Assembly: GCF_027947575.1 (NCBI RefSeq)
Contig: NZ_CP116256.1
Span: 2,790,001 to 2,854,000 of the forward strand
DNA: 64,000 nucleotides
Source: Streptomyces rubrogriseus
GTDB taxonomy: Bacteria; Actinomycetota; Actinomycetes; Streptomycetales; Streptomycetaceae
Direction: 5' to 3'
The position numbers and the translations under genes are program-made. Positions within the stretch are counted from its first letter, which is position 1. Each line of letters begins with the position of its first letter. Positions 1 to 64,000 of the stretch are shown in pieces. The notes under the pieces are model-generated. The model saw only the letters and a program-made list of their open reading frames with translations, searched no databases and was not told where the DNA came from.

Positions 1-80
1 AGGACTTCTCCGAGGGCGTCGACTGGACGCTCGACCGCCTCCGCTCGCTGATCGGCGACCTGTCCGGCGGTGCCCGATGA
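1..80 (+). CDS. C-terminal fragment of an unidentified protein
   Basis: An open frame enters from the left edge and ends at TGA 78-80. The visible 25 residues begin DFSEGVDWTLDRLRSLIGDL. The stop overlaps the ATG of the next gene (ATGA), the coupling pattern used throughout this operon, which supports it being a real gene end. The start and function lie outside the window. Confidence 0.6.
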   Translation, partial: DFSEGVDWTLDRLRSLIGDLSGGAR

Positions 81-532
81 GCGCGCGCGTCGAGTCCTCC
101 GCCCGTCTGTCTCCGGAGCGCGAGGCCGAGATCGCAGCCCGTGCGGAAGCTGCCACCCCGGGGCCGTGGGAGGCCAACGCAGAGTACGGCGCCCACTTCT
201 ACGCCTATCTGGGCGGTCCGTACCTCCTCGGTGTCGGCACACTCAACTTCGGTGAGGGCAGTGCCGCCGAGGCCGACAAGGCACTCACCGTCAACGCCCG
301 CGAGGACATCCGACAACTCCTCGCCGAGCTGGCCGCGGTCCGCGCCGAACGCGACCAGGCAGAGACGCGGGTGCGGAAGCAGATCGCCGACGACCTGCAC
401 CGGGCCGAATTGCCGTCGTTCCCTCGTGACGAGAGCCCCGAACTGGCGGCCAAGACAGTCCGATCCGTCGATGTCCGTATCGCCAACTGGGGCGACACCG
501 CTGCGTACTGGGTGCCGAAGGACGGTGCCTGA
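77..532 (+). CDS. hypothetical protein, Ea22-like / ATPGPW family
   Basis: This 151-residue soluble protein carries the ATPGPW motif near residue 29 and then a NAREDIRQLLAEL helix leading into a charged coiled-coil stretch (about 75-105). That arrangement recurs in actinobacterial phage and plasmid proteins of unknown role, sometimes called Ead/Ea22-like. It starts on the ATG overlapping the previous stop and ends on the ATG of the next gene, so it is co-translated. Function unknown. Confidence 0.75.
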   Translation: MSARVESSARLSPEREAEIAARAEAATPGPWEANAEYGAHFYAYLGGPYLLGVGTLNFGEGSAAEADKALTVNAREDIRQLLAELAAVRAERDQAETRVRKQIADDLHRAELPSFPRDESPELAAKTVRSVDVRIANWGDTAAYWVPKDGA

Positions 533-747
533 TGGACGCCGACACCTTCAACGCCCTGTTCAAGGTCGGTACTCCGGTCCGGGTGTTCCCGAACACCCGC
601 GAGGACGGATCGCGGATCACCCGCACCCGCACGCCCGCCGTCCAGGTGATGCACGGTCTCGCCGTCGTCCACGTCGACGGCATCCGCTGCGCCTTCAACA
701 CCCGATACGTCGACATCCTGCCCGACAACTATCCCGTGGAGGCGTGA
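532..747 (+). CDS. hypothetical protein, 71 aa
   Basis: A small basic-to-neutral protein with alternating hydrophobic residues (VQVMHGLAVVHVDGIRCAF), suggesting a compact beta fold. It overlaps both neighbours by stop/start codons (ATGA), placing it firmly in the operon. No recognisable domain. Confidence 0.7.
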   Translation: MDADTFNALFKVGTPVRVFPNTREDGSRITRTRTPAVQVMHGLAVVHVDGIRCAFNTRYVDILPDNYPVEA

Positions 748-995
748 TGGCTGCCGACATCTACGGCGCGCTCACCGTCGACCTGAACGACGCCCCAATC
801 CGCACCGAGACCGGCCGCGACCTGTTCGGCAAGCCCATGGCCCGCCTCGTCATCGGCGAGAACTACCGGACCATCGCGATCACCGTGTCCAACTCCACCC
901 CGGCGAAGGTCGCCGAACTCGCCGAAGCCGCCGCCCAGCTCGCTGCCTGCGCCGAACAGATGGCCCGCCTCGCCAGCCTCCCGGAGGTGGCGTGA
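747..995 (+). CDS. hypothetical protein, 82 aa
   Basis: Starts at ATG 747, overlapping the previous TGA. The protein has a short beta-rich half (DIYGALTVDLND) and an alanine-rich helix at the C-terminus (KVAELAEAAAQLAACAEQMARL). I chose the coupled ATG rather than longer in-frame starts upstream, because those overlap two genes. Function unknown. Confidence 0.7.
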   Translation: MAADIYGALTVDLNDAPIRTETGRDLFGKPMARLVIGENYRTIAITVSNSTPAKVAELAEAAAQLAACAEQMARLASLPEVA

Positions 996-1258
996 TGACC
1001 ACCTACCTGCATGACGGCGTCCGCTTCGACCTGACCGTCACCCACACCGATGTGACCGGCGTCGAGTGGCAGTGGTCCGGCGCCTGGAACGAGGCCGGCG
1101 AACCGCTGATGGGGGCGACGGAGCAGGGCAGCAGCATCTTCCTGCCGCCGCTGATCTCCCTGCCCGACCTGTACCTGTGGCACGGGCCGCTCATCCCCAC
1201 CCCGCGCAAGGCCACCGCCAACATCTACCGACGCGTCCTCAGGCAGGCCGCAGCATGA
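992..1258 (+). CDS. hypothetical protein, 88 aa
   Basis: Starts with GTG 992 or ATG 995; both sit on the stop of the previous gene. The first half is beta-rich with aromatic residues (VEWQWSGAWNEAG) and the second contains a proline-rich stretch. No family recognised. Ends overlapping the next ATG. Confidence 0.65.
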   Translation: MMTTYLHDGVRFDLTVTHTDVTGVEWQWSGAWNEAGEPLMGATEQGSSIFLPPLISLPDLYLWHGPLIPTPRKATANIYRRVLRQAAA

Positions 1259-1467
1259 CCGGCCCGGTCCCGTCCCGCCTGTCGCCCACGGCGGGGCTGG
1301 TCAACGCCATGGCCCGCCTCTACATCCGCCGCGCTGTCCCGTTCATCGCCATCCAGGAACAGCAGCTCGACGAAGCCCGCAACGAACGAGCACGACTCCG
1401 CACCGCGGCCAGCTTCCGCGAATCACGAGCAGCCGGCTACATCGACGACGACCTGGAGGGGCCGTGA
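1255..1467 (+). CDS. hypothetical protein, 70 aa
   Basis: Starts at ATG 1255 on the previous stop. Mostly helical, with many arginine and glutamate residues (QQLDEARNERARLR), probably a short coiled coil. The stop overlaps the GTG of the next gene. No known function. Confidence 0.65.
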   Translation: MTGPVPSRLSPTAGLVNAMARLYIRRAVPFIAIQEQQLDEARNERARLRTAASFRESRAAGYIDDDLEGP

Positions 1468-1940
1468 GCATCGCCCAGGACTTCCGTACCCGAGCCAAGC
1501 ACCGCGGCCTCACCCCGTGGCAGCTGATCCAGAAGATCGGCCGGCTCGAGCGCGAGGCCGACAACCGCACCTGCCTGATGGTCGAGATGGCCACCCAGAT
1601 CGACGAGCTGACCGCCGAACGCAACCAGCTCGAGGAGCAGCTCGACACGGCGGCGATCGACCTGTCGACCGCACTCGACGACCTGCGGATCTCCCGCCAG
1701 GAAACCGCCCGCACCCAGGACGCCCTCACCGCGACGCAGGCGCAGCTCGCCAACGCGACCGCCGTCAGTGACCTGCCGCAGAACGTCGCCACCCAGCCCA
1801 TCCCGATCGTCGACCGATTCGGCAACGGCCCCGTCATCCGGATCGGCGCCTCGCCGCTCGCCACCACCGACCCCGTCCAGGTCCCGGCCACCTGGACGCG
1901 CGACGCCGACGAGGACACGGAGCCGCTCCCGGCCGCCTAG
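1464..1940 (+). CDS. coiled-coil hypothetical protein, 158 aa
   Basis: GTG start at 1464 coupled to the upstream stop. Residues about 25-95 form a long coiled coil (LEREADNR, ELTAERNQLEEQLD). The C-terminal 60 residues are proline- and aspartate-rich and probably unstructured. It is the last gene of this cluster before a hairpin, so it may end a transcription unit. Function unknown. Confidence 0.7.
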   Translation: MSIAQDFRTRAKHRGLTPWQLIQKIGRLEREADNRTCLMVEMATQIDELTAERNQLEEQLDTAAIDLSTALDDLRISRQETARTQDALTATQAQLANATAVSDLPQNVATQPIPIVDRFGNGPVIRIGASPLATTDPVQVPATWTRDADEDTEPLPAA

Positions 1941-1994
1941 ACCGCCGCCCCGCCGGCCGAGACAGGTTGGCCGGGCGGCGCACCACGCAAGAAC

Positions 1995-2021
1995 CCCCCG
2001 GACGCTCGTATCGCCCGGGGG
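1995..2021 (+). terminator. hairpin, possible terminator
   Basis: A perfect 7-bp stem (CCCCCGG at 1995-2001, CCGGGGG at 2015-2021) with a 13-nt loop follows the stop at 1940. There is no T tract, as is common in high-GC actinobacteria. It could end or attenuate the upstream transcript. Confidence 0.4.
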
Positions 2022-2052
2022 ATCCCACCCAAGCATCCCATGGAGGGATCCC
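2019..2052. repeat. paired GGGATCCC palindromes before a start codon
   Basis: The palindrome GGGATCCC occurs at 2019-2026 and 2045-2052, 26 bp centre to centre. The second copy abuts the GTG start at 2053 and overlaps the ribosome-binding region (GGAGGGATCCC). It could be an operator or an RNA pairing that hides the ribosome site; both are inference. Confidence 0.3.
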
Positions 2053-2943
2053 GTGACCACCACAACCGCCGCCGAGAGGGTCGCCGCCCTGCGCGACGAG
2101 TACGCCCGGCTCGGCGAAAACGTCGACCACCTCACCGACCTGGACCTGCTCAACGAGTACGCGGAGCGGGCCGAGCGGGACCGCATCAACACCAACGACC
2201 GCTACATGCGGCTCCTCACCGAGCAGCGCCACTACGGCGACCGAGTGCGCCAGGCCGCGGTCCGTGAGATGACGGACCGGGTCGATCAGGTCGCAGCCCA
2301 TGCCGTGCAGCGGCGAGCGAGTCACCTGGACCGCATCTTCTCCGCGGTCGACGTGCTGCCTGAGCGGGCCAACGCCGAGCGTGTGCAGGCCCTGAAGCGG
2401 ATCGTCGCCGACACACGTCACTCGCTGTCCCTCTATGAGGGGGCCGACCCGGCGAAGGAGTGGCGGCCCGACGACAACGCTGCACTCGTCCACGCTGCCC
2501 GCGGTGTTGTGGGTGTTCTCCGTGGCAAGCCGGCCGTGTCTGCCGAGGACGTGATCCGGCTCGTGGGGGAGGCGCTGACCCCGAACGGCAACCTGCGTGA
2601 TCTGTTCGACGTGGCGCACGCTACCCCGATCAAGCGGCAGCAGCCCGTCTTCGTCGACGACAACTGGGCCGAGATGGGCGGCGGCAGCTACTGGGCCTTC
2701 GAGCCGGCAGGCAGCCGGTACCGGGTCGTCGCCTACAGCCAGGGCGACACCTGGTGGATCGACCTTCAGGGCCCGACCGGTGCCCTCATTGCGGCTGGTG
2801 AGGCCACCGAGGGCGAGGTCGCCGCGACCGCCGCCGCGCTCGTAGAGCAGGCGCCCGATCTGGCCGCTTCCGGGCTGCGGCCCTGGCAGTGCTGGAAGCG
2901 CGTCACCGCCACCACGACGACTTCTGCGGCAACGGCCGCCTGA
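2053..2943 (+). CDS. hypothetical protein, 296 aa
   Basis: GTG start at 2053 preceded by GGAGG. The first 110 residues are helical and charged (EYARLGENVDHLTDLDLLNEY and an arginine-rich segment). The C-terminal third is beta-rich with aromatics (GSYWAFEPAGSRYRVVAYSQG, then WWIDLQGPTGALIAAG) and resembles a small globular domain. It sits directly upstream of a 42-residue gene and the sliding clamp, so a role in phage DNA metabolism is possible but only inferred from position. Confidence 0.7.
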   Translation: MTTTTAAERVAALRDEYARLGENVDHLTDLDLLNEYAERAERDRINTNDRYMRLLTEQRHYGDRVRQAAVREMTDRVDQVAAHAVQRRASHLDRIFSAVDVLPERANAERVQALKRIVADTRHSLSLYEGADPAKEWRPDDNAALVHAARGVVGVLRGKPAVSAEDVIRLVGEALTPNGNLRDLFDVAHATPIKRQQPVFVDDNWAEMGGGSYWAFEPAGSRYRVVAYSQGDTWWIDLQGPTGALIAAGEATEGEVAATAAALVEQAPDLAASGLRPWQCWKRVTATTTTSAATAA

Positions 2944-2962
2944 CCCTCACCAGGAGATTCCC

Positions 2963-3091
2963 ATGGACGAAATGACGCTGTTCCCGCTGTCCGCCCTGCA
3001 GACCGAGGGCTACGCCCAGCCGGAGCCCCGCAACACCGACGACGACGTGGCTGACGCCGAGTCGGTCGACGAGACGGCGCAGGCCGCCTGA
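2963..3091 (+). CDS. small acidic protein, 42 aa
   Basis: Starts at ATG 2963 after CAGGAG and ends on the TGA overlapping the clamp ATG at 3091. The product begins MDEMTLFPLSALQTEGY and is strongly acidic afterwards. The coupling to the clamp gene suggests it may bind or regulate that product; the LFPL hydrophobic patch is compatible with a short peptide that docks on a clamp, which is speculation. Confidence 0.6.
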   Translation: MDEMTLFPLSALQTEGYAQPEPRNTDDDVADAESVDETAQAA

Positions 3092-4218
3092 TGAAGATCC
3101 GCATCGACCAGAAGACGCTGGCGGGCGCGGCACGTGCCGCACACCGCCGGCTCCCCAACAATCCCCTGCAACCCGTCCTCGGTGGTCTGCTGCTGGAAAC
3201 CGACGGCGACTCCGTCACCGTGTCCGGGTTCGACTACGAGACCGCCACCCGCGCCACCCTGGCCGCCGATGTCCTCGAGACCGGAAAGGCCCTCGTGTCG
3301 GGCCGGCTGCTCGCCGACGTGACCGCGGCCATGCCCGCCGGGCCCGTCGATGTGGTGGTGGATGAGCGGGAGCTGACCGTGTCAGCGCCCGGCACCACCT
3401 TCACCCTGCCGACGATGAGCCGCCGCGACTACCCGGCCCTGCCCGAAGCGCCCGCCGCCGCCGGCACCGTGGACGGCGACGCGCTGGCCGCCGCCGTCGT
3501 CCACGCCGCCCAGGCCTCAATGCCCGACAAGGAAGCCGTCGGCAACCTCGAAGGCTTCCTCGGCGTACACGTCGCAGCCGACGGCAACCAGCTCACCGTT
3601 TCCGCGTCGGACCGGTACCGGATCGTCCGGCACCGCATCCCGTGGACCCCCGACGGAGAGACCGACGGCTCCCTGCTCGTGCCCGCCGCCCACCTGGCCG
3701 CCACCGTCAAGCAGCTGGCCGGCGGCCCGGTACGGATCTCCTTCACCAACAACATCACCGTCGCCTGCCTGGCCAGCGACACGCTAACCGTCACCAGCCG
3801 CACCGTCGCCGCCCCCTTCCCCAACATCGAAGGCTTCTTCCCCGACCCGGGCAAGGCCGTCGGCTGGATGCGCGGCGACGCCGCCGAGCTGCTGGAAGCC
3901 GTGCAGCGGGCGGCACTCGTCAACGACAAGCCCGAGCAGGCGATCACCCTCACCTTCGGCCGCGGCCAGGTCACCGTGGCGGGCGGCGCGGAGGGCTCCA
4001 AGGGCGCCTCCCGCATCGACGCCGAAACCGTCGACCTCGACGGGTTCACCGCCGGCTACCGGCCCGGCTTCCTCGGCTCCCTCCTCGCCCCCATCACCGG
4101 CGCCGTCCAGGTGTGGTTCACCACCCCCAACAAGCCGGTGCTCATCCAGCCCGTCGACGAGAACGGCGCCGCCACCGACCACTACCGGGCCGTGTGCATG
4201 CCCGTCCGCCTCAAGTAG
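3091..4218 (+). CDS. dnaN: DNA polymerase III sliding clamp (beta subunit)
   Basis: A 375-residue protein, the normal length for the bacterial beta clamp, which forms a ring on DNA and tethers the polymerase. It shows the family pattern of three repeated domains: an N-terminal RLPNNPLQPVLGGLLL segment, a middle section with SASDRYRIVRHRI, and the diagnostic C-terminal end MPVRLK. Phage clamps let the virus control which polymerase and partner enzymes act on its DNA. It overlaps the upstream 42-residue gene by ATGA and is followed by a strong hairpin. No DNA polymerase is encoded in this window, so it probably recruits the host enzyme or one encoded elsewhere. The identification is confident from motifs; the partner is inference. 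Confidence 0.92.
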   Translation: MKIRIDQKTLAGAARAAHRRLPNNPLQPVLGGLLLETDGDSVTVSGFDYETATRATLAADVLETGKALVSGRLLADVTAAMPAGPVDVVVDERELTVSAPGTTFTLPTMSRRDYPALPEAPAAAGTVDGDALAAAVVHAAQASMPDKEAVGNLEGFLGVHVAADGNQLTVSASDRYRIVRHRIPWTPDGETDGSLLVPAAHLAATVKQLAGGPVRISFTNNITVACLASDTLTVTSRTVAAPFPNIEGFFPDPGKAVGWMRGDAAELLEAVQRAALVNDKPEQAITLTFGRGQVTVAGGAEGSKGASRIDAETVDLDGFTAGYRPGFLGSLLAPITGAVQVWFTTPNKPVLIQPVDENGAATDHYRAVCMPVRLK

Positions 4219-4273
4219 CCCCACAACCCCATACCGGCCGCGTCGGGCGATCCCCATGCTCCGCGGCATCCCA

Positions 4274-4314
4274 GGCCGGGCGTCCCGGGCCTCCCCCTCC
4301 CGGGACGCCCGGCC
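4274..4314 (+). terminator. strong intrinsic-type hairpin
   Basis: A perfect 16-bp inverted repeat (GGCCGGGCGTCCCGGG at 4274-4289, its complement at 4299-4314) with a 9-nt loop, located just after the clamp gene. No T run follows. It probably ends or limits transcription beyond the clamp. Confidence 0.7.
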
Positions 4315-4343
4315 ACCACCTAGCACATCCTCAGGAGCGTCAC

Positions 4344-4469
4344 ATGAGCACCGAAAGCACCACAAAACCCGCCGCGCCACTCCGGTGTCGGAACTGCGGC
4401 GACGAAGACGGACCGTTCGTACCCGGCACCGGCCTCTGCGAGGGCTGCGCGGACGGAGGCGGCCGATGA
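4344..4469 (+). CDS. zinc-ribbon micro-protein, 41 aa
   Basis: Starts at ATG 4344 after CAGGAG. Two CxxC pairs (CRNC near residue 15 and CEGC near 33) make a four-cysteine zinc ribbon in a 41-residue product. The stop overlaps the ATG at 4466. Such ribbons can bind nucleic acid or protein partners; the target is unknown. Confidence 0.65.
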   Translation: MSTESTTKPAAPLRCRNCGDEDGPFVPGTGLCEGCADGGGR

Positions 4470-4654
4470 GCACCGTCGACGAGCTGGAGACCCAGATCGC
4501 CGCCCTCGAAGAAGAGATCGACGGCCTGAACGACCAGGTCCACGACCTCACCGAAGAACGGGATGACCTCAAGCGGGAGAACACCGAACTCGCCGAACGG
4601 CTGGACACCGCCAAGGACATCGCCAACGACCTCACCCGGGAGCTGAACCAGTGA
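4466..4654 (+). CDS. coiled-coil protein, 62 aa
   Basis: Starts at ATG 4466 on the previous stop. Nearly the whole protein is a heptad coiled coil (ELETQIAALEEEIDGLNDQV). It lies directly before the RecE/RecT pair and overlaps the nuclease GTG, so it may be an accessory factor for that pair; this is inferred from position alone. Confidence 0.7.
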   Translation: MSTVDELETQIAALEEEIDGLNDQVHDLTEERDDLKRENTELAERLDTAKDIANDLTRELNQ

Positions 4655-5505
4655 CCGCCGCCGTCGAGGTCGAGGCGCCGAAGGTCGTCGACGGGCTCTC
4701 TGCCGAGGCCTACCACGCGGACCGCACGTCGATCTCCTCGTCCGGGCTCCGCGCCCTCTTGACCCCGGGCTGCCCCGCCCAGTTCAAGTACGACCGCGAC
4801 CACCCCCAGGCGCCGAAGAAGGAGTTCGACCTCGGTCACGCCGCCCACCTGTACGTGCTGGGGGAGGGCCCCGAGCTTGAGGTCATCGACTTCCCGGACT
4901 GGCGGAAGAAGGACGCCCAGATCCAGCGCGACGAGGCCTACCTCGCGGGCAAAGTGCCGCTGCTCACCAAGGACCACGACATGGTCCAGGCGATGGCCGA
5001 CGCCATCCGCCAGCACCCGATAGCCGGGCCGCTGTTCACGCCCGGCAGTGGCGTCGCCGAACAGTCGATCTACTGGACTGACCCGGAGACCGGCGTCCGC
5101 TGCCGCATCCGCCCGGACTGGCGACGCGGCCCGATCATCGTCGACTACAAGACGATCAAGGACGCATCGCCCGACACCATCAGCCGCGCCATCAAGGACC
5201 GGTCGTACCACCAGCAGGACGCCCTCTACATCGACGGCGTCGAAGCCGCCGGGCTCGCACCCGACGGCGCCCGATTCGTCTTCGTCTTCCAGTCCAAGAT
5301 CGCGCCCTACCTGGTCACCGTCCGCGAACTCGTCGACCAAGACCGCGACATCGGCCGCGCCCGCAACCAGCGCGCCCTCCGGATCTACGCCGACTGCGTC
5401 ACCAACGACCACTGGCCCGACTGGACCGGGCCCGTCACCGAAATCCCCCAGATCGGCATGCCGACCTGGGACACCATCCGCCAAGCCGAGGAGTACCTGC
5501 AGTGA
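4651..5505 (+). CDS. RecE/exonuclease VIII-type PD-(D/E)XK nuclease
   Basis: A 284-residue nuclease of the RecE C-terminal/DUF3799-like group, expected to chew double-stranded DNA ends 5'-to-3' and leave single strands for annealing. Visible active-site features are histidines in LGHAAH (61-66), E137, the PD at 155-156 in RIRPDW, and D165-Y-K167 in IIVDYKT, a classic PD-(D/E)XK core. The downstream YHQQDALYIDG matches the conserved Q-x3-Y helix of the family. GTG start at 4651 overlaps the upstream stop, and its own stop overlaps the RecT gene. The nuclease-annealase order matches RecE-RecT pairs of other phages. Confident in class; exact polarity is inferred. Confidence 0.88.
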   Translation: MTAAVEVEAPKVVDGLSAEAYHADRTSISSSGLRALLTPGCPAQFKYDRDHPQAPKKEFDLGHAAHLYVLGEGPELEVIDFPDWRKKDAQIQRDEAYLAGKVPLLTKDHDMVQAMADAIRQHPIAGPLFTPGSGVAEQSIYWTDPETGVRCRIRPDWRRGPIIVDYKTIKDASPDTISRAIKDRSYHQQDALYIDGVEAAGLAPDGARFVFVFQSKIAPYLVTVRELVDQDRDIGRARNQRALRIYADCVTNDHWPDWTGPVTEIPQIGMPTWDTIRQAEEYLQ

Positions 5506-6359
5506 CCAGCAACGAGATCGCCACCCGCGCCGAAGAGACGGACGCCGTCTCCACCTACCTCGCCGCCGACCCGCCCACCGAGTCGGAGCTGGAGGCGTGG
5601 GCCCGCGACGCCATCGCCATCTCCCAGATCTCGGCGAACATCGCCACCACCAGCCTGGCCGGCGCCTACCGCGGTAAGCCGGACGAGGTCACCGCCGTGA
5701 TCCTCGCCGGACACGAGCTGGGCATCCAGCCGATGACCTCCCTGAAGTCCATCGACGTCATCCAGGGCCAGCCCGCCCTCCGGGCGCACGCCATGCGCGG
5801 CCTGCTGCAGGCCAAGGGCCACGAGATCGAGCTCGTGGAAGCCGACGACGACCACTGTGTGATGCGAGGCCGCCGCAAGGGCGCCGACGCGTGGCAGACG
5901 GTGGTCTGGGACATCGAGCGCGCCCGGCTGATGGGGCTGCTCGGCAAGGACCAGTGGAAGAAGCAGCGCAAGACGATGCTGATCAACCGGGCCACCGGTG
6001 AGATCTGCCGACTCGTCGCCTCGGACGCGCTGCACGGCATGCCCTACGCGGCCGAGGAGCTCGACGGCTACGCCCACGGCGAGGTCGTCCAGCCGAAGCG
6101 GGCCCCGCTGTCCGTCGCCTCCCTTACGGCCCCCGCAGCGGCGCCCGAGCCGCAGCAGGCGGCTTCGGACGTGGTGGACGTCGACACCGACGACGAGCAC
6201 GCCGCCGCCGTCCAGGAGTTGCGGGCTTTCGGCAGCGAGCGGGGCATCGCCGACGACATCGACCAGCTCGCCTACGAGGCCCTCGGCGCGCCGCTGGAGC
6301 ACGTCGGCGTCGCCGCCATCCGCGACCTCACCGCCAAGCTCCGCAACGCCGCGGCCTGA
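5502..6359 (+). CDS. recT: RecT-family single-strand annealing protein
   Basis: A 285-residue protein whose first 190 residues look like the RecT core: AGHELGIQPMTSLKSIDVIQ, QPALRAHAMRGLL, and INRATGEICRLVASDALHGM near the end of the core. The last 90 residues are acidic and variable, common in these proteins and likely partner-binding. It anneals complementary single strands, working with the nuclease whose gene overlaps it by 4 bases. Role: phage recombination, end joining and concatemer formation. Confidence 0.88.
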   Translation: MTSNEIATRAEETDAVSTYLAADPPTESELEAWARDAIAISQISANIATTSLAGAYRGKPDEVTAVILAGHELGIQPMTSLKSIDVIQGQPALRAHAMRGLLQAKGHEIELVEADDDHCVMRGRRKGADAWQTVVWDIERARLMGLLGKDQWKKQRKTMLINRATGEICRLVASDALHGMPYAAEELDGYAHGEVVQPKRAPLSVASLTAPAAAPEPQQAASDVVDVDTDDEHAAAVQELRAFGSERGIADDIDQLAYEALGAPLEHVGVAAIRDLTAKLRNAAA

Positions 6360-6374
6360 CCATCCACGACGGCC

Positions 6375-6401
6375 GCCCCGCCCGCCGCAAACAGGCGGGG
6401 C
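6375..6401 (+). terminator. hairpin after recT
   Basis: GCCCCGCC at 6375-6382 pairs with GGCGGGGC at 6394-6401 (8-bp stem, 11-nt loop), 15 bases after the recT stop. Plausible terminator or transcript-stabilising end. Confidence 0.5.
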
Positions 6402-6428
6402 CCCGGCCAGAACAGGAGACCACACCAC

Positions 6429-6920
6429 ATGCCGATCAACCACCGTGCCGAGGCCGAGAGGCTCCTCGCCTCCGCCGACACCTCCATCGCCGCAGCCCTC
6501 GAGGCCACGCTGCCGCTCGCCGACCAGCAGCACGCCGCCGTACTCACCGGCATCATCACCAACCGGGCCCTCGGCCACGCAATGCTCGCCCAGGGCGAGA
6601 CCGCCGCCGCAGACGTCAGCGCCCACCGCGCCGCCCTCATCGGCTGGCGCAACGTCGTCTCCCACGCCGTCGCCTGGAACCTGTCGTTCGCCGAAACCGA
6701 CGAGCAGCACGAGCCGTGGCTGGAGCTCGCCCACCAGCTCGAGCGGGCCGGCCTCGACATCACCGCCGACGTCGACGCCATCACCCCGCAGTACGGCAAG
6801 GACCCGCGCGCCGTGTGGAAGCCGCCCACCGTGCAGCGCGAAGACCACCTGCGCTGGTGCGCCGAGATGCCCACCCCGTGGTCCGACCCGGCCGCCTCCC
6901 AGAACGCCACCGAGCAGTAG
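6429..6920 (+). CDS. hypothetical protein, 163 aa
   Basis: Starts at ATG 6429 after CAGGAG. All-helical look with an alanine-rich N-terminus and conserved-looking tryptophans (WRNVVSHAVAWNL, WLELAHQLERAGLD). Flanked by hairpins on both sides, so it may be its own transcript segment. It lies between recT and HTH-type genes; function unknown. Confidence 0.7.
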   Translation: MPINHRAEAERLLASADTSIAAALEATLPLADQQHAAVLTGIITNRALGHAMLAQGETAAADVSAHRAALIGWRNVVSHAVAWNLSFAETDEQHEPWLELAHQLERAGLDITADVDAITPQYGKDPRAVWKPPTVQREDHLRWCAEMPTPWSDPAASQNATEQ

Positions 6921-6932
6921 CCCACCCCGATC

Positions 6933-6967
6933 GGGAGCCGCTGCGGCCCGAACCTGCAGCGGCTCCC
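6933..6967 (+). terminator. hairpin, probable terminator
   Basis: A perfect 12-bp stem (GGGAGCCGCTGC at 6933-6944 and GCAGCGGCTCCC at 6956-6967) with an 11-nt loop lies between two genes and ends 20 bases before the next start. Confidence 0.65.
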
Positions 6968-6986
6968 GGAACCAGGAGAGCACACC

Positions 6987-7361
6987 ATGACGACACTCAC
7001 CCCGGACCAGGCCGCCGCCCGAGCCCGCCGCATCCTCGCCGCCCTCGGCCCCGTCCCCGCCTGGACGGAAGCCGTCCTCGACCAGGCCGTCCTCCACCTC
7101 GGCCGCAGCGGCAAGCCCTTCGGGGCGAACGACCTGCGGCTCATAGTCCCCGAGGACGACTGCCGGTCCGCCGGCCTGTACCTCCGCGGGCTCGTCGAAC
7201 TCGAGAACCCCGTCGTCCTCCGCGTCACCGGCGAAGTCGTGTCGATCAACCCGAAGGCCCACGGCAAGAAGGTCAACGTCTACCGGCTCACCGCCGCCGG
7301 ACGCCGCCACCTCGAGGCCCGCATCGCCGCCCGCACCGAGCAGCGGAGGGCCGCCGCGTGA
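6987..7361 (+). CDS. putative winged-helix protein, 124 aa
   Basis: Starts at ATG 6987 after CAGGAG. The order helix (ARRILAALGPVPAWTEAVL), helix (KPFGANDLRLIVP), helix (AGLYLRGLVELE), then a beta hairpin (VLRVTGEVVSINP...NVYRL) fits a winged helix-turn-helix fold. Probably DNA-binding. The stop overlaps the GTG of the next gene. The fold is judged by eye only. Confidence 0.65.
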   Translation: MTTLTPDQAAARARRILAALGPVPAWTEAVLDQAVLHLGRSGKPFGANDLRLIVPEDDCRSAGLYLRGLVELENPVVLRVTGEVVSINPKAHGKKVNVYRLTAAGRRHLEARIAARTEQRRAAA

Positions 7362-7630
7362 CCGCCGGCCAGCTCGACACCGTCATCAACGCCTACGTGT
7401 GGTTCGACGCGCAGCTCGCCACCTTCGGGCCCGGCGTGATCCTCGCCGTCGGCGTCCGGCTGGTGTGGCGCGGCACGTGGCGTGCCCTCGACCGCATCGC
7501 CGCCGCCCGCGAAACCGTCACCCGCATCCGCACCCAGGCCGCCCCCGACACGCGGCCCGGCACCGACCAGAACGCACTCCACACCTGCACCGCCATCTGG
7601 AACACCAGCACTCGAGAGGAGAAGCCGTGA
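7358..7630 (+). CDS. small protein with one possible membrane segment, 90 aa
   Basis: GTG 7358 overlaps the upstream stop. Residues about 22-36 (FGPGVILAVGVRLVW) could span or touch a membrane and are followed by a basic amphipathic helix (RALDRIAAARETVTRIR). The stop overlaps the next GTG. No known family. Confidence 0.6.
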   Translation: MTAGQLDTVINAYVWFDAQLATFGPGVILAVGVRLVWRGTWRALDRIAAARETVTRIRTQAAPDTRPGTDQNALHTCTAIWNTSTREEKP

Positions 7631-8475
7631 CCACCGCCGTCCGCCAAGCCCCCCACCACCGCACCCTCACCTGCTACACCGACTACCGCTGCCGGCGCCC
7701 CGACTGCGTCGAGCGGTACAACGAGCGCAACCGTGCCCGACTCCAAGCCCACAAGGACGGCACCTGGAACCGGTACGTCGATGCCGAACCCGTCCGCCAG
7801 CACCTGCTCGCGCTCGCCGACGAAGACGTGCCCCCCTACATCGTGGCCGCAACCGTCGGAGCCTCAAAGCAGACCGTCCACGGCATCCTCCACCCCAACA
7901 AGTCCAAGAACCGGGGCCGCCAGCGACGCATCAACCCCACCCTCGCCGCCAAGATCCTGGCCGTCACCCCCGACAACTGCCGCCGCGGCAAGATCTCCAG
8001 TACTGGAACAGTCCGACGGCTTCAGGCCCTGGTCGCTGCTGGCTGGCCTCTGAAGGAGATCGCAGCCCACGCCGGAGTCAACCACTCCAACATGAGCCGG
8101 CTGCTGCGCAACGACTTCATCCTCGCGAGCACCGCCAAGACCATCGCCGACACGTACAACGCGCTCGCCCACCGCAGCCCGGAGCGGCACGGAGTGGACA
8201 AGACCCAAGCCAAGCGGGCCCGGAACTGGGCCGCAAGCCAGGGCTGGGCCAAGGTCACGTACTGGGCCGAACGGATGGACGTCATCGACGACCCCGACTT
8301 CCAGCCCCTCTACGGCGTCACCAAGCGGGAGATCGTCGCCCAGGACGCCAACTGGCTGATGACCGAAGGCCGCCTCGACCGGGCCAGCGCCGCCGCCCGG
8401 CTCGGCGTGTCCAAGGCCTACATCGACCACGCCTTCCGCGACCACCCCCAGTACGCCGTCGAGGTGGCCGCATGA
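7627..8475 (+). CDS. multi-HTH DNA-binding protein, 282 aa
   Basis: Starts at GTG 7627. The N-terminus has a cysteine motif (CYTDYRCRRPDC) that may bind zinc. At least three helix-turn-helix-like segments follow: PPYIVAATVGASKQTVHGIL, WPLKEIAAHAGVNHSNMSRL, and DRASAAARLGVSKAYIDHAF. Such multi-HTH proteins are common in Streptomyces phages and probably act as transcription regulators or DNA-organising factors. The gene ends on the start of another HTH gene. Confidence 0.75.
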   Translation: MTTAVRQAPHHRTLTCYTDYRCRRPDCVERYNERNRARLQAHKDGTWNRYVDAEPVRQHLLALADEDVPPYIVAATVGASKQTVHGILHPNKSKNRGRQRRINPTLAAKILAVTPDNCRRGKISSTGTVRRLQALVAAGWPLKEIAAHAGVNHSNMSRLLRNDFILASTAKTIADTYNALAHRSPERHGVDKTQAKRARNWAASQGWAKVTYWAERMDVIDDPDFQPLYGVTKREIVAQDANWLMTEGRLDRASAAARLGVSKAYIDHAFRDHPQYAVEVAA

Positions 8476-8774
8476 TCGCCACTCGCATCGGTGCCGACCG
8501 CGGCCCCTACCTCCACGCCTCCACCACCCACACCTACGACGAGAACGGCGACATCGACCTCATCGCCGTCGAACACGCCCTCAACGGCCAGCCCGTCACC
8601 CTCACCCAAGCCGAGCAGCTGTACACGGCCCGGCTCCTCCACGACCGCGGCTACGGGCCGTCCGCCATCGGCCGGCGCATCCGCGCCGACCACTCCACCG
8701 TCACCGCCTGGCGCGACAACGGATGGAAGCCCGTCGCCGTGCACCCCAAAAGCCGGAAGAAGACCACGGCATGA
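8472..8774 (+). CDS. HTH protein, 100 aa
   Basis: ATG 8472 overlaps the previous stop. The C-terminal half has a helix-turn-helix of Hin/transposase style (DRGYGPSAIGRRIRADHSTV followed by TAWRDNGW), typical of proteins reading a short DNA site. Likely co-regulatory with the upstream multi-HTH protein. Basic tail (PKSRKKTTA). Confidence 0.7.
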   Translation: MIATRIGADRGPYLHASTTHTYDENGDIDLIAVEHALNGQPVTLTQAEQLYTARLLHDRGYGPSAIGRRIRADHSTVTAWRDNGWKPVAVHPKSRKKTTA

Positions 8775-8939
8775 GCGGAAGCACGGACCAGCGACGTGCG
8801 CCCCCGACCTCACCAGCGGGGCGAGACACGAGGTTCGCCCACGCAGCCACGGTGCGTAAACGGGCAGGTCAGAGCGCGTTTGGAGGCTCTCCGCCACCCG
8901 GAGAACCTACACGGAACAGGTTGCGGAGAACACGACAAA

Positions 8940-8959
8940 GGCCCCGCGGAAGCGGGGCC
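8940..8959. terminator. bidirectional terminator-like hairpin
   Basis: GGCCCCGC at 8940-8947 and GCGGGGCC at 8952-8959 form an 8-bp stem with a GGAA tetraloop. It lies between the end of the rightward early operon and the stop of the leftward antitoxin gene, so it may end both. The rest of 8775-8984 shows no convincing gene. Confidence 0.6.
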
Positions 8960-8984
8960 AGGAGGACGAGAGGAGAGGCCAGTG

Positions 8985-9266
8985 CTAGTCGCCAAGAGCG
9001 CGCCGTTGAGCAACGGCCATGGCTTCTCCGAGCATGCGCGCCTTGTGCGCGTCGTCGGAAGTCGTGCCGGCTTCCAGCTCCCTCAGGTAGCCACGCAGTT
9101 CGCGGAGCGTCATGTAGTCCTCGTAGCTCACGATCACAGCCGCTTCCTTGCCCCGGTTGATGAGGACGGTCGGCTCGTTGGCGTAGCGGGCGCGCGAGAT
9201 GACCTCACCGAGGACGTTGCGGGCTTCGGCGATCTTGGCGCGGTGCTCGGTGGGGGTCGCGGTCAT
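8985..9266 (-). CDS. Phd/YefM-like antitoxin, solitary
   Basis: A 93-residue leftward protein with the Phd/YefM look: an N-terminal DNA-binding half (ARNVLGEVISRARYANEPTV, then LINRGKEAAVIVSYEDY) and a charged toxin-binding C-terminus (ELRGYLRELEAGT). These proteins repress their own operon and neutralise a partner toxin. No toxin gene follows; the next feature downstream is a terminator and then the end of the opposite operon. It could be a decoy antitoxin that blocks a host toxin, or simply a repressor of the divergent replication genes. The family call is good; the role is inference. Confidence 0.8.
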   Translation of the reverse strand: MTATPTEHRAKIAEARNVLGEVISRARYANEPTVLINRGKEAAVIVSYEDYMTLRELRGYLRELEAGTTSDDAHKARMLGEAMAVAQRRALGD

Positions 9267-9424
9267 GGCAACAGCGTAGCGGATTTGTCACGCTGCACAC
9301 CACGGCGACTTCGCTTTCTTAGCTATGATGGGCATGAGCGGGGCGGCAGTGACAAGCCGCCTTAGAGGCCCTGGTTCCGCGCGCCCAAAAGCCCCTCAAC
9401 CAGCACTCTCCGAAAGAAGCCCCG
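9267..9424. promoter_or_regulatory. divergent control region between antitoxin and replication genes
   Basis: The 158-bp gap holds an inverted repeat CAGCGT/ACGCTG at 9272-9277 and 9290-9295, a likely operator by position next to the Phd-like gene. A good -10 hexamer, TATGAT, occurs at 9324-9329 on the plus strand, pointing at the replication initiator. No convincing -35 is visible at the usual distance. A long leader (about 90 nt) then runs to the ATG at 9425. Confidence 0.5.
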
Positions 9425-10333
9425 ATGCCTTGGGTCAAGTTGGACGACCGGTTCCCGTCGCACCGCAAGATCGCCTTGCTGTCCGACCGGGCGTTCCGGC
9501 TGCACGTGTCCGCGATCTGCTGGTGCGCCGAGAACCTCACCGACGGCCGCATCAGTGACCGCGAGCTGGCCCTCGTGACCCGCGTGCGAGGCGTCAAGGC
9601 GACCGCCAAGCAGCTGGAGGACGCCGGCCTGTGGGACCGCACCGACGACGGCTGGCAGATCCACGACTACCTCGACTACAACCCGTCCCGCGAACAGGTG
9701 CTCATCGAGCGGAAGAAGAACGCCGAGCGACAGGAGCGCTTCAGGCGCCGCAAGAACGGCAGGCCGACCCCACCCAGTAACGGGGGCAGTAACGGCGTTA
9801 CGCCCGACGACGAAACGCGCGACGGCGACACGACGGCGACACGACGGAAGCACGACGGCGACACGACGGCGACACGAAGCAACACCGTTCAGAACGAAGA
9901 ACCCCAGGTCAACGAGATTCGTAACGCCGTTACTAACGACGCCCCGACCCGACCCGACCCGAACCCCATATCTATGGCTGATGTAGATGGGGAGAGTGCA
10001 GGTTCTGTAGCGCGCACGGTTGAGCGGTCTGACGACCGCCTCACCCCCATCGATGTCGACGGCTTCGAACTCACCGACGCCATGCGCGCATGGTCCCTGC
10101 GCACCTTCGGCCCCAGCCTCGACGTCGACTACGAGACCGCCCAGTTCATCGATCACTTCCGCGCCCAGAACACGCGCCGCCCCAACTGGCCGGCCGAGTG
10201 GCAGAAGTGGATCCGCCGCTCCGCCAAGTTCGCCTCCGAGCGTGCCAACCGACCGCCCCTCCGCGCAGTCTCTGGCGGCTATCAGCCGTACCGCGATCCC
10301 ACCGACGAGTCCGTCTACGACAAGGACCTCTGA
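9425..10333 (+). CDS. replication initiator / replisome organiser-like protein
   Basis: A 302-residue protein that opens with the pattern of phage replisome-organiser proteins (MPWVKLDDRFPSHRKI, then LLSDRAFRLHVSAICWCAEN), which forms a winged-helix DNA-binding domain in that family. Residues about 110-180 are low-complexity and encode DNA repeats (see the origin candidate). The C-terminal part (LTDAMRAWSLRTFGPSLDVD ... WPAEWQKWIRRSAKFA) resembles the DnaT/DnaD-like region that contacts helicase loader. It directly precedes the DnaC-like loader gene, matching the initiator-loader order of lambda O/P-type systems. Confidence 0.8.
   Translation: MPWVKLDDRFPSHRKIALLSDRAFRLHVSAICWCAENLTDGRISDRELALVTRVRGVKATAKQLEDAGLWDRTDDGWQIHDYLDYNPSREQVLIERKKNAERQERFRRRKNGRPTPPSNGGSNGVTPDDETRDGDTTATRRKHDGDTTATRSNTVQNEEPQVNEIRNAVTNDAPTRPDPNPISMADVDGESAGSVARTVERSDDRLTPIDVDGFELTDAMRAWSLRTFGPSLDVDYETAQFIDHFRAQNTRRPNWPAEWQKWIRRSAKFASERANRPPLRAVSGGYQPYRDPTDESVYDKDL
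9777..9985. other. candidate replication origin inside the initiator gene
   Basis: Five tandem 11-bp units run from 9820 to 9874: units 1, 2, 4 and 5 read CGACGGCGACA and unit 3 reads CGACGGAAGCA. Two copies of a 13-bp near-palindrome flank them: GTAACGGCGTTAC at 9789-9801 and its exact complement GTAACGCCGTTAC at 9921-9933; a half site GTAACG lies at 9777-9782. A run of GACCC pentamers (about 9945-9960) and a relatively AT-rich patch (CATATCTATGG, from 9967) follow. Iterons within the initiator gene next to an AT-rich segment match the lambda O-gene origin layout. Origin function is inference. Confidence 0.55.
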
Positions 10334-10334
10334 C

Positions 10335-11042
10335 ATGCAGTACATCCCGCCGAACAACCTGCGAGGCCACGACCTCGCTCCGCTGCTGGCCGCCCGCGGC
10401 CTCCCCGCGGACTGGCTGGAGGTCAACGACTTCGACCCGCACAGCCCGCAGAACGTCGCCCGCCACACCTACAGCGAGGTCGCCGCCCTCGTTCCGTTCC
10501 ACTACCGGTCCGCGGCGCCCACGCTGCCCGAGCTGCGGCAGTGGATCGACGTCCTGGTCGGTGCGGCGAAGGAAGCCCAGGCGGCCCGCAACGCTCCGAT
10601 GGCCACCGTGCTGCACGGCCCCTCGCTGCTCCTCCTCGGCCGCGTCGGCACCGGCAAGACCTACGAGTCCTACGGGGCGATGCGGGAGCTGGCCGTCACC
10701 GGGGTCCGCGCCCAGTGGCACGTGACCACGGCCGCCGACCTGTACGCCGCCCTGCGTCCCCGGCACGGCATCGACTCGGAGGCCGAGTTCCGCACCTACC
10801 GCGACGCCCCGCTGCTCCTCGTCGACGACCTCGGGGCTGGCGGGAAGCCGTCCGAGTTCACGGAAGAAGTCAACTTCCGGCTGATCAACCACCGGTACGA
10901 GCGGCAGCTGCCGACCCTGTTCACGTCGAACGCCGACGCCGACAAGCTCCGCGACCGCCTCGGCGACCGGGTCACCTCCCGGCTGCGGGAGATGTGCCAG
11001 CGCGTCGTCGTCAAGGGCACCGACCGCCGGAGGGCCGCGTGA
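10335..11042 (+). CDS. DnaC-like helicase loader ATPase
   Basis: A 235-residue AAA+ ATPase of the DnaC/IstB type. Walker A is GRVGTGKT (102-109), Walker B is LLLVDDLG (160-167), sensor 1 is the asparagine in LFTSNAD (about 199), and an arginine-finger-like RVTSRLREMC follows. It would load the DnaB-type helicase encoded at 12064 onto the origin. It starts one base after the initiator stop and ends overlapping the next ATG. Confidence 0.87.
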   Translation: MQYIPPNNLRGHDLAPLLAARGLPADWLEVNDFDPHSPQNVARHTYSEVAALVPFHYRSAAPTLPELRQWIDVLVGAAKEAQAARNAPMATVLHGPSLLLLGRVGTGKTYESYGAMRELAVTGVRAQWHVTTAADLYAALRPRHGIDSEAEFRTYRDAPLLLVDDLGAGGKPSEFTEEVNFRLINHRYERQLPTLFTSNADADKLRDRLGDRVTSRLREMCQRVVVKGTDRRRAA

Positions 11043-12067
11043 TGAGCGGACCTACCCTGCGCCTGCTGTCCCTCGGTGCTGGCGTCCAGTCCACCACCCT
11101 GCTGCTGCTCGCCGCCGAAGGACGCCTCCCTGGCCTGGACGGCGCGATCTTTGCTGACACCGGCTGGGAGCCCGCCGCCGTGTACGAGCACCTCGACAAG
11201 TTGGAAGAGGAGATTGCCAAGCCTGCCGGGATCCCGATCTACCGGGTATCGACCGGCCGTATCCAGGACGACGTCCTCGACCCCGACAAGCAGCGCTCCC
11301 TGCCCGCACACACTCGGGACCCCGAAACGGGCGAGGACGGCATGCTGAACCGGCGCTGCACGCAGACGTACAAGCTCACGCCAATTCTGCGGCAGACCCG
11401 GCTGCTGCTCGGTGCGTCGACGTCGGACCCGGCACCGTGCCGGTACTGCGACGGCACCGGCACGCGGATCGCCCCGTGGCGGGCCAAGCGCAACGACATG
11501 ACGTCTGGCCCATGCTCTGTCTGTGACGGCACCGGCACCCTCGCCCGCGTCAACCAGCCCCCGGCTGGCGCCTGGGCTGAGCAGTGGATCGGCTTCTCCA
11601 CCGACGAGATCGGTCGCGTCTCCGACCGCGGCGACACGCGCTACTCGAAGTCCCGGCATCCGCTCCTGGAACTGAGCATGTCGCGCACCCAGTGCGACGC
11701 CTACCTGAAGCACCACGGCTGGACGTCGGTGGAGAAGTCCGCCTGCATCGGTTGCCCGTTCCATGGCAACGCCGAGTGGCGCCGTATGCGGGACACCGAC
11801 CCCCAGTCGTGGCAGGAGGCCATCCGCTTCGACAAGGCGTACCGGACCGGGCCCGGCCTGCGCCACCAAAGGTTCCTGCACATCTCCCGCAAGCCCCTTG
11901 ACGAGGCACCCATCGACAAGATCCGCCGCTCCGAGTGGCAGATGGACACGATCTTCGATGCCGCCTACGAGGCCGAACTTGCCGAACAGGGCGACCCCGA
12001 CGGCTGCTCTCCCTGGGCGTGCCGCTCTGGCCAGCCCGTGATCAACGATGAAGAGGAAGCCGCGTGA
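11042..12067 (+). CDS. PAPS reductase-like PP-loop protein with inserted zinc-finger motifs
   Basis: A 341-residue member of the adenine-nucleotide alpha-hydrolase/PAPS-reductase superfamily. The PP-loop is LSLGAGVQSTTL (about 8-19), followed by FADTGWEP and a conserved RRCTQTYKLTPI. The middle carries two DnaJ-like CxxCxGTG motifs (CRYCDGTGT and CSVCDGTGT), an insert likely to bind zinc, and the C-terminal half has CIGCPF. Family members reduce sulfate or, as in DndC, take part in DNA sulfur modification; others in phages have unknown roles. It is placed between helicase loader and helicase and near a DNA methyltransferase, so a DNA-modification role is attractive but unproven. Starts on the loader stop (ATGA). 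Confidence 0.8.
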   Translation: MSGPTLRLLSLGAGVQSTTLLLLAAEGRLPGLDGAIFADTGWEPAAVYEHLDKLEEEIAKPAGIPIYRVSTGRIQDDVLDPDKQRSLPAHTRDPETGEDGMLNRRCTQTYKLTPILRQTRLLLGASTSDPAPCRYCDGTGTRIAPWRAKRNDMTSGPCSVCDGTGTLARVNQPPAGAWAEQWIGFSTDEIGRVSDRGDTRYSKSRHPLLELSMSRTQCDAYLKHHGWTSVEKSACIGCPFHGNAEWRRMRDTDPQSWQEAIRFDKAYRTGPGLRHQRFLHISRKPLDEAPIDKIRRSEWQMDTIFDAAYEAELAEQGDPDGCSPWACRSGQPVINDEEEAA

Positions 12068-13446
12068 CGACCGACACCGAACTGTGGGCACCCGACGAGG
12101 CCGTGGTCGATCCCGGCCCGCGGCCTCCGGAGCGGCCCCGGGACGTCGAAGCTGAGCGCGTCCTCGTGGCCACTGCCATGCAGCAGCCGAACGTCGTCGA
12201 CGAACTCGGCGCCGAAGGCTTCGACCCCGCCGACATCACCACCGACGCCTACCGGTGGACGTGGTGGGCCGTGGAAGAACTCCAGGGCCAGTTCCGCGAC
12301 GGGGAGCTCAAGCACCTTGCCGTGCACCGGCTGCTGGAGACGTGGCATGCCGAGGGCCGCATGCCGACCCGGCCCCCGGCTGTCGAGCAGTTGCTGGACC
12401 TGTACCAGCAGTCGCACCCGGGCGCCGCCGCCTGGTATGCGAAGCGGATCGAGAAGAAGGCGATCGCCGCCCGGCTCGTCGCCCTCGGCTACGACGCCAT
12501 GCTCAAGGGCGCCTCCCTGGCATTCGACGAGGACACGGACGTCGCCGCCATCCAGTCCGACCTCGACGGCGTCGTCCGGGTCGCTGACGACGCCGACATG
12601 GCCCCCATCGGCGACCTGCTCCTCGACAGCCTGGAGCGGGCCACCACCCCGCCCACCAACGAACAGCGCATCCCCACCGGCTTCATGGACCTCGATGCGC
12701 TGCTGTCCGGCGGGTGGGCGCCCGGCCAGCTCGTCGTCGTCGGTGCCCGGCCCGCCATGGGCAAGTCCACGATCGCCGCAGACTTCGCCCGCGGCGCCGC
12801 CATCAAGAACAAGATCCCGTCCTTGTTCGAGTCGCTGGAGATGGGCAAGGACGAACTGTCCGACCGGATCCTGTGCGCAGAGGCCCGCATCCCGCTGCAC
12901 CACCTGAAGCAGGGCATCGTCTCCGACGAGGACATGGCGCGCGCCGCCCGGCACGCTCCCGCGATTGCTGCGGCCCCCCTGTGGATCAACGATGCGGCGA
13001 CCCTGTCGCTGCCGATGCTGCGGGGCCGGATCCGCAACCTCGTCCGCACCCAGGGCCTCCGCCTGGCCATCGTCGACTACCTGCAGCTGATGCAGGCGCC
13101 GCGCGCCGAATCGAGGCAGCAGGCCGTCGCCGAGATCTCCCGGAACCTGAAGCTCATCGCGAAGGACTTCGGGATCACCGTGATCGTCCTGTGTCAGCTC
13201 AACCGTGGCCCCGAGCAGCGGCAGGAGAAGCGGCCGATGGTGTCCGACCTCCGCGAGTCGGGGGCGATCGAGCAGGACGCCGACATCGTGCTCCTCCTCC
13301 ACCGCGAGGACGCCTACGAGAAGGAATCCCCGCGGGCCGGCGAAGCCGACCTGATCGTCGGCAAGCACCGCGGCGGACCCACCGCGACGATCACCGTCGC
13401 CGCGCAACTCCACTTCGCTCGCATGATCGACATGGCAGGTACGTGA
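12064..13446 (+). CDS. dnaB: DnaB-type replicative helicase
   Basis: A 460-residue hexameric helicase. The N-terminal primase-interaction domain (about 25-140) is followed by the RecA-like motor: Walker A GARPAMGKST (227-236), FESLEM (255-260), Walker B-like AIVDYLQLM (335-343), the H3 glutamine-rich LCQLNRG, and the C-terminal DLRESGAIEQDADIVLLLHR with the arginine finger region. It unwinds the fork 5'-to-3'. GTG start overlaps the previous stop. Length is normal for DnaB. It works with the loader at 10335 and probably the host primase or the primase-like protein at 51136. Confidence 0.93.
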   Translation: MTTDTELWAPDEAVVDPGPRPPERPRDVEAERVLVATAMQQPNVVDELGAEGFDPADITTDAYRWTWWAVEELQGQFRDGELKHLAVHRLLETWHAEGRMPTRPPAVEQLLDLYQQSHPGAAAWYAKRIEKKAIAARLVALGYDAMLKGASLAFDEDTDVAAIQSDLDGVVRVADDADMAPIGDLLLDSLERATTPPTNEQRIPTGFMDLDALLSGGWAPGQLVVVGARPAMGKSTIAADFARGAAIKNKIPSLFESLEMGKDELSDRILCAEARIPLHHLKQGIVSDEDMARAARHAPAIAAAPLWINDAATLSLPMLRGRIRNLVRTQGLRLAIVDYLQLMQAPRAESRQQAVAEISRNLKLIAKDFGITVIVLCQLNRGPEQRQEKRPMVSDLRESGAIEQDADIVLLLHREDAYEKESPRAGEADLIVGKHRGGPTATITVAAQLHFARMIDMAGT

Positions 13447-13727
13447 TGACGACCCAGCCCACCCCCGAAGACATCGCGGCAATGCGCGCCGACGGCAGCC
13501 TCCGCGACTACCTCAAATACCTCACCAGCCAGGCCGAAAGGCCCACCGCCAAGCCCAAGCCCGCCCTCACCGCGGTTCCGGCGGCCGGCTACCGCATCGC
13601 CCACACCGGCGGCTGGCCCCTCGGCACCGCCGCCTCGGGCCCGACGCCGCCGCCGGACGCCTGCACCTGCGCCCGCTGCAGCCACAACCCCACCAGCACC
13701 ACGACTCACCGGAAGGACGCCGCCTGA
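13446..13727 (+). CDS. hypothetical protein, 93 aa
   Basis: ATG 13446 overlaps the helicase stop. The N-terminal helix (EDIAAMRADGSLRDYLKYLT) is followed by a proline-rich linker and a C-terminal CTCARC motif that may bind metal. Ends overlapping the methyltransferase ATG. Function unknown. Confidence 0.65.
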   Translation: MTTQPTPEDIAAMRADGSLRDYLKYLTSQAERPTAKPKPALTAVPAAGYRIAHTGGWPLGTAASGPTPPPDACTCARCSHNPTSTTTHRKDAA

Positions 13728-15151
13728 TGTACCGCCACGACAACGACACGCTCACTGTCATGGACTGGTTCTGCGGCGCCGGCGGCAGCAGTCAGGGCGT
13801 CGACGCTGTCCCCGGTGTCCGCGTCACCCGCGCCGCCAACCACTGGAAGCGGGCCATCGAATCCCACGCCGCGAACTTCCCCGACACCGACCACTACCAG
13901 GGCGACATCCGCAAGGCGCCCGTCTGGGACTGGCCCGTCTGCGACCTGTTCTGGGCCAGCCCCGAATGCACCAACTGGTCGGTCGCCAAGGGCAAGCAGC
14001 GCGACTTCGACAAGACGATGCAGTACGACCTGTTCTCCCTCCTCGAGGAGCGCGACGAGGAACCGCCGACCGCGGAGGAAGAGTCCCGGGCGCTCATGGA
14101 GGAAGTCCCGCTGTACCTGCGCGGCGTGCAGGAGCGCGGCGGCCTTGTCAAGGCTGGCATCGTCGAGAACGTTGTGGACGTCCGCAACTGGGACCAGTGG
14201 GACCGCTGGCTCGGAGAGATCCACAAGCTCGGCTACGACACCCGCGTCATCGCCCTGAACGCCATGCATGCCCGGCCGCGCAGCGTGCACCGGGCACCGC
14301 AGTCCCGCGACCGCCTGTTCGTCGGCTACTGGCACCGCTCGCTGGGCCGCACCCCGGACTGGAACAAGTGGCTGCGACCGCGTGCCTGGTGCGAGACGTG
14401 CGGCCAGCACGTCGACGCCCTCCAGGTGTTCAAGAAGTACGGCCGCGACATGGGCCGCTACCGGCAGCAGTACGTGTACCGCTGCCCCAACATCAGCTGC
14501 CGGAACAGCCTCCTCGAGCCCGAGACGCTGCCCGCAGCCGCCTGTATCGACTGGTCCCTGCCTGGTCAGCGCATCGGCGACCGGGCCCGCCCGCTTGCCG
14601 AAAAGACCCTCGCACGCATCCGGGCCGGCATTGCCCGGTTCGCTCACCCGCTCGACGGGCGGCGCCTTCAGGTGCCGCCGCTGATGGTGCCCGTCGAAGG
14701 CCGGGACGGAAAGGAGGCGAACACGGCGCTGGCCCCGCTGCGTACCCAGACCGCCCGGAACGAAACGGGCCTGGCGTGGCTGCCGTTCATCGCCGAACTC
14801 CGCGGCGGCGGCAGCGTGGCCCGGCCCGTGACCGAGGCCCTCGCTACGGTCACCGCCTCCGGGAACCACCACGGTCTGGTGCACCCGGACCCGCGGATAG
14901 CCGTGATCGATGGCGCGGTCGACATCGAGGACGTCCTGTTCAGGATGTTGGAGCCCCACGAGATCGGTCGCGCGATGAGCTTTGCCGACGAGTACATCGT
15001 TCTCGGTTCGAAGCGTGAGCGCGTGAAGCAGTACGGCAACGCAGTCCCGCCCAACATGTCCGAAGTCCTCGTCTGCGCCCTCGTCGAAGCGATCACCGGC
15101 GAGGAGCTCTCCCGGCACGAGGGCATCGCCGGATTCGCGGAGGCTGCCTGA
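13727..15151 (+). CDS. C5-cytosine DNA methyltransferase
   Basis: A 474-residue Dcm-type enzyme that methylates cytosine in DNA using S-adenosylmethionine. Visible motifs: I FCGAGGSS (15-22), IV SPEC with catalytic cysteine near 81, VI ENV (147-149), VIII QSRDRLF (192-198), and the C-terminal block QYGNAVPPNMSEVL. The target-recognition region (about 205-400) includes paired cysteines (CETC, CPNISC), which may hold zinc. No restriction enzyme is nearby, so it probably protects phage DNA against host restriction. It follows the helicase block with stop/start overlaps on both sides. Confidence 0.9.
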   Translation: MYRHDNDTLTVMDWFCGAGGSSQGVDAVPGVRVTRAANHWKRAIESHAANFPDTDHYQGDIRKAPVWDWPVCDLFWASPECTNWSVAKGKQRDFDKTMQYDLFSLLEERDEEPPTAEEESRALMEEVPLYLRGVQERGGLVKAGIVENVVDVRNWDQWDRWLGEIHKLGYDTRVIALNAMHARPRSVHRAPQSRDRLFVGYWHRSLGRTPDWNKWLRPRAWCETCGQHVDALQVFKKYGRDMGRYRQQYVYRCPNISCRNSLLEPETLPAAACIDWSLPGQRIGDRARPLAEKTLARIRAGIARFAHPLDGRRLQVPPLMVPVEGRDGKEANTALAPLRTQTARNETGLAWLPFIAELRGGGSVARPVTEALATVTASGNHHGLVHPDPRIAVIDGAVDIEDVLFRMLEPHEIGRAMSFADEYIVLGSKRERVKQYGNAVPPNMSEVLVCALVEAITGEELSRHEGIAGFAEAA

Positions 15152-15354
15152 TGGCGACCACCCACCTGTGGGCCGGCGACCACGTCGGCCGCGACTTCAC
15201 CGGCTCCCGCCCCGAAACCGGCTGCCCCTGCCCGAAGGCGGCGTGCGGCCTGGTCCTGGCGGACCTGATCCGCCCGGACTGCCCGGCCCATGCCGCCGCC
15301 CGATCGATGCGGCAATCCCACCCCACCCGCAACTGCCCCGGAGGAACCACGTGA
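15151..15354 (+). CDS. small cysteine-rich protein, 67 aa
   Basis: Starts on the methyltransferase stop. Contains CPCPKAAC and a later DCPAHAA, plausible ligands for a metal ion. Co-translated with the methyltransferase. Function unknown. Confidence 0.6.
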   Translation: MATTHLWAGDHVGRDFTGSRPETGCPCPKAACGLVLADLIRPDCPAHAAARSMRQSHPTRNCPGGTT

Positions 15355-15710
15355 GTGCCCCGATCATCTGTCGACCGCCGTCGTTCCCGATTCGACGCGT
15401 CCTCGACTGTCCGACCTGCAGGCAGAAGCGGCGAATGGCTGGTCGCGATCACGGCCCGTACTACGGCCCGACCATCACTTGCTGCGGCTGCGGCGACTCG
15501 TGGTCCTGTGGCGAACTGCTGCCTCGTCCGTTCAGGCGCGGATGGCGGACCGCCGAGATCGCCAAGGTCAAGCGGGCCTGGACTGAGGCGGGTCTGTACA
15601 CGGCCGCTGACTACAAGGCGTGGCTGGCTGACGAACTCGCAGTCGTCGTGGCCGATTACGGCAGCTCTGTCGAGGACGTGCCGCTGCCCGAGTCTGCCGC
15701 CTCTGCGTAG
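15351..15710 (+). CDS. zinc-ribbon protein, 119 aa
   Basis: GTG 15351 overlaps the previous stop. The N-terminal half has two cysteine pairs (CPTC and CCGC), giving a zinc ribbon; the C-terminal half is helical with several tryptophans (RAWTEAGLYTAADYKAWLAD). Probably binds nucleic acid. Last gene of this coupled block. Confidence 0.65.
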   Translation: MSAPIICRPPSFPIRRVLDCPTCRQKRRMAGRDHGPYYGPTITCCGCGDSWSCGELLPRPFRRGWRTAEIAKVKRAWTEAGLYTAADYKAWLADELAVVVADYGSSVEDVPLPESAASA

Positions 15711-15769
15711 GAGGACCGGTGGTGTCGAAACCCCCGCCGCACACGCGGCCCAACCCCAGGAGAAACCCG

Positions 15770-16024
15770 ATGACCGACCGCCTCACCGACCAGCAGCTCA
15801 CCAACATCGAGCGCGCCCTGCCGCGTCTCAGCGAGTACGCCGAGCAGTCCGACGACGTCCGCGCCGTCGCCGAGGGCGTGCCCGCGCTGCTCGCCGAAGT
15901 CCGCCGCCTCCAGGTCGAGCTAGCGAAGTCCGCCGAGGACGTCGACTGGCTCCGCTGCCTGGAGGCCGCGGGCGTCGACAACTGGGAGGGCATCGACACG
16001 GCGATCGAGATGCGCGACGAGTAG
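15770..16024 (+). CDS. helical hypothetical protein, 84 aa
   Basis: I place the start at ATG 15770, which has AGGAG upstream; in-frame starts further upstream lack one. Predicted helices include a coiled coil (ALLAEVRRLQVELAKSAEDV). A terminator hairpin follows. Function unknown. Confidence 0.65.
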   Translation: MTDRLTDQQLTNIERALPRLSEYAEQSDDVRAVAEGVPALLAEVRRLQVELAKSAEDVDWLRCLEAAGVDNWEGIDTAIEMRDE

Positions 16025-16033
16025 CAAGCCGAC

Positions 16034-16062
16034 GGCCCGGGGCGCGCCTATCGCCCCGGGCC
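16034..16062 (+). terminator. hairpin terminator
   Basis: Perfect 11-bp stem (GGCCCGGGGCG at 16034-16044, CGCCCCGGGCC at 16052-16062) with a 7-nt loop, beginning 10 bases after a stop codon. Confidence 0.65.
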
Positions 16063-16104
16063 TGGCCCCGAGTTTTCCATCCCGTCCTGTCCTGGAGGAA
16101 CCCG

Positions 16105-17145
16105 ATGACCGACCAGACCACCGAGACCGCCCGCGCCCTGCTGTACCGGTACGGCCTGCCCGAGGACGTGATCGACGGCGTCCTGTGCCTGCACGCGCGG
16201 GAGCTGGCCGCCGAGATCCGCGAGGAGACGCGGCAGCTGAAGGAGCACGGCGTGCTGGAGCCGTGGAAGTACCGGCCGTGCCGTGACGCGGCCAACCAGA
16301 TCGATCCCACGCGGAACGAGGACGACGTCGACCCGGACGAGGCGGGTGCCCCGCTGCCGCCCGCCGACCAGACCGCGCTCCGCGACCGCATCACCGACGG
16401 ACAGGGCGAGCCTGTCGAGCTCCGCGGCCTGCCCCGTGAGGTCCGGCTCCTCGTCCACAGCATCGACCGGATGCGCCGCGAATGGGCCGAGATGCCCGAG
16501 CACGGCCCGGAGCGGCGAGGGCTCTGGACTGAGGTGCACAGCGCGTGCGAGGCCGTGTGGAACCGACCGCTGGCCGTGCTGCCCGCGCCCGTCGACCGGG
16601 CCACCGTCCTCCGCGAAGCCGCCGACCAGTACGCCAAGCTCACCGACCAGAACGAGGCCTACGACCGCGAGCACGGCGAGCTGGACGAGGAAGCCCGACT
16701 GCGGCACGAGGTAGTCCGCGACGTGGTCGCCGGGCTGCGCCGCATGGCCGACGAGACGGCAGCCACCGAGACGCACCCGCCCGCCGACGCAGGTCTTCCC
16801 GCCGGAACGCTGGAGGCCGCCGAGATCGGCGCCAACCGCCTGGACACCTGGGCCCGGTCGCCGCAGGGCCGCAACTTCCTCGCGCACGCCCTGGTCCAGC
16901 TCGCCCGTACCGGCTGGCTGCGCCCCGCCCCGGGTGAGCCCTTCGAGCCGAAGCGGGAGGACGCGCCGCCTGCTGAACCCGTCGTGACGATGCACGCGAT
17001 CCCGCTGCCCGGCTCCAACGGTGTCAGCGCCTGCTGCGGGCGCCCGCCCTGCGAGTTCGTCGGCGAGCGCGTCACCCGCGATCCCGACAAGGTCACCTGC
17101 ACCGGGGCCGCCGCCGGGGTGCGGCAGGACGGGGCGCCGTCGTGA
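16105..17145 (+). CDS. Streptomyces-type hypothetical protein, 346 aa
   Basis: Starts at ATG 16105 after GGAGG. It combines a short N-terminal helical segment (LLYRYGLPEDVIDGVLCLHA), a central part with the motif ATVLREAADQYAKL and GLRRMADET that recurs in many Streptomyces plasmid and phage proteins, and a C-terminal region with cysteines (ACCGRPPC). Probably modular. Function unknown. Stop overlaps the next GTG. Confidence 0.75.
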   Translation: MTDQTTETARALLYRYGLPEDVIDGVLCLHARELAAEIREETRQLKEHGVLEPWKYRPCRDAANQIDPTRNEDDVDPDEAGAPLPPADQTALRDRITDGQGEPVELRGLPREVRLLVHSIDRMRREWAEMPEHGPERRGLWTEVHSACEAVWNRPLAVLPAPVDRATVLREAADQYAKLTDQNEAYDREHGELDEEARLRHEVVRDVVAGLRRMADETAATETHPPADAGLPAGTLEAAEIGANRLDTWARSPQGRNFLAHALVQLARTGWLRPAPGEPFEPKREDAPPAEPVVTMHAIPLPGSNGVSACCGRPPCEFVGERVTRDPDKVTCTGAAAGVRQDGAPS

Positions 17146-17324
17146 GCCTCGCTGCCCGCCGTGCCGCCGCTCTCGACGTCCTGTCCCGCCGCCAGCCTCC
17201 CGCCGGGCAAAGCCCGGCCGAGACGCGGCCGTCGGGGGCTATGCCGACGGATTGGCGGGAGGCGCTCGCCTACCTCGACGCCCGGGACCGGGTGGAGGGC
17301 GGGGAGGAGGCGCCGCCCGTGTGA
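17142..17324 (+). CDS. small hypothetical protein, 60 aa
   Basis: GTG 17142 overlaps the upstream stop. Basic N-terminus (LAARRAAALDVLSRRQ), acidic C-terminus. No domain visible; it may be a coupling peptide. Followed by three consecutive hairpins. Confidence 0.5.
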   Translation: MSLAARRAAALDVLSRRQPPAGQSPAETRPSGAMPTDWREALAYLDARDRVEGGEEAPPV

Positions 17325-17329
17325 CGGCC

Positions 17330-17421
17330 GTGCGGGGCGCTGTGTGCCCGTCTCAGCGCCCCGCACTCGCCCGGCGACTCTCGCGTCGCCGGAACCCCTC
17401 CCAACGGCCCTCAGGGGCCGT
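17330..17421 (+). terminator. three consecutive hairpins
   Basis: Hairpin 1: GTGCGGGGCGCTG at 17330-17342 with its complement at 17354-17366 (13-bp stem, 11-nt loop). Hairpin 2: CCGGCGAC at 17371-17378 with GTCGCCGG at 17385-17392. Hairpin 3: ACGGCCC at 17404-17410 with GGGCCGT at 17415-17421. The first is a good terminator; the next two may form an anti-terminator or protect the following transcript. They fill the gap before the ATG at 17450. Confidence 0.55.
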
Positions 17422-17449
17422 AGAAGCCTTTCGATCATCAGGAGACGAC

Positions 17450-17686
17450 ATGACCTCCGCAGACGAACTCCGCACCGCCGCCGAGAAACTGCGCCAAGTG
17501 GCCCCCAAGCTGCGCGGACTCTACGCACGCGTCGCCGATCCGGCCGCCGAGTGACTGGACCACGAGGCCAACTTGGCCCGCGACGCCCACCTGTGGGCAG
17601 AACGCGAGCCCTGCGGCTGGTGCGGAGAGCCCGCCCACGCTCACGCCCTCGCCGTGGCCCGCACCATCAACGGCACCGCGCCGTGA
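17450..17686 (+). pseudogene. small Streptomyces-type protein interrupted by one TGA
   Basis: ATG 17450 (SD GGAG) opens MTSADELRTAAEKLRQVAPK and reaches TGA at 17552-17554 after 34 codons. The same frame continues without another stop to TGA 17684-17686, 79 codons in all, and the second part (CGWCGEPAHAHALAVARTIN) looks like the usual ending of this family, in which I recall a tryptophan (TGG) at the broken codon. So a single TGG-to-TGA change, or genuine TGA readthrough, explains it. The end of the extended frame overlaps the GTG of the next gene, which supports the longer version as the ancestral gene. Confidence 0.6.
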
Positions 17687-18096
17687 CCGCGGACCCGCTC
17701 CCGTTCTGCGACCCGCTGTGGACCGACCCGGAACTCGACGACACCACCCCCGACGATCCCCGGCTCCGCGACCTCCGCGGCCAAGGCCTCACCGCCATCC
17801 AGCTGCACACCATCACCGACATAGCGCTCGCCACCGACCACCTCACCGAAAGGAACCCGATGACCGCCGAAACTCCCACCCCCGCCGTCGGCCAGATCTG
17901 GCAGGACAACGACCCGCGCAGCGATGGAAGGCGGTTGCTCATCGAGTGGATCGACGACACCCACGCAAGAGTTCGTCAGGTCGCGCTTACCGCCGACGGC
18001 CACCCCGTCCCCCTGCCCGGAGTACGCCAGTCCCGCATCCGTCTCGACCGCTTCCGCCCCACCAGCACCGGCTACCGCTACGTCGGCACCGCCTGA
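17683..18096 (+). CDS. hypothetical protein, 137 aa (possible internal start at 17860)
   Basis: Two layers are visible. A GTG at 17683 couples to the preceding stop and gives 137 residues. An ATG at 17860 with its own AGGAACCCG leader gives 78 residues starting MTAETPTPAVGQIWQDND, a start seen in Streptomyces proteins with a small beta-rich domain (VGQIWQDNDPRSDGRRLLIE, then HARVRQVAL). Both products may be made. Function unknown. Confidence 0.65.
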   Translation: MTADPLPFCDPLWTDPELDDTTPDDPRLRDLRGQGLTAIQLHTITDIALATDHLTERNPMTAETPTPAVGQIWQDNDPRSDGRRLLIEWIDDTHARVRQVALTADGHPVPLPGVRQSRIRLDRFRPTSTGYRYVGTA

Positions 18097-18109
18097 ACCC
18101 ACCCCGCCA

Positions 18110-18137
18110 GCCGCCGCCCCACACCCGGGGCGGCGGC
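18110..18137 (+). terminator. hairpin terminator
   Basis: Perfect 11-bp stem (GCCGCCGCCCC at 18110-18120, GGGGCGGCGGC at 18127-18137) with a 6-nt loop, 13 bases after the stop of the upstream gene. Confidence 0.6.
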
Positions 18138-18155
18138 CCGAGAAAGGCCAGCACC

Positions 18156-18326
18156 ATGACCGAACGCACCCGCCCGAGGCGGCGCGCCCGCTACCGCTCG
18201 ATCTACGTCAACGGCATCCCACTGTGGGAGTGCGGACGCTGCGGAGACCGCCAGCCCCCGAGCACCCCGCACCACACCCTCGCCGAGCACGAGGACACGT
18301 GCGGCCAGCCCGAGGACGGGCGATGA
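18156..18326 (+). CDS. basic zinc-finger-like protein, 56 aa
   Basis: ATG 18156 after AAAGG. Very basic N-terminus (RTRPRRRARYRS), then a CGRC pair and a later HTLAEHEDTC, consistent with a CCHC-type zinc finger. Likely a small nucleic-acid-binding protein. Stop overlaps the next ATG. Confidence 0.6.
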   Translation: MTERTRPRRRARYRSIYVNGIPLWECGRCGDRQPPSTPHHTLAEHEDTCGQPEDGR

Positions 18327-18523
18327 CCGGCCGCCCGCTGCCGCCTGTCCTGCCGTCGGCCCGGGTGTGGCAGATCCTCCGCCGCTGCTACCCCGGCCAG
18401 AACCCCGCCGCCGTCCTCGAACGCGCGCTGATCATGCTCGCCACCGCCGACGGACACCTCACACCCAGCGGGCAGTTGAAGGCCGGAATCGGCGGGCGGC
18501 CTGCGGGACGGAGGCAGCCGTGA
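18323..18523 (+). CDS. hypothetical protein, 66 aa
   Basis: ATG 18323 on the previous stop. Helical, with ARVWQILRRCYPGQNPAAVL and a basic C-terminus. Sits just before the LuxR-like regulator gene and overlaps it. Function unknown. Confidence 0.6.
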   Translation: MTGRPLPPVLPSARVWQILRRCYPGQNPAAVLERALIMLATADGHLTPSGQLKAGIGGRPAGRRQP

Positions 18524-18984
18524 CCGAGATGCCGGCTCGTGAACTCGAGGTACTGAAGCTGCTGGCCAACGGCTTCACCTACGAGGAGATCGCCGAACAG
18601 TTGTCCCTCGGCGTCGGTGGGGCGAAGGGTGCCGCGAGTCGCATGATGATGCGCCTCGGAGCCCTCAATGCCCCGCATGCCGTCTTCCTCGCAGTCCAGC
18701 AAGGAATCCTCCCCGGCCGCGCCAAGCGGCGCCCAGGCCCCCCACGACAACCGCTCACCCCCAGGCAAGCCCTGGTGCTCGACACCGCCGCCGACGGAGC
18801 CAGCCTCGCCGTCGTCGCCGCCCGCCTCGGCACCACGCGAGAACAGATCTCATCCAGCCTCTCCGGCGCCTACCTCCGCCTCGGCGTCCACCAGCACCCG
18901 CGAGCCGAACGCCGCGCCGCAGCCGTCGCCGAAGCCCGCCGCCGCGGACTCATCCCACCCGCCAAACAGGAGCGTGCAGCATGA
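18520..18984 (+). CDS. LuxR-type double HTH regulator
   Basis: A 154-residue protein with two helix-turn-helix units. Residues about 4-60 (PARELEVLKLLANGFTYEEI, then AEQLSLGVGGAKGAASRM) fit a LuxR/GerE C-terminal DNA-binding domain, and residues about 84-140 (LTPRQALVLDTAADGASLAV ... LRLGV) repeat the same pattern. No receiver domain is present. Likely a phage transcription regulator. It overlaps an XRE-like HTH gene downstream. Confidence 0.75.
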   Translation: MTEMPARELEVLKLLANGFTYEEIAEQLSLGVGGAKGAASRMMMRLGALNAPHAVFLAVQQGILPGRAKRRPGPPRQPLTPRQALVLDTAADGASLAVVAARLGTTREQISSSLSGAYLRLGVHQHPRAERRAAAVAEARRRGLIPPAKQERAA

Positions 18985-19217
18985 CCGACCTGCCCGCCGA
19001 CGACCGGCTGCGCGCCTTGGTCCGCCAGGCCCTCACCGACGCCCGCATCTCCCAAGCCGAGATCGCCCGCCAGTTGGGCGTGTCCACCAAGCACCTCAGC
19101 CACATGCTCACCGGCCGCGCCCACCTCACCCTCACCTGGGCCGAAGGCATCCTCGGTCTCTGCGGCATGAACCTGCAACTCGCCATCCAGCCCGACCAGC
19201 CCAGGAGTGCCGCATGA
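18981..19217 (+). CDS. XRE-family HTH protein, 78 aa
   Basis: Starts at ATG 18981 on the previous stop. The single domain (ISQAEIARQLGVSTKHLSHM, then LTGRAHLTLTWAEGIL) is a standard XRE/Cro fold with the recognition helix at VSTKHLSHML. It may be a repressor acting with the adjacent LuxR-like protein. Stop overlaps the next ATG. Confidence 0.8.
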   Translation: MTDLPADDRLRALVRQALTDARISQAEIARQLGVSTKHLSHMLTGRAHLTLTWAEGILGLCGMNLQLAIQPDQPRSAA

Positions 19218-19501
19218 CCGACCTCCCGACCAGCCTGCCCTGCAACTGGGCTCGGACCCGCCAGCCGCATCCGCCGCACGACTGGGAGCCGCAGCCCGGC
19301 ATGGTCCCCGTCCACTGCCCGGGGCGCCGCCAAGGGGACACGGACGAGCCAGAGCTGACCGCCGAGGAAGCCCGTACCCTCGCCGAGCACTACGAGGAGT
19401 GCCCGCAGTACGACAACCCGACCGCTCCGCACTGTCACTGCGAAGGCATCAACCAGGCCGACGACAACTACTGGACCGAACCGCCCAACCTCAATGGCTG
19501 A
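19214..19501 (+). CDS. hypothetical cysteine/histidine-rich protein, 95 aa
   Basis: ATG 19214 on the HTH gene stop. Contains HPPHDWEPQPGMVPVHCPG and a C-terminal HCHCEGINQADDNY, a pattern that may hold zinc. Acidic overall. Function unknown. Confidence 0.65.
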   Translation: MTDLPTSLPCNWARTRQPHPPHDWEPQPGMVPVHCPGRRQGDTDEPELTAEEARTLAEHYEECPQYDNPTAPHCHCEGINQADDNYWTEPPNLNG

Positions 19502-19523
19502 CCGCTAGAACACGGAGAAGACC

Positions 19524-19790
19524 ATCAAGAACCACAGCAACACCGCCGCCCTAGACGCCATCGCATCCTTCACCAACATCATGACCGTCCGTTACGCCGT
19601 CGGCAGCCACCCACACGCCGTCGACGTACTCACCGGCGGTTTCAGCCTTGCCGACCACCTCCAACGACTGGACCCCGCTAGCAGCGGCAGCGAGAAGGAG
19701 TGGGTCACATTCATGCTCAAGGCCGGCGGCGAGATCGCCCTGCGGGACAGCAGCATCATCGCCATTGAAATGCCCGCGGTAGAGCCGTAA
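19524..19790 (+). CDS. hypothetical protein, probable ATC start
   Basis: The ribosome site GGAGAAG (19514-19520) is spaced correctly for ATC 19524, not for the first ATG at 19581, which has no ribosome site. Reading from ATC adds 19 in-frame codons (IKNHSNTAALDAIASFTNI) that flow into the rest (TVRYAVGSHPHAVDVLTGGF). I therefore annotate the longer form, 88 aa, starting with ATC (coded as Met if used). The mature protein is small with a predicted beta-rich end. Function unknown. If ATC does not work, the 69-residue ATG form is the alternative. Confidence 0.6.
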   Translation: MKNHSNTAALDAIASFTNIMTVRYAVGSHPHAVDVLTGGFSLADHLQRLDPASSGSEKEWVTFMLKAGGEIALRDSSIIAIEMPAVEP

Positions 19791-19813
19791 ACCCAGCCCG
19801 ACCAGCGGCACAG

Positions 19814-19847
19814 AAGCCCCGCCGCTCAAATCCGGGTGGCGGGGCTT
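19814..19847. terminator. intrinsic terminator, probably bidirectional
   Basis: AAGCCCCGCC at 19814-19823 pairs with GGCGGGGCTT at 19838-19847 (10 bp, 14-nt loop), followed by a short TTTC on the plus strand. It lies between a rightward gene end (19790) and a leftward gene end (19962), so it can serve both. Confidence 0.75.
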
Positions 19848-19961
19848 TCGTTGCGCTCCGTAGTCGGCGGCGCTCTGGTGCAGAGTTCGTTACATCCCGG
19901 GCGTAACTATCTCTGCAAGATCACCGGACGACTGTTAACGCAGCGTATAACCGGCATGCGG

Positions 19962-20285
19962 TCAGAACGTGCCGGTGCAGGCGAGGCAGACGTGCGACTG
20001 CTCCCAGGTGGCCCGCTGCGCCTCCGCCCACTGCACCGCCTTGTACACGACCGCACCCCAGCCCGCCCCACCCGCGGCGATCAGCAGGCCGAGCAAGATC
20101 GCGCCCTCCGTCAGGACCAGGACGCCGACGGCGATCGCGATCAGCGCCGCCCAATACGAGACCTTCGGCCGGGCCGGCGGCGCGTACTTCGCCTTCAACG
20201 GCGACTCCGCAGGCAAGCTCTGCCAGTAGTGCGGCAAGTCGGCGACGTTCGGGGACGAGCACTTCGGCGACGGGCAAGCGATCAC
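19962..20285 (-). CDS. membrane protein with terminal zinc-ribbon cysteines
   Basis: A 107-residue leftward protein. CPSPKC near the N-terminus and CLAC near the C-terminus could form one zinc ribbon brought together across the protein. Between them are LPHYWQSLPAESPLKAKYAP, a motif seen in Streptomyces phage and plasmid proteins, and two membrane spans (SYWAALIAIAVGVLVLTEGA and AILLGLLIAAGGAGWGAVVY). I place the start at GTG 20285, just before CPSPKC; the frame is open to ATG 20438, giving 158 residues, but the extra N-terminus looks non-coding. Function unknown. Confidence 0.7.
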   Translation of the reverse strand: MIACPSPKCSSPNVADLPHYWQSLPAESPLKAKYAPPARPKVSYWAALIAIAVGVLVLTEGAILLGLLIAAGGAGWGAVVYKAVQWAEAQRATWEQSHVCLACTGTF

Positions 20286-20451
20286 AGCGACCCCCGGGAT
20301 GCGGCGTAGTGGGGGCAGCAGGGTCGTGGGGTACCGGGCAGTACGGCAAGCAGGCTGCGGGCAGTGTGGGCCGGGCCACAGAACGGCAGCCGCAGGAGTC
20401 TCGCCTGTCGCAGGGGGAGCGCTTGAGTAGCTGGGCAACTCCAGAGTGAAC

Positions 20452-20492
20452 CTGTAGAGAGGACTACAGTTCGTGTGTAGTCTGGTCTACAG
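20452..20492. promoter_or_regulatory. paired operator-like inverted repeats
   Basis: Two sites of the form TGTAG-N6-CTACA lie at 20453-20468 (extended to CTGTAG...CTACAG) and 20476-20491, 23 bp apart centre to centre, just upstream of the gene at 20525. Same-face spacing of about two helical turns and perfect arms suggest a dimeric repressor. No clear promoter hexamers could be assigned. Confidence 0.55.
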
Positions 20493-20524
20493 ATGGAGCG
20501 GGGGTCGCTCCGGAGGGGACCAAC

Positions 20525-20857
20525 ATGCTGACGATCACCACCCGCACCGGCGACTACTACGGCGACGGCAGCAGCAACCACATCTGGGAGACCCGCGACG
20601 CCGACGGCCAGCTCATCGCCGAACTCTACGTCTCCACCGACCGCCACGAGATCATGAACATCTGGGTCGACGAAGACCACCGCGGCGAGGGCCACGCCCG
20701 CGCCCTCTACGAGGCGGCCACCGACCAGATGAACGTCTGCCATGCCCCCGCTGCCCACCGCAGCCCCGAGGGCAACGCGTTCGCCGAGGCCGTCGGCGGC
20801 CCCACTGTCGCCCCTTACGCCTGCGACTGCTACGCCTGCGACTCTCTGGAGGACTGA
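20525..20857 (+). CDS. GNAT-like acetyltransferase fold protein, 110 aa
   Basis: The middle carries the GNAT motif A pattern: a beta strand (MNIWVDEDH) followed by RGEGHARALYEAA, the acetyl-CoA pyrophosphate loop and helix. At 110 residues it is short for a GNAT enzyme and has only the core, plus a C-terminal CDCYAC. It could be an acetyltransferase fragment or a fold variant. ATG 20525 follows GGAGG. It is regulated by the inverted repeats just upstream, judging from position. Confidence 0.65.
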   Translation: MLTITTRTGDYYGDGSSNHIWETRDADGQLIAELYVSTDRHEIMNIWVDEDHRGEGHARALYEAATDQMNVCHAPAAHRSPEGNAFAEAVGGPTVAPYACDCYACDSLED

Positions 20858-20860
20858 CCC

Positions 20861-21223
20861 ATGCAGCAGTACGAACTTGAAGCGTGGCTCGGCGACGACC
20901 ACGACCTCAGTGACGAGCAGATCGTTGAACTCTTGCAGGCCGCCCACGAGATTGAAGAGCAGTACCCGGACGAAGACGACCGCGACGACCGTGAATCTGC
21001 GCTCACCGCTGCGTACCGCCTGATAGTCGAGGCCCCGGAGGACCTCATTGCCGAGTTGGCCCAGGAGCGCGCCCGAGCTCGCGCAGCCGAGCGGAAGGCT
21101 CTCGTTGCCCTGCGGCAGATCGGTGTCACCCGCATCGGCAACGGCGACGCCACGGAGGCCGGGTTCGCACACCAAGCAGGCGTCGACCGGATGGCTGTTC
21201 GCAGGTGGCTCGGCAAGCGCTGA
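20861..21223 (+). CDS. helical protein with C-terminal HTH, 120 aa
   Basis: ATG 20861 follows 3 bases after the previous stop with a GGAGG site. The first half is acidic and helical; the C-terminus (TEAGFAHQAGVDRMAVRRWL) looks like a helix-turn-helix. It may be the regulator of its own operon and bind the upstream inverted repeats; that is inference. Confidence 0.65.
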   Translation: MQQYELEAWLGDDHDLSDEQIVELLQAAHEIEEQYPDEDDRDDRESALTAAYRLIVEAPEDLIAELAQERARARAAERKALVALRQIGVTRIGNGDATEAGFAHQAGVDRMAVRRWLGKR

Positions 21224-21225
21224 TC

Positions 21226-21266
21226 ACGACGAGGTCCCCGCCCGATCCGGGCGGGGGCCTCGTCGT
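21226..21266. terminator. strong bidirectional terminator
   Basis: A 19-bp stem with one mismatch (arms 21226-21244 and 21248-21266) and a 3-nt loop separates two convergent genes ending at 21223 (+) and 21271 (-). Ideal for ending both transcripts. Confidence 0.8.
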
Positions 21267-21270
21267 CTGC

Positions 21271-21579
21271 TCAGCCGCGGGGCGCCGGAACCTCCGTCAC
21301 CTCGAACGGCGCCGGCAGCGGCGGCAACGCCACACGCAACGCCCGCCCCAGCAGGGCCCGCGCCGTAATCTCCCACTCCGCCACTGGCCGGCCCGCCGGC
21401 CGCACGAACAGTAGGGAGCCGTCCGGGCGCTGGAACGTGCCACCCGTGAAACGGGGCTCCGCCTCGATCTCCACCACCTCCACGCCGTGCTCGGCCAAGA
21501 GCTGGGGGAGTGGGGCGTTGAGGAGGTGATCTGTCGACAAAGGGGCGGGCGCTAACGACGTGGTGCCGCTACTCTTCAT
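21271..21579 (-). CDS. hypothetical protein, 102 aa
   Basis: Leftward. I prefer the ATG at 21579 (MKSSGTTSLAPAP), which has GGAG six bases upstream, over the ATG at 21591 that has none. The C-terminal half is beta-rich (PRFTGGTFQRPDGSLLFVRP). It may be the last gene of the leftward Nudix operon, though a hairpin lies between. Function unknown. Confidence 0.6.
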   Translation of the reverse strand: MKSSGTTSLAPAPLSTDHLLNAPLPQLLAEHGVEVVEIEAEPRFTGGTFQRPDGSLLFVRPAGRPVAEWEITARALLGRALRVALPPLPAPFEVTEVPAPRG

Positions 21580-21644
21580 GGAGAGCTCCATCCTTGACGG
21601 GGTCGGGGTTACAGGTCAGCGAGTCGCCACTCGCTGGTCGAACT

Positions 21645-21670
21645 GGCCGGGCGGTCGCCACCGCCCGGCC
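21645..21670. terminator. hairpin downstream of the Nudix operon
   Basis: An 11-bp stem (GGCCGGGCGGT at 21645-21655, ACCGCCCGGCC at 21660-21670) with a 4-nt loop lies 70 bases past the stop of the leftward Nudix gene. A second small hairpin (AGCGAGT/ACTCGCT) is at 21618-21635. Likely end of that transcript. Confidence 0.6.
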
Positions 21671-21740
21671 GTTCGCGTTCATGGAGAGAAGTTTTCGCCG
21701 CCCTCTTGATCAAGTCAAACGATGTGCACCGATGTGCACG

Positions 21741-22151
21741 TCAGTGCGGCAGCACCTCGTCGAGGTACTCCTGAACCGGCCCGTACAGGCCGTAGGGCAC
21801 GTACTCCTTGATCTTCGAGTGGGCGACCCAGGCGACCGCGTCCAACTCGTCCTCGTCGGCCACCCGGGCCTCACCCTGGACGGGCGTGCACGCGGTGTAG
21901 AACATCTCGCGACCCGACTTCGGGTGCGACTCCAGGTAGCCGATCTGCCGGTCCGACGTCACAACCAGCCCGGTCTCCTCCGCGGTCTCCCGGACCGCTG
22001 CCTCCGCGGCGGCCTCGCCGTCCTCGATGGCGCCGGCCGGGAACTGCCAGAGGAGATCCCCCTCGCCGACGCGGCGGCGCACCATCAAGACGCGCCCCTC
22101 ATCGACAATGATCGCTGCGGAGATGCCGGGCTTCTTGGTCTCGGTGGTCAT
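21741..22151 (-). CDS. Nudix hydrolase
   Basis: A 136-residue Nudix enzyme, which cleaves nucleoside diphosphates linked to another moiety. The Nudix box is intact: G40-x5-E46-x7-R54-E55-x2-E58-E59-x-G61 within GAIEDGEAAAEAAV and RETAEETGL. A strand before it (SAAIIVDEGRVLMVRRRVGE) is typical. The gene overlaps the end of the HTH-Nudix gene by ATGA, so the two are made together. In the Streptomyces element pSAM2 the immunity protein Pif carries a Nudix motif and blocks redundant transfer; whether this protein does the same is unknown. Confidence 0.88.
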   Translation of the reverse strand: MTTETKKPGISAAIIVDEGRVLMVRRRVGEGDLLWQFPAGAIEDGEAAAEAAVRETAEETGLVVTSDRQIGYLESHPKSGREMFYTACTPVQGEARVADEDELDAVAWVAHSKIKEYVPYGLYGPVQEYLDEVLPH

Positions 22152-22786
22152 ACGGTCGCCTCCAGGGCGCTGAGGATGGGCGGGAAGATCTGGTCTGCGG
22201 GGATGAAGCGGGTCAGGGCGGTGCGCGGCACCCAGGTGACGTCGACGTTCTCGAGCGGGTCCCGGTTCGACGCGTCGCCTGCCAGATGGTCCGCTAGGTA
22301 GTACGAGGCCACCACACCTGTGACGGGGTGGACGCGTTCGCCGAGCTGCTCGCGGATGGTGCAGTGCACGCCGGTCTCGCCGTGCGTCTCCTGCACCGCC
22401 ACCGTCGACGGGTCCGCCCCAGGTTTGACCATGCCTGCGGGGAACTGCCAGCGAAGCTCGCCGTCACCGCGCCGGCACACCAGCAGGATGTCGTCGCCGC
22501 GGACCACGACCGCTATCGCCACCCGCAACGCCTGCGCCTCAATGCGAGGTGCCGGGGGGCGCAGTAGGAGAGCGAAGCGGTGTCTCACGTCGTCCTTCGC
22601 CTCCCTGTGAGCGATGTCCAAGATCTGCTGCACCTCGGTCCGGTGAACCATGTCGGGGCTGGCGTGCCACCGGCTGATGGTCCGTTCGCTGATCCCGAGG
22701 TGTTCGGCGAACGCCTCGTTCGTCATCCGCATCGCCTGCTGCAAGAGGCAGGCCGACCGGCCGGTCCAGGTCTCTACAACGTCCAT
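22148..22786 (-). CDS. HTH-Nudix fusion with degenerate Nudix box
   Basis: A 212-residue leftward protein. Residues 12-45 are an XRE-like HTH (MTNEAFAEHLGISERTISRW). Residues about 85-205 are a Nudix domain whose box is altered: the first glutamate is alanine (A124), the arginine is glutamine (Q132), and one of the two catalytic glutamates is glycine (G136). Catalysis is therefore doubtful; it may instead sense a nucleotide and act as a transcription regulator, as NrtR-type proteins do. Paired with an intact Nudix enzyme encoded downstream. Confidence 0.82.
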   Translation of the reverse strand: MDVVETWTGRSACLLQQAMRMTNEAFAEHLGISERTISRWHASPDMVHRTEVQQILDIAHREAKDDVRHRFALLLRPPAPRIEAQALRVAIAVVVRGDDILLVCRRGDGELRWQFPAGMVKPGADPSTVAVQETHGETGVHCTIREQLGERVHPVTGVVASYYLADHLAGDASNRDPLENVDVTWVPRTALTRFIPADQIFPPILSALEATV

Positions 22787-22868
22787 CGTGACGGCTCCCG
22801 TGCTCGTGGCGCTCGGGTCTGGCGGGGCGGCGACAGGCCGGTGTCACCGCCATGTCAGGGCAGGGCTG

Positions 22869-23204
22869 TTATGGCGTGCTGGTGTCCTCGGCGTGGCCTT
22901 CTGCCGTGCGCGCGTTGGGCGTTGGCTGGACGGCATGCTCACTCTTCCGCCGCTTCGAACTCCGGCCCCGCGCGATCGCTTCCGCCCAGGCGTGGCTCCG
23001 CCCGAACAGGTCGCCTACTTGCGCCCACGTGCGACCCGGATAGAGCCCCTGCACGGCGGCTCGCTGGATCGCATAGAGGGCCTGGTCGCTAGCCGCCAGC
23101 GCCTGACGTGCTTCAAGGGCGGCGCGGCCCCTGGCGAGCAGGTCGTCGATGGCTGCAACTTCGGCGACTTTGGCCTCCAGGGACTCCGTGAACGCATCTG
23201 TCAT
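22869..23204 (-). CDS. HTH protein, 111 aa
   Basis: Leftward, from ATG 23204. After a helical N-terminus (MTDAFTESLEAKVAEVAAID), the segment GRTWAQVGDLFGRSHAWAEA is a helix-turn-helix of a type common in actinobacteria (SWAxIGxxLGxSRQAA). The tail is basic, then unstructured. It begins beside an operator-like region and may repress itself. The frame extends upstream without a better start. Confidence 0.65.
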   Translation of the reverse strand: MTDAFTESLEAKVAEVAAIDDLLARGRAALEARQALAASDQALYAIQRAAVQGLYPGRTWAQVGDLFGRSHAWAEAIARGRSSKRRKSEHAVQPTPNARTAEGHAEDTSTP

Positions 23205-23220
23205 TGGCCCAGAGTAGAAG

Positions 23221-23283
23221 TCAACACGCCAGTTCTCAAGACGGTGTTGACACCGACTCAGGAACTCTTCAAGATGGTGTTGA
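23221..23283. promoter_or_regulatory. operator repeats and plus-strand promoter
   Basis: A 15-bp direct repeat, TCAAGAYGGTGTTGA, occurs at 23236-23250 and 23269-23283, exactly 33 bp apart (three helical turns); the motif GTGTTGA also occurs inverted at 23221-23227. A perfect -35, TTGACA, at 23247-23252 is followed 17 bp later by CAAGAT, a weak -10, pointing at the gene at 23412. The repeats overlap both hexamers, as in a repressible promoter. It also lies between divergent genes. Confidence 0.6.
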
Positions 23284-23411
23284 AGCGAACGGCGCTCCAC
23301 CGCCCGAAGCTCCAGCAGTCGCTCCACCGGCTGCACCAAAAAAGCGGCCCCAGCTCAGGGACTCCACTCCCTGGCCAGGGCCTCACCACCAGGTTCTAAC
23401 AAGGAGATCCT

Positions 23412-24020
23412 GTGGCTACGCAGAAGCTTATCCCGGCGCCGACGTGCGCCGACACGGCGGGCACCGTCCCGCTGAACCCGGCCGCCGCCGAGGCGCTGCG
23501 CCGACTGGAGCTGGCGCTGACCACCCCGGACGCCGCGACCGTCGAGAAGGTGCGCGTTGCCCTCGGCTACCCGGTCGGCTGGAAGCCCAACCGGCACCTC
23601 GGCGAGACCGCGACGTACCTGACCGTGTGGTCGCAGATGGAGCTCAACGACCTGTTCGAGCAGGTCGGCGGCACCGTCACGACCCGGCAGGTCGAGCGCA
23701 GCACGTCCGACGGCTCCAGCTCCTGGACCGCCACCGAGATCGCCCTCACCGTGAAGGTGCCCGACGTCGGCTCCGTCGAGATCGTCACCGACATCGAGGA
23801 CGACCCCGAGTGCGGCTACCGGACCGACATTCCCGTCGTCGCCGTGGCCCGCTACCGGGACGCCGAGGCGCGCGCCAACGAGCTGATCGTGAGCGCGAGG
23901 ACCGGCAGCATGTCGGACCTGGACGCCGATGACCTGGCGCACAACGTCGACTTGATGGCCGGCTACCGTACCGTCCTCGCCAAGGCGGGCCGGCTGGACC
24001 TGATCGGCGGAGCGTCGTGA
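23412..24020 (+). CDS. hypothetical protein, 202 aa
   Basis: GTG 23412 with a strong AAGGAGA site, first gene after the divergent control region. The N-terminal half is helical (AAAEALRRLELALTTPDAAT) and the central part alternates hydrophobic and polar residues (WTATEIALTVKVPDVGSVEI). The stop overlaps the GTG of the next gene. No family recognised. Confidence 0.7.
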   Translation: MATQKLIPAPTCADTAGTVPLNPAAAEALRRLELALTTPDAATVEKVRVALGYPVGWKPNRHLGETATYLTVWSQMELNDLFEQVGGTVTTRQVERSTSDGSSSWTATEIALTVKVPDVGSVEIVTDIEDDPECGYRTDIPVVAVARYRDAEARANELIVSARTGSMSDLDADDLAHNVDLMAGYRTVLAKAGRLDLIGGAS

Positions 24021-24292
24021 CCGCCCCCGACGAGCGGGACCTGCTGGTCTTCGCCCTCTACCACGTACTGATCGCCACGTCCCCGGACGACGGAGACCGG
24101 GCCGGGATGGTGACCCTCCGCCTCGCGGACGGCCGGTACGTCGGCGACGTGTGGCTGTCGACGCCGGACCTGAAGCGAATCACCGGCCAGCTGTCCGACG
24201 ACGAGTCGGATCTCCCGGCCGTGGCCGACGCCGACGCCGACGATGTGGTCCGCGCCGCCGAAGCCTTCCTCCGGAACGGCGGCGCATCGTGA
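24017..24292 (+). CDS. hypothetical protein, 91 aa
   Basis: GTG 24017 coupled to the previous stop. Begins with a helix (ERDLLVFALYHVLIATSPDD), then a strand pair (MVTLRLADGRYVGDVWL) and an acidic helix. Compact soluble protein of unknown role. Ends on the next GTG. Confidence 0.65.
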   Translation: MTAPDERDLLVFALYHVLIATSPDDGDRAGMVTLRLADGRYVGDVWLSTPDLKRITGQLSDDESDLPAVADADADDVVRAAEAFLRNGGAS

Positions 24293-24522
24293 CGGAGCGG
24301 GAGCGGCGGGAGCGGCTGCGGGCGACGACTGAGCGCATCGTGGCCGGGCTGCCCGCCTGGGACGGCGAGTCGCCGAAGCTGCTGGTCACGTTCACCGACC
24401 CGGAGACCCAGACGCGGATCAGCCACTGGTTCGTCCCGGCCACCGCGGCGCCCCTGTCGCAGGCCGAGCCTCAGCCGTCGGGCCGCACCCGGCGCCTGCA
24501 CGCCGTACCGGACGCGTCATGA
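24289..24522 (+). CDS. hypothetical protein, 77 aa
   Basis: GTG 24289 on the previous stop. Charged helix (TERERRERLRATTERIVAGL) followed by a strand region (LLVTFTDPETQTRISHWFVP). Ends overlapping a 25-codon frame. Function unknown. Confidence 0.6.
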   Translation: MTERERRERLRATTERIVAGLPAWDGESPKLLVTFTDPETQTRISHWFVPATAAPLSQAEPQPSGRTRRLHAVPDAS

Positions 24523-24596
24523 CGGACGCCGAACGCGAAGCGATGCGGCAGAAGGTCAAGGAAGCCAACCGGCAGTCCTCCAACCGGCCCCGCTAG
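24519..24596 (+). CDS. micro-protein, 25 aa
   Basis: ATG 24519 lies on the previous stop and the frame ends at TAG 24594-24596. The product is one basic helix (MTDAEREAMRQKVKEANRQS and a short tail). Its coupled position and helix-like composition suggest it may be real; size makes this uncertain. Confidence 0.4.
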   Translation: MTDAEREAMRQKVKEANRQSSNRPR

Positions 24597-24604
24597 GGCC
24601 CCTG

Positions 24605-24652
24605 TACCGCCGCGGTCGGCGGTGTCCAACCCCCGTCCCGCCGGCCGCGGTA
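24605..24652 (+). terminator. long imperfect hairpin
   Basis: TACCGC...CGGCGG (24605-24622) pairs with CCGCCGGCCGCGGTA (24638-24652): 15 paired bases with a 3-base bulge and one G-U pair, 15-nt loop. It directly follows the 25-codon gene and precedes the RBS of the next, so it may be a terminator or a leader structure. Confidence 0.5.
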
Positions 24653-24692
24653 TTCCACCCCATCCCTGCCTGACCAGTAGAGGAGTACCCCC

Positions 24693-24914
24693 ATGCCTGC
24701 TTCCACCCCGTCTGTCTGGCCGGTGGGTGTCGTAGCCCGCTACCGGACCGTCGGCGGCGCCGACGTCGACCTGACCGGCGACGGCAAGTGTGTCCGCGTC
24801 CGCTGCTCGGGCTGCGGCGTCGGCGGCGACGACGCCTACTACCCGCCCGCCGCCCACCGGCTCGCCGAGAAGCACGCCGGCAAGTGCCGCCGCGTGGCCG
24901 CACCCACCGCCTGA
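24693..24914 (+). CDS. zinc-binding protein, 73 aa
   Basis: ATG 24693 after GAGGAG. One CSGC pair, then HRLAEKHAGKC, gives a CCHC/CCHHC-type zinc site in the C-terminal half. The N-terminal half is beta-rich (VVARYRTVGGADVDLTGDGK). Function unknown. Confidence 0.65.
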   Translation: MPASTPSVWPVGVVARYRTVGGADVDLTGDGKCVRVRCSGCGVGGDDAYYPPAAHRLAEKHAGKCRRVAAPTA

Positions 24915-24943
24915 ACCCACCGAAGAAGCCCAGGAAGGACGAA

Positions 24944-25225
24944 GTGGCTACCACCATCGACAGCCTCATCACCGACTACGCCCAGGACATCGCCTCCGAG
25001 GCTGGCCTGGATGCCGCGGACTACCAGCGGACCGCCGCCGGCCTCGCCAGCCTCCTCACCGACACCGCCGCCGACATGCCCGCCGGCCAGGTTCGCGACT
25101 GGCTGACCGACGCCGCAGCCGACTTGGACGCCTACCACCGCGCCAACGCCAGCGGAGACCAGGCGCGCACCCTCCTCACCCAGGTCGACGCCCGCCTCTA
25201 CGAGGCCCACTACGACCTGACCTGA
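24944..25225 (+). CDS. acidic helical protein, 93 aa
   Basis: GTG 24944 with AGGAAGG upstream. Nearly all helical and acidic (DSLITDYAQDIASEAGLDAA, DAAADLDAYHRANASGDQAR). Possibly a small DNA mimic or partner-binding protein; no evidence beyond composition. Confidence 0.65.
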   Translation: MATTIDSLITDYAQDIASEAGLDAADYQRTAAGLASLLTDTAADMPAGQVRDWLTDAAADLDAYHRANASGDQARTLLTQVDARLYEAHYDLT

Positions 25226-25266
25226 ACCCCCACCCCACGCACCGCCGACTCAAGAAAGAGCCACCC

Positions 25267-25497
25267 ATGTCTCCGTTCCTGTTCTCCGCCGACCACGCCC
25301 ACACCGACCTGGGCCGCCGGGCCCGCGCCGCCACCCTGGTCGGCGAAGAGGCCGTCCTGCCGATCGCCTACCTGTTCGCCGAGTACGCCGCCGCCAAGGC
25401 CCGCGGCGACCGGGCGCGGGTCGCAGAGATCCGCCTCGCCGCCGACCCCGAGCTGGTCGCCGAGCTCGACGGGTTCGACGAGCCGGCCGCCGCCTGA
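25267..25497 (+). CDS. hypothetical protein, 76 aa
   Basis: ATG 25267. Helical (EEAVLPIAYLFAEYAAAKAR) with basic and acidic patches. Its stop overlaps the ATG of the RapZ-like gene, so the two are co-translated. Function unknown. Confidence 0.65.
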   Translation: MSPFLFSADHAHTDLGRRARAATLVGEEAVLPIAYLFAEYAAAKARGDRARVAEIRLAADPELVAELDGFDEPAAA

Positions 25498-25877
25498 TGG
25501 CCACGGTCGAGATCGTTTCGTTCGGCTTTCTGCACGCCGAGGCTCCACAGGCCGACATCGTGCTGGATCTTCGCCGAGCGTTCCGTGACCCGCACGTGGA
25601 CCCGCGGATACGGCAGCTCACCGGCCGGGACCGGGCCGTCCGCCAGGCCGTACTCGACACCGCCGGGGTCCGGCAGCTCCTGAAGACCACCACTCGGCAG
25701 GTCGCCGCCTACGCGTCCGGGCCGTCTGCCGACCGGATCGTCATCGGCTCCGGCTGTGCGGGCGGAAGGCACCGCTCCGTCGTCGTCGCCGATCAGCTTG
25801 CCCGCCGGCTCCGACGACGCGGCCACACCGTCACCGTCACCCACCGCGACATCCGCCGCCCCGTCGTACAGCGCTAA
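25497..25877 (+). CDS. RapZ C-terminal-domain protein
   Basis: A 126-residue protein that aligns by eye with the C-terminal domain of the RNase adaptor RapZ/YvcJ: the opening SFGFLHAEAPQADIVLDLRR, then FRDPHVDPRIRQLTG, and the signature GCAGGRHRSV (86-95). The N-terminal GTPase-like half of RapZ is absent. In E. coli the RapZ C-terminal domain binds small RNAs and, with glucosamine-6-phosphate, guides RNase E. A phage copy might bind RNA or sense a sugar phosphate. It precedes two structured RNA elements, an interesting coincidence. Starts on the previous stop. Confidence 0.85.
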   Translation: MATVEIVSFGFLHAEAPQADIVLDLRRAFRDPHVDPRIRQLTGRDRAVRQAVLDTAGVRQLLKTTTRQVAAYASGPSADRIVIGSGCAGGRHRSVVVADQLARRLRRRGHTVTVTHRDIRRPVVQR

Positions 25878-25883
25878 CCGATC

Positions 25884-25940
25884 AGCCTTCGCCGGCCACT
25901 CCTGGGCCTGTGCTTCGAAGCAGGCGAAGGCACTGCACCA
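25884..25940 (+). ncRNA. structured RNA element, copy A
   Basis: Stem P1: GCCTTCGCC (25885-25893) with GGCGAAGGC (25923-25931). Inside it, stem P2: GGCC (25894-25897) and GGCC (25905-25908) around a 7-nt loop, and a third hairpin TGCTTCGAAGCA (25911-25922). The sequence then reads ACTGCACCA. It sits 7 bases after the RapZ-like stop and ahead of the gene at 25968. Copy B (26161) shares the fold with compensating base changes, which argues for a functional RNA; function unknown. Confidence 0.5.
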
Positions 25941-25967
25941 CCCGACCACTACCGAGAGGAACCCGAT

Positions 25968-26150
25968 ATGCGCGAGAACGACCTGGACAGGGCGCTGCGG
26001 CAGCACAGTGAGGCCGTCCGCGAGGAGCGAACCCAGCTGGCCAACGACGCCCTGCGTGCCGAGGGAAAGCCGCTGAAGCACTGCGGTGTCGAGGCCAAGT
26101 CGAACCGTCACGGTGACTGGGTGTGCCGCCGCTGCGGCGACATCTTCTGA
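25968..26150 (+). CDS. small zinc-binding protein, 60 aa
   Basis: ATG 25968 after GAGAGGAACCCGAT. Charged helical N-terminus (ENDLDRALRQHSEAVREERT), then HCGVEAKSNRHGDWVCRRCG, a probable zinc ribbon. It follows RNA element A and precedes element B. Function unknown. Confidence 0.65.
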   Translation: MRENDLDRALRQHSEAVREERTQLANDALRAEGKPLKHCGVEAKSNRHGDWVCRRCGDIF

Positions 26151-26160
26151 TCCCGCACCC

Positions 26161-26216
26161 AGCCCTGGCCGACCGATCACGGGTCTACCGCCTCAAAGCA
26201 GGCCAGGGCACGCACC
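26161..26216 (+). ncRNA. structured RNA element, copy B
   Basis: P1: GCCCTGGCC (26162-26170) with GGCCAGGGC (26201-26209). P2: GACC (26171-26174) with GGTC (26182-26185), again a 7-nt loop. The segment ends AAAGCA before P1's 3' arm and continues CACGCACCA, as in copy A. Versus copy A, two P1 pairs (T-A to C-G, C-G to G-C) and one P2 pair (G-C to A-T) differ, and in each case both strands changed. Located upstream of the gene at 26247. Confidence 0.5.
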
Positions 26217-26246
26217 AGCCCGCATTCACCGACTGTAAGGAACCTC

Positions 26247-26438
26247 ATGCCCTACACCACGACCTATCGCTACACGGCCGACGTGAAAGACCGCCAGACC
26301 GACCGCACCGGCGTCGTCGAGGGCGAGGTGACCGTCGGCAGCTCCGAGGGTCACACCGGGGCCCGTCGCCTCGTGCAATCCCGCTACTCCCGCCAGGGGC
26401 TCATCGTCACCGACGTCCGCTTCCGGCCGACGCGCTGA
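26247..26438 (+). CDS. hypothetical beta-rich protein, 63 aa
   Basis: ATG 26247 after AAGGAACCTC. Alternating residues (YTTTYRYTADVKDRQTDRTG, EGEVTVGSSEG, LIVTDVRFRP) suggest a small beta barrel. It follows RNA element B. Function unknown. Confidence 0.65.
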   Translation: MPYTTTYRYTADVKDRQTDRTGVVEGEVTVGSSEGHTGARRLVQSRYSRQGLIVTDVRFRPTR

Positions 26439-26476
26439 CCGACTGCCAGCCCACCCCACCAGAGAGAGGAAGATCA

Positions 26477-26677
26477 ATGAGTTACAGGAAGGGCGACCTG
26501 GTGATCGTGGTCGCTGCAGGCCCGGAGAACGAGGGCACGGTCGGCAAGATGGGTGTCGTCGTCGACGGCGGCGCCCTGTCCGGCGGCGACGTGTCCGTGA
26601 GGGGTATCGACGCCTGGCCCGTCGAGGCGATCAAGGGCTACCGGTCGTACACGCCCAACCAGCTGCGGAAGGCGTGA
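26477..26677 (+). CDS. small KOW/SH3-like protein, 66 aa
   Basis: ATG 26477 after GAGAGAGGAAG. MSYRKGDLVIVVAAGPENEG resembles the start of KOW/SH3-like beta barrels, which bind RNA or protein. Stop overlaps a GTG of the next gene. Fold judged by eye. Confidence 0.6.
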   Translation: MSYRKGDLVIVVAAGPENEGTVGKMGVVVDGGALSGGDVSVRGIDAWPVEAIKGYRSYTPNQLRKA

Positions 26678-26868
26678 GCGCCGTGACCTGGTTCCGCCGC
26701 CGCCCCAAGACCGCCGCGACTGTCGCCGTCGACCTGGATGTGGCCCGTCGTGCCGCCGAAGCCGTCAACCGCGGCGACGTCGACGAGGCGAACCGCATCG
26801 TCAACGCCACCACCGACCCGCAAGCGCACGCCTTCGAGGCGTTCCGCTTCATCGACGTGGAGGCCTGA
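26674..26868 (+). CDS. hypothetical protein, 64 aa
   Basis: GTG 26674 on the previous stop; an in-frame second GTG follows at 26683. Basic N-terminus (WFRRRPKTAATVAVDLDVAR), then a helix. Its stop overlaps the DUF4236 gene start. Possibly the first gene of the conjugation-like module. Confidence 0.6.
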   Translation: MSAVTWFRRRPKTAATVAVDLDVARRAAEAVNRGDVDEANRIVNATTDPQAHAFEAFRFIDVEA

Positions 26869-27065
26869 TGCCGGTCACGTTCCGCAAGAGCTTCCGGATC
26901 CTGCCCGGCGTCCGCATCACCATCAACCGCCAGTCCTGGTCCATCACCGTCGGACCCAAGGGCGGGCCCAAGCGCACCTGGTCCAGCACCGGCCAGACCA
27001 CCACCAGCTACGACCTGCCCGGCCCGTTCGGCTACCGCTCCACCCGCCGCCGCAACCACCGCTGA
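26868..27065 (+). CDS. DUF4236-like protein, 65 aa
   Basis: The sequence MPVTFRKSFRILPGVRITIN followed by QSWSITVGPKGGPKRTW has the pattern of DUF4236 (FRKS...LPGVR(L/I)...S..GVSVG), a short basic beta-rich family found in bacteria and mobile elements, function unknown. It opens the block with the DUF2637 protein and the translocase, with 20 bases between it and the DUF2637 gene. Confidence 0.7.
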   Translation: MPVTFRKSFRILPGVRITINRQSWSITVGPKGGPKRTWSSTGQTTTSYDLPGPFGYRSTRRRNHR

Positions 27066-27085
27066 TCGAAAGGACTTCGACCGTC

Positions 27086-28465
27086 ATGACTGCCAGCCCG
27101 CCGAAGGTGAACGGCCACGCACGGCCGCCGGCCCTGCAAGTACTGGGGGACTGGCAGCCCGTCGCCGCCGAGACCGAGCCCGTCGAGGAACAGCGCAGCC
27201 CCGAGCCCGAGCCGGCCAAGGCCGAGCCCACAGCGGCCGACGTCGAGGTGGCCCGCGCCAGGGCATGGGCCGAGGCCGAGGAACGGCGTGTCGCTGCTGA
27301 GGCCGCCAAGGACGAGCGGCGGATCAAGGCCGAGGCCGAAGCCGACGCCATCCGCGTGGAGGCCGAGGAGGACGCCCGCAAGGTACGCCTCGCCAACGAC
27401 CGGGCCGAGCGCAAAGCGCGCGAGGACGAGGCCGCGTCCGAGGCGCGGATCGCCGAGCACAACAGGCGCCGCGACGAAGCCGACCGGGCCCGGGAGCGCG
27501 CCGCCCGCGAGGACGCCGAGCAGCAGCAGACAGAGACCGAGAAGGCCAAGGTCGTCGAGAAGTCCAGCAAGCGGTGGCGCCGCGTCGCCCTCGGCTTCTA
27601 CGCCCTGTGCGCCACCGTCGCGCTGCCCGTGCAGATGGCCGCGTTCTGGGACCCGAACGCCAAGTACCTGCTCGTCGCCCCGATCTTCATCGAGGTCATC
27701 GCTCTCGTCGCTCTCGTCGGTGCCGCAGCCGCCGTCACCGACGGGCGTCCGCAGTGGCACTACCGGCTCGTCGCCTGGGCCGGCGCCCTCACCGCCGCCA
27801 CCATCAACGCCGTCCACGGGCTCGGCGCGTTCGACGCCGCCACCGCGTTCGGCACCGCCCTCGCCTCCGTCGCCGGGCCCGGCATGTGGGACCTCCACGA
27901 GCACGGCCGAATCCGCAAGCGCGACGGCGTCCCCACCCGCGGGGAGCGGAAGGCGGCGGAGAAGGAAGCCAAGCGGATCGCCGCCGAGAAGGCCGCGGAG
28001 GAGAAGCGTCGGGCCGCCGAGAAGAAGGCCGCCGACGAGGCCGCGGCGGAGGCCGCGAAGCAGCTCGCGGAGATGCGCCAGGCGGAGTTCGAGGACGTGT
28101 GGAAGCACGCCCGGAAGCTGGCCGCAGCGCTCGGTGAAACGACCGTGACCGAGGCTGTGTGGCGGCGCGCGCACAAGGACATCCGCGGCGCCGACCCCGG
28201 CGAGGACGCGGAGACGATCCGGGCCCGCAACGCGGCCGAGACGAGGGTCGAAGCGGCCCGCCAGAAGCGCCCAGTGAACACCCTCAGCAAGACCACGTCG
28301 TCGCAGGTCGATCAACAAGTGCCCCCTCGCCCTCGTCGCGGTCACGCAGGGGGCCCGAAGGTGCGCGGAGTGCGACGCCCGAACGACTCGCAGAGGTACA
28401 GCAGCGGGGCCCGAAAGCAGATGTCGCTGACCGCAAAGAGCAGCTCGTCCATGGAGACGAAATGA
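27086..28465 (+). CDS. DUF2637/Spd-like membrane protein
   Basis: A 459-residue protein. Residues 45-155 are a long charged coiled coil (AEAEERRVAAEAAKDERRIK). Residues about 163-275 hold four hydrophobic segments (VALGFYALCATVALPVQMAA, LLVAPIFIEVIALVALVGAA, LVAWAGALTAATINAVHGLG, TAFGTALASVAGPGMWDLHE), matching the DUF2637 layout. A second coiled coil and a basic tail follow. In Streptomyces conjugative plasmids and AICEs, DUF2637 proteins belong to the plasmid-spreading (Spd) set that moves DNA between hyphal compartments. Here it lies two genes upstream of an FtsK-like translocase. Stop overlaps the next ATG. Confidence 0.82.
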   Translation: MTASPPKVNGHARPPALQVLGDWQPVAAETEPVEEQRSPEPEPAKAEPTAADVEVARARAWAEAEERRVAAEAAKDERRIKAEAEADAIRVEAEEDARKVRLANDRAERKAREDEAASEARIAEHNRRRDEADRARERAAREDAEQQQTETEKAKVVEKSSKRWRRVALGFYALCATVALPVQMAAFWDPNAKYLLVAPIFIEVIALVALVGAAAAVTDGRPQWHYRLVAWAGALTAATINAVHGLGAFDAATAFGTALASVAGPGMWDLHEHGRIRKRDGVPTRGERKAAEKEAKRIAAEKAAEEKRRAAEKKAADEAAAEAAKQLAEMRQAEFEDVWKHARKLAAALGETTVTEAVWRRAHKDIRGADPGEDAETIRARNAAETRVEAARQKRPVNTLSKTTSSQVDQQVPPRPRRGHAGGPKVRGVRRPNDSQRYSSGARKQMSLTAKSSSSMETK

Positions 28466-28965
28466 ACGCATCGAAGATAGGCGTCACCTACGTCCTGACG
28501 CACCCCGAGTTCGGCTCGGTGAAGGTGGGCGTCACGACTTACGGATCACGCCGAATGCGAGACCTCTGGCGCCGTCAGGGATGGGTTCCGTACAAGGAGC
28601 TCCACCTCGTCTCCAAGCCTCTCGCCGAGACCGTTGAGCAGAACGTCCTGCTGCAACTCCGACACCGCTTCAACATCCCCGCACACCTCACGCATGACCT
28701 CATGCCCGAAGGGTGGACCGAGACCGTGAGCGCTCGACTCATGAGCCCGGACGCCGTCTGGGAGCTGGTCTGCCTGGAGGCGGGCGTACTCCAGATGAGC
28801 CCTTCCGTGGGCGCCTTCAAGCCCACTTCGCACCGACCGCCCAGCTCCTACCGACGCACCAAGGGCGATACACCCAAGTACCACCCGATCGCCCGGCTGC
28901 TGGCCAGCCAGGAGCGCCGGATCCTTCCGAAGACCGCCAAGAGCACTCGCCCGAACGCCAACTAA
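28462..28965 (+). CDS. GIY-YIG/T5orf172-like protein, 167 aa
   Basis: The N-terminal 90 residues (TYVLTHPEFGSVKVGVTTYG, then SRRMRDLWRRQGW) fit the GIY-YIG-related T5orf172/MUG113 pattern: a first strand, VKVG strand, and RM.DL helix. The canonical GIY and catalytic glutamate are not obvious, so nuclease activity is uncertain. The C-terminus is basic and proline-rich. ATG 28462 overlaps the DUF2637 stop, tying it to that gene. It may nick or bind DNA for transfer; inference. Confidence 0.6.
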   Translation: MNASKIGVTYVLTHPEFGSVKVGVTTYGSRRMRDLWRRQGWVPYKELHLVSKPLAETVEQNVLLQLRHRFNIPAHLTHDLMPEGWTETVSARLMSPDAVWELVCLEAGVLQMSPSVGAFKPTSHRPPSSYRRTKGDTPKYHPIARLLASQERRILPKTAKSTRPNAN

Positions 28966-28988
28966 CCCACCTCCTGGAGAAGATCGAA

Positions 28989-29579
28989 ATGAACGTCACC
29001 CTTCGTCGTATCGCCGTGTCGGGCAGTGCCGCGGTTGCCGTCCTCGGCGGTGCCGCCACCATCACCCTGGCTGCCCCCTCGCCGGCTTCCGCTGCCGTCT
29101 CCGAGCACGTCGTCGAGCGGGCCGTCACCGCCCCCGTCACGATGCCCGACGGGCGCACGATCCGGATCACTGGCATGGGCGGCTACGGCCACCACGCCAC
29201 CGACAAGCACATCGCCGTCGTCGCCGGATTCAAGACCGACACCCAGCCGGGTGGCCTCGACGGAATCACCAACGGACTCACCCCCGACAACTCCGGCACG
29301 GGCGCCCAGCTGCAGAACCCGCAGCAGGTCCCGGCCGGCTATCCGCAGAACATCCAGACCCAGGCATCCGGCGGCACGATCGGCGTCACGGTGGCTGTCG
29401 GCGTAGGCCTTCTGATCGGCGTGATCGTCATGCTCAAGCGGGGCTCGATGAAGTTCATCCAGGCCGCCGCGTGCATCGCCCTCGGCGTGTACCTCGCCCC
29501 CACGTTCGTCGGCCCGCTCGTGCAGCAGCTCGGCGGATCCGTCGGCGTCGGCCTCGGCAACGTCTGGTCCGGCTTCTAG
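28989..29579 (+). CDS. secreted/membrane protein with signal peptide, 196 aa
   Basis: A clear signal peptide: basic MNVTLRRIAV, hydrophobic core (GSAAVAVLGGAATITLA), and an AxA-like site near PASAAVS (about residue 36). The exported domain (40-135) is glycine- and proline-rich. Two hydrophobic spans near the end (GTIGVTVAVGVGLLIGVIVM and FIQAAACIALGVYLAPTFVG) would anchor it in the membrane. It sits between the DUF2637 and FtsK-like genes, so it may be part of a membrane transfer complex. Start ATG follows GGAGAAG. Confidence 0.75.
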   Translation: MNVTLRRIAVSGSAAVAVLGGAATITLAAPSPASAAVSEHVVERAVTAPVTMPDGRTIRITGMGGYGHHATDKHIAVVAGFKTDTQPGGLDGITNGLTPDNSGTGAQLQNPQQVPAGYPQNIQTQASGGTIGVTVAVGVGLLIGVIVMLKRGSMKFIQAAACIALGVYLAPTFVGPLVQQLGGSVGVGLGNVWSGF

Positions 29580-29641
29580 GCCACACCCCTCCTGCGGGGC
29601 CCGCACGGGCCCCGCCCCCCGACTCTGGAAGGACACGGCCT

Positions 29642-31897
29642 GTGGCCACCGAGACCGAACCCGTCGAGCAGCAGATCCCGCCCATGCCCACCGACCCGCC
29701 CACCATCCCGCGCAAGCAGCGGATCGACACCGTGAAGCTGCAGGCCAAGGCCGCCTACGGCGAGCAGAAGCAGAACGTTCGGCAGCGCCTCGCCGCCTGG
29801 TTCGCCACCGCTGACATCGACGACCAGAAGCTCGCCGAGCAGGTCGTCGACAACAAGCGCCGCCAGGCCCAGCGACAGGACGACGAACTCCTGCGCCAGG
29901 TCGGCCGCGTCAACAGCCGACTCGCCCAAGCGCGCATAGACGCCGCCCGTCGCGGAGAGGAGACCAGCCCCCAGGTCGAGCGGATCAAGGGCGAGCTGGC
30001 CGCGCTGCAGGCCCGCGTCGAGACACGAGCCGCCGAAGGCCCCGCGGTCGCGGTGATGCCGCCCACCAACAAGGAACTGGACCGGGCCCGCTGGACGAAG
30101 AAGGCAACCCGGGTCGCCGCCGTCCTCGCTGGCGGCTACGGCTACCTGCACGGCATCGCAGTCGAACCAGCCCTCCTGCTGCTGTCGATCCCGGCCGGTG
30201 GCTTCGGCTGGTGGTTCCTTTCCCGCCCGCACGTTGAGGACAGCACGGAGGCGGGTGCCCCTTTCCTGCAGACCCCGGCCCTGCCCGCCACGTTCCTGGC
30301 GGACCCGACGCAGGCCGGGGGAGCGATGAGCGTCGGATCGCACGTCGTCATGAACGTCGAGCAGCTCGCCGAAGGCGCCAAGCCGTTCCCGCTCAGGACC
30401 GTGTCCACGCCGCAGCAGCTCGCTGAATGCGTGCTCCTCGCCGCCCGCGCCGAGAACGTGCCGATCGTCGAGGTGGCGGACGTGCAGCGGCAGCCGTGGG
30501 GGTGGCAGTGCGTCGTCCGCGTCGGCGAAAGCACCCCCGAAGCGATCATCGCCAAGTCGGGGGCACTGGAGACCCGGTTTGACCTGCCCACCAACGGGGT
30601 CCGGCCGCAGCCGCTCCGTGCCCGCCGCGCCTGCGCCATCCTCCGCCTCGTCGACGGCGACCCGTTCGCCACCGCACCCGGCCTGCCGTACCGGGCACCC
30701 AAGTCCCTGTCGATCACCGGCCGGTTCAGGATCGGCACCAGCGTCGGCGGCGACCCGCTCGAACTGTCCCTGGCCGGTGTCATGGGCCTGTGGGTTGCCG
30801 CCTCCGGTGGCGGCAAGACCGGCATCCTCCAGGCACTCGCCGAAGGAGTCACCGCCTGCTACGACAACATCACCATCGACTGCGACCCGCACGGTGACGG
30901 CCTCGAAGACCTCGGCGACGCCGTCCGGATCACTGCCCGCTCCAACGAGCAGATCGAAGCCGTCCTCCTGTTCTTCCTGGTCATGTCGAAGGCCAGGGCG
31001 CGGCTGCGGGCGAAGCTCGGCATGGGCAAGAAGTGGAAGCCGTCCGCATCCCACCCTGCCGTCACGATCTTCATTGACGAGTTTCCGAAGCTGTCCGACC
31101 TGGCCAAGCTCCTCGCCTTCGACCTGCTCCTCGTCGGCCGCAAGGAGCTGATTGAGGTGCAGTACGCCTCCCAGGGCGGCACGACCCGCTACCTCGGCGA
31201 GAACATCGCCCAGATGATGGCCCTCAAGGCCGTCGGCCCCTGCAAGGTCGGCGACACTCGCGCCGTGTTCGGCGACGACTCCGTCCGCGAGGGCTACCTG
31301 CCGCACAAGCTCAGCCCCGCCACCGATACCGACGCCAAGGATGCTGGCCATCTCTTCATCCAGGGCGTGCCCGGCATGGCCGACGAGCCGATCGAGTACG
31401 CCATCCACGAAGCACCCTCCGACGTGCTGCGGAAGCTAGCCGCGGAGCGCGCCGACGCCGGACTCCTCGACCCCGACCAGGACAGCCTCGACGGCATGCG
31501 CGGCGTCGACCTGCCCGAGTACGCCGAGGCGGAGTACGACAAGCAGGGCGACCTTAAGAAGCCGGCCCCGGTGTCACTCCTCACGTGGGAGCAGCTGCTG
31601 CGCCTGTGCGATGCCGAACCGCCCGCCGGATCGGAGCTGACGGACGGTCCGGCGCGGGCCGCGGTCGAGGACTCGGTCGCTGTCATGGAGAAGGCTGGCG
31701 TGGACCGGATGAAGACCGAGCCGCTGCTGGCCGCCCTGCACGAGTTCGACCCGGAGACCTACGGCGAGCTGGGTGTCGACGAGTTCAAGGCGCTGATGAA
31801 GCAGGCGGGCGCCGGGTCGCCCATAACGCTCGGGCCGATCGGTGAGGAGAAGAATCCGCGCGGCTTCAAGCGTGATCGACTCCGCCACCTGCTGTGA
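29642..31897 (+). CDS. FtsK/SpoIIIE-type DNA translocase, TraB-like
   Basis: A 751-residue protein from GTG 29642. Order: coiled coil (40-135), membrane segment(s) (about 155-193, GGYGYLHGIAVEPALLLLSI), linker, then the motor with Walker A AASGGGKT (386-393) and Walker B TIFIDEF (475-481), arginine-rich helix between. The C-terminal 70 residues (LLAALHEFDPETYGELGVDE, FKALMKQAG) form a winged-helix domain, the place where FtsK-type pumps read DNA. This is the layout of TraB/TraSA, which move double-stranded DNA between Streptomyces cells. In a phage it could pump phage or plasmid-form DNA. Family identification is strong; conjugative role is inferred. Confidence 0.85.
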   Translation: MATETEPVEQQIPPMPTDPPTIPRKQRIDTVKLQAKAAYGEQKQNVRQRLAAWFATADIDDQKLAEQVVDNKRRQAQRQDDELLRQVGRVNSRLAQARIDAARRGEETSPQVERIKGELAALQARVETRAAEGPAVAVMPPTNKELDRARWTKKATRVAAVLAGGYGYLHGIAVEPALLLLSIPAGGFGWWFLSRPHVEDSTEAGAPFLQTPALPATFLADPTQAGGAMSVGSHVVMNVEQLAEGAKPFPLRTVSTPQQLAECVLLAARAENVPIVEVADVQRQPWGWQCVVRVGESTPEAIIAKSGALETRFDLPTNGVRPQPLRARRACAILRLVDGDPFATAPGLPYRAPKSLSITGRFRIGTSVGGDPLELSLAGVMGLWVAASGGGKTGILQALAEGVTACYDNITIDCDPHGDGLEDLGDAVRITARSNEQIEAVLLFFLVMSKARARLRAKLGMGKKWKPSASHPAVTIFIDEFPKLSDLAKLLAFDLLLVGRKELIEVQYASQGGTTRYLGENIAQMMALKAVGPCKVGDTRAVFGDDSVREGYLPHKLSPATDTDAKDAGHLFIQGVPGMADEPIEYAIHEAPSDVLRKLAAERADAGLLDPDQDSLDGMRGVDLPEYAEAEYDKQGDLKKPAPVSLLTWEQLLRLCDAEPPAGSELTDGPARAAVEDSVAVMEKAGVDRMKTEPLLAALHEFDPETYGELGVDEFKALMKQAGAGSPITLGPIGEEKNPRGFKRDRLRHLL

Positions 31898-31913
31898 CCA
31901 ATATGTGAGGTAT

Positions 31914-31944
31914 GCACGGCTGATCGGTCGCAGATCAGCCGTGC
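31914..31944 (+). terminator. hairpin after the translocase gene
   Basis: Perfect 12-bp stem (GCACGGCTGATC at 31914-31925, GATCAGCCGTGC at 31933-31944), 7-nt loop, extended by TGTGAG...TCACA outside a small bulge. It begins 16 bases after the translocase stop. Good terminator candidate. Confidence 0.65.
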
Positions 31945-31971
31945 TCACACCGCAACACCGCAGGTCAGCGA

Positions 31972-32013
31972 CCGCTCCCGCTCTCGCTCCGTCAACGCTC
32001 AGGGCTCGCTCCG
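31972..32013. repeat. phased GCTC repeats downstream of the translocase
   Basis: GCTC recurs at 31974, 31986, 31997 and 32008, spaced 12, 11 and 11 bp, one helical turn each. Longer versions are CCGCTCCCG (31972-31980) and CTCGCTCCG (31983-31991 and 32005-32013). The 224-bp non-coding stretch 31898-32121 that holds them contains no gene. TraB-type pumps bind short direct repeats in a nearby cis site (clt), so this is a candidate; not tested. Confidence 0.45.
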
Positions 32014-32121
32014 AGCGGCACCCGATCAGGCCCTGCGCGGTCGCCGACCTGCACCTCTCCGGGGCGAGCAGTCCCGATCAGCAAGAACAAACCATCACAA
32101 ACCAGAAACGGAGATCACCGC

Positions 32122-32535
32122 ATGTCTGAGAAGTTCGAGCCCACGAAGAAGGGCGCCCGGGACCTCACCCGCTACCTGGACCGCCGCGGCAAGGGCACCA
32201 CCGTGTACACGGTCGCCGAAGGCCGCGACTGGGGCCTCGGAAGCGAGCGCGTCTACAACAAGCACACCTTCACGGGCCGCTCGTGGGGCAGCGCCAACTG
32301 GACCACCGGCCACTACTCGCCGACGACGCTGCTGAGCAACTGCGGCACCGTCTACACCGAGCCGCCCCGCGGCGCCCGCTACCTCGGCGACCGCGCCCCT
32401 CAGGTCGCCGGCCCGCTCGGCAACGACGACTACGAGGGGATCTTGGACGAGGACGAACTGCGTGGCCTGGAGAAGCAGGCCCGACAGACGTCGAACCCGA
32501 AGACCCGACGGCGCCCCGGCATCTGGCGCGTCTGA
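32122..32535 (+). CDS. hypothetical protein, 137 aa
   Basis: ATG 32122 after ACGGAGATC. Compositionally basic with aromatic residues (VYTVAEGRDWGLGSERVYNK, SWGSANWTTGHYSPTTLLSN). No membrane span. Lies just after the repeat region; possible cargo of the conjugation-like module. Function unknown. Confidence 0.65.
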   Translation: MSEKFEPTKKGARDLTRYLDRRGKGTTVYTVAEGRDWGLGSERVYNKHTFTGRSWGSANWTTGHYSPTTLLSNCGTVYTEPPRGARYLGDRAPQVAGPLGNDDYEGILDEDELRGLEKQARQTSNPKTRRRPGIWRV

Positions 32536-32559
32536 CCCACCCACCCGAAGGAGATCACC

Positions 32560-32742
32560 GTGCAGTACACCCACCAGTCCGTCCGTGACCTGGTCGACGC
32601 CAAGCGGCGCGGCGACAGGGCGGCGGCAGACCGCATCACGGCCGACGTCACAAGGCGCTACGACGCAGGGCAGGCAACGGGCGACGAGATCGTCGAGCTG
32701 GGCCAGGCCGACGTGCGCGTCCGCTTCGGATCGGGGGAGTGA
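32560..32742 (+). CDS. small helical protein, 60 aa
   Basis: GTG 32560 after GAAGGAG. Helical (QSVRDLVDAKRRGDRAAADR). Its stop overlaps a 29-codon frame. Function unknown. Confidence 0.6.
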   Translation: MQYTHQSVRDLVDAKRRGDRAAADRITADVTRRYDAGQATGDEIVELGQADVRVRFGSGE

Positions 32743-32825
32743 CCGCGATGCTGACCCTGCGCGCGGCCATCGCCGCCGGATTCACCCACACCGAGATCTA
32801 CACAGCGGCCACTCAGCCGAAGTAG
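32739..32825 (+). CDS. micro-protein, 28 aa
   Basis: GTG 32739 overlaps the previous stop, with an in-frame ATG at 32748; TAG ends it at 32823-32825. The product (MTAMLTLRAAIAAGFTHTEI and 8 more residues) looks like the start of a helix-turn-helix. May be a truncated gene. Low certainty because of size. Confidence 0.4.
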   Translation: MTAMLTLRAAIAAGFTHTEIYTAATQPK

Positions 32826-32831
32826 CTCCGC

Positions 32832-32875
32832 CCGGGGCGCCCCTTCACAGCCTGGCAGCCACAGGGGCGCCCCGG
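32832..32875 (+). terminator. hairpin terminator
   Basis: A perfect 13-bp stem (CCGGGGCGCCCCT at 32832-32844, AGGGGCGCCCCGG at 32863-32875) with an 18-nt loop. Follows the 28-residue gene by 6 bases. Confidence 0.65.
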
Positions 32876-32915
32876 TCCCCACGCCCACCCGAAGATCGAC
32901 GAGGAGACCCTCATC

Positions 32916-33101
32916 ATGCCCCAATCCATGACCGACCAGGACTGGGAGGCGCAGAACGGCAGCCTCTCGCCCGAGCAAGTCCAGGCCCGCAGCCTGTGCT
33001 GGTGCTGCCGCGGAAACGGCGTCTTGTTCACCGCGTTCGGCGGTGTGCAGCGCCGGGTGCCCTGCCCCGAGAAGTGCGACAACGGCAAGGCCCGCCGATG
33101 A
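32916..33101 (+). CDS. zinc-binding protein, 61 aa
   Basis: ATG 32916. Cysteine clusters CWCC and CPEKC make a DnaJ-like zinc-binding module (CWCCRGNG ... CPEKCDNGKA). Stop overlaps the next ATG. Function unknown. Confidence 0.65.
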   Translation: MPQSMTDQDWEAQNGSLSPEQVQARSLCWCCRGNGVLFTAFGGVQRRVPCPEKCDNGKARR

Positions 33102-33601
33102 GCACGGCGACGATCACTCCCGCGCCGCCCGTCCTCGACCTGGACGCCCGACTCGCACTCGTCGACGCTGCCATGACGATCCGCCTGGACCAGGCCGCGG
33201 TCGCGTTCGAGGTGAACACGGCGCACCTGCCCGGCGCCGACCCGGTACCGCACATCGCCGAGACCCTGCCGCACCCGCCGACCACCGCGCCCAGCCCGTA
33301 CCGGACGCCGCTCGCCGACCTGCTCCACCGGGCCCGCACCCGGATCGAAACCGACGGCTGGTGCCGCGACGCCGCCTTCGACGAGGCCGGCGCCGTCTGC
33401 CCGATCCGGGCGATCCGGCTCGAAGCCCGCGGCGACCGGGACCTCGCCCACGACGCATGCGTCGCCCTCCTCGACGCCATCCAGGAACGCTTTGCCGACG
33501 CCGAGACGATCCCGTCGTGGAACCGGCAGCAGACCAGTGCCGGCCCCGTCCTCGCAGCCTTCGACCGCGCCACCCACCACGCCCACACCCGCAATCAGTA
33601 G
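33098..33601 (+). CDS. DUF6197-like protein, 167 aa
   Basis: ATG 33098 on the previous stop. After a proline-rich N-terminal half, residues about 70-145 (LADLLHRARTRIETDGWCRD, then AAFDEAGAVCPIRAIRLEAR) match the DUF6197 pattern seen in Streptomyces (helix with DGW or HGW, then CLLGA-like helix). Biochemical role unknown. Confidence 0.7.
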   Translation: MSTATITPAPPVLDLDARLALVDAAMTIRLDQAAVAFEVNTAHLPGADPVPHIAETLPHPPTTAPSPYRTPLADLLHRARTRIETDGWCRDAAFDEAGAVCPIRAIRLEARGDRDLAHDACVALLDAIQERFADAETIPSWNRQQTSAGPVLAAFDRATHHAHTRNQ

Positions 33602-33610
33602 GAGACCCGC

Positions 33611-33823
33611 ATGCCGAACGCCGACCAGGCCCGCGAGAACGCGATCCGCGTCCTCATCGCCTCACAGAAAGCCGACCGCGCCGGACGCGCCGCCGACCCC
33701 GTCCACCGGCAGGTCGTGCCCGCCCTCGACCAGGCCAAAGCCGCCGGCTGCAACCTGCGGTCCATTCACGCCGACGCCGACCGCCGGTACGGGCAGTGGC
33801 TCATCGACAACGCAGGCCGGTGA
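33611..33823 (+). CDS. hypothetical protein, 70 aa
   Basis: ATG 33611 after GGAGACC. Helical and basic (RENAIRVLIASQKADRAGRA). Stop overlaps the next GTG. No family recognised. Confidence 0.6.
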   Translation: MPNADQARENAIRVLIASQKADRAGRAADPVHRQVVPALDQAKAAGCNLRSIHADADRRYGQWLIDNAGR

Positions 33824-34131
33824 CGCCGATGCCCGCCACGATCACCGTCGACGGTCTCATCCGGCAGCATGCTGTCGCCGTCGCCTACCTCGCCCACGAA
33901 CCCACCCCGGCCACAGACGTGGGTGCGTTCATCGCGCAGCTCGGCGCAGTCGCCGACCATCTTCAGGTGGCGGGGATCGTCGGCCACCACGACCTGAAAG
34001 CCGCGGCCCGGCTCATCGCCGAGGCTGCCGACGAGCCGTCCCAGCGGCGCGGCGTACTGCTGCAGCGTGCAGCCCTGTGCCTGTCGGGTGTCGGCGACAT
34101 GGCCGACGAATACCGGGACATGGTCGCCTGA
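33820..34131 (+). CDS. hypothetical protein, 100-103 aa
   Basis: GTG 33820 overlaps the previous stop; ATG 33829 is an alternative. All-helical (DGLIRQHAVAVAYLAHEPTP, DHLQVAGIVGHHDLKAAARL). Ends against a leftward gene. Function unknown. Confidence 0.65.
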   Translation: MTPMPATITVDGLIRQHAVAVAYLAHEPTPATDVGAFIAQLGAVADHLQVAGIVGHHDLKAAARLIAEAADEPSQRRGVLLQRAALCLSGVGDMADEYRDMVA

Positions 34132-34323
34132 TCAGCCAGCGACGGCAGGGCCCCGACCGTCCACGGCCGGGGCCTTCGCCGTGGGCACCGCGCGCGCCAT
34201 CCACCGGCCGTCCGTCATATAGCGGGGCATCATCACCGGCTGGAACCCGGCATCGACCAGTTGGGCGAGGCCCTCGACGCACTCGTCCTCCGTCGCCGCC
34301 TGGACGCTCACCCGGATCGCCAT
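34132..34323 (-). CDS. hypothetical protein, 63 aa
   Basis: Leftward; begins MAIRVSVQAATEDECVEGLA, a strand-helix start with a ferredoxin-like look. Its end is back-to-back with the rightward gene at 33820, and a hairpin (GGCCCCG/CGGGGCC around 34149-34174) sits in its 3' end, so it may share a terminator. Part of the leftward set from 34736. Confidence 0.6.
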   Translation of the reverse strand: MAIRVSVQAATEDECVEGLAQLVDAGFQPVMMPRYMTDGRWMARAVPTAKAPAVDGRGPAVAG

Positions 34324-34332
34324 GACAGCAGT

Positions 34333-34361
34333 CTGCCCCGCCCGGATGGTGGGCGGGGCAG
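34333..34361. terminator. hairpin between leftward genes
   Basis: CTGCCCCGCCC at 34333-34343 with GGGCGGGGCAG at 34351-34361, 11-bp stem, 7-nt loop. It lies between two leftward genes (34378-34509 and 34132-34323). Confidence 0.6.
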
Positions 34362-34377
34362 GAACTGGGGAAGCCGA

Positions 34378-34509
34378 CTACCGGCGTCGCCGCCACGCCC
34401 GCCACAGCCGGTACGCCCGGTAGGCGAGCAGCGGCACCAGCACCACGGCGACCGCGATGCCCACCCACGGCGGGAGGGAGCCGGAGTCGGGGAGGTAGAT
34501 GGCGGTCAC
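34378..34509 (-). CDS. single-pass membrane micro-protein, 43 aa
   Basis: Leftward from GTG 34509, which overlaps the stop of the gene upstream (stop at 34506-34508). The product starts MTAIYLPDSGSLPPWVGIAV, continues through a hydrophobic stretch (about 14-30) and ends in arginines (YRLWRAWRRRR), a classic short membrane anchor with positive-inside tail. Function unknown. Confidence 0.65.
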   Translation of the reverse strand: MTAIYLPDSGSLPPWVGIAVAVVLVPLLAYRAYRLWRAWRRRR

Positions 34510-34736
34510 TGGGGTTCCTCGGTTGCTGCTGGGCTCTGCTCTTCGCGTGTGCGGGAGTCGCCGTTGATGCGGATGCAGATGGTGCGGGCGCGTTCGTGGT
34601 TGACGTCTGCCCAGCCGCCGATTTCGCGGAATGAGTGACCGTCGAGGCGTGCGGCTGCGATGTCGGCGTTGAGTGCGGCTTTGGCGCGCTCAACTGCTGC
34701 TGCCCGCTTGCCGAGCTGCTTCTCCCAATCGGTCAT
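34506..34736 (-). CDS. HTH-like regulator, 76 aa
   Basis: Leftward. A charged helix leads into DGHSFREIGGWADVNHERAR, which resembles a sigma-region-4/HTH reading motif. It lies beside the operator region at 34771-34840 and is divergent from the gene at 34858, so it may be the local repressor; inferred from position. Confidence 0.65.
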   Translation of the reverse strand: MTDWEKQLGKRAAAVERAKAALNADIAAARLDGHSFREIGGWADVNHERARTICIRINGDSRTREEQSPAATEEPQ

Positions 34737-34770
34737 GGGGTGGATGGTCTCACGGCTGCTGTCTGTTTCC

Positions 34771-34840
34771 TAGACGACTTCTGTCTAAGTCGTAGACGGC
34801 GGCACCGCCCGCTGTCATGCTGGTGTCTAGAAAGTAGACA
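34771..34840. promoter_or_regulatory. divergent operator region with TAGAC motifs
   Basis: Two inverted repeats: ACGACTT-N6-AAGTCGT at 34774-34793 and TGTCTA-N5-TAGACA at 34824-34840. TAGAC or GTCTA occurs at 34771, 34783, 34793, 34825 and 34835. A candidate promoter for the rightward gene is CTGTCA (34812-34817), 17 bp, TAGACA (34835-34840); the second inverted repeat covers its -10. This fits control of two divergent genes by a dimeric regulator. Confidence 0.6.
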
Positions 34841-34857
34841 GCCTGGAGGGGGTTGCC

Positions 34858-35130
34858 GTGATCACAAGGGTGCAGGTCGACATCCCGGTGCCGGATGCGG
34901 TGGCCCTGCTGGCCGGCCGTCATCTCCCACCCCGGGTGCGGGCGGCGGTGGCGGATGCTGCGGAGGCGGCCCGCCTGTATGCCGCCTGCCGCGGCCCGCA
35001 GTACACGGAAGCCCGGCAGCTCCTCGAAGCCCGGCTTCGGACCGCCAACAAGACGCTGGCCGCGCACAATCCTGGGCTCGCCGTGCGGTGGGCCGACATC
35101 CCAACCCTCATCACAAAGGAGACCCGATGA
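34858..35130 (+). CDS. hypothetical protein, 90 aa
   Basis: GTG 34858 after GGAGGGGG, immediately downstream of the operator region. Helical with a basic C-terminus (EAARLYAACRGPQYTEARQL). First gene of a rightward block of coupled small genes. Function unknown. Confidence 0.65.
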   Translation: MITRVQVDIPVPDAVALLAGRHLPPRVRAAVADAAEAARLYAACRGPQYTEARQLLEARLRTANKTLAAHNPGLAVRWADIPTLITKETR

Positions 35131-35423
35131 CCCCCGACGAGAGGGAAGCCGTGAAGGCCCGCTTCCGTGCCAGGCTGCAGGCCCGGCGGCAGATGGCCTC
35201 CCGCGAGTACCTGCTGAACATGCTGTGCGCCACCAACACCCACGCGGACGCGGAAGCGATCCTTGACCGCTTCGAGCGGGAAAGCGAGACCAGCAAGCGC
35301 CTCAGCAGGGTGATGGACCTGTGCGACGAGATGGAACGCGACGGCATCACCTCGGGCGAGCCGTTCACCGTCCGCCGCGTCCACGCCATCGCCCTCGGCG
35401 ACGACCAGCAGGAGGAGCGATGA
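35127..35423 (+). CDS. helical hypothetical protein, 98 aa
   Basis: ATG 35127 on the previous stop with GGAGACCCG upstream. Highly helical (EREAVKARFRARLQARRQMA, AEAILDRFERESETSKRLSR). Stop overlaps the next ATG. Function unknown. Confidence 0.65.
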   Translation: MTPDEREAVKARFRARLQARRQMASREYLLNMLCATNTHADAEAILDRFERESETSKRLSRVMDLCDEMERDGITSGEPFTVRRVHAIALGDDQQEER

Positions 35424-35590
35424 GCATTCCCGCCCAGCCGCGTTTCGTCGTGGAGAAGCACGGGCCCGGCGCCTACTACGTCTTCGACACGGCCACCGGG
35501 GTCAGCCGTCACCCGTCCTTCACCCGTCGGGCCGCCCAGAAGATCGCCGACCGGAAGAACGCCGAGCAGCCCGCCAAGGAGGGGCGATGA
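35420..35590 (+). CDS. hypothetical protein, 56 aa
   Basis: ATG 35420 on the previous stop, SD GGAGGAG. A small beta-helix protein (FVVEKHGPGAYYVFDTATGV, then a basic helix RRAAQKIADRKN). Similar short proteins occur in phages as unknowns. Stop overlaps the next ATG. Confidence 0.6.
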   Translation: MSIPAQPRFVVEKHGPGAYYVFDTATGVSRHPSFTRRAAQKIADRKNAEQPAKEGR

Positions 35591-35784
35591 CCCCCAAGAA
35601 CCGAGCCGCCTTCGTGGAACTGGAACCGACTGGCATGGGCCCTGACGAGCTATGGCAGCTCACCGGATTCGTCCGCTGCGACGACTGCGGCTACCTCATG
35701 CACACCACGACCCTCGTCACTCTGCCCGACCACAGGTGCACCCAGCGGCAAGCCCGCCACCGAGACCAGGAGCGGCCGTCGTGA
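35587..35784 (+). CDS. zinc-binding protein, 65 aa
   Basis: ATG 35587 on the previous stop. RCDDCGYLMHTTTLVTLPDH followed by RCTQ gives a CxxC plus H/C zinc site. Stop overlaps the next GTG. Function unknown. Confidence 0.6.
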   Translation: MTPKNRAAFVELEPTGMGPDELWQLTGFVRCDDCGYLMHTTTLVTLPDHRCTQRQARHRDQERPS

Positions 35785-36092
35785 CTGCCGTGACGGCTGC
35801 TGACTGGTGGGAGGAGTCCCCGGCGGAAGCGGCAGCCGCCGACCGCCGGTACTGGACCGACCATGCCGGGGGCGGGGACGCTGAGCCCGTGTTCGAGATC
35901 GGCGGCCAGCGGTACGAGGCGGGGGACCGGGTGCGGTTCCCGCGCGCCGCCACCCGCAAAGACCGAGCCCGCATCTACGAGATCACCGAAGCGGGCCCCG
36001 GCGGGATCACCGCCGAGGCCGACGGATGCACCTACCAGCTCAGCCGGGGCGACATCGCCGCCATCGGCATCACGCACGCAGACGAGACGTGA
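35781..36092 (+). CDS. hypothetical protein, 103 aa
   Basis: GTG 35781 on the previous stop. The C-terminal half (EIGGQRYEAGDRVRFPRAAT, RARIYEITEAGPGGITAEAD) is a beta-barrel-like segment that resembles small SH3-type folds. Function unknown. Confidence 0.6.
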   Translation: MTAVTAADWWEESPAEAAAADRRYWTDHAGGGDAEPVFEIGGQRYEAGDRVRFPRAATRKDRARIYEITEAGPGGITAEADGCTYQLSRGDIAAIGITHADET

Positions 36093-36103
36093 GGAGATCG
36101 GCC

Positions 36104-36277
36104 ATGACCCGCGAGGAGTACGAGGAGAAGCGGCGCCGCCTGGAGGCAGACGCCGCCGACGCAAAGGCCGCATACAACAGGGCGCGAGCACTGTACGACG
36201 GCATCTGCGACGAGCTGCGCAACCTCCGCATCGACTGGCAGGAGCAGCAGAAGACCGACCGCGCCGCCGAGAAGTGA
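36104..36277 (+). CDS. coiled-coil micro-protein, 57 aa
   Basis: ATG 36104 after GAGGAG. The whole product is a charged coiled coil (REEYEEKRRRLEADAADAKA). Upstream in-frame codons look non-coding. Last gene before a strong terminator. Confidence 0.6.
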   Translation: MTREEYEEKRRRLEADAADAKAAYNRARALYDGICDELRNLRIDWQEQQKTDRAAEK

Positions 36278-36287
36278 CCGCCCCACC

Positions 36288-36318
36288 GAGGGCCCGCACC
36301 AGACCGGTGCGGGCCCTC
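36288..36318 (+). terminator. strong hairpin terminator
   Basis: A perfect 13-bp stem (GAGGGCCCGCACC at 36288-36300, GGTGCGGGCCCTC at 36306-36318) with a 5-nt loop, 10 bases after the gene stop. Closes the 34858-36277 block. Confidence 0.75.
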
Positions 36319-36414
36319 ACGCATGCAGTGATCCATCACGCTTTGGCTACACCGTGGTCACACTGTCTTCACTAGGAGGATGATGCCCATCCCACACGCC
36401 AACAGGGGGGCACC

Positions 36415-36915
36415 ATGCTGTTCAATCGAGACCCCGAGAAGGCCGAAGAGAAGGCTGCGCGCAAAGCCGAGAAGAAGCAGCAGCGAGACGAAGCGGCAGC
36501 GCAGCGGGCCAGCGAAAAGGAAGCCCTCAAAGAGTGGCGCCGCGTCCACCCGGCCGAGCAGACCATGAACACCGCGGCCATGCTGAAGATGTGGCCTTCT
36601 TCCAAGATGGGTGTCACCCAGCTTGGGCCGATCAAAGGCGGGTCCGCCGAGTTCATCAACGCCGGAGCCCACAGAGCCTGGACGGCTACCCGGCTCATCG
36701 CAGGCGTCGCCACCGCAGGCGTGACCGCCGCGGCGACTGGTCGGAAGAACAAGGGCGCCGCGGTCATCAACGTGACCTTCGGCAATGGGGCCGCCCAGAC
36801 GTACACGGTCAAGCCTGAGCCGGCGTACCTGAAAGCGGCCAACCAGTACGTCACGGCGTTCAATGCCCTGGCCGCGCAGCTCGCCGAGGAAGACGACGAG
36901 GAGCCGCAGGGCTGA
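36415..36915 (+). CDS. protein with charged N-terminus and PH-like end, 166 aa
   Basis: ATG 36415 with GGGGGG upstream, bracketed by terminators and so probably its own transcript. The first 45 residues are a charged coiled coil (EKAEEKAARKAEKKQQRDEA). The segment RLIAGVATAGVTAAATG is weakly hydrophobic. The last 70 residues (AAVINVTFGNGAAQTYTVKP) resemble a short PH-like beta domain. Function unknown. Confidence 0.65.
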   Translation: MLFNRDPEKAEEKAARKAEKKQQRDEAAAQRASEKEALKEWRRVHPAEQTMNTAAMLKMWPSSKMGVTQLGPIKGGSAEFINAGAHRAWTATRLIAGVATAGVTAAATGRKNKGAAVINVTFGNGAAQTYTVKPEPAYLKAANQYVTAFNALAAQLAEEDDEEPQG

Positions 36916-36930
36916 GCACCGCAAACGCCC

Positions 36931-36962
36931 AGGCCCGGCTGCCCCGCAAGGCAGCCGGGCCT
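36931..36962 (+). terminator. strong hairpin terminator
   Basis: AGGCCCGGCTGCC at 36931-36943 pairs with GGCAGCCGGGCCT at 36950-36962, 13 bp with a 6-nt loop, 15 bases after the preceding stop. Confidence 0.75.
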
Positions 36963-37064
36963 ACGCATGCTCGCGTCGACTGTGCCATTGGCGTCGAGTG
37001 TCAACCCCGTAGTGCACCATTGGCTCAAGCGTCACCCTGCTTCCCGCGCCATGAGGAGCCTGCC

Positions 37065-37787
37065 GTGCACGACAACCCCACCACCGACCTCGACGGTTAC
37101 GACTGGCCCGTCTGTGCCGCCCCGAACTGTGGGCGTCAGCTTTGGGCCAACGAGACCGGCCGCTGGGCCTGCCGCCCCTGTGAGGACGCGACGAGTCAGC
37201 GGATAGCCGATCTGCCCGCCCTGTTCCGCCAGCTCGACACCACGGCGATGCTGATGCGGGGCGCGCGCCGGCCCGGCGGATCCGGTGGCACCGGCAGCAA
37301 GACGCCGCCGATCCCGCCCCGGCTGGAAGTCCTTGCCCTGGTTGGGCCCGGCGGTGTCGCCGCGCGGTTGTCGGCGATTGAGGATGCGTGGCGGGCCGCG
37401 CTCGGCTGGACCGTCGCCCCGTGGCGCGGCAGCCCCGCGCAGGCAGTGCCGCACCTGATCGGCTTCCTGGCCAACAACCTCCTGTGGGCGTGCTCCAGCT
37501 ACGAGGAGGTCGGGCAGGACATCGACGACCTGCGCCGTCTGCACGCGGAGTGCAAGGCGATCGTTGACGGTGACCGGCGTCCCGGCCGGGTCAAGATCGG
37601 CCTGTGCCCGGTGCGCGTCGACGACCAGCCGTGCGGGACGCCGTTGACTGCGACCGCCGCCAGCCACCGCGTCCGCTGCCCCAGCTGCGGGACACGGTGG
37701 GAGACGCTGGGGGAATGGCGGGAACTCCGCGCCGCACAAGACGCCGTGACCGAACAGCAGGAGCAGCAGGAAGAGGTGGCCGCATGA
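37065..37787 (+). CDS. two-zinc-ribbon protein, 240 aa
   Basis: GTG 37065 with GAGGAG 8 bases upstream is preferred over the ATG at 37020. The N-terminus has CAAPNC and CRPC (zinc ribbon 1); the C-terminus has LCPVRVDDQPC and CPSC (ribbon 2, followed by WETLGEW). The centre is helical with tryptophans (LIGFLANNLLWACSSYEEVG). Similar proteins occur in Streptomyces phages and plasmids; function unknown. Confidence 0.75.
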   Translation: MHDNPTTDLDGYDWPVCAAPNCGRQLWANETGRWACRPCEDATSQRIADLPALFRQLDTTAMLMRGARRPGGSGGTGSKTPPIPPRLEVLALVGPGGVAARLSAIEDAWRAALGWTVAPWRGSPAQAVPHLIGFLANNLLWACSSYEEVGQDIDDLRRLHAECKAIVDGDRRPGRVKIGLCPVRVDDQPCGTPLTATAASHRVRCPSCGTRWETLGEWRELRAAQDAVTEQQEQQEEVAA

Positions 37788-38101
37788 CGCCCAGACGTGT
37801 TTCGCGCCGCCCATACGGTTGCCCGCCTACCTTCCCGATGGGTGTCGAGAAGACCCGTAATCTCGAACTCGCGCAGGCGCAAGGCAGGCCCCTCGTAAGC
37901 ACCTGCCCCCTGCACTCCTACCCAGCGCCAGACGATGCTGTGTGGGAGTTCGACGAAGTCCAAAGCGTATGGGTCGTCTCCTTCTACCCCTGCGAGCATC
38001 GTGGCTACCCGCAGTGGCCTGCTGCCAGCCATCTACTCGGCGAACCGGTAGCCCACGCCCCAAGGCGGCCCTGGTGGCGGCGGCTCATGGGCGCCAAGTG
38101 A
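37784..38101 (+). CDS. hypothetical protein, 105 aa
   Basis: ATG 37784 on the previous stop. Contains scattered cysteines (CPPTFPMGVEK, STCPLHSYP, FYPCEHRG) and an arginine-tryptophan tail (RRPWWRRLMG). Probably metal-binding. Stop overlaps the next GTG. Confidence 0.6.
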   Translation: MTPRRVSRRPYGCPPTFPMGVEKTRNLELAQAQGRPLVSTCPLHSYPAPDDAVWEFDEVQSVWVVSFYPCEHRGYPQWPAASHLLGEPVAHAPRRPWWRRLMGAK

Positions 38102-38331
38102 CTGCTCCGCTTCCGCACGCGGCGGACAGTCTGCCGATCGTGACCGCGAACGACGGGCAGCCGTACCTGCCGTGCGAAGCCGTCCTCGTCCTCCTGCGGG
38201 CCATCGCCGATTCCTGCCGGAACCTCGCCGACGACCCCGACTGCGACCTTCACACCGCCGGGACCGCCATCGACATCGAAGCCGACACCCTCGAATTCCG
38301 CGCCATCGCAGCCACCCAGGAGACGTCGTGA
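38098..38331 (+). CDS. hypothetical protein, 77 aa
   Basis: GTG 38098 on the previous stop. Mostly helical (CEAVLVLLRAIADSCRNLAD). Its stop overlaps the next GTG. Function unknown. Confidence 0.6.
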   Translation: MTAPLPHAADSLPIVTANDGQPYLPCEAVLVLLRAIADSCRNLADDPDCDLHTAGTAIDIEADTLEFRAIAATQETS

Positions 38332-38720
38332 GCGACATCGCCGACTTCCTCCGCGCCCGGTACGCCGAACAGCGGGCGCTCGCCCTCGCGGCCAGCCCCG
38401 GACCATGGCAGGCCAACGACGAACACGACGAGGTGATCGCCGTCGACGGCATCACCGTCGCCGAAGGGTTCGCACTCAGCGGGCGGCAACTGCGAGCCAC
38501 CGTCGACCACATCGCCGCCCACAACCCGACCGCCGTCATCGCCGACCTCGACGCCAAGCTCGCCATCGTCGACCTCATGGACCGGACACTCGTCGCGGCC
38601 GAAGGGGACACCGAAGTCGACCACTACGCCGGACTCAGTGCAGCAGAAGAGACCCTGTGCCGCCTCGCCCAACCGTTCGTCGAGCACCCCGACCACAAGG
38701 GCGAGGAATGGGCGCCGTGA
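38328..38720 (+). CDS. DUF6221-like protein, 130 aa
   Basis: GTG 38328. MSDIADFLRARYAEQRALAL, then ASPGPWQAN and a central VDGITVAEGFALSGRQLRAT match the DUF6221 pattern of Streptomyces and its phages (helix, PGPW, then HIA-x-H-P). A second, diverged copy of the family is at 47272. Function unknown. Last gene before the late promoter region. Confidence 0.75.
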   Translation: MSDIADFLRARYAEQRALALAASPGPWQANDEHDEVIAVDGITVAEGFALSGRQLRATVDHIAAHNPTAVIADLDAKLAIVDLMDRTLVAAEGDTEVDHYAGLSAAEETLCRLAQPFVEHPDHKGEEWAP

Positions 38721-38741
38721 GCGCCGTGAAGCAAGTAGAAC

Positions 38742-38790
38742 CGTAGACGGAAACTACGAGTACTTGACTGAAAGTGCGAGTATCTGTAAT
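38742..38790 (+). promoter_or_regulatory. candidate late-gene promoter with 20-bp repeats
   Basis: A -35 TTGACT at 38764-38769 is followed by TGTAAT at 38785-38790 (15-bp spacing) as a possible -10. Two imperfect 16-bp repeats, AAACTACGAGTACTTG (38751-38766) and AAAGTGCGAGTATCTG (38771-38786), are exactly 20 bp apart and cover the promoter. CGTAGACGG at 38742-38750 also occurs at 34791-34799. It precedes the tail-fibre and virion genes. Confidence 0.5.
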
Positions 38791-38834
38791 CGTGATCCTT
38801 GATCGTGGAACACGAGTCACCACACGCTTCTGGA

Positions 38835-38863
38835 GCCCCCGCCGTGAACACCCCGGCGGGGGC
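38835..38863 (+). terminator. hairpin between promoter and first late gene
   Basis: GCCCCCGCC at 38835-38843 with GGCGGGGGC at 38855-38863 and CTTCTC after it. Lying about 45 bases after the promoter, it could attenuate late transcription until read through; inference. Confidence 0.55.
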
Positions 38864-38887
38864 CTTCTCGTATCCGGGGGAGGTGCT

Positions 38888-39169
38888 GTGGTCGCCTACC
38901 CCAACCCGCCACTGGACGAGATCCACTTTGCGCAGGTCGACGGCAACGACGACATCGGTGACCTCTGGGAGGCCGCCAAGGTCGCCGAGGTGAAGCCCGG
39001 CACCATCCGCGTCTGGGTCACCCGAGGAAAGATCGAACCCATCCTCGATGGCGAAGCAGGCCAGTACTTCCACCTCCCCACCATCCGGGCAGCAGCAGAA
39101 GGCGGAGCCAAACACCGGCCTGCCGACCCCGCCGCCAACAGTCGCGGCCCCCACGCCCACGCCGCCTGA
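38888..39169 (+). CDS. MerR/excisionase-like HTH protein, 93 aa
   Basis: GTG 38888 with GGGGGAGG upstream. DLWEAAKVAEVKPGTIRVWV followed by TRGKIEPILDGEAGQYFHLP has the wing-helix pattern of MerR/Xis-type HTH proteins that read tandem DNA sites. Low-complexity histidine/alanine tail. As first gene of the late region it may regulate late transcription. Confidence 0.7.
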   Translation: MVAYPNPPLDEIHFAQVDGNDDIGDLWEAAKVAEVKPGTIRVWVTRGKIEPILDGEAGQYFHLPTIRAAAEGGAKHRPADPAANSRGPHAHAA

Positions 39170-39232
39170 TCTCCCTGCGTGACGGCTCCCGCAGGGTCGG
39201 GCCTTGCAGCGCCCCCAGCGCTCGGCCCCCAT

Positions 39233-39266
39233 GTCCGCCCGGCCTCTGTGGGGTGGCCGGGCGGAC
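39233..39266 (+). terminator. strong hairpin
   Basis: GTCCGCCCGGCC at 39233-39244 with GGCCGGGCGGAC at 39255-39266, 12 bp and a 10-nt loop, between the HTH gene and the fibre cassette. The rest of 39170-39363 is non-coding with further weak stems. Confidence 0.65.
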
Positions 39267-39363
39267 AACAACCCGCAGACGGGCGGCACGGTCACCGCCC
39301 CACGTCCCGCCGCCCGACACCCCCGTCCAGGCGGCGGGACACCCCAACCCTCTGGAGGCTGCC

Positions 39364-39456
39364 GTGCCCGACGAATACCTGATCCGGCTCGAAGCCTCCG
39401 GCGAAGTCACCCCCGCACCCGACACGGAACCGTCTGAGACCGAGGAGGAGCAGTGA
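39364..39456 (+). CDS. acidic micro-protein, 30 aa
   Basis: GTG 39364 after TGGAGG. The product (MPDEYLIRLEASGEVTPAPD and an acidic tail) ends on the GTG of the next gene, so it is translationally coupled to it. Similar 30-residue leader-type proteins precede phage fibre genes; role unknown. Confidence 0.55.
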   Translation: MPDEYLIRLEASGEVTPAPDTEPSETEEEQ

Positions 39457-39851
39457 CCGCAGGACTCGCCCCCAGCCTCGTCTCCGGCTGGCTCAACACC
39501 CTTCGCAGCGCAGGCACCGCCTACCCGGCAGTCGCCGGAACGTTCGCCCAACTCCACACCGGGGACCCCGGCGCCGCAGGCACCGCCAGCATCAGCGCCG
39601 GCTCCACCACCCGGAACAGCTTCACGTTCGCCGCCTCAGCCTCCGGGTCCGCTCTCGCCCTCAGTGGCGCGCCCGCCGCCTGGACCAACGGCGGCACCAG
39701 CGAAACCCTCACCCACATCTCCGTGTGGACCGCGGCCACCGGCGGCACCTTCCTGTTCTCCGTCGCCCTCACCGCATCCAAAGCCTGGGCGGCAGCCGAC
39801 CAGTTCACGCTCACCAGTCTGGGCGCGAGCCTCAGCCCGCAGTCCTCCTGA
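39453..39851 (+). CDS. tail-fibre/minor structural protein, 132 aa
   Basis: GTG 39453 overlaps the micro-protein stop. AQLHTGDPGAAGTASISAGS and THISVWTAATGGTFLFSVAL follow a pattern common in small phage fibre or collar proteins (LHTGDPGAAGT, R-x-S, TH-x-S-x-W). Predicted beta-sandwich. First member of cassette A; compare the gene at 41595. Confidence 0.75.
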   Translation: MTAGLAPSLVSGWLNTLRSAGTAYPAVAGTFAQLHTGDPGAAGTASISAGSTTRNSFTFAASASGSALALSGAPAAWTNGGTSETLTHISVWTAATGGTFLFSVALTASKAWAAADQFTLTSLGASLSPQSS

Positions 39852-39870
39852 CCGCCTGGAGGCGTCGGCT

Positions 39871-41283
39871 GTGACGACGTACCTCGCCCAGGCCAACACC
39901 GGCGCCGACGCCCTCGCCACAGTCCGCACCGTCACCAAACCCGCCGGAGTCACCGCGGGTGCGGTCGGCGTGTTCTGGCTCGTCCGCTGGCACGAGTCCG
40001 GCAGCTTCCCTGCCGTTACCCCGCCAGCCGGAGCTGTTCTCCGCGGCACGATCACGACGGCCAGCATGCAAACCCAGTGCTACCTGCACCGGATCGCAGC
40101 CGAAACATCGTTCGCGTACTCGTGGACCAGTGGCCGTTGGTCCACCCTCGCCGCCGTCTGGTTCTCCGGCGTAGACCCCACCGCCGATCTCGCCACCGTG
40201 CCCTTCCAGTCGGCGACTGGCAGTGGCACCGCCATCGGCACCCTCACCGTCACATCCAACGTGGACAGCGCGCTGGCCTGGCACGTCAACACCATCGACA
40301 CCTCCGGCGTCACCCACCAGCCGCCCACCGGATTCACCGAAGTCGCCGACGTTTCGCCGTGGGCATCCGCCTACCGCATCACCGTCGCCAGCGGCAGCCA
40401 AGACGCCTCCGGCGCCACCGCCAGCCCCACCACCGCCTGGGCCGCCGGACTCGTCGCCCTCCCACCCGCCAGCACCGGCGGCGTGACCGGCGACGCCACG
40501 CTCGCTGGCACCGCCGGACTCTCCGCGGCAGGCATGCGCGGAAGAACGGGCGGGGCAGGGCTCGCAAGCTCCGCCAATCTCGCGGCTGGCGGCGTGCGAC
40601 GGACCAGCAGCACAGCTGCCGCGGCTGCGACCGCTGGGCTGACAGCAGCCGGCATGCGAGGCCTCTCCCAGACGGCCGAACTCGCCGCGACCGCCAGCCT
40701 GGACGCCGACGGGCACGCCACCGTCTCCGGCGACGCAAGCCTCGAAGCCGCAGCCGAACTAGCGGGCGCAGGGAAGCGGACCACCGCGGCCGGAGCAGGC
40801 GCCACCGCTGCCGTCGACCTTGTGTCCAGCGGCCTGGTCGGCCACCCCGGACAAGGCCAGCTCGCGGCAACCGCCGACCTCAAGGCCGCAGGACTACGCG
40901 CCACCACAACCGCGGCAGGACTCGCCAGCAGCGCGGCACTCACGGCCGACGGACTGGTCGGCTCGCCGCCCGTCACCGGCGCCGCAGCACTCTCCGCAGC
41001 CGGCGTCATCGCCGCGGCAGGCCGGCGCACGACCACGGGCCTGGCCGTCCTGCAAGCCACGGTGACGCTCACCGCGGCCGGAGCGGCAGCAGGTGCCAGC
41101 AGCGCCGGCCTCGCAGCCGCCGCGGTCCTGTCGGCGTCCGGTACGACGTCGGGTAGCAGTGACGACATCGAGGTCATCGTCGGCGCCCCCTACAGTCCGT
41201 GGGCCGCCGGGCCGCCGCAAGCCTCCCTGTGGGCGTCCCGGCCGCCGCAGTCGAGCAGTTGGGAGGTGGGTGCCCCGTGGTGA
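39871..41283 (+). CDS. repeat-rich tail-fibre protein, 470 aa
   Basis: GTG 39871 after TGGAGG. The first 200 residues are a beta-rich domain (FWLVRWHESGSFPAVTPPAG, YSWTSGRWSTLAAVWFSGVD). Residues about 205-430 are about eleven imperfect 19-22-residue repeats built on LxAxAxLxAAG (for example ATADLKAAGLRATTT), which suggest a fibrous or solenoid stalk. The C-terminus (APYSPWAAGPPQASLWASRP) resembles the end of the gene at 41989. Likely a receptor-binding or decoration fibre. Stop overlaps the next GTG. Confidence 0.75.
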   Translation: MTTYLAQANTGADALATVRTVTKPAGVTAGAVGVFWLVRWHESGSFPAVTPPAGAVLRGTITTASMQTQCYLHRIAAETSFAYSWTSGRWSTLAAVWFSGVDPTADLATVPFQSATGSGTAIGTLTVTSNVDSALAWHVNTIDTSGVTHQPPTGFTEVADVSPWASAYRITVASGSQDASGATASPTTAWAAGLVALPPASTGGVTGDATLAGTAGLSAAGMRGRTGGAGLASSANLAAGGVRRTSSTAAAAATAGLTAAGMRGLSQTAELAATASLDADGHATVSGDASLEAAAELAGAGKRTTAAGAGATAAVDLVSSGLVGHPGQGQLAATADLKAAGLRATTTAAGLASSAALTADGLVGSPPVTGAAALSAAGVIAAAGRRTTTGLAVLQATVTLTAAGAAAGASSAGLAAAAVLSASGTTSGSSDDIEVIVGAPYSPWAAGPPQASLWASRPPQSSSWEVGAPW

Positions 41284-41567
41284 TCCCCGCCTCGTCGACT
41301 GAGTACGTGCACGTCCCCGTCACCGCACCGGCGGGCACGGACCTCTCCGGGTCGCCGGTGAAGATCGCCGTGGTGGCGCACGGCGACAACCCGAGCGCCG
41401 ACGAATGGATGACCGCGGAGTGGGCGGACGGGGTGGCCCGGCTCCTCGTCGGTCCCGACGGTGGTGCGGTCACCCTCACACGCAGCACCTACCGGGTGTG
41501 GATCACCTTCGATCCGCCCGGCGCCGAAAACCTCGTCCGGCTCGCAGGCTCCCTCACCATCAGCTGA
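41280..41567 (+). CDS. SSTEY-type structural protein, 95 aa (copy A)
   Basis: GTG 41280 on the previous stop. ASSTEYVHVPVTAPAGTDLS and VARLLVGPDGGAVTLTRSTY form a beta-sandwich-like pattern. A paralogue with the same sequence skeleton lies at 42816. Probably a fibre chaperone or tip protein; inferred from position and duplication. Confidence 0.7.
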   Translation: MIPASSTEYVHVPVTAPAGTDLSGSPVKIAVVAHGDNPSADEWMTAEWADGVARLLVGPDGGAVTLTRSTYRVWITFDPPGAENLVRLAGSLTIS

Positions 41568-41594
41568 CCTTCCAGCCCGAGGAGGGCAGTCGCC

Positions 41595-41978
41595 ATCGCA
41601 GACAACTTGAGCAACACGGCCGAGAACCGCACCGTCGACTGGCTCTTCGGCTCCTCCACGACCGCCCCGACGCTGCCGCTGAAGATGGCCCTCGTCACCG
41701 CGGCAGGCAGTGATGCCGCCGCGGGCACCGAGGTCACCGGCGGCTCCTACGCCCGCAAGAACATCTCCGTCGCCGCCGCAGTCAACGGAGCCGTCTCCAA
41801 CTCTGCAGACCTCGTCTTCACCGGCATGCCCGCCTGCACTGTGGTCGGCTGGGAGATCTGGGACTCGGCCGGCACGCCGGTCCGCTGGTGCTATGGCCCG
41901 TTCGACGCGTCCAAGACCGTTGCCGCGGGGGACGAGTTCAAGGTCGCCGCAGGCGCGTGGACGTTCTCTGCGTCGTGA
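41595..41978 (+). CDS. tail-fibre/collar-like protein, probable ATC start
   Basis: GAGGAGGG at 41579-41586 fits an initiation at ATC 41595 (IADNLSNTAENRTVDWLFGS), while the only standard codon, TTG 41607, is too far away. Related phage proteins begin MxADNLSNxAEN, so the extra residues belong to the protein. The remainder (TLPLKMALVTAAGSDAAAGT, YARKNISVAAAVNG) is the same small beta-sandwich type as at 39453. 127 residues if ATC is used. Confidence 0.7.
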   Translation: MADNLSNTAENRTVDWLFGSSTTAPTLPLKMALVTAAGSDAAAGTEVTGGSYARKNISVAAAVNGAVSNSADLVFTGMPACTVVGWEIWDSAGTPVRWCYGPFDASKTVAAGDEFKVAAGAWTFSAS

Positions 41979-41988
41979 GGAGGCCCTG

Positions 41989-42825
41989 ATGCCGCTCCTC
42001 ACCACCCTCCAGGACAATTTCAACGATGGCGTGATCGGCCCGAACTGGGGCGATTCCTACGGTGGTGTCACCGAGACCGGCGGTCAGGCTCGTGTGCCGC
42101 TGGTCGCTGGGGCCTACGCCGGCTACCAGACTGGTCGGGCGTGGACGCTGGCGGGGGCGTCGATCTATCTGAAGACGCCGGTGCTGCCTGCGGCCTCGAC
42201 GGGGACGGATGTCGGCGTCCACTTCATGATCACGTCTGCGGTGGATGGCACCGGCATCGGCTTCAAAATCAACCGGGTCACCAGCAAGCTGCGCATGCAG
42301 TCGAACACGGACTACTTCGACGCTGGCGCCGTCGAGATCACCTACGACGCCACGAACCACCTGTGGCTGCGGCTGCGTGAAGACGGCACCAACGTGTACT
42401 GGGACACCAGCCCCAACGGGACGACGTGGACCAACCGGCGCACCCTCGCCACCCCGGCCTGGATCACCGCCGCAGTCGACACCTGCGCGGTGGATCTGTT
42501 CTGCTACCGCGACGCCGGGACCACAGACTTCGCTGCTTACGACAACGTCAATACGCTGTCGGACGGCGCGGTTGTCACCGGTACCGGCTCCGGCACCATG
42601 ACCACCGCAGCGACTGGAACGGCGAAGCGCACCGCCACCGGAACCGGGGCAGGCATCGTCGACACCATGGCAGCCGTCACCGCGCAGGCCGTCTACCACG
42701 CCAGCGGGGCGGGCAGTGTCGACACCGACGCCACCGCCACCGCAGGCGGCACCGACCGCAACGACATCGACACCACCATCGGGCGCCCGCACAGCGGATG
42801 GGTGGTGAGCCGGCCGTGGAGGTAG
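41989..42825 (+). CDS. lectin-like tail-fibre protein, 278 aa
   Basis: ATG 41989 after GAGGAGG. The N-terminal 200 residues (LQDNFNDGVIGPNWGDSYGG, then VGVHFMITSAVDGTGIGFKI and LWLRLREDGTNVYWDTSPNG) look like a concanavalin-like (LamG/DUF1349-type) sugar-binding domain. A threonine/glycine-rich stalk and a tail GRPHSGWVVSRPWR follow. Probably binds host surface sugars. Overlaps the next GTG by 10 bases. Confidence 0.75.
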   Translation: MPLLTTLQDNFNDGVIGPNWGDSYGGVTETGGQARVPLVAGAYAGYQTGRAWTLAGASIYLKTPVLPAASTGTDVGVHFMITSAVDGTGIGFKINRVTSKLRMQSNTDYFDAGAVEITYDATNHLWLRLREDGTNVYWDTSPNGTTWTNRRTLATPAWITAAVDTCAVDLFCYRDAGTTDFAAYDNVNTLSDGAVVTGTGSGTMTTAATGTAKRTATGTGAGIVDTMAAVTAQAVYHASGAGSVDTDATATAGGTDRNDIDTTIGRPHSGWVVSRPWR

Positions 42826-43115
42826 CCGCGTCGAGCACCGAGTATGTGCGGGTCACCGCCACCAGCAAGGCGGGCGGCACCCCGATCAGCCCGGCCGCTC
42901 CGCCGCAGTTCGCGTTCCAGCCCAGCTCGGTCACCGGCAACCCCGTGGAGGGGGACTGGTTGGCGGGGGAGTGGGCCAGCCCGCACGCCCGCATCCTCAT
43001 CGGCCCTAACGGCGGCGCCGTGACCCTGGAGCCCGGCGAGTACCGGGTGTGGCTCACCTGGGCTGCCGGAGCCGAAACCCCGGTCTACCGGGCCGGAACG
43101 ATCACCGTCTACTAG
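42816..43115 (+). CDS. SSTEY-type structural protein, 99 aa (copy B)
   Basis: GTG 42816 inside the previous gene's end. AASSTEYVRVTATSKAGGTP and HARILIGPNGGAVTLEPGEY align with copy A at 41280 (SSTEYV, ARxLxGPxGGAVTL, YRVWxTxxxxGAE). Closes cassette B. Small virion-associated protein by context. Confidence 0.7.
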   Translation: MEVAASSTEYVRVTATSKAGGTPISPAAPPQFAFQPSSVTGNPVEGDWLAGEWASPHARILIGPNGGAVTLEPGEYRVWLTWAAGAETPVYRAGTITVY

Positions 43116-43129
43116 GAAGTGCCCGCGCC

Positions 43130-43840
43130 ATGGCCGACGACCTGCTCGTCATCATCCCCACCCGAGGCCGACCGCAAGCCGTCATGCCGATCGTCAGGGC
43201 GTGGCACGAGACCGGCGCGACGGCCGATCTGCTGTTCGCGGTCGACACTGACGACCCCGAGCTGTCCGCATACAAGCGCGAGGCGGCGAAGTTCAAGTCG
43301 GGCGGGCAGATCCGGTTCACGTTCGGCAAGCGGCGGCGGCTGGTCGGCACCCTCAACCAGCAGGCCGTGAAGGCGGCCAAGGACTACCGGTTCCTGGCGT
43401 TCATGGGTGACGATCACCGTCCCCGCCCCGCCGCGATGCCGTGGGATGCCCGCATCCGCGAGTGCCTGTCGGGCGGGCCCGGCATCGTCTACGGCAACGA
43501 CCTGCTGCAAGGCGAGAAGATGGCCACTGCCGTCGCCATGACCGCCGACATCGTCCGAACGCTGAACTACATGGCGCCGCCCAGCATGGTGCACCTGTGC
43601 GTCGACCTGGTGTGGGTCGACTGGGGGCGCGGCATGGGGCGGATCACCTACCTCGACGACATGGTGATCGAGCACCTGCACCCGGCCGCGTCGAAGGCCG
43701 AACTCGATGCCGTGTACGAGGAGTGCAACAGCGAGCAGCAGGTGTCCGCCGACACGGCCGCCTACTACGAGTACCGCGACGGCGGCGGCCTCGAAGCCGA
43801 CCTTGCCAAGCTGCGGAAGCTCATCGAGGAGGCGGCGTGA
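43130..43840 (+). CDS. GT-A type glycosyltransferase, 236 aa
   Basis: ATG 43130 with the recurring GCCCGCGCC leader. LLVIIPTRGRPQAVMPIVRA is the nucleotide-sugar binding start of GT-A enzymes and FMGDDHRPRPAAMPWDARIR carries the metal-binding DD(H) motif, used like DxD. Other segments (IVYGNDLLQGEKMATAVAMT, YLDDMVIEHLHP) fit the family. It likely adds a sugar to a virion protein or to DNA. Encoded right after the fibre cassettes. Confidence 0.78.
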   Translation: MADDLLVIIPTRGRPQAVMPIVRAWHETGATADLLFAVDTDDPELSAYKREAAKFKSGGQIRFTFGKRRRLVGTLNQQAVKAAKDYRFLAFMGDDHRPRPAAMPWDARIRECLSGGPGIVYGNDLLQGEKMATAVAMTADIVRTLNYMAPPSMVHLCVDLVWVDWGRGMGRITYLDDMVIEHLHPAASKAELDAVYEECNSEQQVSADTAAYYEYRDGGGLEADLAKLRKLIEEAA

Positions 43841-44103
43841 TCCTCGCCTGCAAGGGCTGCGGTCGTACCAAGCCTGCCCCCGACGGAACACCGAACGACA
43901 TCCACCCATCCGAGCACTGCGGAAGTTGCCCGCCATGGGCATGCGAGACATGCGGGGAGACGTGCAGCGCCACAGCGTTGTGCTCGTGCTGGCTGCCGCT
44001 CGACGGAATGGCGCATGCCGATATCAAAGCCCTCTTCGCGGCCGATGGCACGTTCAACCTCGGCGGACTGATCGGATCCAGGGGGAGCGATGGGCGTCCG
44101 TGA
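43837..44103 (+). CDS. cysteine-rich zinc protein, 88 aa
   Basis: GTG 43837 on the previous stop. Ten cysteines in 45 residues (CKGCGR, CGSCPPWACETCGETC, CSCW) form at least two zinc sites. Overlaps the start of the next gene by 14 bases. Role unknown. Confidence 0.65.
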   Translation: MILACKGCGRTKPAPDGTPNDIHPSEHCGSCPPWACETCGETCSATALCSCWLPLDGMAHADIKALFAADGTFNLGGLIGSRGSDGRP

Positions 44104-44386
44104 CCACGAAACGCCCCCCTCGACCTGGTGCGATTGGTGGACCGAAGTCCATGACCTCACCGCCGACATCTCCTACGGCTGGGTTCCGCCGGAACTGACA
44201 GCAGACCCCGGCGACCCCAACCCCTGGTTCTGGCACTGGTGCAGCCAGCAAGGGCAGTGGAATGCGCAGGCCGCGCCCGAGCACTCGCTCGTGGCGCGTC
44301 AGCCGCTGCACATGGAGCCGTCCCTTCTGTGGTCGTGCTGCGGGACACACGGATTCGTCCGCAACGGGGAGTGGGTATCAGCGTGA
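44090..44386 (+). CDS. tryptophan-rich hypothetical protein, 98 aa
   Basis: ATG 44090 lies inside the previous gene's end. Nine tryptophans, for example PSTWCDWWTEVHDL and PNPWFWHWCSQQG. A compact fold with a cysteine pair (WSCCGTHGF). No family recognised. Stop overlaps the methyltransferase GTG. Confidence 0.65.
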   Translation: MGVRDHETPPSTWCDWWTEVHDLTADISYGWVPPELTADPGDPNPWFWHWCSQQGQWNAQAAPEHSLVARQPLHMEPSLLWSCCGTHGFVRNGEWVSA

Positions 44387-44988
44387 CCGCCGACGACGTC
44401 ATCAAGGCATGGGACCAGGCCGACCCGACCGCGATCCACCCGCTGCGGCAGGTCTCCGAAGAGGCGTACTGGGAGGCCGGCCGCGCGCAGGCCGACATGC
44501 TCGCCACCGTCATCCCCGGCAACGCCAAGGTCATGGACTTCGGATGCGGTGACGGACGCGTCGCCATCCCCATGGCGGAATGGGGCTACGAGGTGACCGC
44601 AGTCGACGCCTCCCAGCGCATGCTCGACCGGCTGTGGAAGCGAGCCCCCGAACTGACCGCTGTCCAGGCCGACGCCGACGGCGTCGCCGCACACCTCGGC
44701 CGCCGCCGCATGGACGCCGTGTACTCCCTCGCCGTCCTCATCCACCACAGCTACAGCGACTGCCTGCACATCATCGGCAAGCTGCGGGCCGCGACCAAGA
44801 TCGGCGGCATCCTCGTCCTCGACTGGCCCGTCTCCGACCAGCCGGCCGAAGCCGACAGCTGGATCGGCGTCACCACCTGGTCCCGGCAGCAGCAGGCCGA
44901 CGCGTGCGCCGAGATCGGGCTGGAGCCTGTCGACAGCGGCCTGCCGTGGGGCGTGTACCGGGCCGTCAAGGCAGGCGTGGGTACGTAA
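44383..44988 (+). CDS. class I SAM-dependent methyltransferase, 201 aa
   Basis: GTG 44383. Motif I is KVMDFGCGDGRVAIPMAEWG, motif II YEVTAVDAS, then a downstream AVYSLAVLIHH and GGILVLDWPVS that match the class I Rossmann fold. Probably methylates a small molecule or a sugar. Its neighbours (glycosyltransferase, epimerase) suggest a sugar-modifying step; substrate unknown. Stop overlaps the next ATG. Confidence 0.85.
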   Translation: MTADDVIKAWDQADPTAIHPLRQVSEEAYWEAGRAQADMLATVIPGNAKVMDFGCGDGRVAIPMAEWGYEVTAVDASQRMLDRLWKRAPELTAVQADADGVAAHLGRRRMDAVYSLAVLIHHSYSDCLHIIGKLRAATKIGGILVLDWPVSDQPAEADSWIGVTTWSRQQQADACAEIGLEPVDSGLPWGVYRAVKAGVGT

Positions 44989-45269
44989 TGGGCGACGCTC
45001 CTCCCCTGACGTGGGAAGAACTCAAGCCATTCGAGCAGGAACAAGGCGGCTACTGGTACTACCCGTCAGGCTGTGACGTTTACGGCAACGGCAAGGTGTG
45101 GGTCCGCGTCCCTCGCCCTGAGCAGCCTGGTGAGATGGTCGGCTTCAAGAACCGGCTCGGCCTCCTACTGCGGGATGTCGAAACGCGTGCGATAGAGACA
45201 GGCAATGCCGAGATGGCTGCCTTGGCTGCCCAGTTGAAGCAAGTGGGGGTCCGATGCGAGTCCTCCTGA
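44988..45269 (+). CDS. hypothetical protein, 93 aa
   Basis: ATG 44988 on the methyltransferase stop (TAATG). Aromatic- and charge-rich (QGGYWYYPSGCDVYGNGKVW) with a helical C-terminus. Its end overlaps the epimerase start by 16 bases. Possible accessory protein of the cassette. Confidence 0.65.
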   Translation: MGDAPPLTWEELKPFEQEQGGYWYYPSGCDVYGNGKVWVRVPRPEQPGEMVGFKNRLGLLLRDVETRAIETGNAEMAALAAQLKQVGVRCESS

Positions 45270-46135
45270 CTGGCGCGTCGGGCTTCGTCGGCCGCCACCT
45301 CCACCGCGCGTTGGCCGATCGTGGCGACGACGTGTTCGCCCTCGACCTGCGGCCCACACCCGGCGTGGAAGTCGGTGACGCCCTCGACTTCTTCCGCCAC
45401 GACGACACCCGCATGGATCTCGCCATCCACTGTGCGGCGATCGTCGGCGGTCGGGCCAGCATCGACGGCTCCCCGCTCGGCGTCGCCACCAACCTCGCCC
45501 TGGACTCCTGGTACATGCGGTGGCTGGTCTGCACCCGCACCCCGCGAGCCGTCTACTTCTCCAGCAGCGCCGCCTACCCGGTGGAGCTTCAGCAGCCCGG
45601 CGACGTGCGGAAGCTGTACGAAGAGGACATCGACCTCGACCAGCCCGAGCAGCCCGACGCCACGTATGGCTGGGCGAAGCTGACCGGGGAGAAGCTCGCC
45701 CGGTACGCGGAGGCGGAGGGCTGCCGGATCCTCGTCCCCCGCCCTTTCTCCGGGTACGGCGAGGACCAGGACGAGGCGTACCCGTTCCCGGCGTTCACCC
45801 GGCGAGCCCGCGAGCACCAAGACCCGTTCGAAATCTGGGGGTCCGGCGACTCCACCCGCGACTGGATCCACATCGACGACCTCGTCGGCGCCACCCTCGC
45901 ACTCCTCGACGCCGAGGTGACCGGACCGGTGAATCTCGGCTGGGGCAGGGCCACCTCGTTCAACGACCTCGCCCGGATCATGTGCGCCGCAGCTGGCTAC
46001 CAGCCGACGCTGAAGCACCGGCACGACGCCCCGCAAGGCGTCCACCACCGAGTGTGCGACCCCAGCCGGATGCTCGACCACTACATGCCCACTGTGACGC
46101 TGGAAGAAGGCGTGCGGCGGGCCGTCAATGTCTGA
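45254..46135 (+). CDS. NAD-dependent sugar epimerase/dehydratase
   Basis: A 293-residue extended SDR enzyme. The Rossmann glycine motif is LLTGASGFVGRHLHRALA (4-21), the serine is in YFSSSAAYP, and the catalytic YxxxK is YGWAK in DATYGWAKLTGEKLARY. FGSGYGED-like loops and DWIHIDDLVGATLALL follow. Such enzymes act on nucleotide sugars (for example epimerising or dehydrating a sugar attached to a nucleotide). With the glycosyltransferase and methyltransferase it could build a modified sugar. Virion- or DNA-bound target unknown. Confidence 0.87.
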   Translation: MRVLLTGASGFVGRHLHRALADRGDDVFALDLRPTPGVEVGDALDFFRHDDTRMDLAIHCAAIVGGRASIDGSPLGVATNLALDSWYMRWLVCTRTPRAVYFSSSAAYPVELQQPGDVRKLYEEDIDLDQPEQPDATYGWAKLTGEKLARYAEAEGCRILVPRPFSGYGEDQDEAYPFPAFTRRAREHQDPFEIWGSGDSTRDWIHIDDLVGATLALLDAEVTGPVNLGWGRATSFNDLARIMCAAAGYQPTLKHRHDAPQGVHHRVCDPSRMLDHYMPTVTLEEGVRRAVNV

Positions 46136-46156
46136 CCCCACGGAAGGCCCGCGCCC

Positions 46157-46435
46157 ATGGCTTCCCCTGTCCCTGACCTGCCCTTGTGGGCATGGAATCT
46201 GATCATCGCCATGCAGCAGCACGAAGAGCTGCACGGACGTGAGGACACCTGCCTGAAAGGCGTCCTCCATGCCGTCCCGCCCGAAGTCCTTCAGCAGGCC
46301 GAAGCGATCAGCGGCTACGTGAAGAAGGCCAGCGGCCAACAGATCGCCGACAACGCCATGGAGAAGTGGGGCGGCATTATGGACGCCTTCTTCGGGGCAC
46401 AGAAGGCCGAGGCCGGGCCGGAGGCCGCGTCGTGA
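46157..46435 (+). CDS. hypothetical protein, 92 aa
   Basis: ATG 46157. Helical with a hydrophobic N-terminal stretch (LWAWNLIIAMQQHEELHGRE). Stop overlaps the next GTG. Function unknown. Confidence 0.65.
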   Translation: MASPVPDLPLWAWNLIIAMQQHEELHGREDTCLKGVLHAVPPEVLQQAEAISGYVKKASGQQIADNAMEKWGGIMDAFFGAQKAEAGPEAAS

Positions 46436-46782
46436 CTGAGTCTGTTGCCATGCCGAACCCGTGCGAGCACGCATGGGAGTACAACAAGCCCGCCCACGCC
46501 AGCGCCTCCGTCCGCATCTGCTCCCTCTGCCACCAGATAGACGGCGAAGAACTGATGCGCACCCTCAACGAGTACGCGACCGCGTTCAAGCAGAAGCCGA
46601 CGACCCTCGTCTACGCCTGGTCCGACGGCCGCACGTACAGCGTCATCGACCAGCCCGGCGGCATCCCCGACAGCGCACGCGAACGCGCCCTCCTACGCGG
46701 ACTGCTCGGCCACGCCCTGTCGCAGCTCGATCAGTACGAGATCACCGGACCGCTCGGCATTGCCACCCAGGAGGCGACGTGA
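46432..46782 (+). CDS. zinc-binding hypothetical protein, 116 aa
   Basis: GTG 46432 on the previous stop. NPCEHAWEY and ICSLCHQIDGEEL provide a CH/CC zinc site near the N-terminus, then a helical region ends in RGLLGHALSQLDQYEI. Stop overlaps the next GTG. Confidence 0.65.
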   Translation: MTESVAMPNPCEHAWEYNKPAHASASVRICSLCHQIDGEELMRTLNEYATAFKQKPTTLVYAWSDGRTYSVIDQPGGIPDSARERALLRGLLGHALSQLDQYEITGPLGIATQEAT

Positions 46783-47018
46783 GTACGACTGCCGACAGCA
46801 CCCGCCTCATCAAGACCGTTTGGCGCGGGGAGAAGCCGTGGCACTGGAAGGCCCTCAAGACCGGGCACGTCCAGCCGTTCGGCTACCGCACCTACTGGCG
46901 CAGCCGCTGGCTGTGGCAGATCCACTTCACGCCGGTCCACATCGCCCGCGACAACAGCCAGTGGGAGATCGGCCTCTGCCTCGGCAAGCGGACGATCTTC
47001 CTGCTCTCACACTCCTAG
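46779..47018 (+). CDS. hypothetical protein, 79 aa
   Basis: GTG 46779 on the previous stop. A tryptophan-rich beta-type sequence (RGEKPWHWKALKTGHVQPFG, RSRWLWQIHFTPVHI, QWEIGLCLG). No family recognised. Function unknown. Confidence 0.65.
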   Translation: MSTTADSTRLIKTVWRGEKPWHWKALKTGHVQPFGYRTYWRSRWLWQIHFTPVHIARDNSQWEIGLCLGKRTIFLLSHS

Positions 47019-47040
47019 CCCACAACCTGGAGTCGGCACC

Positions 47041-47253
47041 ATGCAGGAAGATCTGAGCCTCTGCGGCTGGGGCGACTGCCAGGAGACGGCCACGACCGCA
47101 CTCCGCTTCCGCGATCAGCCCGGCCACATCCACAACTGCGACCCGCATGCTGCACTCAACCGAGAATGGTCCGACGTGATCGAGTCCGCGCCCATGCCGA
47201 ACTGCCCGTTCGTGCACGGCGAGATGTGGATCGACATGCCCCGCGACCTCTGA
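47041..47253 (+). CDS. cysteine/histidine protein, 70 aa
   Basis: ATG 47041. CGWGDCQE and later HIHNCDPH can form a zinc site. Similar short proteins recur in phage accessory regions. Function unknown. Confidence 0.6.
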   Translation: MQEDLSLCGWGDCQETATTALRFRDQPGHIHNCDPHAALNREWSDVIESAPMPNCPFVHGEMWIDMPRDL

Positions 47254-47271
47254 CCACCCGGAGCCCGCGCC

Positions 47272-47709
47272 ATGGATCTCCACGCCTGGATCACCCAGCA
47301 AGTCGACGAGGTCGAGCGACTGATCGAAGAGAACGAGTTCTCGCCCAGCCAGACGGAAGGCGTCCGCCTCCGCTGCGAAGCCGACCGGCGCATCCTCAAC
47401 CGGCACCGGCTCGATCCGACAGCCGCCAACAGCTCGTTCGAAGCCGCATGCGAAGGCTGCGGGCACGAGTGGCTGTGGGACGATCCCGTGCCGTTCGTCG
47501 ACAACATCAACGACTGCCCCGAGCTGCTGGACCTCGCGCACGCGCACGGCATCACGCCCGAGATCCTCGCCAGCCTCGACCGGCCGCAGATCCCTAAGCC
47601 GCCGCCGCGCAGCGAGCGCCGCCTCGGCCTCGGCGACATCCTCGCCACCCCACCCGTCACCACCAGCCAGGTGCCCGCCGCACTACGCGGACCCCGCTGG
47701 AAACCCTGA
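47272..47709 (+). CDS. DUF6221-like protein, 145 aa
   Basis: ATG 47272 with the GGAGCCCGCGCC leader. LRCEADRRILNRHRLDPTAA and ACEGCGHEWLWDDPVPFVDN then NDCPELLDLAHAHG fit DUF6221 members, with a zinc-like CEGCG. Diverged from the family member at 38328. Function unknown. Confidence 0.72.
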   Translation: MDLHAWITQQVDEVERLIEENEFSPSQTEGVRLRCEADRRILNRHRLDPTAANSSFEAACEGCGHEWLWDDPVPFVDNINDCPELLDLAHAHGITPEILASLDRPQIPKPPPRSERRLGLGDILATPPVTTSQVPAALRGPRWKP

Positions 47710-47729
47710 CCACCACAGGAGCCCGCGCC

Positions 47730-47897
47730 ATGGCCCATGACGACAAGAAGGCCACAAGCATCCCGGTCTGCGACCGATGGCTGCACGAAGTCTGGTGGCG
47801 AATCGCCCGCTGGCCGGAGAGCGATCGGGCCGCTGGCCGAGTCGCGCTCGCCGAGTACCACACTCATCGTTCCGCACCCAAGGCGGTGACCGGCTGA
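47730..47897 (+). CDS. hypothetical protein, 55 aa
   Basis: ATG 47730 with GGAGCCCGCGCC upstream; ends at TGA 47895-47897 overlapping the next ATG. Product begins MAHDDKKATSIPVCDRWLHE and has several tryptophans (WLHEVWWRIARWP). No family recognised. Confidence 0.6.
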   Translation: MAHDDKKATSIPVCDRWLHEVWWRIARWPESDRAAGRVALAEYHTHRSAPKAVTG

Positions 47898-48568
47898 TGG
47901 CCCGCCTGCAGATCCTCGAACTCCCCGAAGGCAGCGGCGACGACCGGCCGCCCTTCGTGCTCGTCGTCGACCAGGTGCCCGCCAACGGGGACGGATTCGA
48001 AGCCCTCCGACGCGACCTGATGGACGACTACCTCGCCGCGCGCACCGGCGCCCGCGCCGTCCTCGTCTTCGAAGACACCATCGACATCCCCGCCAACGAC
48101 ACCAGCGCCTACCTCCGCGAAGCGGAAGCGACGTGGACCCCGGTCGACGAGATGGAAGTACTCCGTCAGCAGGCCAGGCACAGCGAAGAAGCCGAAGCCA
48201 TCCGGAAGCGCGTCTCCAAGGAACAGAAGGCCGCCCTCACCGACGCCCTCGGCATGGACGGGATCCGCGACTGGGACGACATCCTCAACGCCGCACGCGG
48301 ACTCCGCACGCAGCGCGACGCGCAGGCCGAGGCTATCGAGCGTGTCCGCAACCTGCACCGGCCCGTCGAACACAGAGGGCAGACCATCTGCTGGGAATGC
48401 TCCGACTACGACTTCCCCGGCCAGACCACCGACAGCCCGCCCGTCGCCCACGACCAGTGCGCCACCCTCCGCGCACTCAACGGGCCGTCCAAGTGGTGCT
48501 GCGGCCCTGCCTCCGACACCAACGGCATCACGCACCTCGCCGAGTGCCGAGGCAGACGCGATGCCTGA
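47897..48568 (+). CDS. zinc-tailed hypothetical protein, 223 aa
   Basis: ATG 47897 on the previous stop. The N-terminal 60 residues are beta-rich (LQILELPEGSGDDRPPFVLV), then a helical region, then a cysteine-rich C-terminus (ICWECSDYDFP, WCCGP, LAECRGRR) that likely binds zinc. Overlaps the next gene by 8 bases. Function unknown. Confidence 0.68.
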   Translation: MARLQILELPEGSGDDRPPFVLVVDQVPANGDGFEALRRDLMDDYLAARTGARAVLVFEDTIDIPANDTSAYLREAEATWTPVDEMEVLRQQARHSEEAEAIRKRVSKEQKAALTDALGMDGIRDWDDILNAARGLRTQRDAQAEAIERVRNLHRPVEHRGQTICWECSDYDFPGQTTDSPPVAHDQCATLRALNGPSKWCCGPASDTNGITHLAECRGRRDA

Positions 48569-48764
48569 CGTGACGGTGAAGCTGTCCGACGGCATCCGCG
48601 ACATCACCGTCGAGATCACAGGCGCAGACGAAGCACTCCGCCGCGCCGAAGAAACCGCCATCCGGTTGTACGACGTTGCCATCGCAGGCAGCCCCACCGA
48701 CAGGCGCGCCGGCTTCGCAGGCTGGTCACCCAGCAGCACAACCGAACGCAGCCCCGAGGAGTAG
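48561..48764 (+). CDS. hypothetical protein, 67 aa
   Basis: ATG 48561 in the previous gene's end. Strand-rich start (DVTVKLSDGIRDITVEITGA) then a helix. Similar in type to small phage proteins of unknown role. Confidence 0.6.
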   Translation: MPDVTVKLSDGIRDITVEITGADEALRRAEETAIRLYDVAIAGSPTDRRAGFAGWSPSSTTERSPEE

Positions 48765-48766
48765 AC

Positions 48767-49126
48767 GTGGTTCCCGCATCCGTCATGGAGCGCCTCAAGA
48801 CAGAAGGACGCGCCATAACCATCTACCCCGTCGGGCTCCTCGCCGACCTGTCCCGCTTCGTTCACGAAGCAGATAGGGTCGCCGCCCGCCGACACCTCCG
48901 CGCATCACTGCATCGCGAGTGGGAGCGGATCAAGGCCCGCAAGTGGCGCGAGGCGAAGAACTACCTGAACGGCTACCTCGCTGAACACGACACGCTCGGC
49001 ACCCGATGCGGCACCGGCTGGACGCGAGGGCGTGCACTGCGAGACCTGGCCCGGCATCTCATCGAGCTCGAATCACTCAAGGAGATCGAGCGGGTCTTCT
49101 CCGAGCTGCGCGCGAGTGGACCGTGA
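48767..49126 (+). CDS. helical hypothetical protein, 119 aa
   Basis: GTG 48767. Highly helical and basic (SLHREWERIKARKWREAKNY, RDLARHLIELESLKEIERVF). Stop overlaps the HNH gene GTG. May bind nucleic acid; function unknown. Confidence 0.65.
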   Translation: MVPASVMERLKTEGRAITIYPVGLLADLSRFVHEADRVAARRHLRASLHREWERIKARKWREAKNYLNGYLAEHDTLGTRCGTGWTRGRALRDLARHLIELESLKEIERVFSELRASGP

Positions 49127-49416
49127 GCGGCGGCTGGCAGGGTAGCGACCGCAAGAGCCGACTACCGTCGAACTGGGCGACGATCCGCCGCAAGGTGCTC
49201 GACCGCGACCCGATCTGCAAGCTGTGCGGCGTGAGGCCGTCCACCCACTGCGACCACATCGAAGCCAAGACCGACGCCCACGCCGAAGACCGACTCCAAG
49301 GGGTCTGCGAACCCTGCCACCTGCAGAAGTCCAGCCGCGAAGGCCTCGCCGCGCAGCGCGCCAACCCGCGGCCCGGACGGACGAGGCCACAGGAACCGCA
49401 CCCAGGGCTGAGGTGA
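49123..49416 (+). CDS. HNH endonuclease, 97 aa
   Basis: GTG 49123 on the previous stop. The core DRDPICKLCGVRPSTHCDHI followed by VCEPCHLQKSSREG shows the HNH fold with paired cysteines that hold zinc (CKLC, CEPC) and the DH metal-binding pair. Small HNH proteins often assist terminase in cutting DNA for packaging; the terminase is about 2.4 kb downstream. Confidence 0.82.
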   Translation: MSGGWQGSDRKSRLPSNWATIRRKVLDRDPICKLCGVRPSTHCDHIEAKTDAHAEDRLQGVCEPCHLQKSSREGLAAQRANPRPGRTRPQEPHPGLR

Positions 49417-49420
49417 CACC

Positions 49421-49618
49421 ATGCCCCGCTGGCTCATCCAATTCCCCGGAGCCCAAGGCCGCGACGACTTCCGCATCGACGACGACCTCGCCCTCACCTT
49501 CAGCGGAGACTGGGCCATCTTCACCGACCAGCACGGCCCCAACTACGCACTCCCCGCAGGCCTTGGCGTCATCATCGAACGGGTAGACGAAGACCAGCCC
49601 GCGCCGCAGAAGGAGTGA
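49421..49618 (+). CDS. hypothetical protein, 65 aa
   Basis: ATG 49421. Beta-rich (WLIQFPGAQGRDDFRIDDDL, TFSGDWAIFTDQHGP). Compact unknown protein. SD is weak. Confidence 0.6.
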   Translation: MPRWLIQFPGAQGRDDFRIDDDLALTFSGDWAIFTDQHGPNYALPAGLGVIIERVDEDQPAPQKE

Positions 49619-49624
49619 TGACCT

Positions 49625-49861
49625 GTGGCATCCAAGGGACGCGGCCGGCGAGGCAACGCGGAGACCTTCCGCCGGTACTGGGGCCCGTCGGGCAAGGGCG
49701 GCGCACGCATCCGCTGGAATACCCCCGGGGACTGGACAAGGTGCAACAGGCTCCTCAGCCGCTACATGGCCGGCCGAGCCCGCGGCTACTGCCAGCTTCT
49801 CCACCGGAGGTACACCGGCAGCTACACCGGCAGTCGGGCCAACATCGGCCGACGACGGTGA
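49625..49861 (+). CDS. basic hypothetical protein, 78 aa
   Basis: GTG 49625. Strongly basic and glycine-rich (KGRGRRGNAETFRRYWGPSG, RLLSRYMAGRARGY). Likely nucleic-acid-binding by composition. Function unknown. Confidence 0.6.
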   Translation: MASKGRGRRGNAETFRRYWGPSGKGGARIRWNTPGDWTRCNRLLSRYMAGRARGYCQLLHRRYTGSYTGSRANIGRRR

Positions 49862-49961
49862 GGAACCAGCCGACTGTCAGCGGGCGTTGAGACAATAGAA
49901 CCCCGGCGAGTGCTACCAACACTCCCGGGGCCACGGCCAGCCCTGACACGACAGGACCAGC

Positions 49962-50708
49962 ATGCCCAACGCTACACGCCCCACCACCATCACCTGCGCA
50001 CGCTGCGGCGCGGAGAAGACTGTCGGACGCACCGGCCCGATACCCACCTACTGCTCCGCCTCATGCCGGGCCCGCGTCAAAGACGAGAGAGCTCGCGCAG
50101 ACGGGCGGTACGAAGCAGAGCGGACCGCCGCCCGAGAAAAGACTCGGCAACAGCGGGAAGTCAACGCACGTCCGTGCCCTTACTGCACCGCGCCCATGGT
50201 CAACCCCCAGCGCAAACAGTGCGGCAGGCCCGAATGCAAGCGGGCCTTCAACGCCGAACGAATGCGAGATTGGAACCGGCAGTACAAGGCTGAGCATGGG
50301 CAGTGGTACACCAGGCACCGGCACGGAGAGGCGCAGCGGGTGTACATGCGGCGGCGCCGCCAGGAGATCGGGCACTGGAGGCTGCTCTATCCAGCAGCGG
50401 CTGCAGCAGCCGACGCACGCAGGCGAGCACTCGTGCAGCAGGCGCGAACCGACGAGGTGTTCGCACCGCTCGACATCCACGTGCGGGACGGCTGGACCTG
50501 CCAGCTGTGCCACGAGCCCATCGACCGAGCCATCGCATGGCCGCACCCCAAGAGCCCGAGCATCGACCACATCGTCCCTCTGTCCCGAGGCGGAGCACAC
50601 GCACTGAGCAACGTCCAGAGCGCCCACCTCGGATGCAACAGCAGCAAGCGCGACAGGGACATGGAGGCCGCGGTCACCCTCCTCACCCGCCTCGCCGGCC
50701 AGGCGTAG
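49962..50708 (+). CDS. HNH endonuclease with two N-terminal zinc motifs, 248 aa
   Basis: ATG 49962. Two cysteine sets, CARCGAEKT...YCSASC and CPYCTAPM...CGRPEC, precede the nuclease. The HNH core is DGWTCQLCHEPIDRAIAW then SIDHIVPLSRGGAHALSNVQ and HLGCNSSK, a textbook metal-binding DH-N-H. Probably cuts DNA; the length and zinc fingers suggest target specificity. Homing-type or packaging-associated cannot be told apart from the sequence. Confidence 0.87.
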   Translation: MPNATRPTTITCARCGAEKTVGRTGPIPTYCSASCRARVKDERARADGRYEAERTAAREKTRQQREVNARPCPYCTAPMVNPQRKQCGRPECKRAFNAERMRDWNRQYKAEHGQWYTRHRHGEAQRVYMRRRRQEIGHWRLLYPAAAAAADARRRALVQQARTDEVFAPLDIHVRDGWTCQLCHEPIDRAIAWPHPKSPSIDHIVPLSRGGAHALSNVQSAHLGCNSSKRDRDMEAAVTLLTRLAGQA

Positions 50709-51012
50709 GGCAGTCCACCAGGCTGGCCGCCGGGGCAGGGCAGGCATGCATGGCGTGAGGCGCGGCGACGTGGTCACCGTGATCATGGTGCAGCGAGCAC
50801 AGGTGATCGCTCATGTGAGCCGAACGCTGCACGCCTGAGCCACACGCGCAAGTCAGGCCTATCGGATCGAAACGGACATAGGGTGCGATGGTGTCGTCAC
50901 TCCAGGTCAGAGGGTCGGGCGGCGCGAACCGGACATAGGGGGCGTACCCCCCACCCGTCGTGATCGACAGATCGGCCTCGTATAGCACCTGACATCCCGC
51001 CCGGGTTTCCAA
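50683..51012 (-). CDS. possible leftward protein, 109 aa
   Basis: The 427-bp gap between rightward genes (50709-51135) holds one leftward frame starting METRAGCQVLYEADLSITTG. It contains APYVRF twice; the two copies differ only at synonymous positions (GCC/GCA, CGG/CGT), which suggests the frame is translated. CACG and HMSDHLCSLHHDHGDH could bind zinc. No RBS is obvious and it overlaps the HNH gene's end, so certainty is low. Confidence 0.4.
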   Translation of the reverse strand: METRAGCQVLYEADLSITTGGGYAPYVRFAPPDPLTWSDDTIAPYVRFDPIGLTCACGSGVQRSAHMSDHLCSLHHDHGDHVAAPHAMHACPAPAASLVDCPTPGRRGG

Positions 51013-51123
51013 GGTCGCTGACCTGCGGTGATGCGAGCCGACCTGTCGTCAGGCTGCTCCGCGCACACGTCACGGCATGGTAACGGTGCAGGTGGAAGCC
51101 CTGTAGCCGTGACACGGGGCGGC

Positions 51124-51129
51124 TAGACT
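51124..51129 (+). promoter_or_regulatory. -10-like TAGACT at a leaderless start
   Basis: TAGACT matches the Streptomyces -10 pattern (TAGRRT-like) and ends 7 bases before the ATG at 51136, so transcription would begin at or just before that codon. No ribosome site is visible. No good -35 is present. Confidence 0.4.
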
Positions 51130-51135
51130 GGGGTC

Positions 51136-51777
51136 ATGACCTCGACCCCCGCCCCCCGCCGCACCCGGTGTGAGCAGTGCACCGGCCCGCTGCCGTTGAT
51201 GGCGCGGGCGGATGCCCTGTACTGCGGTGCGACCTGCCGGAAGCGCGCGAGCAGGGCGCGGATCGCGGTCGAGCAGGAGCGGGTGGCCGGCGAGCAGGCC
51301 TCGCGTATCCCGTCCGAGTTGACGGCGCGTCCGCGGTGGGTTCGGTACTCGTGGCGGAAGGTGCCGTTGCGGGTCGACGGCCGGTTCGCCTCGGTGGATG
51401 ACCCGTCGTCCTGGTCGGACTTCCCGACTGTGGCGAAGGCGTCGGCTGGTGAGGGCGTCGGCTTCGTCCTGACGGCCAGTGACGGGATCGTGGTTGTCGA
51501 CCTGGACCACGCGGTCGAGAACGGTCGAGTGCTGCCGTGGGCGCAGGCGATCGTCGACCAGTTGCCGCCGACGTACATGGAGCGCGGCCGGTCCGGTACC
51601 GGCCTGCATCTGTGGTTCCGCGGGTCGGTGCCGGCCGGGCGCCGGGTTCGCCGCGGAGAGGTCGCGATCGAGGTGTACTCCGACCGCCGCTACATGATCG
51701 TGGGTGACCGGGTTTCGGGTACGCCCCTCAGTCTTGCCGAGCTGCCTGACGCGGCCGGTTTGATCGCTTCGCTCTGA
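51136..51777 (+). CDS. primase/polymerase N-terminal-like protein, 213 aa
   Basis: ATG 51136. An N-terminal zinc motif (CEQCTGPL, YCGATCRKR) precedes a domain with the pattern of bifunctional DNA primase/polymerase N-termini: VGFVLTASDGIVVVDLDHAV (the VDLDHA acidic pair), SGTGLHLWFRG and IEVYSDRRYMIVGDR. The helicase part of D5-like primases is missing; the product stops after about 210 residues. It may prime phage DNA synthesis with the DnaB helicase. Immediately upstream of the terminase genes. Confidence 0.78.
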   Translation: MTSTPAPRRTRCEQCTGPLPLMARADALYCGATCRKRASRARIAVEQERVAGEQASRIPSELTARPRWVRYSWRKVPLRVDGRFASVDDPSSWSDFPTVAKASAGEGVGFVLTASDGIVVVDLDHAVENGRVLPWAQAIVDQLPPTYMERGRSGTGLHLWFRGSVPAGRRVRRGEVAIEVYSDRRYMIVGDRVSGTPLSLAELPDAAGLIASL

Positions 51778-51858
51778 CGCCCCGGCGGCGTCCTGCGGGC
51801 GTCGTTGTTTCCAGCCCTCTGTGCGCCCTGGTGGCGTGCTCTGACCCTGGAGGTCGTC

Positions 51859-52299
51859 ATGGGCGCTCGTGGACCTATCGGTAAGCGCTCCGAGGAGCGC
51901 ATGGGCCATCGCTCAAAGGAAGAGATCGACTCAATCACGAAGGCGCCGTCGGGGCCACCGACGGACCTACCGGACCTGCCGGGCGCGGACCCGTTGTGGC
52001 ATCCCATCGCCTCGGACTGGTACCTCAGCCTGAGGGAGTCGGGGCAGGCGGCGTTCTATCAGCCGTCGGACTGGGCTGTCGCCCGCTACGCCGCGGACCT
52101 GATGTCGAAGGTGCTGCTGTCGGAGCGTGGTCCGAACGGCCAGCTGGTCGCGGCCCTGAACTCGGTGATGTCGTCGCTGTTGACGACGGAGGGGGACCGG
52201 CGTCGGGCCCGTATGGAGCTGGAGCGGAAGAAGCCCTCCAGTCAGGCCGATGCCGATGTGACGGTGCTCGATGACTACCGCTCCGCCTTCGGGGGTTGA
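51859..52299 (+). CDS. terS: terminase small subunit
   Basis: ATG 51859 after TGGAGG. A 146-residue protein with ARGPIGKRSEERMGHRSKEE, a phage terS-like opening, and a central helical region (WHPIASDWYLSLRESGQAAF, DWAVARYAADLMSKVLLSER). Small subunits bind the packaging site on phage DNA. It overlaps the large subunit by 29 bases. Call based on position, size and pattern. Confidence 0.78.
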   Translation: MGARGPIGKRSEERMGHRSKEEIDSITKAPSGPPTDLPDLPGADPLWHPIASDWYLSLRESGQAAFYQPSDWAVARYAADLMSKVLLSERGPNGQLVAALNSVMSSLLTTEGDRRRARMELERKKPSSQADADVTVLDDYRSAFGG

Positions 52300-54043
52300 G
52301 CAGGCGGCCGAGGAAGTCCCTGACGAGATCACCCCCGTCGTCATCGGGCCCACATGGACGCGCGGCGAGGACGGGTTGTTCGTCAAGCCGGCTTTCACGC
52401 TCGGCTGGCACGTTCTGCTGTGGACGGGCAAGAACCTGCAGCATCGCGGAATGCGGTGGCGGTACACCAGCGAGCAGGTTCGGCTGATCCTTTGGTGGTT
52501 CGCCCTGGACCCGGTGACGGGCGAGTTCGCGTACCGGGATGCGGTTCTCCAGCGCCTGAAGGGCTGGGGCAAGGACCCGTTCGGGGCGACATTGTGTGCC
52601 GTCGAGTTCGTCGGCCCCTCCCGCTGGACTGGCCGTATCGCGGGGCCGAGGGATGAGAGCGGGGTGCCCGAGGGGCAGCCGGTCGGTGAACCTCATCCAG
52701 AGCCCTGGGTGCAGGTCGCGGCTGTCTCAAAGGACCAGACCCGCAACACGATGATCATATTCGGGTCGCTTTTCACTCCGAAAGCCCGAGCCGAGTACAG
52801 CATCGACGTCGGCAAAGAGATCGTCTACGCCCACAAAGGAGACGCACGAATCGAAGCGGTGACCTCGTCGCCGCGCGCTCTCGAAGGTGGCCGGACGACG
52901 TTCACGCTCCTCAACGAGACGCACCACTGGATCGAGTCGAACCAGGGCCACGAGATGGCGGCGACGATCGAGCGGAACGCCACCAAGTCGGCGGACGGCT
53001 CCGCTCGCACCTTCGCGATTACCAACGCCTTCGAGCCCGGCGAGGATTCGGTTGCCGAGCAGACCCGTGACGCCTACGAGGCGGCGGAGGCCGGCCGTGC
53101 GGAGGACACGGGGATCCTGTACGACTCGCTGGAGGCGCCGCCTGAAGCCAAGCTGACGAAGCCGTGGCTGGAGAAGGTGCTCCTGGCAGTCCGCGGCGAC
53201 TCGACCTGGCTGAACATCCCTCGACTGATCAAGTCGATTCTGGACCCGCGGAATCCTCCGTCTCGGTCGCGGCGGTTTTGGTACAACCAGATCGTCGCGG
53301 CTGAGGATGCGTGGATGGCCCGCTATGAGTGGGATGCCTGCAAGCGTGATGGCCTTCAGCTCGAGGACGGCGACGAGATCGTGCTGTTCTTCGACGGCTC
53401 CAAGAGCGATGACGCGACCGGTCTGTGCGCCTGCCGCATGTCGGACGGCTTCGTGACCGCACTAGGCGTCTGGCAGAGGCCGGCGAACTGGCCGTCCCCG
53501 AACACGCCGGGCTTCGTGCCGTATCGGGTGCCTCGGGAAGAGGTGCACGGTGTGGTGGAGAACGCGTTCGCCCGGTTCCGGGTGTTGGCGTTCTTCGCTG
53601 ACCCGGGCTCCGGGCAGGACGACGATGACGGCGAGATGTACTGGGACGCCTTCATCGACCTGTGGGGTCAGACGTGGGGTCGGAAGCTGGCTTTGCGGTC
53701 GGTGGTGTCGGGTCCGAAGGCGCACGCGGTGCGTTGGGACATGCGTGACCCGAGGAATCAGGAGACGTTCACGGAGGCCGTGAAGCGCACGCACGCCGAT
53801 GTGCTGGAGCGGACGCTGACGCATGACGGGCACAAGACGCTCCGCACACACGTCATCAACGCTCGTCGTCGGACGAACCGGTGGGGTGTGACGATCGGCA
53901 AGGAGCACCGTGAATCTGCCCGGAAGATCGACCTTGCGGTGTGCATGGTCGGGGCGCGGATGCTGCGCCGGATGATCCTCAACTCGCCGAAGCGCGCCAA
54001 GAAGAAGTCGCCAGGCCGGGGGAGGGTGGTGGTGCTGCGATGA
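52271..54043 (+). CDS. terL: terminase large subunit
   Basis: A 590-residue packaging motor. The ATPase half has a Walker A-like loop in RLKGWGKDP (about 96-103), preceded by the usual aromatic region, and Walker B-type FTLLNETHHW (211-220, E216). The nuclease half shows FFDGSKSDDATG (about 373-384) and FFADPGSGQ, acidic residues for metal binding. It powers DNA into procapsids and cuts the concatemer. Follows the small subunit with overlapping reading frames; the portal gene overlaps its end. Confidence 0.88.
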   Translation: MTTAPPSGVEQAAEEVPDEITPVVIGPTWTRGEDGLFVKPAFTLGWHVLLWTGKNLQHRGMRWRYTSEQVRLILWWFALDPVTGEFAYRDAVLQRLKGWGKDPFGATLCAVEFVGPSRWTGRIAGPRDESGVPEGQPVGEPHPEPWVQVAAVSKDQTRNTMIIFGSLFTPKARAEYSIDVGKEIVYAHKGDARIEAVTSSPRALEGGRTTFTLLNETHHWIESNQGHEMAATIERNATKSADGSARTFAITNAFEPGEDSVAEQTRDAYEAAEAGRAEDTGILYDSLEAPPEAKLTKPWLEKVLLAVRGDSTWLNIPRLIKSILDPRNPPSRSRRFWYNQIVAAEDAWMARYEWDACKRDGLQLEDGDEIVLFFDGSKSDDATGLCACRMSDGFVTALGVWQRPANWPSPNTPGFVPYRVPREEVHGVVENAFARFRVLAFFADPGSGQDDDDGEMYWDAFIDLWGQTWGRKLALRSVVSGPKAHAVRWDMRDPRNQETFTEAVKRTHADVLERTLTHDGHKTLRTHVINARRRTNRWGVTIGKEHRESARKIDLAVCMVGARMLRRMILNSPKRAKKKSPGRGRVVVLR

Positions 54044-55509
54044 CCCTGTCGATTCCCGAGCTGCCGCTGGTGTATCTGTCTGACGAGGAGCAGGCGCTGA
54101 TCAACCTGCTGCGTGCCGACATGCTGCGGGACCGGTGGGCGCTGCAGTTGCGGGACGCCTATTTCAACGGCGAGCAGCTGATCCGCGACCTGGGAATCTC
54201 GATTCCGCCGCAGCTCAAGGGTCTGCATACGGTGATCGGCTGGCCTCGGGTGGGTGTCGAAAGCCTGGAGGAGCGCCTGGATTTGGAGGCGTTCCGGTGG
54301 GCGGACGGCTCGGATTCGTCGGAGTTGACGGAGATCGCCGAGGCGAACGACCTGTTCGACGAGTCGTCGCTGGCTCACCTGGACGCCTTCGTGTACGGCC
54401 GGGAGTATCTGGCGGTCGGTTCGGGTGGTTGCGGAACGGATGAGTGCCCGCCGCTGATCACGGCGGAGTCGCCGTTGGACATGACGCTGATGTGGGATGC
54501 CCGCATGCGCATGGGCACCGCGGCGCTCCGCGAGTGCGCCGCCGACTCGTACATTGAGGCGGGCCCTGAGCAGCGGATGCTGGTCCTGTATCTGCCGGAC
54601 CAGACGGTGATGTGCTTGCCGTCGGAGTCGGGAGGCTGGGAGGTCGTCGACCGGGACGAGCACAAGCTCGGTGTCGTGCCGGTGGTCAGGTTGGCGAACC
54701 GGCAGCGAACTGCGGACCGGGTCGGCAAGTCGGAGATCACGCCTGAGGTCATGTCGATCACGGATGCCGCCTGTCGGCGCCTGATGGGTATCGAGGTCGC
54801 GGCCGAGTTCTTCGGGGCGCCAGCTCGCTACATTCTGGGTGCAAGCGAGTCTGCGTTCCAGGATGCAGAGGGCAACGCCAAGTCGGCGTGGGAAACGTAT
54901 ATCGGTCGGGTGCTCGCGCTGGAGCGGGACGAGGAAGGCAACGTGCCGGACGTAGGTACGTTCCCCGCCCATGATCCGTCCGGCCAGACGAAGATCATCG
55001 ATCTGTATGCGCGGATCATGGCGTCGCAGATGTCGGTGGCCCCGCACGTCCTCGGCTACAGCAGCGACAACCCAGCCTCCGCAGACGCGATCCGGTTCGC
55101 CGACAACCGGCAGGTGAAGAAGGCCGAGCGCCGCATCCGCCGGTTCGGTGCAGGGTGGCAGCAGGCCATGCGGCTCGCCCTGTGGATCCGTGACGGGGAG
55201 CCGCCGGACAAGACGCGTCGCATCGAAACAGTGTGGCGGAATCCGGCGACACCGACGGTGGCCGCCCAGGTGGATGCCACGGTCAAGCTGGTGCAGGCAG
55301 GCGTCCTCCCGGCGGACAGTGACGTCACCCTGGAGATGGCTGGGTTCACGGAGCCGCAGCGGCAGCGAATCGCGGCGGACCGGCGCCGTGGCGCCGGTCG
55401 GGCGGCTGGCAGCGCGCTACTCGACCGTTTCGCCGAGATCCGGGCTGGCTCGTCTACGGCGAGCACCGAGCCGTCGGAGGCCGACGGTGGCGTCGACGAC
55501 CTCGGATAG
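54040..55509 (+). CDS. portal protein
   Basis: ATG 54040 on the terminase stop. 489 residues, the usual size for an SPP1 Gp6-type portal. The middle (SPLDMTLMWDARMRMGTAAL, VVPVVRLANRQRTADRVGKS) and the helical YARIMASQMSVAPHVLGYSS fit the family. It forms the ring through which DNA enters the head. Order terL-portal-MuF-scaffold-capsid supports it. Confidence 0.85.
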   Translation: MTLSIPELPLVYLSDEEQALINLLRADMLRDRWALQLRDAYFNGEQLIRDLGISIPPQLKGLHTVIGWPRVGVESLEERLDLEAFRWADGSDSSELTEIAEANDLFDESSLAHLDAFVYGREYLAVGSGGCGTDECPPLITAESPLDMTLMWDARMRMGTAALRECAADSYIEAGPEQRMLVLYLPDQTVMCLPSESGGWEVVDRDEHKLGVVPVVRLANRQRTADRVGKSEITPEVMSITDAACRRLMGIEVAAEFFGAPARYILGASESAFQDAEGNAKSAWETYIGRVLALERDEEGNVPDVGTFPAHDPSGQTKIIDLYARIMASQMSVAPHVLGYSSDNPASADAIRFADNRQVKKAERRIRRFGAGWQQAMRLALWIRDGEPPDKTRRIETVWRNPATPTVAAQVDATVKLVQAGVLPADSDVTLEMAGFTEPQRQRIAADRRRGAGRAAGSALLDRFAEIRAGSSTASTEPSEADGGVDDLG

Positions 55510-56302
55510 CTCACCCGGTGTGGCCCGTTGGCGGTCCGCGCAGCAGGGCTTGACGGCTCTGCTGCTGCGGGATCTGCGAACGCTGCGGCGGCTGATCAAT
55601 CCGCGCCGGTTGCAGGCGACGGTGCCCCCGTGGATCGAGGCAGTGGCCGCTGTGGTGGACCAGTACGCGGAAGTGTCGGCGGCTCTGGCCGCGGACTTCT
55701 ACGACGGGCAGCGCGCAGACGCCGGTGTGCCGGACGGGTTCACGGCCCGGCTGGCGGACGCCCCGCCGGGCGAGCAGGTGGACGCGTCAATGCGGTGGGC
55801 CACGAAAGACGTATGGGACCGAGACGCCGACGTGGCGACCCCGGTGCAGCTGGAGCCGCTGGACGTCCGGCTGGAGGCCGCGTTCGTGAAGGCGGACATG
55901 GCCACACAGCGTCTTGTGGCTGATGTGGGCCGGGAGACGGTCCGTCAGGCGGTCAGGCAGGATCGGCAGGCTGTGGCGTATGCCCGGGTGGCAGCGCTCG
56001 GCGCCTGCTCCTTCTGCAAGCTCATGGCATCCCGCGGGTCGGTCTATGCCACGGCAGAAACCGCAGGTCGGGATGCGAATGACCGGTTCTCCGGTGACGC
56101 GTCGGTGGTGAAGTTCCACAACAACTGCCACTGCGGGATCCTGCCGGTCTTCCGCGGTCAACGGTTCCAACTGTCGCCGCACGCGGCGCGCTGGGACGAG
56201 ATCTACCGCGAGTACGCCCAAGGCCATCCGGGAGACCAGCTTCGCCTGTTCAGGCGGGCCCTGGCGGAGCACGACGACCATCCGCTTCCCGGATCTCACT
56301 GA
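55487..56302 (+). CDS. MuF-like minor head protein
   Basis: GTG 55487 with GGAGG upstream; overlaps the portal end by 23 bases. The C-terminal part (CSFCKLMASRGSVYATAETA, then FHNNCHCGILPVFRG) matches the MuF/VG15-like group, with cysteines and histidines likely to hold zinc. Such proteins help head assembly or are injected. The N-terminal half is helical. Position between portal and scaffold is canonical. Confidence 0.83.
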   Translation: MASTTSDSSPGVARWRSAQQGLTALLLRDLRTLRRLINPRRLQATVPPWIEAVAAVVDQYAEVSAALAADFYDGQRADAGVPDGFTARLADAPPGEQVDASMRWATKDVWDRDADVATPVQLEPLDVRLEAAFVKADMATQRLVADVGRETVRQAVRQDRQAVAYARVAALGACSFCKLMASRGSVYATAETAGRDANDRFSGDASVVKFHNNCHCGILPVFRGQRFQLSPHAARWDEIYREYAQGHPGDQLRLFRRALAEHDDHPLPGSH

Positions 56303-56365
56303 TCAACCCGGTCGCCCTGGTGGCGGCCTTCCCCTTTTCCACAGCCCCTGGAGGGCCGATTCGTC

Positions 56366-57025
56366 ATGCCCGAAGAGACCGAGACCAGCGAGCAGCAGAC
56401 CGACTCCGGCACCGAGGAGACCGTCGACGAGACGGCCACCGAGGAGACGGACGGCGCCGAGCAGCAGGAGACCGCCCAGGAGGCGGACACCGGCAGTGAG
56501 GAGAAGCCGTTCGACCGGAAGCAGGCCGAGGCAAAGATCCGCAAGGCGAACTCGGAGGCCGCGAACCTCCGCAAGCGCCTGAAGGAACAGGAGCCTCTGC
56601 TCGCCGAGCTGAAGAAGCGCAAGGACGCGGAACTCTCCGAGTCCGAGCGCCTCAACGAGCAGCTCGCTGCCGCACAGGAGCAGATCACGAAGACGCGGCA
56701 GCGGCTGGTCCGCAGCCAGGTGCAGGCCCTCGCCAGCACTGCAACCCAGGAGCGGGCGGCGTTCGCCGATCCGGCTGACGCGTTCGGCGAGCTCGACCTG
56801 GACTCGTACATCGACGACTCGGGCGACATCGACGAGCCCGCCATCGAGGCGGATCTTCAGGCGCTGTTGGAGCGCAAGCCGCACTGGGCGAAGACCCAGC
56901 CCCAGGAGGGCCCGCGGCGTCCCGCGCCGGACCGCACACAGGCGTCCGGCGCCAACAAGCAACGGCCCCTCAACCCTGCGGACGAGTTCGCGGGGTTCAT
57001 GAACACGCGGCTTACGCGCCGCTGA
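56366..57025 (+). CDS. capsid scaffolding protein
   Basis: ATG 56366. 219 residues; the first 50 are very acidic and threonine-rich (EETETSEQQTDSGTEETVDE), followed by a long coiled coil (AANLRKRLKEQEPLLAELKK). This is a standard phage scaffold profile. It precedes the capsid gene by 12 bases. Role: guiding capsid assembly, then leaving the head. Confidence 0.85.
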   Translation: MPEETETSEQQTDSGTEETVDETATEETDGAEQQETAQEADTGSEEKPFDRKQAEAKIRKANSEAANLRKRLKEQEPLLAELKKRKDAELSESERLNEQLAAAQEQITKTRQRLVRSQVQALASTATQERAAFADPADAFGELDLDSYIDDSGDIDEPAIEADLQALLERKPHWAKTQPQEGPRRPAPDRTQASGANKQRPLNPADEFAGFMNTRLTRR

Positions 57026-57037
57026 AAGAGGTAGATC

Positions 57038-57994
57038 ATGGCGGCTACGCCTGCCCTCAAGCTGTCCGACGTCAACGATGCACTTCTGCCCCGCACTCTC
57101 GCGGGGCCGATCTTCGAAAAGTCGGTCGAATCCAGCGCGGTCATGCAGCTGGCCCGTCCGGCTCCGCTCGCCCTGGACGCGACGACCTCGGTTCCGATCC
57201 CGCTGGACGTGCCGACCGCCGACTGGGTCGGCCAGGCCGCAAGGAAGCCGCTGTCCAGCGGCGGTGTCGCGGTGAAGCAGATGCAGGCGAAGAAGGTCGC
57301 CGTGCTGATCCCGGTCGCCGAAGAGGTCGTCATGACCAACGCGGGCGGCCTGTGGACGCAGCTCCAGAAGGATCTGCCGACCGCGTTCGCCCGTGCCTTC
57401 GACCACGCGGCGATCCACGGCAAGACCATGAAGGGCGCCACCGGCCCCTTCGCCGACTACCTGGCGGCCACCGACAACGAGGTCGTCCTCGGTACGGCGC
57501 CGCGCGACGAGGGCGGCATCTGGGCCGACTTCGTCGACGGCATGGAGTTGGTCGTCGATGAGGACTGGGACTACACCGGTACCGTCGCGGACCACCGGCT
57601 GAAGCCGAAGCTGCTGCGTGCGACGGACGCGAACGGTCAGCCCATCCTGGTGGACACGCAGACGCCGGGTACGAACATGGCGGCGGCCGGCACGCTGGTT
57701 GGTGAGCCGCTCGCGTACTCCCGCAGTGTGTCGGGTAAGCAGCGTCGGCAGTCCGCCAGTACGGACACGGGCCTGCGGGCGATCGGCGGCGACTGGAGCC
57801 AGGCGGCCTACGGGATCGGCATGGACATCACCGTGCGGATCTCTAAGGAGGCGACCTACGTCGACGAGGACGGCGGCGTGCACTCTGCGTTCCAGGAGAA
57901 CCTGGTGCTGCTGCTGGCGGAGGCCTACTACGGCTTCGTCATGGGCGCCGAGGACGCGTTCGTCCGCTTCACTGGCGCCGCGAGCGGTTCCTGA
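57038..57994 (+). CDS. major capsid protein, HK97 fold
   Basis: ATG 57038 after GAAAGAGG. 318 residues, a typical length. Landmarks: PRTLAGPIFEKSVESSAVMQ (N-arm/E-loop region), VPTADWVGQAARKPLSSGGV, then KKVAVLIPVAEEVVMTNAGG and the C-terminal FQENLVLLLAEAYYGFVMGA. Builds the icosahedral shell. Its stop overlaps the ATG of a glycosyltransferase gene. Confidence 0.9.
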   Translation: MAATPALKLSDVNDALLPRTLAGPIFEKSVESSAVMQLARPAPLALDATTSVPIPLDVPTADWVGQAARKPLSSGGVAVKQMQAKKVAVLIPVAEEVVMTNAGGLWTQLQKDLPTAFARAFDHAAIHGKTMKGATGPFADYLAATDNEVVLGTAPRDEGGIWADFVDGMELVVDEDWDYTGTVADHRLKPKLLRATDANGQPILVDTQTPGTNMAAAGTLVGEPLAYSRSVSGKQRRQSASTDTGLRAIGGDWSQAAYGIGMDITVRISKEATYVDEDGGVHSAFQENLVLLLAEAYYGFVMGAEDAFVRFTGAASGS

Positions 57995-59022
57995 TGGGGG
58001 CGGTCCCGGCTTCCGCGCCGGGCGGGACCGCCAAGCCGCTGCGGGTCGTGGCTCGTGTTCACGCGATGCCGCCGGAGCACAACGCTGGGGCCGAGCACAT
58101 GCTCGTGTCGATGCTTCGGCCGCTGGTGGAACGTGGCCACGACGTGCAGGTGTGGCTGTCCCGCTACGGCAAGGCCCACCAGGAGTACGACTACCGCGGC
58201 ATCAAGGTCGTCCCTCTGGAGTCCCGCCTGGACTTCCCGTCGGCGGTCCGCAAGGCGGACGTGCTGCTGGCGCATCTGGAGACGGTCCCATCGACGGCGT
58301 CGCTGGCCCGCGGCTACGGCAAGCCTCTGGTGGTGGTGTGCCACAACACGCACCGGCCGACGTTCCGGGATGCTGCGGCGGGCGGGACCGCCTTGGCGGT
58401 CTACAACTCGCTCTGGATGGAGCGGGAGGCGGAGCTGTTCTTCGCCGAGTACCCGAAGGCCATCCGGCCCACCGAGTCGCTGATCGTGCGACCTCCAGTG
58501 TTCGCCGACGAGTACGCAACGAAGCCCGGCAAGGCCATCACGCTGATCAACTGCAACCCGGAGAAGGGCGGCCGGGTCCTCAAGGCTCTCGCCGAACGGA
58601 TGCCGGACCAACAGTTCCTCGCCGTGAAGGGCGCCTACGGCCAGCAGATCCTCCCCGACCTGCCCAACGTCGAAATCGTCGACCACGTCCGCGGCGAGGA
58701 CATGCGGCAGCGGGTGTATACCCGCACTCGGGTGCTGCTGATGCCGTCGTCCTACGAGTCGTGGGGCCGTGCCGGCGTGGAGGCGCTCGCCAGCGGCATT
58801 CCTGTCCTGGCTCACCCAACGCCGGGCCTGTGCGAGTCCCTCGGCGAGGCCGGCATCTTCGTCGACCGAAACGACGTCGACGGCTACGAGGCGGTCCTGC
58901 GGAAGCTCGCGGCTCCTGCCGAGTACCGGCTGGCGTCGAAGCGGGCGAAGACCCGGTCCGCCGAACTGGACCCGGCTGCTGATCTGGCGGCGTGGTGTTC
59001 GGCTGTGGAGTCTCTGGCCTGA
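57994..59022 (+). CDS. GT-B (GT4-like) glycosyltransferase
   Basis: ATG 57994 on the capsid stop. 342 residues with the two-domain GT4 look: N-terminal PEHNAGAEHMLVSMLRPLVE and ADVLLAHLETVP, C-terminal TLINCNPEKGGRVLKALAER and the donor-binding MPSSYESWGRAGVEALASGI (E-x7-E motif region). It would transfer a sugar from a nucleotide donor. Translational coupling to the capsid gene suggests its target is the virion, such as capsid glycosylation reported for some actinophages; target inferred. Confidence 0.87.
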   Translation: MGAVPASAPGGTAKPLRVVARVHAMPPEHNAGAEHMLVSMLRPLVERGHDVQVWLSRYGKAHQEYDYRGIKVVPLESRLDFPSAVRKADVLLAHLETVPSTASLARGYGKPLVVVCHNTHRPTFRDAAAGGTALAVYNSLWMEREAELFFAEYPKAIRPTESLIVRPPVFADEYATKPGKAITLINCNPEKGGRVLKALAERMPDQQFLAVKGAYGQQILPDLPNVEIVDHVRGEDMRQRVYTRTRVLLMPSSYESWGRAGVEALASGIPVLAHPTPGLCESLGEAGIFVDRNDVDGYEAVLRKLAAPAEYRLASKRAKTRSAELDPAADLAAWCSAVESLA

Positions 59023-59032
59023 GGAGGGCGTG

Positions 59033-59443
59033 ATGGCATTCGTCCCTCCGACCGCGGAGCAGCTCGGCCTGTACCTCGGTCTCGGTGAGATCGACGGAGC
59101 GCGGGCGGATCTGCTTCTCGCAACGGCGATCTCGCTCTGCCAGACGATCGTGAAGCCTCTCCCTGAGGGCGCTGAGGCGGTTGTCCTGTCGGTCGCGGGT
59201 CGTGCCTACGTGAATCCGCAGCAGGTGTCCTACGAGACGATCGGCCCGATGTCGGTGCAGCGCCCTCAGGGCTCTGGCGGCCTGTACCTGACGAAGGCCG
59301 ACAAGAGTGCGCTCAAGAGTCTCGCCGGCCGGGGCGGGGCGTTCACGATCGACCCGACACCGGCGGAGGCGGATCCGTCGCCGACGTGGCCTGTCGACGA
59401 CATGGGCTTCGCCGACGAGTTCGAACCGGGCTGGGGCTACTGA
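59033..59443 (+). CDS. head-tail connector protein
   Basis: ATG 59033 (GTG 59030 alternative) after GAGGAGGG. 136 residues; the helical PTAEQLGLYLGLGEIDGARA, then ATAISLCQTIVKPLPEGAEA fit the small helical connector (gp6/gp15-like) that sits under the portal. Position after the capsid block supports it. Confidence 0.75.
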   Translation: MAFVPPTAEQLGLYLGLGEIDGARADLLLATAISLCQTIVKPLPEGAEAVVLSVAGRAYVNPQQVSYETIGPMSVQRPQGSGGLYLTKADKSALKSLAGRGGAFTIDPTPAEADPSPTWPVDDMGFADEFEPGWGY

Positions 59444-59814
59444 TGCCCGCCCCGTACCCGTTCGGGGAGACGGTGCGGATCGTCCGCACCGGCCTGTCGC
59501 CGGGCCGTAATCCTCGGGGCCAGCCGCTGCCGGGACCGGACGAGTCGTTCGACATTCCGGGCTGTGTGGTCGCGCCGAGGGCGGAGACGCCGCAGGTGGG
59601 CGGCGAGCAGCAGCAGGAGCGGGACACGGTCATCGTCGGCTGGACCGTGTATGCGCCCGCCGATCAGCCCGGTATGCCGCTCCGCACCACGGACAAGGCC
59701 CGCATCCGCGGCGTCGACTGCGACATCACCGGCGAGCCAGGCGATTGGGGCCGCTCCCCATTCACTGGCACCCGCGGCGTCGTCCAGTTCGCCGCCGACC
59801 GTGTCACCGGCTGA
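59443..59814 (+). CDS. head-tail stopper/closure protein
   Basis: ATG 59443 on the previous stop. 123 residues, beta-rich: VRIVRTGLSPGRNPRGQPLP, CVVAPRAETPQV, TVIVGWTVYAPADQPG and ITGEPGDWGRSPFTGTRG match a stopper-like barrel (phage proteins placed here usually seal the head). Function assigned by order and pattern. Confidence 0.7.
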   Translation: MPAPYPFGETVRIVRTGLSPGRNPRGQPLPGPDESFDIPGCVVAPRAETPQVGGEQQQERDTVIVGWTVYAPADQPGMPLRTTDKARIRGVDCDITGEPGDWGRSPFTGTRGVVQFAADRVTG

Positions 59815-59829
59815 CGGAGGGAGGCCGTC

Positions 59830-60159
59830 ATGCCTGGCAGGTTCAAGCCGAAGCGGAAGGGCATCGGGCAGATGCTGCGTATGCCTGGCATGCAGGCGGA
59901 GATGCTGCGCCGCGCCGAGGTCATCAAGGGCATCGCCGTGGCGACGTCCCCGGTCGATACGGGCAGCTACCGGCCTGGCCTGTACAAGTCGTCGTGGGAG
60001 ACGGACAGTACCCGGCGTGGTGGCCGCCGCCGGGACCGCGCTGTCGCCTACGTCCGCAACCCGACCTACTACGCCCGCTGGGTGGAGTACGGCACGGAGA
60101 AGGTGCCCGCGCATCACGTGCTGCTGCGGGCAGCCCAGTTGGGTGGGCGGAACCAGTGA
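59830..60159 (+). CDS. HK97 gp10-like tail component
   Basis: ATG 59830 after GGAGGGAGG. 109 residues; KGIAVATSPVDTGSYRPGLY and RNPTYYARWVEYGTEKVPAH match the gp10-type motif (PVDTG...L..S; Y..xVEYGT). These proteins take part in head-tail joining. Overlaps the next GTG. Confidence 0.78.
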   Translation: MPGRFKPKRKGIGQMLRMPGMQAEMLRRAEVIKGIAVATSPVDTGSYRPGLYKSSWETDSTRRGGRRRDRAVAYVRNPTYYARWVEYGTEKVPAHHVLLRAAQLGGRNQ

Positions 60160-60548
60160 CCGTGGTCGTCGACATTGAGGGTGAGCTGATCCCTCGCGCG
60201 CAGGCCCGCTGGCCGGACGCCGTGGTCCGGGACGAGCTGGACAACGAGCTGCTCAACGAGCTGCCGACGATTCAGATCACGCAGGTTCCGGCTGGGGAGC
60301 TTGCTGCCAGCAGGCTGGCCCGAATGCTCGTCGACATCGACGTGTACGCGGCCACCCGCCAAGCAGCGTTCGACTTGGCCCGCGAGACCGTCACGTGGGT
60401 GGAGCGGGAGCTGCGCGGCTCGACCACCAGCACGCTGACCATCGGCCGCGCCGGTGTCGTCACCCTGCCCGCCGCCCGGCCCTACGAGAACACCGCCCTG
60501 CGTCGCGTGGGCGGCACCTTCGAGATCTTCTGTCACCCGGTCTCCTGA
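60156..60548 (+). CDS. tail terminator protein
   Basis: GTG 60156 on the previous stop. 130 residues, with ELLNELPTIQITQVPAGELA and MLVDIDVYAATRQAAFDLAR, the usual mix of strands and helices for a tail terminator that caps the tube. Position before the major tail protein supports it. Confidence 0.72.
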   Translation: MTVVVDIEGELIPRAQARWPDAVVRDELDNELLNELPTIQITQVPAGELAASRLARMLVDIDVYAATRQAAFDLARETVTWVERELRGSTTSTLTIGRAGVVTLPAARPYENTALRRVGGTFEIFCHPVS

Positions 60549-60621
60549 CCGGCTGTTCGGCCCGCGCCAGGCCCTTTCAGTACCCGCCCGTGCGCGGGCT
60601 TCACGCATGTCTGGAGACATC

Positions 60622-61209
60622 ATGGTCAACATCACCCGCGCTGCGGATCTGCTGGAGGTCGGTGCGAACGGCGCCGGCTGGACGGCGCCGTTGGGCACGA
60701 CGTCGCCGGGCGATCCGGCGATCCAGCCGCTGGCGCCGTGGCTGCCTCTCGGCGCCATCTCGGACGACGGTCTGGTGCAGGGCTTCGAGGAGGACTCGGA
60801 GTCGTTCACTCCGTGGGGTCTGACGGCACCGATCCGCACGTCGATCACCTCGTCGCTGCGGACGTTCGGGCTGACGGTGTGGGAGACGGGCCGGACGACG
60901 GTGCAGGCCCTGCAGTACCGCCTGGACACCGCGGACCTCACCCCGGTCGACGGGCTCACCTCGTTCGCGGAGACCGCGTCCCCGTCGCCGGACCGGCGGG
61001 CGTTCTGGTTCGTCGTCCTCGACGGCGACAACTTCCAGCGCGGCTTCTACTGCCCCGAGGCGGAGATCACCGAGCGGTCCGACGTGACGCACAAGCAGGA
61101 TGAGGTCGCTGGCTACGAGTGGACGATCACTTGCTACCCGGACTCGGCCGGCTTCACGGTCTACCACTTCGACCGGGTGCCTGAGACCGAGGCGTACACC
61201 GGGTCCTGA
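60622..61209 (+). CDS. major tail (tube) protein
   Basis: ATG 60622 with GGAG upstream; the in-frame ATG at 60607 lacks a ribosome site. 195 residues, mostly beta: PLGAISDDGLVQGFEEDSES, SSLRTFGLTVWETGRTTVQA, TCYPDSAGFTVYHFDRV. Typical for siphovirus tube proteins, which polymerise into the tail. Sits right before the tail chaperones. Confidence 0.85.
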   Translation: MVNITRAADLLEVGANGAGWTAPLGTTSPGDPAIQPLAPWLPLGAISDDGLVQGFEEDSESFTPWGLTAPIRTSITSSLRTFGLTVWETGRTTVQALQYRLDTADLTPVDGLTSFAETASPSPDRRAFWFVVLDGDNFQRGFYCPEAEITERSDVTHKQDEVAGYEWTITCYPDSAGFTVYHFDRVPETEAYTGS

Positions 61210-61303
61210 GCTGGTGGGCGGGCCGATCACCGTCGGCGCGGGCCCGGCCCGCCCACCTTCCCCCCTTCCTTGCCCGCGCCTTTTGAGATGAGGAGCCCGC
61301 GCC

Positions 61304-61732
61304 GTGGCCAACACGAGCAGCAGCACCAGCAGGAAGCCGCGCACCGCGGCCCGTGCCGCATCCCGCCCCGCCACCCGTCGGGCGGCCGAGCCGGACGTGG
61401 AACCGGAGACCGACGACGTCGAAGTGTCGGCTGCCGAAGCCCAGGAGATCGAAGCTGACGGGTACGTCACCGCCGAACTGTGCGGGGAAGATGTGCAGGT
61501 GGTGCCGCCGTCGATGTGGCGCGCCTCCTGGCAGCGCGCCCTCAACCAGGGGCAGATCGACACCTTCGCGCAGAAGGTGCTCCACCCGGACGACTACGAG
61601 TACTACCTCGAGGTCGACCCGACGATGAACGAGTGGGTGGCGTTCGTCGAGGACGCGAGCGCCCGGTCGGGGGAGCCGCTGGGAAAGTCCAGGGGACGGT
61701 CGCGATCTGGCGGACGCACCCGGAGGCGGTAG
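61304..61732 (+). CDS. tail assembly chaperone, 0-frame product
   Basis: GTG 61304 with GGAGCCCGCGCC upstream. 142 residues: a basic N-terminus (SSTSRKPRTAARAASRPATR), then SAAEAQEIEADGYVTAELCG and a helical core (MWRASWQRALNQGQIDTFAQ). Most ribosomes end here; a fraction shift at 61681 to make the longer product. Chaperones assist the tape measure protein during tail assembly. Confidence 0.85.
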   Translation: MANTSSSTSRKPRTAARAASRPATRRAAEPDVEPETDDVEVSAAEAQEIEADGYVTAELCGEDVQVVPPSMWRASWQRALNQGQIDTFAQKVLHPDDYEYYLEVDPTMNEWVAFVEDASARSGEPLGKSRGRSRSGGRTRRR

Positions 61733-62136
61733 AAGCCGACCTTCAGGACCGCCAGTACGACATCGCGGACGTCCTCACAGGGCGGCGGTCGTGGCGGTGG
61801 CTGCGGGTGCTCATCGAGCACCTGCCGCCCGAATCACACACCATGACCGCCCTCCGCAACGAGCTCACGCCGGAGCAGTTGGCGGCCCAGGCGGACAAGG
61901 GTGAGCCGGAGAAGGCTCCCTGGTCGCAGCAGGAGCAACTCCTCGCCGCCGCGGTGGACGCGGTACGCCGCCTGGAGTGGACGCTGATCTGCCTGAACGT
62001 CGACAAGAAGTCGAAGCGGCCGGATCCACCGGAGCCGATGCGCCGGCCCGGGGCGGGGCCGCGGAAGAAGAAGGCCACGCTCACGAAGACGTCGGCAAAC
62101 ACCCTGTTCGAGCTGCTGCAAGGGGGCGCCGCATAG
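61304..62136 (+). CDS. tail assembly chaperone, -1 frameshift product
   Basis: The 277-residue fusion shares 128 residues with the short product, then continues in the -1 frame (VQGTVAIWRTHPEAVEADLQ, DVLTGRRSWRWLRVLIEHLP) to TGA 62134-62136. The longer form is needed for tail assembly in most siphoviruses. The -1 frame alone has no good start of its own. Confidence 0.82.
61681..61687 (+). promoter_or_regulatory. -1 ribosomal frameshift site G GGA AAG
   Basis: In the 0 frame the codons read CTG GGA AAG, so GGGAAAG is a proper X XXY YYZ slippery heptamer. After a -1 slip the reading continues GTC CAG GGG into the downstream frame. It lies 45 bases before the 0-frame stop at 61730-61732, as expected. 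Confidence 0.85.
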
Positions 62137-62158
62137 GGGCGCTGGGAGGAGGCTCCTG

Positions 62159-64000
62159 GTGCCTGCCATCTCCGTTGGCTCCGTCGAAGTCGATGTTCTG
62201 CCCAACGCGACTGGTATCACCCGGCGGATGCAGCGGGCCGTCTTGCCTGCCGCGAATGAGGTGGGCGAGGAAGTCGGCCGCGTCATGGGCCGGTACATCT
62301 CCTCCGGGATCGCTGACGCGGTACGGGACGGCGTCCGGAACGGCGCCCGCGCCGCCCAACCGGCGGCCACCAGGGGCGGGCAGCAGGCGGGCGGCGCGTT
62401 CGCCCGGTCTCTGAAGGCCCGGCTTGAGGCCGCGTTCCGCAGCATGCCCAAGTTGAACGTCGGCCTGAACGACACGGGCGTCGACGCGGACCTGGCCCGG
62501 CTGCGGGCCAAGCTGGAATCCCTGGCCGGCAAGACCATCGGTATCGACATCGATGCAGAGACGGCCCGTGCCCAGGCTGCGGACATCGAGGAGCGGTTGC
62601 GCCGGATCGGCGCCGCACACCCCAACGTCGCCGTGCGCGCGGACACTGCGGCGGCTATCGCCCAGCTGAAGCTGTTGCGGGAGCAGATCGACGAGGTCAG
62701 CCGCGATCCGGCACACATTCGTGTGGAGACGGACGGCACTCTCGGCACGAAGCTGCGCGCCGCGGTACAGCAGGCTGAGGCGTCTCTCCCGAACGTCAAC
62801 ATCGGCGCTGACACCACTCCGGCGCAGGTTGAGATCGCCCGGCTGCGTGCCCAGTTGACGTCGCTGCGGGACGCCAGGATCGGCATCGACATTGACGCTG
62901 CGACGGCCATGTCGCGGCTGGAGGAGGTACAAGCCCGACTGCAGCGGCTGTCTGCGTCGGATGCCGACGTCGCTGTCCGTGTGGATGCTGGGGCTGCCGC
63001 AGCTCAGCTTGCCGCACTGCAGGTGCAGGTGAGCCGCCTGGATGGGCGCACGGCCCGCATCGACATCGACACGAGCTCGGCGGCATCGCGCATGCAGATG
63101 CTGATCACCGCGGCGGTCGCTCTGGGTCCGGCGCTGTTGCCGGTGCTGCCGGTGGCGGCGGCTGGTTTGGGTGCGATCGCGGCGGCGGCGACGGCTGCGG
63201 CGGTGGGTGTCGGTTCGATCGCTCTGGTGGCGGTGCCTGCGTTCATGCAGATGGGCAAGGTCATGCAGGCGCAGAAGGCCGCCCAGGATGCATCGACGCA
63301 GGCATCACTGCAGGGTGGCCAGGCCGCGTCGCAGGGCGCGCAGAAGGCGCTGCAGATGGCGGGCGCCCAGCAGTCGCTGGCGACGGCGCACCGCAACGCT
63401 GCCCGGCAGATCGCGCAGGCGGAACAGGGCGTGTCTGATGCGGTCCGTACCGCTGCGGAGGCCAACGAGCGGGCCGCCGACCAGGTCAAGCAGGCCAAGC
63501 AGTCGCTGGCGGACGCGGTGCAGCAGGCCGCGGACCGGCAGCGGCAGGCCGCCGAGCAGGTGGCGACAGCCGAGGAGTCCCTCGCGGACGCCCAGCGGGA
63601 CGCTGTCCGGGCTCAGGACGATTTGAGTCAGGCCCGCCGGGAGGCGGCGCAGGATCTCGCCGACATGGAGTCGCGGCTGGCGAACGCGAAACTGTCGGAG
63701 CGGGACGCGACACTGGCCGTGCAGGAGGCGGAGCAGAAACTCCGCGCCGTACAGGCCGCGGGCGCCAACGCCTCCGAGCTGGACCGACAGCGCGCCCAGC
63801 TCGCCTACGACCAGGCCGTGCAGCGGCTCAAGGACCAGACGGCCGAGACGAAGGATCTGGCTGCGGAGAAGCAGGCCGCGGACAAGGCCGGCGTGGACGG
63901 GTCGGAGCGGGTCCGGGATGCGCAGGAGCGGCTGCAGGACGCGGAGAAGCGGGTTGGCGACCAGCAGAAAGCGCTGACCAAGGCTCGCCAGGATGCGGCC
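62159..64000 (+). CDS. tape measure protein (partial)
   Basis: GTG 62159 after GGGAGGAGG. The open frame runs off the window's right edge after 614 codons. PAISVGSVEVDVLPNATGIT then repeated blocks such as KTIGIDIDAETARAQAADIE and DARIGIDIDAATAMSRLEEV are common in tape measure proteins, followed by hydrophobic spans (about 320-365, VALGPALLPVLPVAAAGLGA) and a very long alanine/glutamine-rich coiled coil. It sets tail length and passes DNA into the cell. Confidence 0.88.
   Translation, partial: MPAISVGSVEVDVLPNATGITRRMQRAVLPAANEVGEEVGRVMGRYISSGIADAVRDGVRNGARAAQPAATRGGQQAGGAFARSLKARLEAAFRSMPKLNVGLNDTGVDADLARLRAKLESLAGKTIGIDIDAETARAQAADIEERLRRIGAAHPNVAVRADTAAAIAQLKLLREQIDEVSRDPAHIRVETDGTLGTKLRAAVQQAEASLPNVNIGADTTPAQVEIARLRAQLTSLRDARIGIDIDAATAMSRLEEVQARLQRLSASDADVAVRVDAGAAAAQLAALQVQVSRLDGRTARIDIDTSSAASRMQMLITAAVALGPALLPVLPVAAAGLGAIAAAATAAAVGVGSIALVAVPAFMQMGKVMQAQKAAQDASTQASLQGGQAASQGAQKALQMAGAQQSLATAHRNAARQIAQAEQGVSDAVRTAAEANERAADQVKQAKQSLADAVQQAADRQRQAAEQVATAEESLADAQRDAVRAQDDLSQARREAAQDLADMESRLANAKLSERDATLAVQEAEQKLRAVQAAGANASELDRQRAQLAYDQAVQRLKDQTAETKDLAAEKQAADKAGVDGSERVRDAQERLQDAEKRVGDQQKALTKARQDAA

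Follow-up and report, generated by a model that had tools for sequence, protein, structure and literature searches.

A clt-like array of putative pump sites behind an FtsK-type pump gene in a Streptomyces prophage suggests sequence-guided DNA export

In an integrated prophage of Streptomyces rubrogriseus, we found a non-coding, clt-like array of 224 bp directly downstream of a gene for an FtsK-type DNA pump, in which about 12 putative pump sites are helically phased and arranged with dyad symmetry. Analysis of the window (the whole stretch of 64,000 nucleotides analysed, positions 2,790,001 to 2,854,000 of contig NZ_CP116256.1) and of relatives of the pump yielded the FtsK motor fold, the array with its phasing and symmetry, the matching of its motif to the winged-helix-like domain ("wing") of the pump, a membrane partner, plasmid relatives and the phage context. 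On these grounds we consider it fairly probable that the module is a sequence-guided export system for double-stranded DNA, with transfer of the excised circular phage DNA. The features are listed below (all on the + strand; gene ends are those of a simple gene caller).

26868..27065, +, DUF4236 small protein, accessory, in some relatives (Pfam PF14020, 1.5e-14)
27086..28465, +, membrane partner of 459 aa, core of the module: long coiled coil, helices, second coiled coil
28462..28965, +, T5orf172 protein, which we take to be GIY-YIG-like (Pfam PF10544, 21.3 bits against a cut-off of 20)
28989..29579, +, small protein, hydrophobic segments at both its N- and C-terminus (by eye), optional partner
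29642..31897, +, FtsK-fold DNA pump (phrog_12531, 4.2e-64)
31898..32121, +, non-coding array of putative pump sites (grid test, relatives)
32122..32535, +, small protein behind the array, conserved in relatives
33098..33601, +, DUF6197 protein, frequent neighbour (Pfam PF19698, 8.1e-19)
52271..54043, +, terminase large subunit (phrog_9, 5.4e-70)
54040..55509, +, portal protein (phrog_104, 7.7e-135)

The original prediction had described a conjugation-like module within a phage genome. Its DUF4236 protein, its small exported membrane protein and its surrounding phage genes, with structural genes downstream, were all borne out, and its non-coding repeat region is indeed present, although the nature of that region as a phased, dyad-symmetric array of sites had been missed. 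The 27086-28465 protein, predicted to be DUF2637/Spd-like, is, as expected, a membrane protein, and it has coiled coils; because Pfam gave it no match, with none to DUF2637 even at E 10, we rejected DUF2637 membership, and the label reflects topology and gene position. Its best blastp hit to the DUF2637-annotated protein of plasmid L053 had an E value of 0.11. The helices in its AF2 model are consistent with about four membrane spans; given a pLDDT of 69.9 and a pTM of 0.29, the model was read for helices only. In 73 of 84 loci a homologue is encoded no more than three genes ahead of the pump gene, and profile matches across 110 loci and 1923 genes numbered 89 within three genes upstream of the pump and 0 elsewhere. 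Plasmid L054 encodes a related protein (62 bits, with strong composition bias). The GIY-YIG-like protein was recognised correctly; as a core component it was rejected, because few relatives carry a homologue (3 of the 110 loci listed have one near the pump, the window counted), and judging from its distribution it is probably a passenger. In 19 of 84 loci the gene directly before the pump gene encodes a homologue of 28989-29579, and homologues of 32122-32535 lie at most three genes downstream of the pump in 52 of 93. A known defence system was considered and rejected, as PADLOC gave no match for seven proteins.

The array was recognised through its relatives, and its parts are as follows.

31920..31947, +, outer left sites, starts 31920, 31931 and 31941
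31960..31966, +, framing element GCAGGTC (GCAGGT in 83 of 110 gaps)
31971..32011, +, inner left sites, starts 31971, 31983, 31994 and 32005
32011..32040, -, inner right sites, reversed, 32011, 32022 and 32034, the third unfilled
32046..32052, -, framing element GACCTGC, the left frame inverted
32064..32080, -, outer right sites, reversed, 32064 and 32074

Among 110 non-redundant relatives, 65 are on predicted phage contigs and 2 on plasmids, and most of their gaps behind the pump contain short repeats one helical turn apart (period 10.6 bp), reading forward in the left arm and in reverse in the right arm; both framing arms, as 6-mers, occur in 59 of 110 gaps. A grid of 12 site positions was derived from these relatives. 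In the window, 11 of the 12 expected positions are filled, against a maximum of 5 and a mean of 0.64 in 5000 dinucleotide shuffles; the core pattern G[AC]TC was set after the window's own sites were known, and the identical pattern was used in the shuffles and in the scan. When both strands of the 88-kb prophage were scanned, all starts scoring at least 6 fell on the array (31879-31910). In the window itself the sites are degenerate (motif p 0.06) and the array ranked below the top in an exact 6-mer scan of the prophage, points that speak against the export reading; the grid test detected it where that scan had missed it.

These counts come from overlapping sets. The motif test covers 110 loci out of 112, the remaining two having gaps shorter than 100 or longer than 600 bp, whereas for the wing-motif, frame and neighbour counts six of the 112 were dropped as truncated or with a gap out of range (L048, L052, L075, L080, L081 and L132) and four with other motors added (L071, L072, L073 and L079). 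Phasing and dyad counts use loci with a motif p<=0.005 and therefore favour clean arrays; the pairing analysis also required at least 3 sites per arm. Phasing by wing cluster was taken at p<=0.05 (11 of 13 clusters). There is little phasing (0.33) in the wing cluster to which plasmid L053 and its relatives L030-L035 belong, so that plasmid relatives do not all share the geometry.

The pump consists of an N-terminal coiled coil with a weakly hydrophobic segment (residues ~1-230), a motor (~240-610) and a winged-helix-like domain (~665-751). A strongly hydrophobic N-terminal segment, defined as a 19-residue stretch with KD>=1.6 in the first 330 aa, is found in 68 of 110 pumps; the window's pump, at 1.45, is below this threshold, which likewise counts against the export reading. 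The motor is of the FtsK/SpoIIIE type, as predicted, and by structure comparison its fold is nearest to chromosomal FtsK, the VIA-align rows covering essentially the motor (residues 262-608). At the C-terminus, the predicted model has a winged-helix-like order of secondary structure (block pLDDT 86-97), with helix 670-685, strand 689-691 and helices 692-702, 704-707 and 712-721, followed by strands 728-729 and 740-743 and helix 744-750.

Is this, then, a TraB-type pump, as originally predicted? The plasmid-pump relatives, the membrane partner and the clt-like array matching the wing agree with that idea, and kinship with TraB/TraSA proved remote. Judged on pIJ101 Tra, close TraB kinship was rejected: pIJ101 Tra has no match to the pump profile, its best blastp value within the analysed set is 3e-7 (2e-10 to the truncated locus L080), and in the tree it branches outside the group holding the window. 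Profile comparison (~1e-9) indicates that the remote kinship is real. Among carriers of known context, the nearest non-phage relatives are Streptomyces plasmid pumps, some without annotated phage genes. Grouping with phage-specific translocases, which the original prediction had named as speaking against it, did not occur; in the tree, the nearest plasmid pumps join before the pump of phage Elmer, whose node lies deeper, although two other plasmid pumps, L054 and L188, join at Elmer's node as well. Plasmids L054 and L187 were typed as MOBF relaxase carriers and may transfer by other means. With the A5 pump group as query, none was found among viral contigs.

The resemblance of the motor fold to chromosomal FtsK also suits intracellular housekeeping, in which the pump would clear or position phage or plasmid DNA at closing septa, for instance in sporulating hyphae, or aid resolution or partition, the array acting like KOPS/SRS or a centromere and the DNA staying within the mycelium. 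A dyad array would equally suit a partition or orientation site, and in phages such as Elmer the family's pump has no such array nearby. However, FtsK orientation sites run along the chromosome arms, according to the portions of the literature available, whereas here one cluster lies beside the pump gene on a mobile element (37 sites per kb in the array against 1.3 per kb in the fetched stretches), and the nearest relatives of known non-phage context are the plasmid pumps mentioned above. We therefore regard housekeeping as unlikely.

The motif of the array varies by lineage and tracks the wing of the pump rather than its motor. Within the window's wing type, T at residue 729 goes with TCA, P or G with TCG, and Q with TA. 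Residue 729 and motif agree in 15 of 15 disjoint pairs, from a table of 60 loci with 3 mixed loci and 7 with too few sites excluded. Discordant pairs were also counted, but some loci recur among them, so that they lack independence and a thinned test gives the safer number. Position 729 was chosen as the best wing column from TCA versus TCG only, and the Q-TA class (5/5) is independent of this choice; one T locus with TCG is an exception to the rule. In the window, T729 is paired with a mixed motif. The shift of motif with one wing residue recurs in three motor backgrounds. This co-variation points to pump-specific cis repeats beside the pump gene, the individual sites being putative.

Iteron-like phased repeats also occur at replication origins and operators, and initiator and DnaB genes are present in the phage itself, so that the array might serve as an origin or a regulatory operator, its nearness to the pump being mere linkage. 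We think this improbable, since the motif follows the wing and shifts with one wing residue in three motor backgrounds, the next gene downstream does not track wing type, and the initiator and helicase genes are ~18-22 kb away.

The host of the module is a prophage of ~88 kb with the traits of a tailed temperate phage: an integrase (assigned by eye), att repeats, and terminase, portal, capsid and tape-measure genes. A pump match was found in 40 of 392 Streptomyces genomes, carrier types unsorted. Phage genomes are mosaic, plasmid homologues exist and the window's repeats are degenerate, as if the module were a plasmid leftover, useless to the phage. This is very improbable: array, pump and partner stay together across deep divergence, with pump identity falling to 23%, pump and array co-vary at one residue, and terminase or portal matches occur in 36 of the 50 virus records examined, themselves part of a larger set. 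An RNA element, the inverted repeats forming a transcript hairpin (terminator, attenuator or small RNA), is scarcely credible, for although dyad symmetry permits a stem whose arms change together, spacer pairing is 40% against 34% by chance (site pairing of 91% is partly by construction; 49 loci), the 10.6-bp period and the repeat copies within one arm have no RNA rationale, and Rfam gave no match.

The closest parallel is with the TraB/TraA-clt plasmids (pSVH1, pWTY27, pIJ101 and pJV1), which likewise use one FtsK-like pump; theirs has a C-terminal winged helix, where the window's pump has a winged-helix-like domain. The available sections of the reports describe cis-acting repeats, which adjoin the pump gene in pWTY27, along with pump-specific recognition and membrane spread proteins (PMC3583192; PMC3218068; PMC9513070). 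In contrast, the window's array is dyad-symmetric, with ~12 sites on one helix face and a GCAGGTC frame that is widespread, its pump's motor bears only a remote similarity to pIJ101 Tra, and the carrier is a phage. The same sections of PMC3583192 indicate inverted repeats in the clt of pWTY27 as well, so symmetry as such is not unique. The array has the layout of clt, at which the TraB/TraA conjugation pumps dock, with a dyad-symmetric geometry of which we found no earlier description. Among the matches listed in open-licence literature, as far as the texts were available, we found no paper on an integrated prophage with a clt-like array or with TraB-type transfer; the accessible part of PMC9513070, which contains "cis-acting locus of transfer" and "prophage", does not treat this subject, and the main text of PMC10023795, a survey of actinobacterial prophages, mentions no FtsK, translocase or conjugation.

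Phage and plasmid behaviour have been combined before: in the accessible passages, pZL12, a proven plasmid-phage, combines a phage genome with the behaviour of a transmissible plasmid (PMC3583192; PMC4487206). pZL12 and its relative pSLE1 resemble the element as read here; both are circular, with ParAB, whereas the window's element is integrated, and pZL12.71c is a remote pump relative (26.9 bits) with no such array behind its gene (by eye). Large Streptomyces phages such as Elmer and Coruscant have a homologous motor (33-38% identity among the matches listed), and Elmer, like the window's module, has a small membrane protein next to the pump; no homologue of the 27086 partner was found in phages of this type. 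In Elmer no array lies behind the pump, and a scan of 50 of its 134 kb brought out none, which indicates that phages can make use of a superfamily member in the absence of such an array. Pump-bearing isolated phages are presumably lytic. The whole module was not found in the isolated phage records searched, where only a distant pump turned up, and the 27086-28465 protein has no match in 50,697 records; its carriers are predicted prophages, genome stretches or plasmids, and we therefore treat the hybrid life style as an inference.

How might the module work? We propose that the winged-helix-like domain reads the short motif repeated ~12 times, one helical turn apart, behind the pump gene, and that array-bound subunits would form an FtsK-like hexameric ring. 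The pump N-terminus and the 27086-28465 protein would keep this ring at the membrane, and it would drive the phage DNA, excised beforehand as a circle, out through the envelope and into a recipient, either a touching hypha or the compartment across a cross-wall. Transfer of DNA between hyphae is likely, and the element would then spread in two ways, in virions and as naked DNA in the manner of a plasmid.

Going further, and as a tentative suggestion that we hold to be somewhat doubtful, the module might be a phage movement system in which a pair of pump hexamers, facing head to head, would load on the array (the ~12 sites being two rings' worth) and pass whole double-stranded genomes free of virions. 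The two arms of the circular phage genome would be driven outward through paired pores, from hypha to hypha or across cross-walls within the mycelium, much as plant-virus movement proteins act at plasmodesmata, and the one-residue wing code would give each lineage a docking motif of its own, limiting a pump to the export of its own genome.

Because the pump, the membrane partner and the adjacent docking site resemble those of plasmids in the same bacteria, the prophage may pass DNA between cells, and a dormant virus may thus be able to do so without virus particles. If this is true, a common family of Streptomyces prophages would encode a second, particle-free means of spread, and the line between phage and conjugative plasmid would be blurred. 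With ~100 natural pump-array pairs, changing motifs and a candidate specificity residue, the choice of DNA by FtsK-type pumps would become directly testable.

What kind of element carries the FtsK-like pump gene and the array of short repeats directly 3′ of it? The window lies within a single contig of 8.41 Mb, in which a 78-bp perfect direct repeat occurs at -3300..-3223 and 85013..85090 (window coordinates) and marks the att site of a prophage, the element between the two copies being about 88.3 kb long. By eye, we identify the gene whose 3′ end contains the repeat as uppP (undecaprenyl-diphosphatase); inspection of the flanking stretches revealed, to the left of the window, a gene resembling a tyrosine integrase. 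In addition, the same pump is found on an 86.5-kb viral contig in IMG/VR, whose called proteins are identical to those of the window over the 22 kb compared. The element carrying the module (pump, array and membrane partner) is an integrated prophage, with the replication genes on one side of the module and the late genes on the other; the original prediction of surrounding phage genes is borne out:

9-13 kb: replication genes
27086-28465 (+): membrane coiled-coil partner (27086 protein)
29642-31897 (+): FtsK-fold pump, with a motor at residues ~240-610 and a C-terminal winged-helix-like domain, the wing, at ~665-751
31898-32121: 224-bp non-coding gap containing the array
52-64 kb: terminase, portal, scaffold, capsid and tape-measure genes

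Several further features of this element were observed. The far att end carries a short remnant of a uppP-like gene (named by eye). The gene after the capsid gene (58066-59022) matches the unnamed phage family phrog_26352 very strongly (1.2e-163) and a glycosyltransferase family weakly. Two adjacent NUDIX proteins at 21741-22786 (-), about 4 kb upstream of the module, are kept in several relatives, and the larger has a weakly HTH-like N-terminus. The protein at 25497-25877 matches the RapZ C-terminal domain (7.8e-30), and a gene annotated RapZ is also present on the plasmid of locus L054.

With our own gene caller, a gap of 127-313 bp directly follows the pump gene in 106 of 112 non-redundant loci. 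The gap sequences show one short motif in many copies, the left copies forward and the right copies reversed, and the motif varies by relative (CTGCTCA, CTGCTCG, CTGCTAG, GTGACG, CCGTCTA, GGAACA and others). In 76 of the 110 gaps tested, a 6-mer recurs more often than in all 200 dinucleotide shuffles, and p<=0.05 is reached in 95. The 873 same-orientation spacings cluster at 10-12, 21-23, 30-33, 42-44, 52-55 and 63-66 bp, with a best repeat period of 10.6 bp; at this period the vector strength is at least 0.6 in 10 of 11 wing-type clusters, against medians of 0.16-0.29 for five other periods, and the cluster with weak phasing (0.33) contains plasmid locus L053 and the related L030-L035. In the commonest class, forward copies start at 22, 33, 43, 73, 85, 96 and 107 of the gap and reversed copies near 113, 124, 136, 166 and 176, so that 12 sites are arranged about a dyad and all face the same side of the helix. 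Their frame consists of GCAGGTC, at 62, and the inverted element near 147; GCAGGT is present in 83 of the 110 gaps, with both arms in 59.

We considered that such an inverted arrangement might form an RNA stem. Across the dyad the sites pair at 91%, a value that arises partly by construction, and the spacers at 40% versus 34% by chance (49 loci); a comparison of the array with Rfam gave no match. This pairing, together with the 10.6-bp phasing and the repetition of the motif within each arm, favours bound DNA over an RNA stem, which we rejected.

The window's own array has a degenerate motif. Its 6-mer repetition reaches p 0.06 against dinucleotide shuffles, and an exact-word scan fails to single it out. 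On a grid taken from 18 relatives, a G[AC]TC core occurs within one base at 11 of 12 positions, versus a maximum of 5 and a mean of 0.64 in 5000 dinucleotide shuffles; over the whole prophage, on both strands, all starts scoring at least 6 fall at 31879-31910, on the array itself. The core was picked after the window sites had been seen, with the identical pattern used for the shuffles and the prophage scan.

Which part of the pump might recognize the array? Across all pairs of 110 pumps, array similarity was scored from 5-mer spectra and set against sequence identity in the wing (last 125 residues) and in the motor. With the motor held constant, wing identity predicts array similarity (partial rank correlation 0.50, versus at most 0.10 in 300 permutations); with the wing held constant, the motor contributes little (0.13), yet more than its own permutation maximum of 0.10. 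A linkage control with the 5′-most 190 bases of the following gene gave 0.01, and 37 thinned pumps gave 0.23 for the wing (p 0.0005) and 0.05 for the motor (p 0.18). Pairs with motor identity of 0.6-0.8 and wing identity below 0.3 have a mean array similarity of 0.04 (41 pairs, sharing loci), versus 0.61 for motors below 0.3 and wings of 0.45-0.6 (14 pairs, sharing loci). The motors of L069 and L139 are FtsK-type but distinct, sharing 15-20% identity with the others compared, yet both loci have the same type of wing and an array of CTGCTCG or CTGCTCA.

Across 60 loci with the window's wing type, the motif varies with a single residue, 729 in the window pump, which lies at the strand following the third helix. 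Threonine accompanies TCA in 34 loci, a mixed motif in 3 and TCG in 1; proline, TCG in 8, with 1 unassigned; glycine, TCG in 2; glutamine, TA in 5; and the 6 loci with lysine have no such motif. Among disjoint nearest pairs differing at 729, the motif differs as predicted in 15 of 15, across three motor backgrounds. Because the position was selected from TCA versus TCG only, without the glutamine class, the glutamine-TA class serves to check it independently. The window pump, with threonine and a mixed motif, falls outside what this rule explains. From these correlations, we predict that the array is read by the pump through the wing.

Named pump relatives among the matches listed come from Streptomyces species, and a match occurs in 40 of 392 genomes of the genus. 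Among the 110 pumps, 65 are from IMG/VR virus contigs and 2 from named plasmids, and most of the rest are from genome stretches whose context is unsorted. In a set of 50 virus records, 31 match terminase (phrog_9), 31 portal (phrog_104) and 36 at least one. Isolated phage records contain distant pumps only (89 records, all <60% identity) and no homologue of the 27086 protein at E 1e-5. The window pump also matches 43 plasmid records, all from Streptomyces or Kitasatospora. In two linear plasmids of ~25 kb each, small proteins and a DUF2637-annotated protein precede the pump; no phage gene is annotated in the stretches read, in a collection whose gene tables are incomplete. A 46-kb circular plasmid (L054), typed as carrying a MOBF relaxase, has a pump, a GCAGGTC-framed array and a protein resembling the 27086 protein, which scores 62 bits with strong composition bias and gives a blastp E of 1e-6 across 80 residues of the membrane part in a small set. 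GntR regulators lie near the pumps of the plasmids read and were counted, at any position, in 21 of 65 long loci (raw count).

In a tree of the motors, the clade of the window groups with plasmid pumps (support 1.0 and 0.90), and the next node (0.99) is a mixed group of phage Elmer and two further plasmid pumps; pIJ101 Tra lies outside. The proposal of a TraB-type pump is supported as to the FtsK fold, but not as to grouping with pIJ101 Tra. Individual pumps showed other peculiarities. Over residues 3-82, the L054 pump (18930-21521) shares 61% identity with a C-terminal stretch (844-920) of its host's FtsK, which resembles the addition of a second DNA reader; 15 pumps, including L039, L040 and L042 and 8 from virus contigs, have an altered Walker A (G[SA]AKT); and in phage Elmer the FtsK-like pump gene overlaps at its end with a gene for a 71-aa membrane protein (L051, 5419-5634).

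Earlier reports describe double-stranded DNA transfer in Streptomyces plasmids by one FtsK-like pump that binds clt repeats, in pSVH1 through a winged helix (PMC3583192, PMC3218068). In pWTY27, clt spans 159 bp next to traA plus a further 16 bp within that gene, and TraA gives footprints on its 7-bp repeats (PMC3583192); specificity of TraB is documented for pJV1, pSVH1 and pIJ101 (PMC9513070). A pump with a winged helix and pump-specific repeats beside its gene is thus already known as TraB-clt. Among the matches listed in the open-licence literature, the dyad-symmetric phased architecture, the array in a broad set of predicted prophages, motifs that change when unrelated motors swap wings and the candidate one-residue code appear to be new. 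The closest precedent for the life style is the plasmid-phage pZL12, whose pump, however, is remote and is followed by no such array that we could see. Because the prophage module shares its logic and placement with the plasmid clt systems, we infer by analogy that the array is a putative docking site and that the pump acts on the phage's own DNA. Judging from the symmetry, two pump rings would load on the dyad, facing apart, and the phage DNA may be pumped to another mycelium or another compartment.
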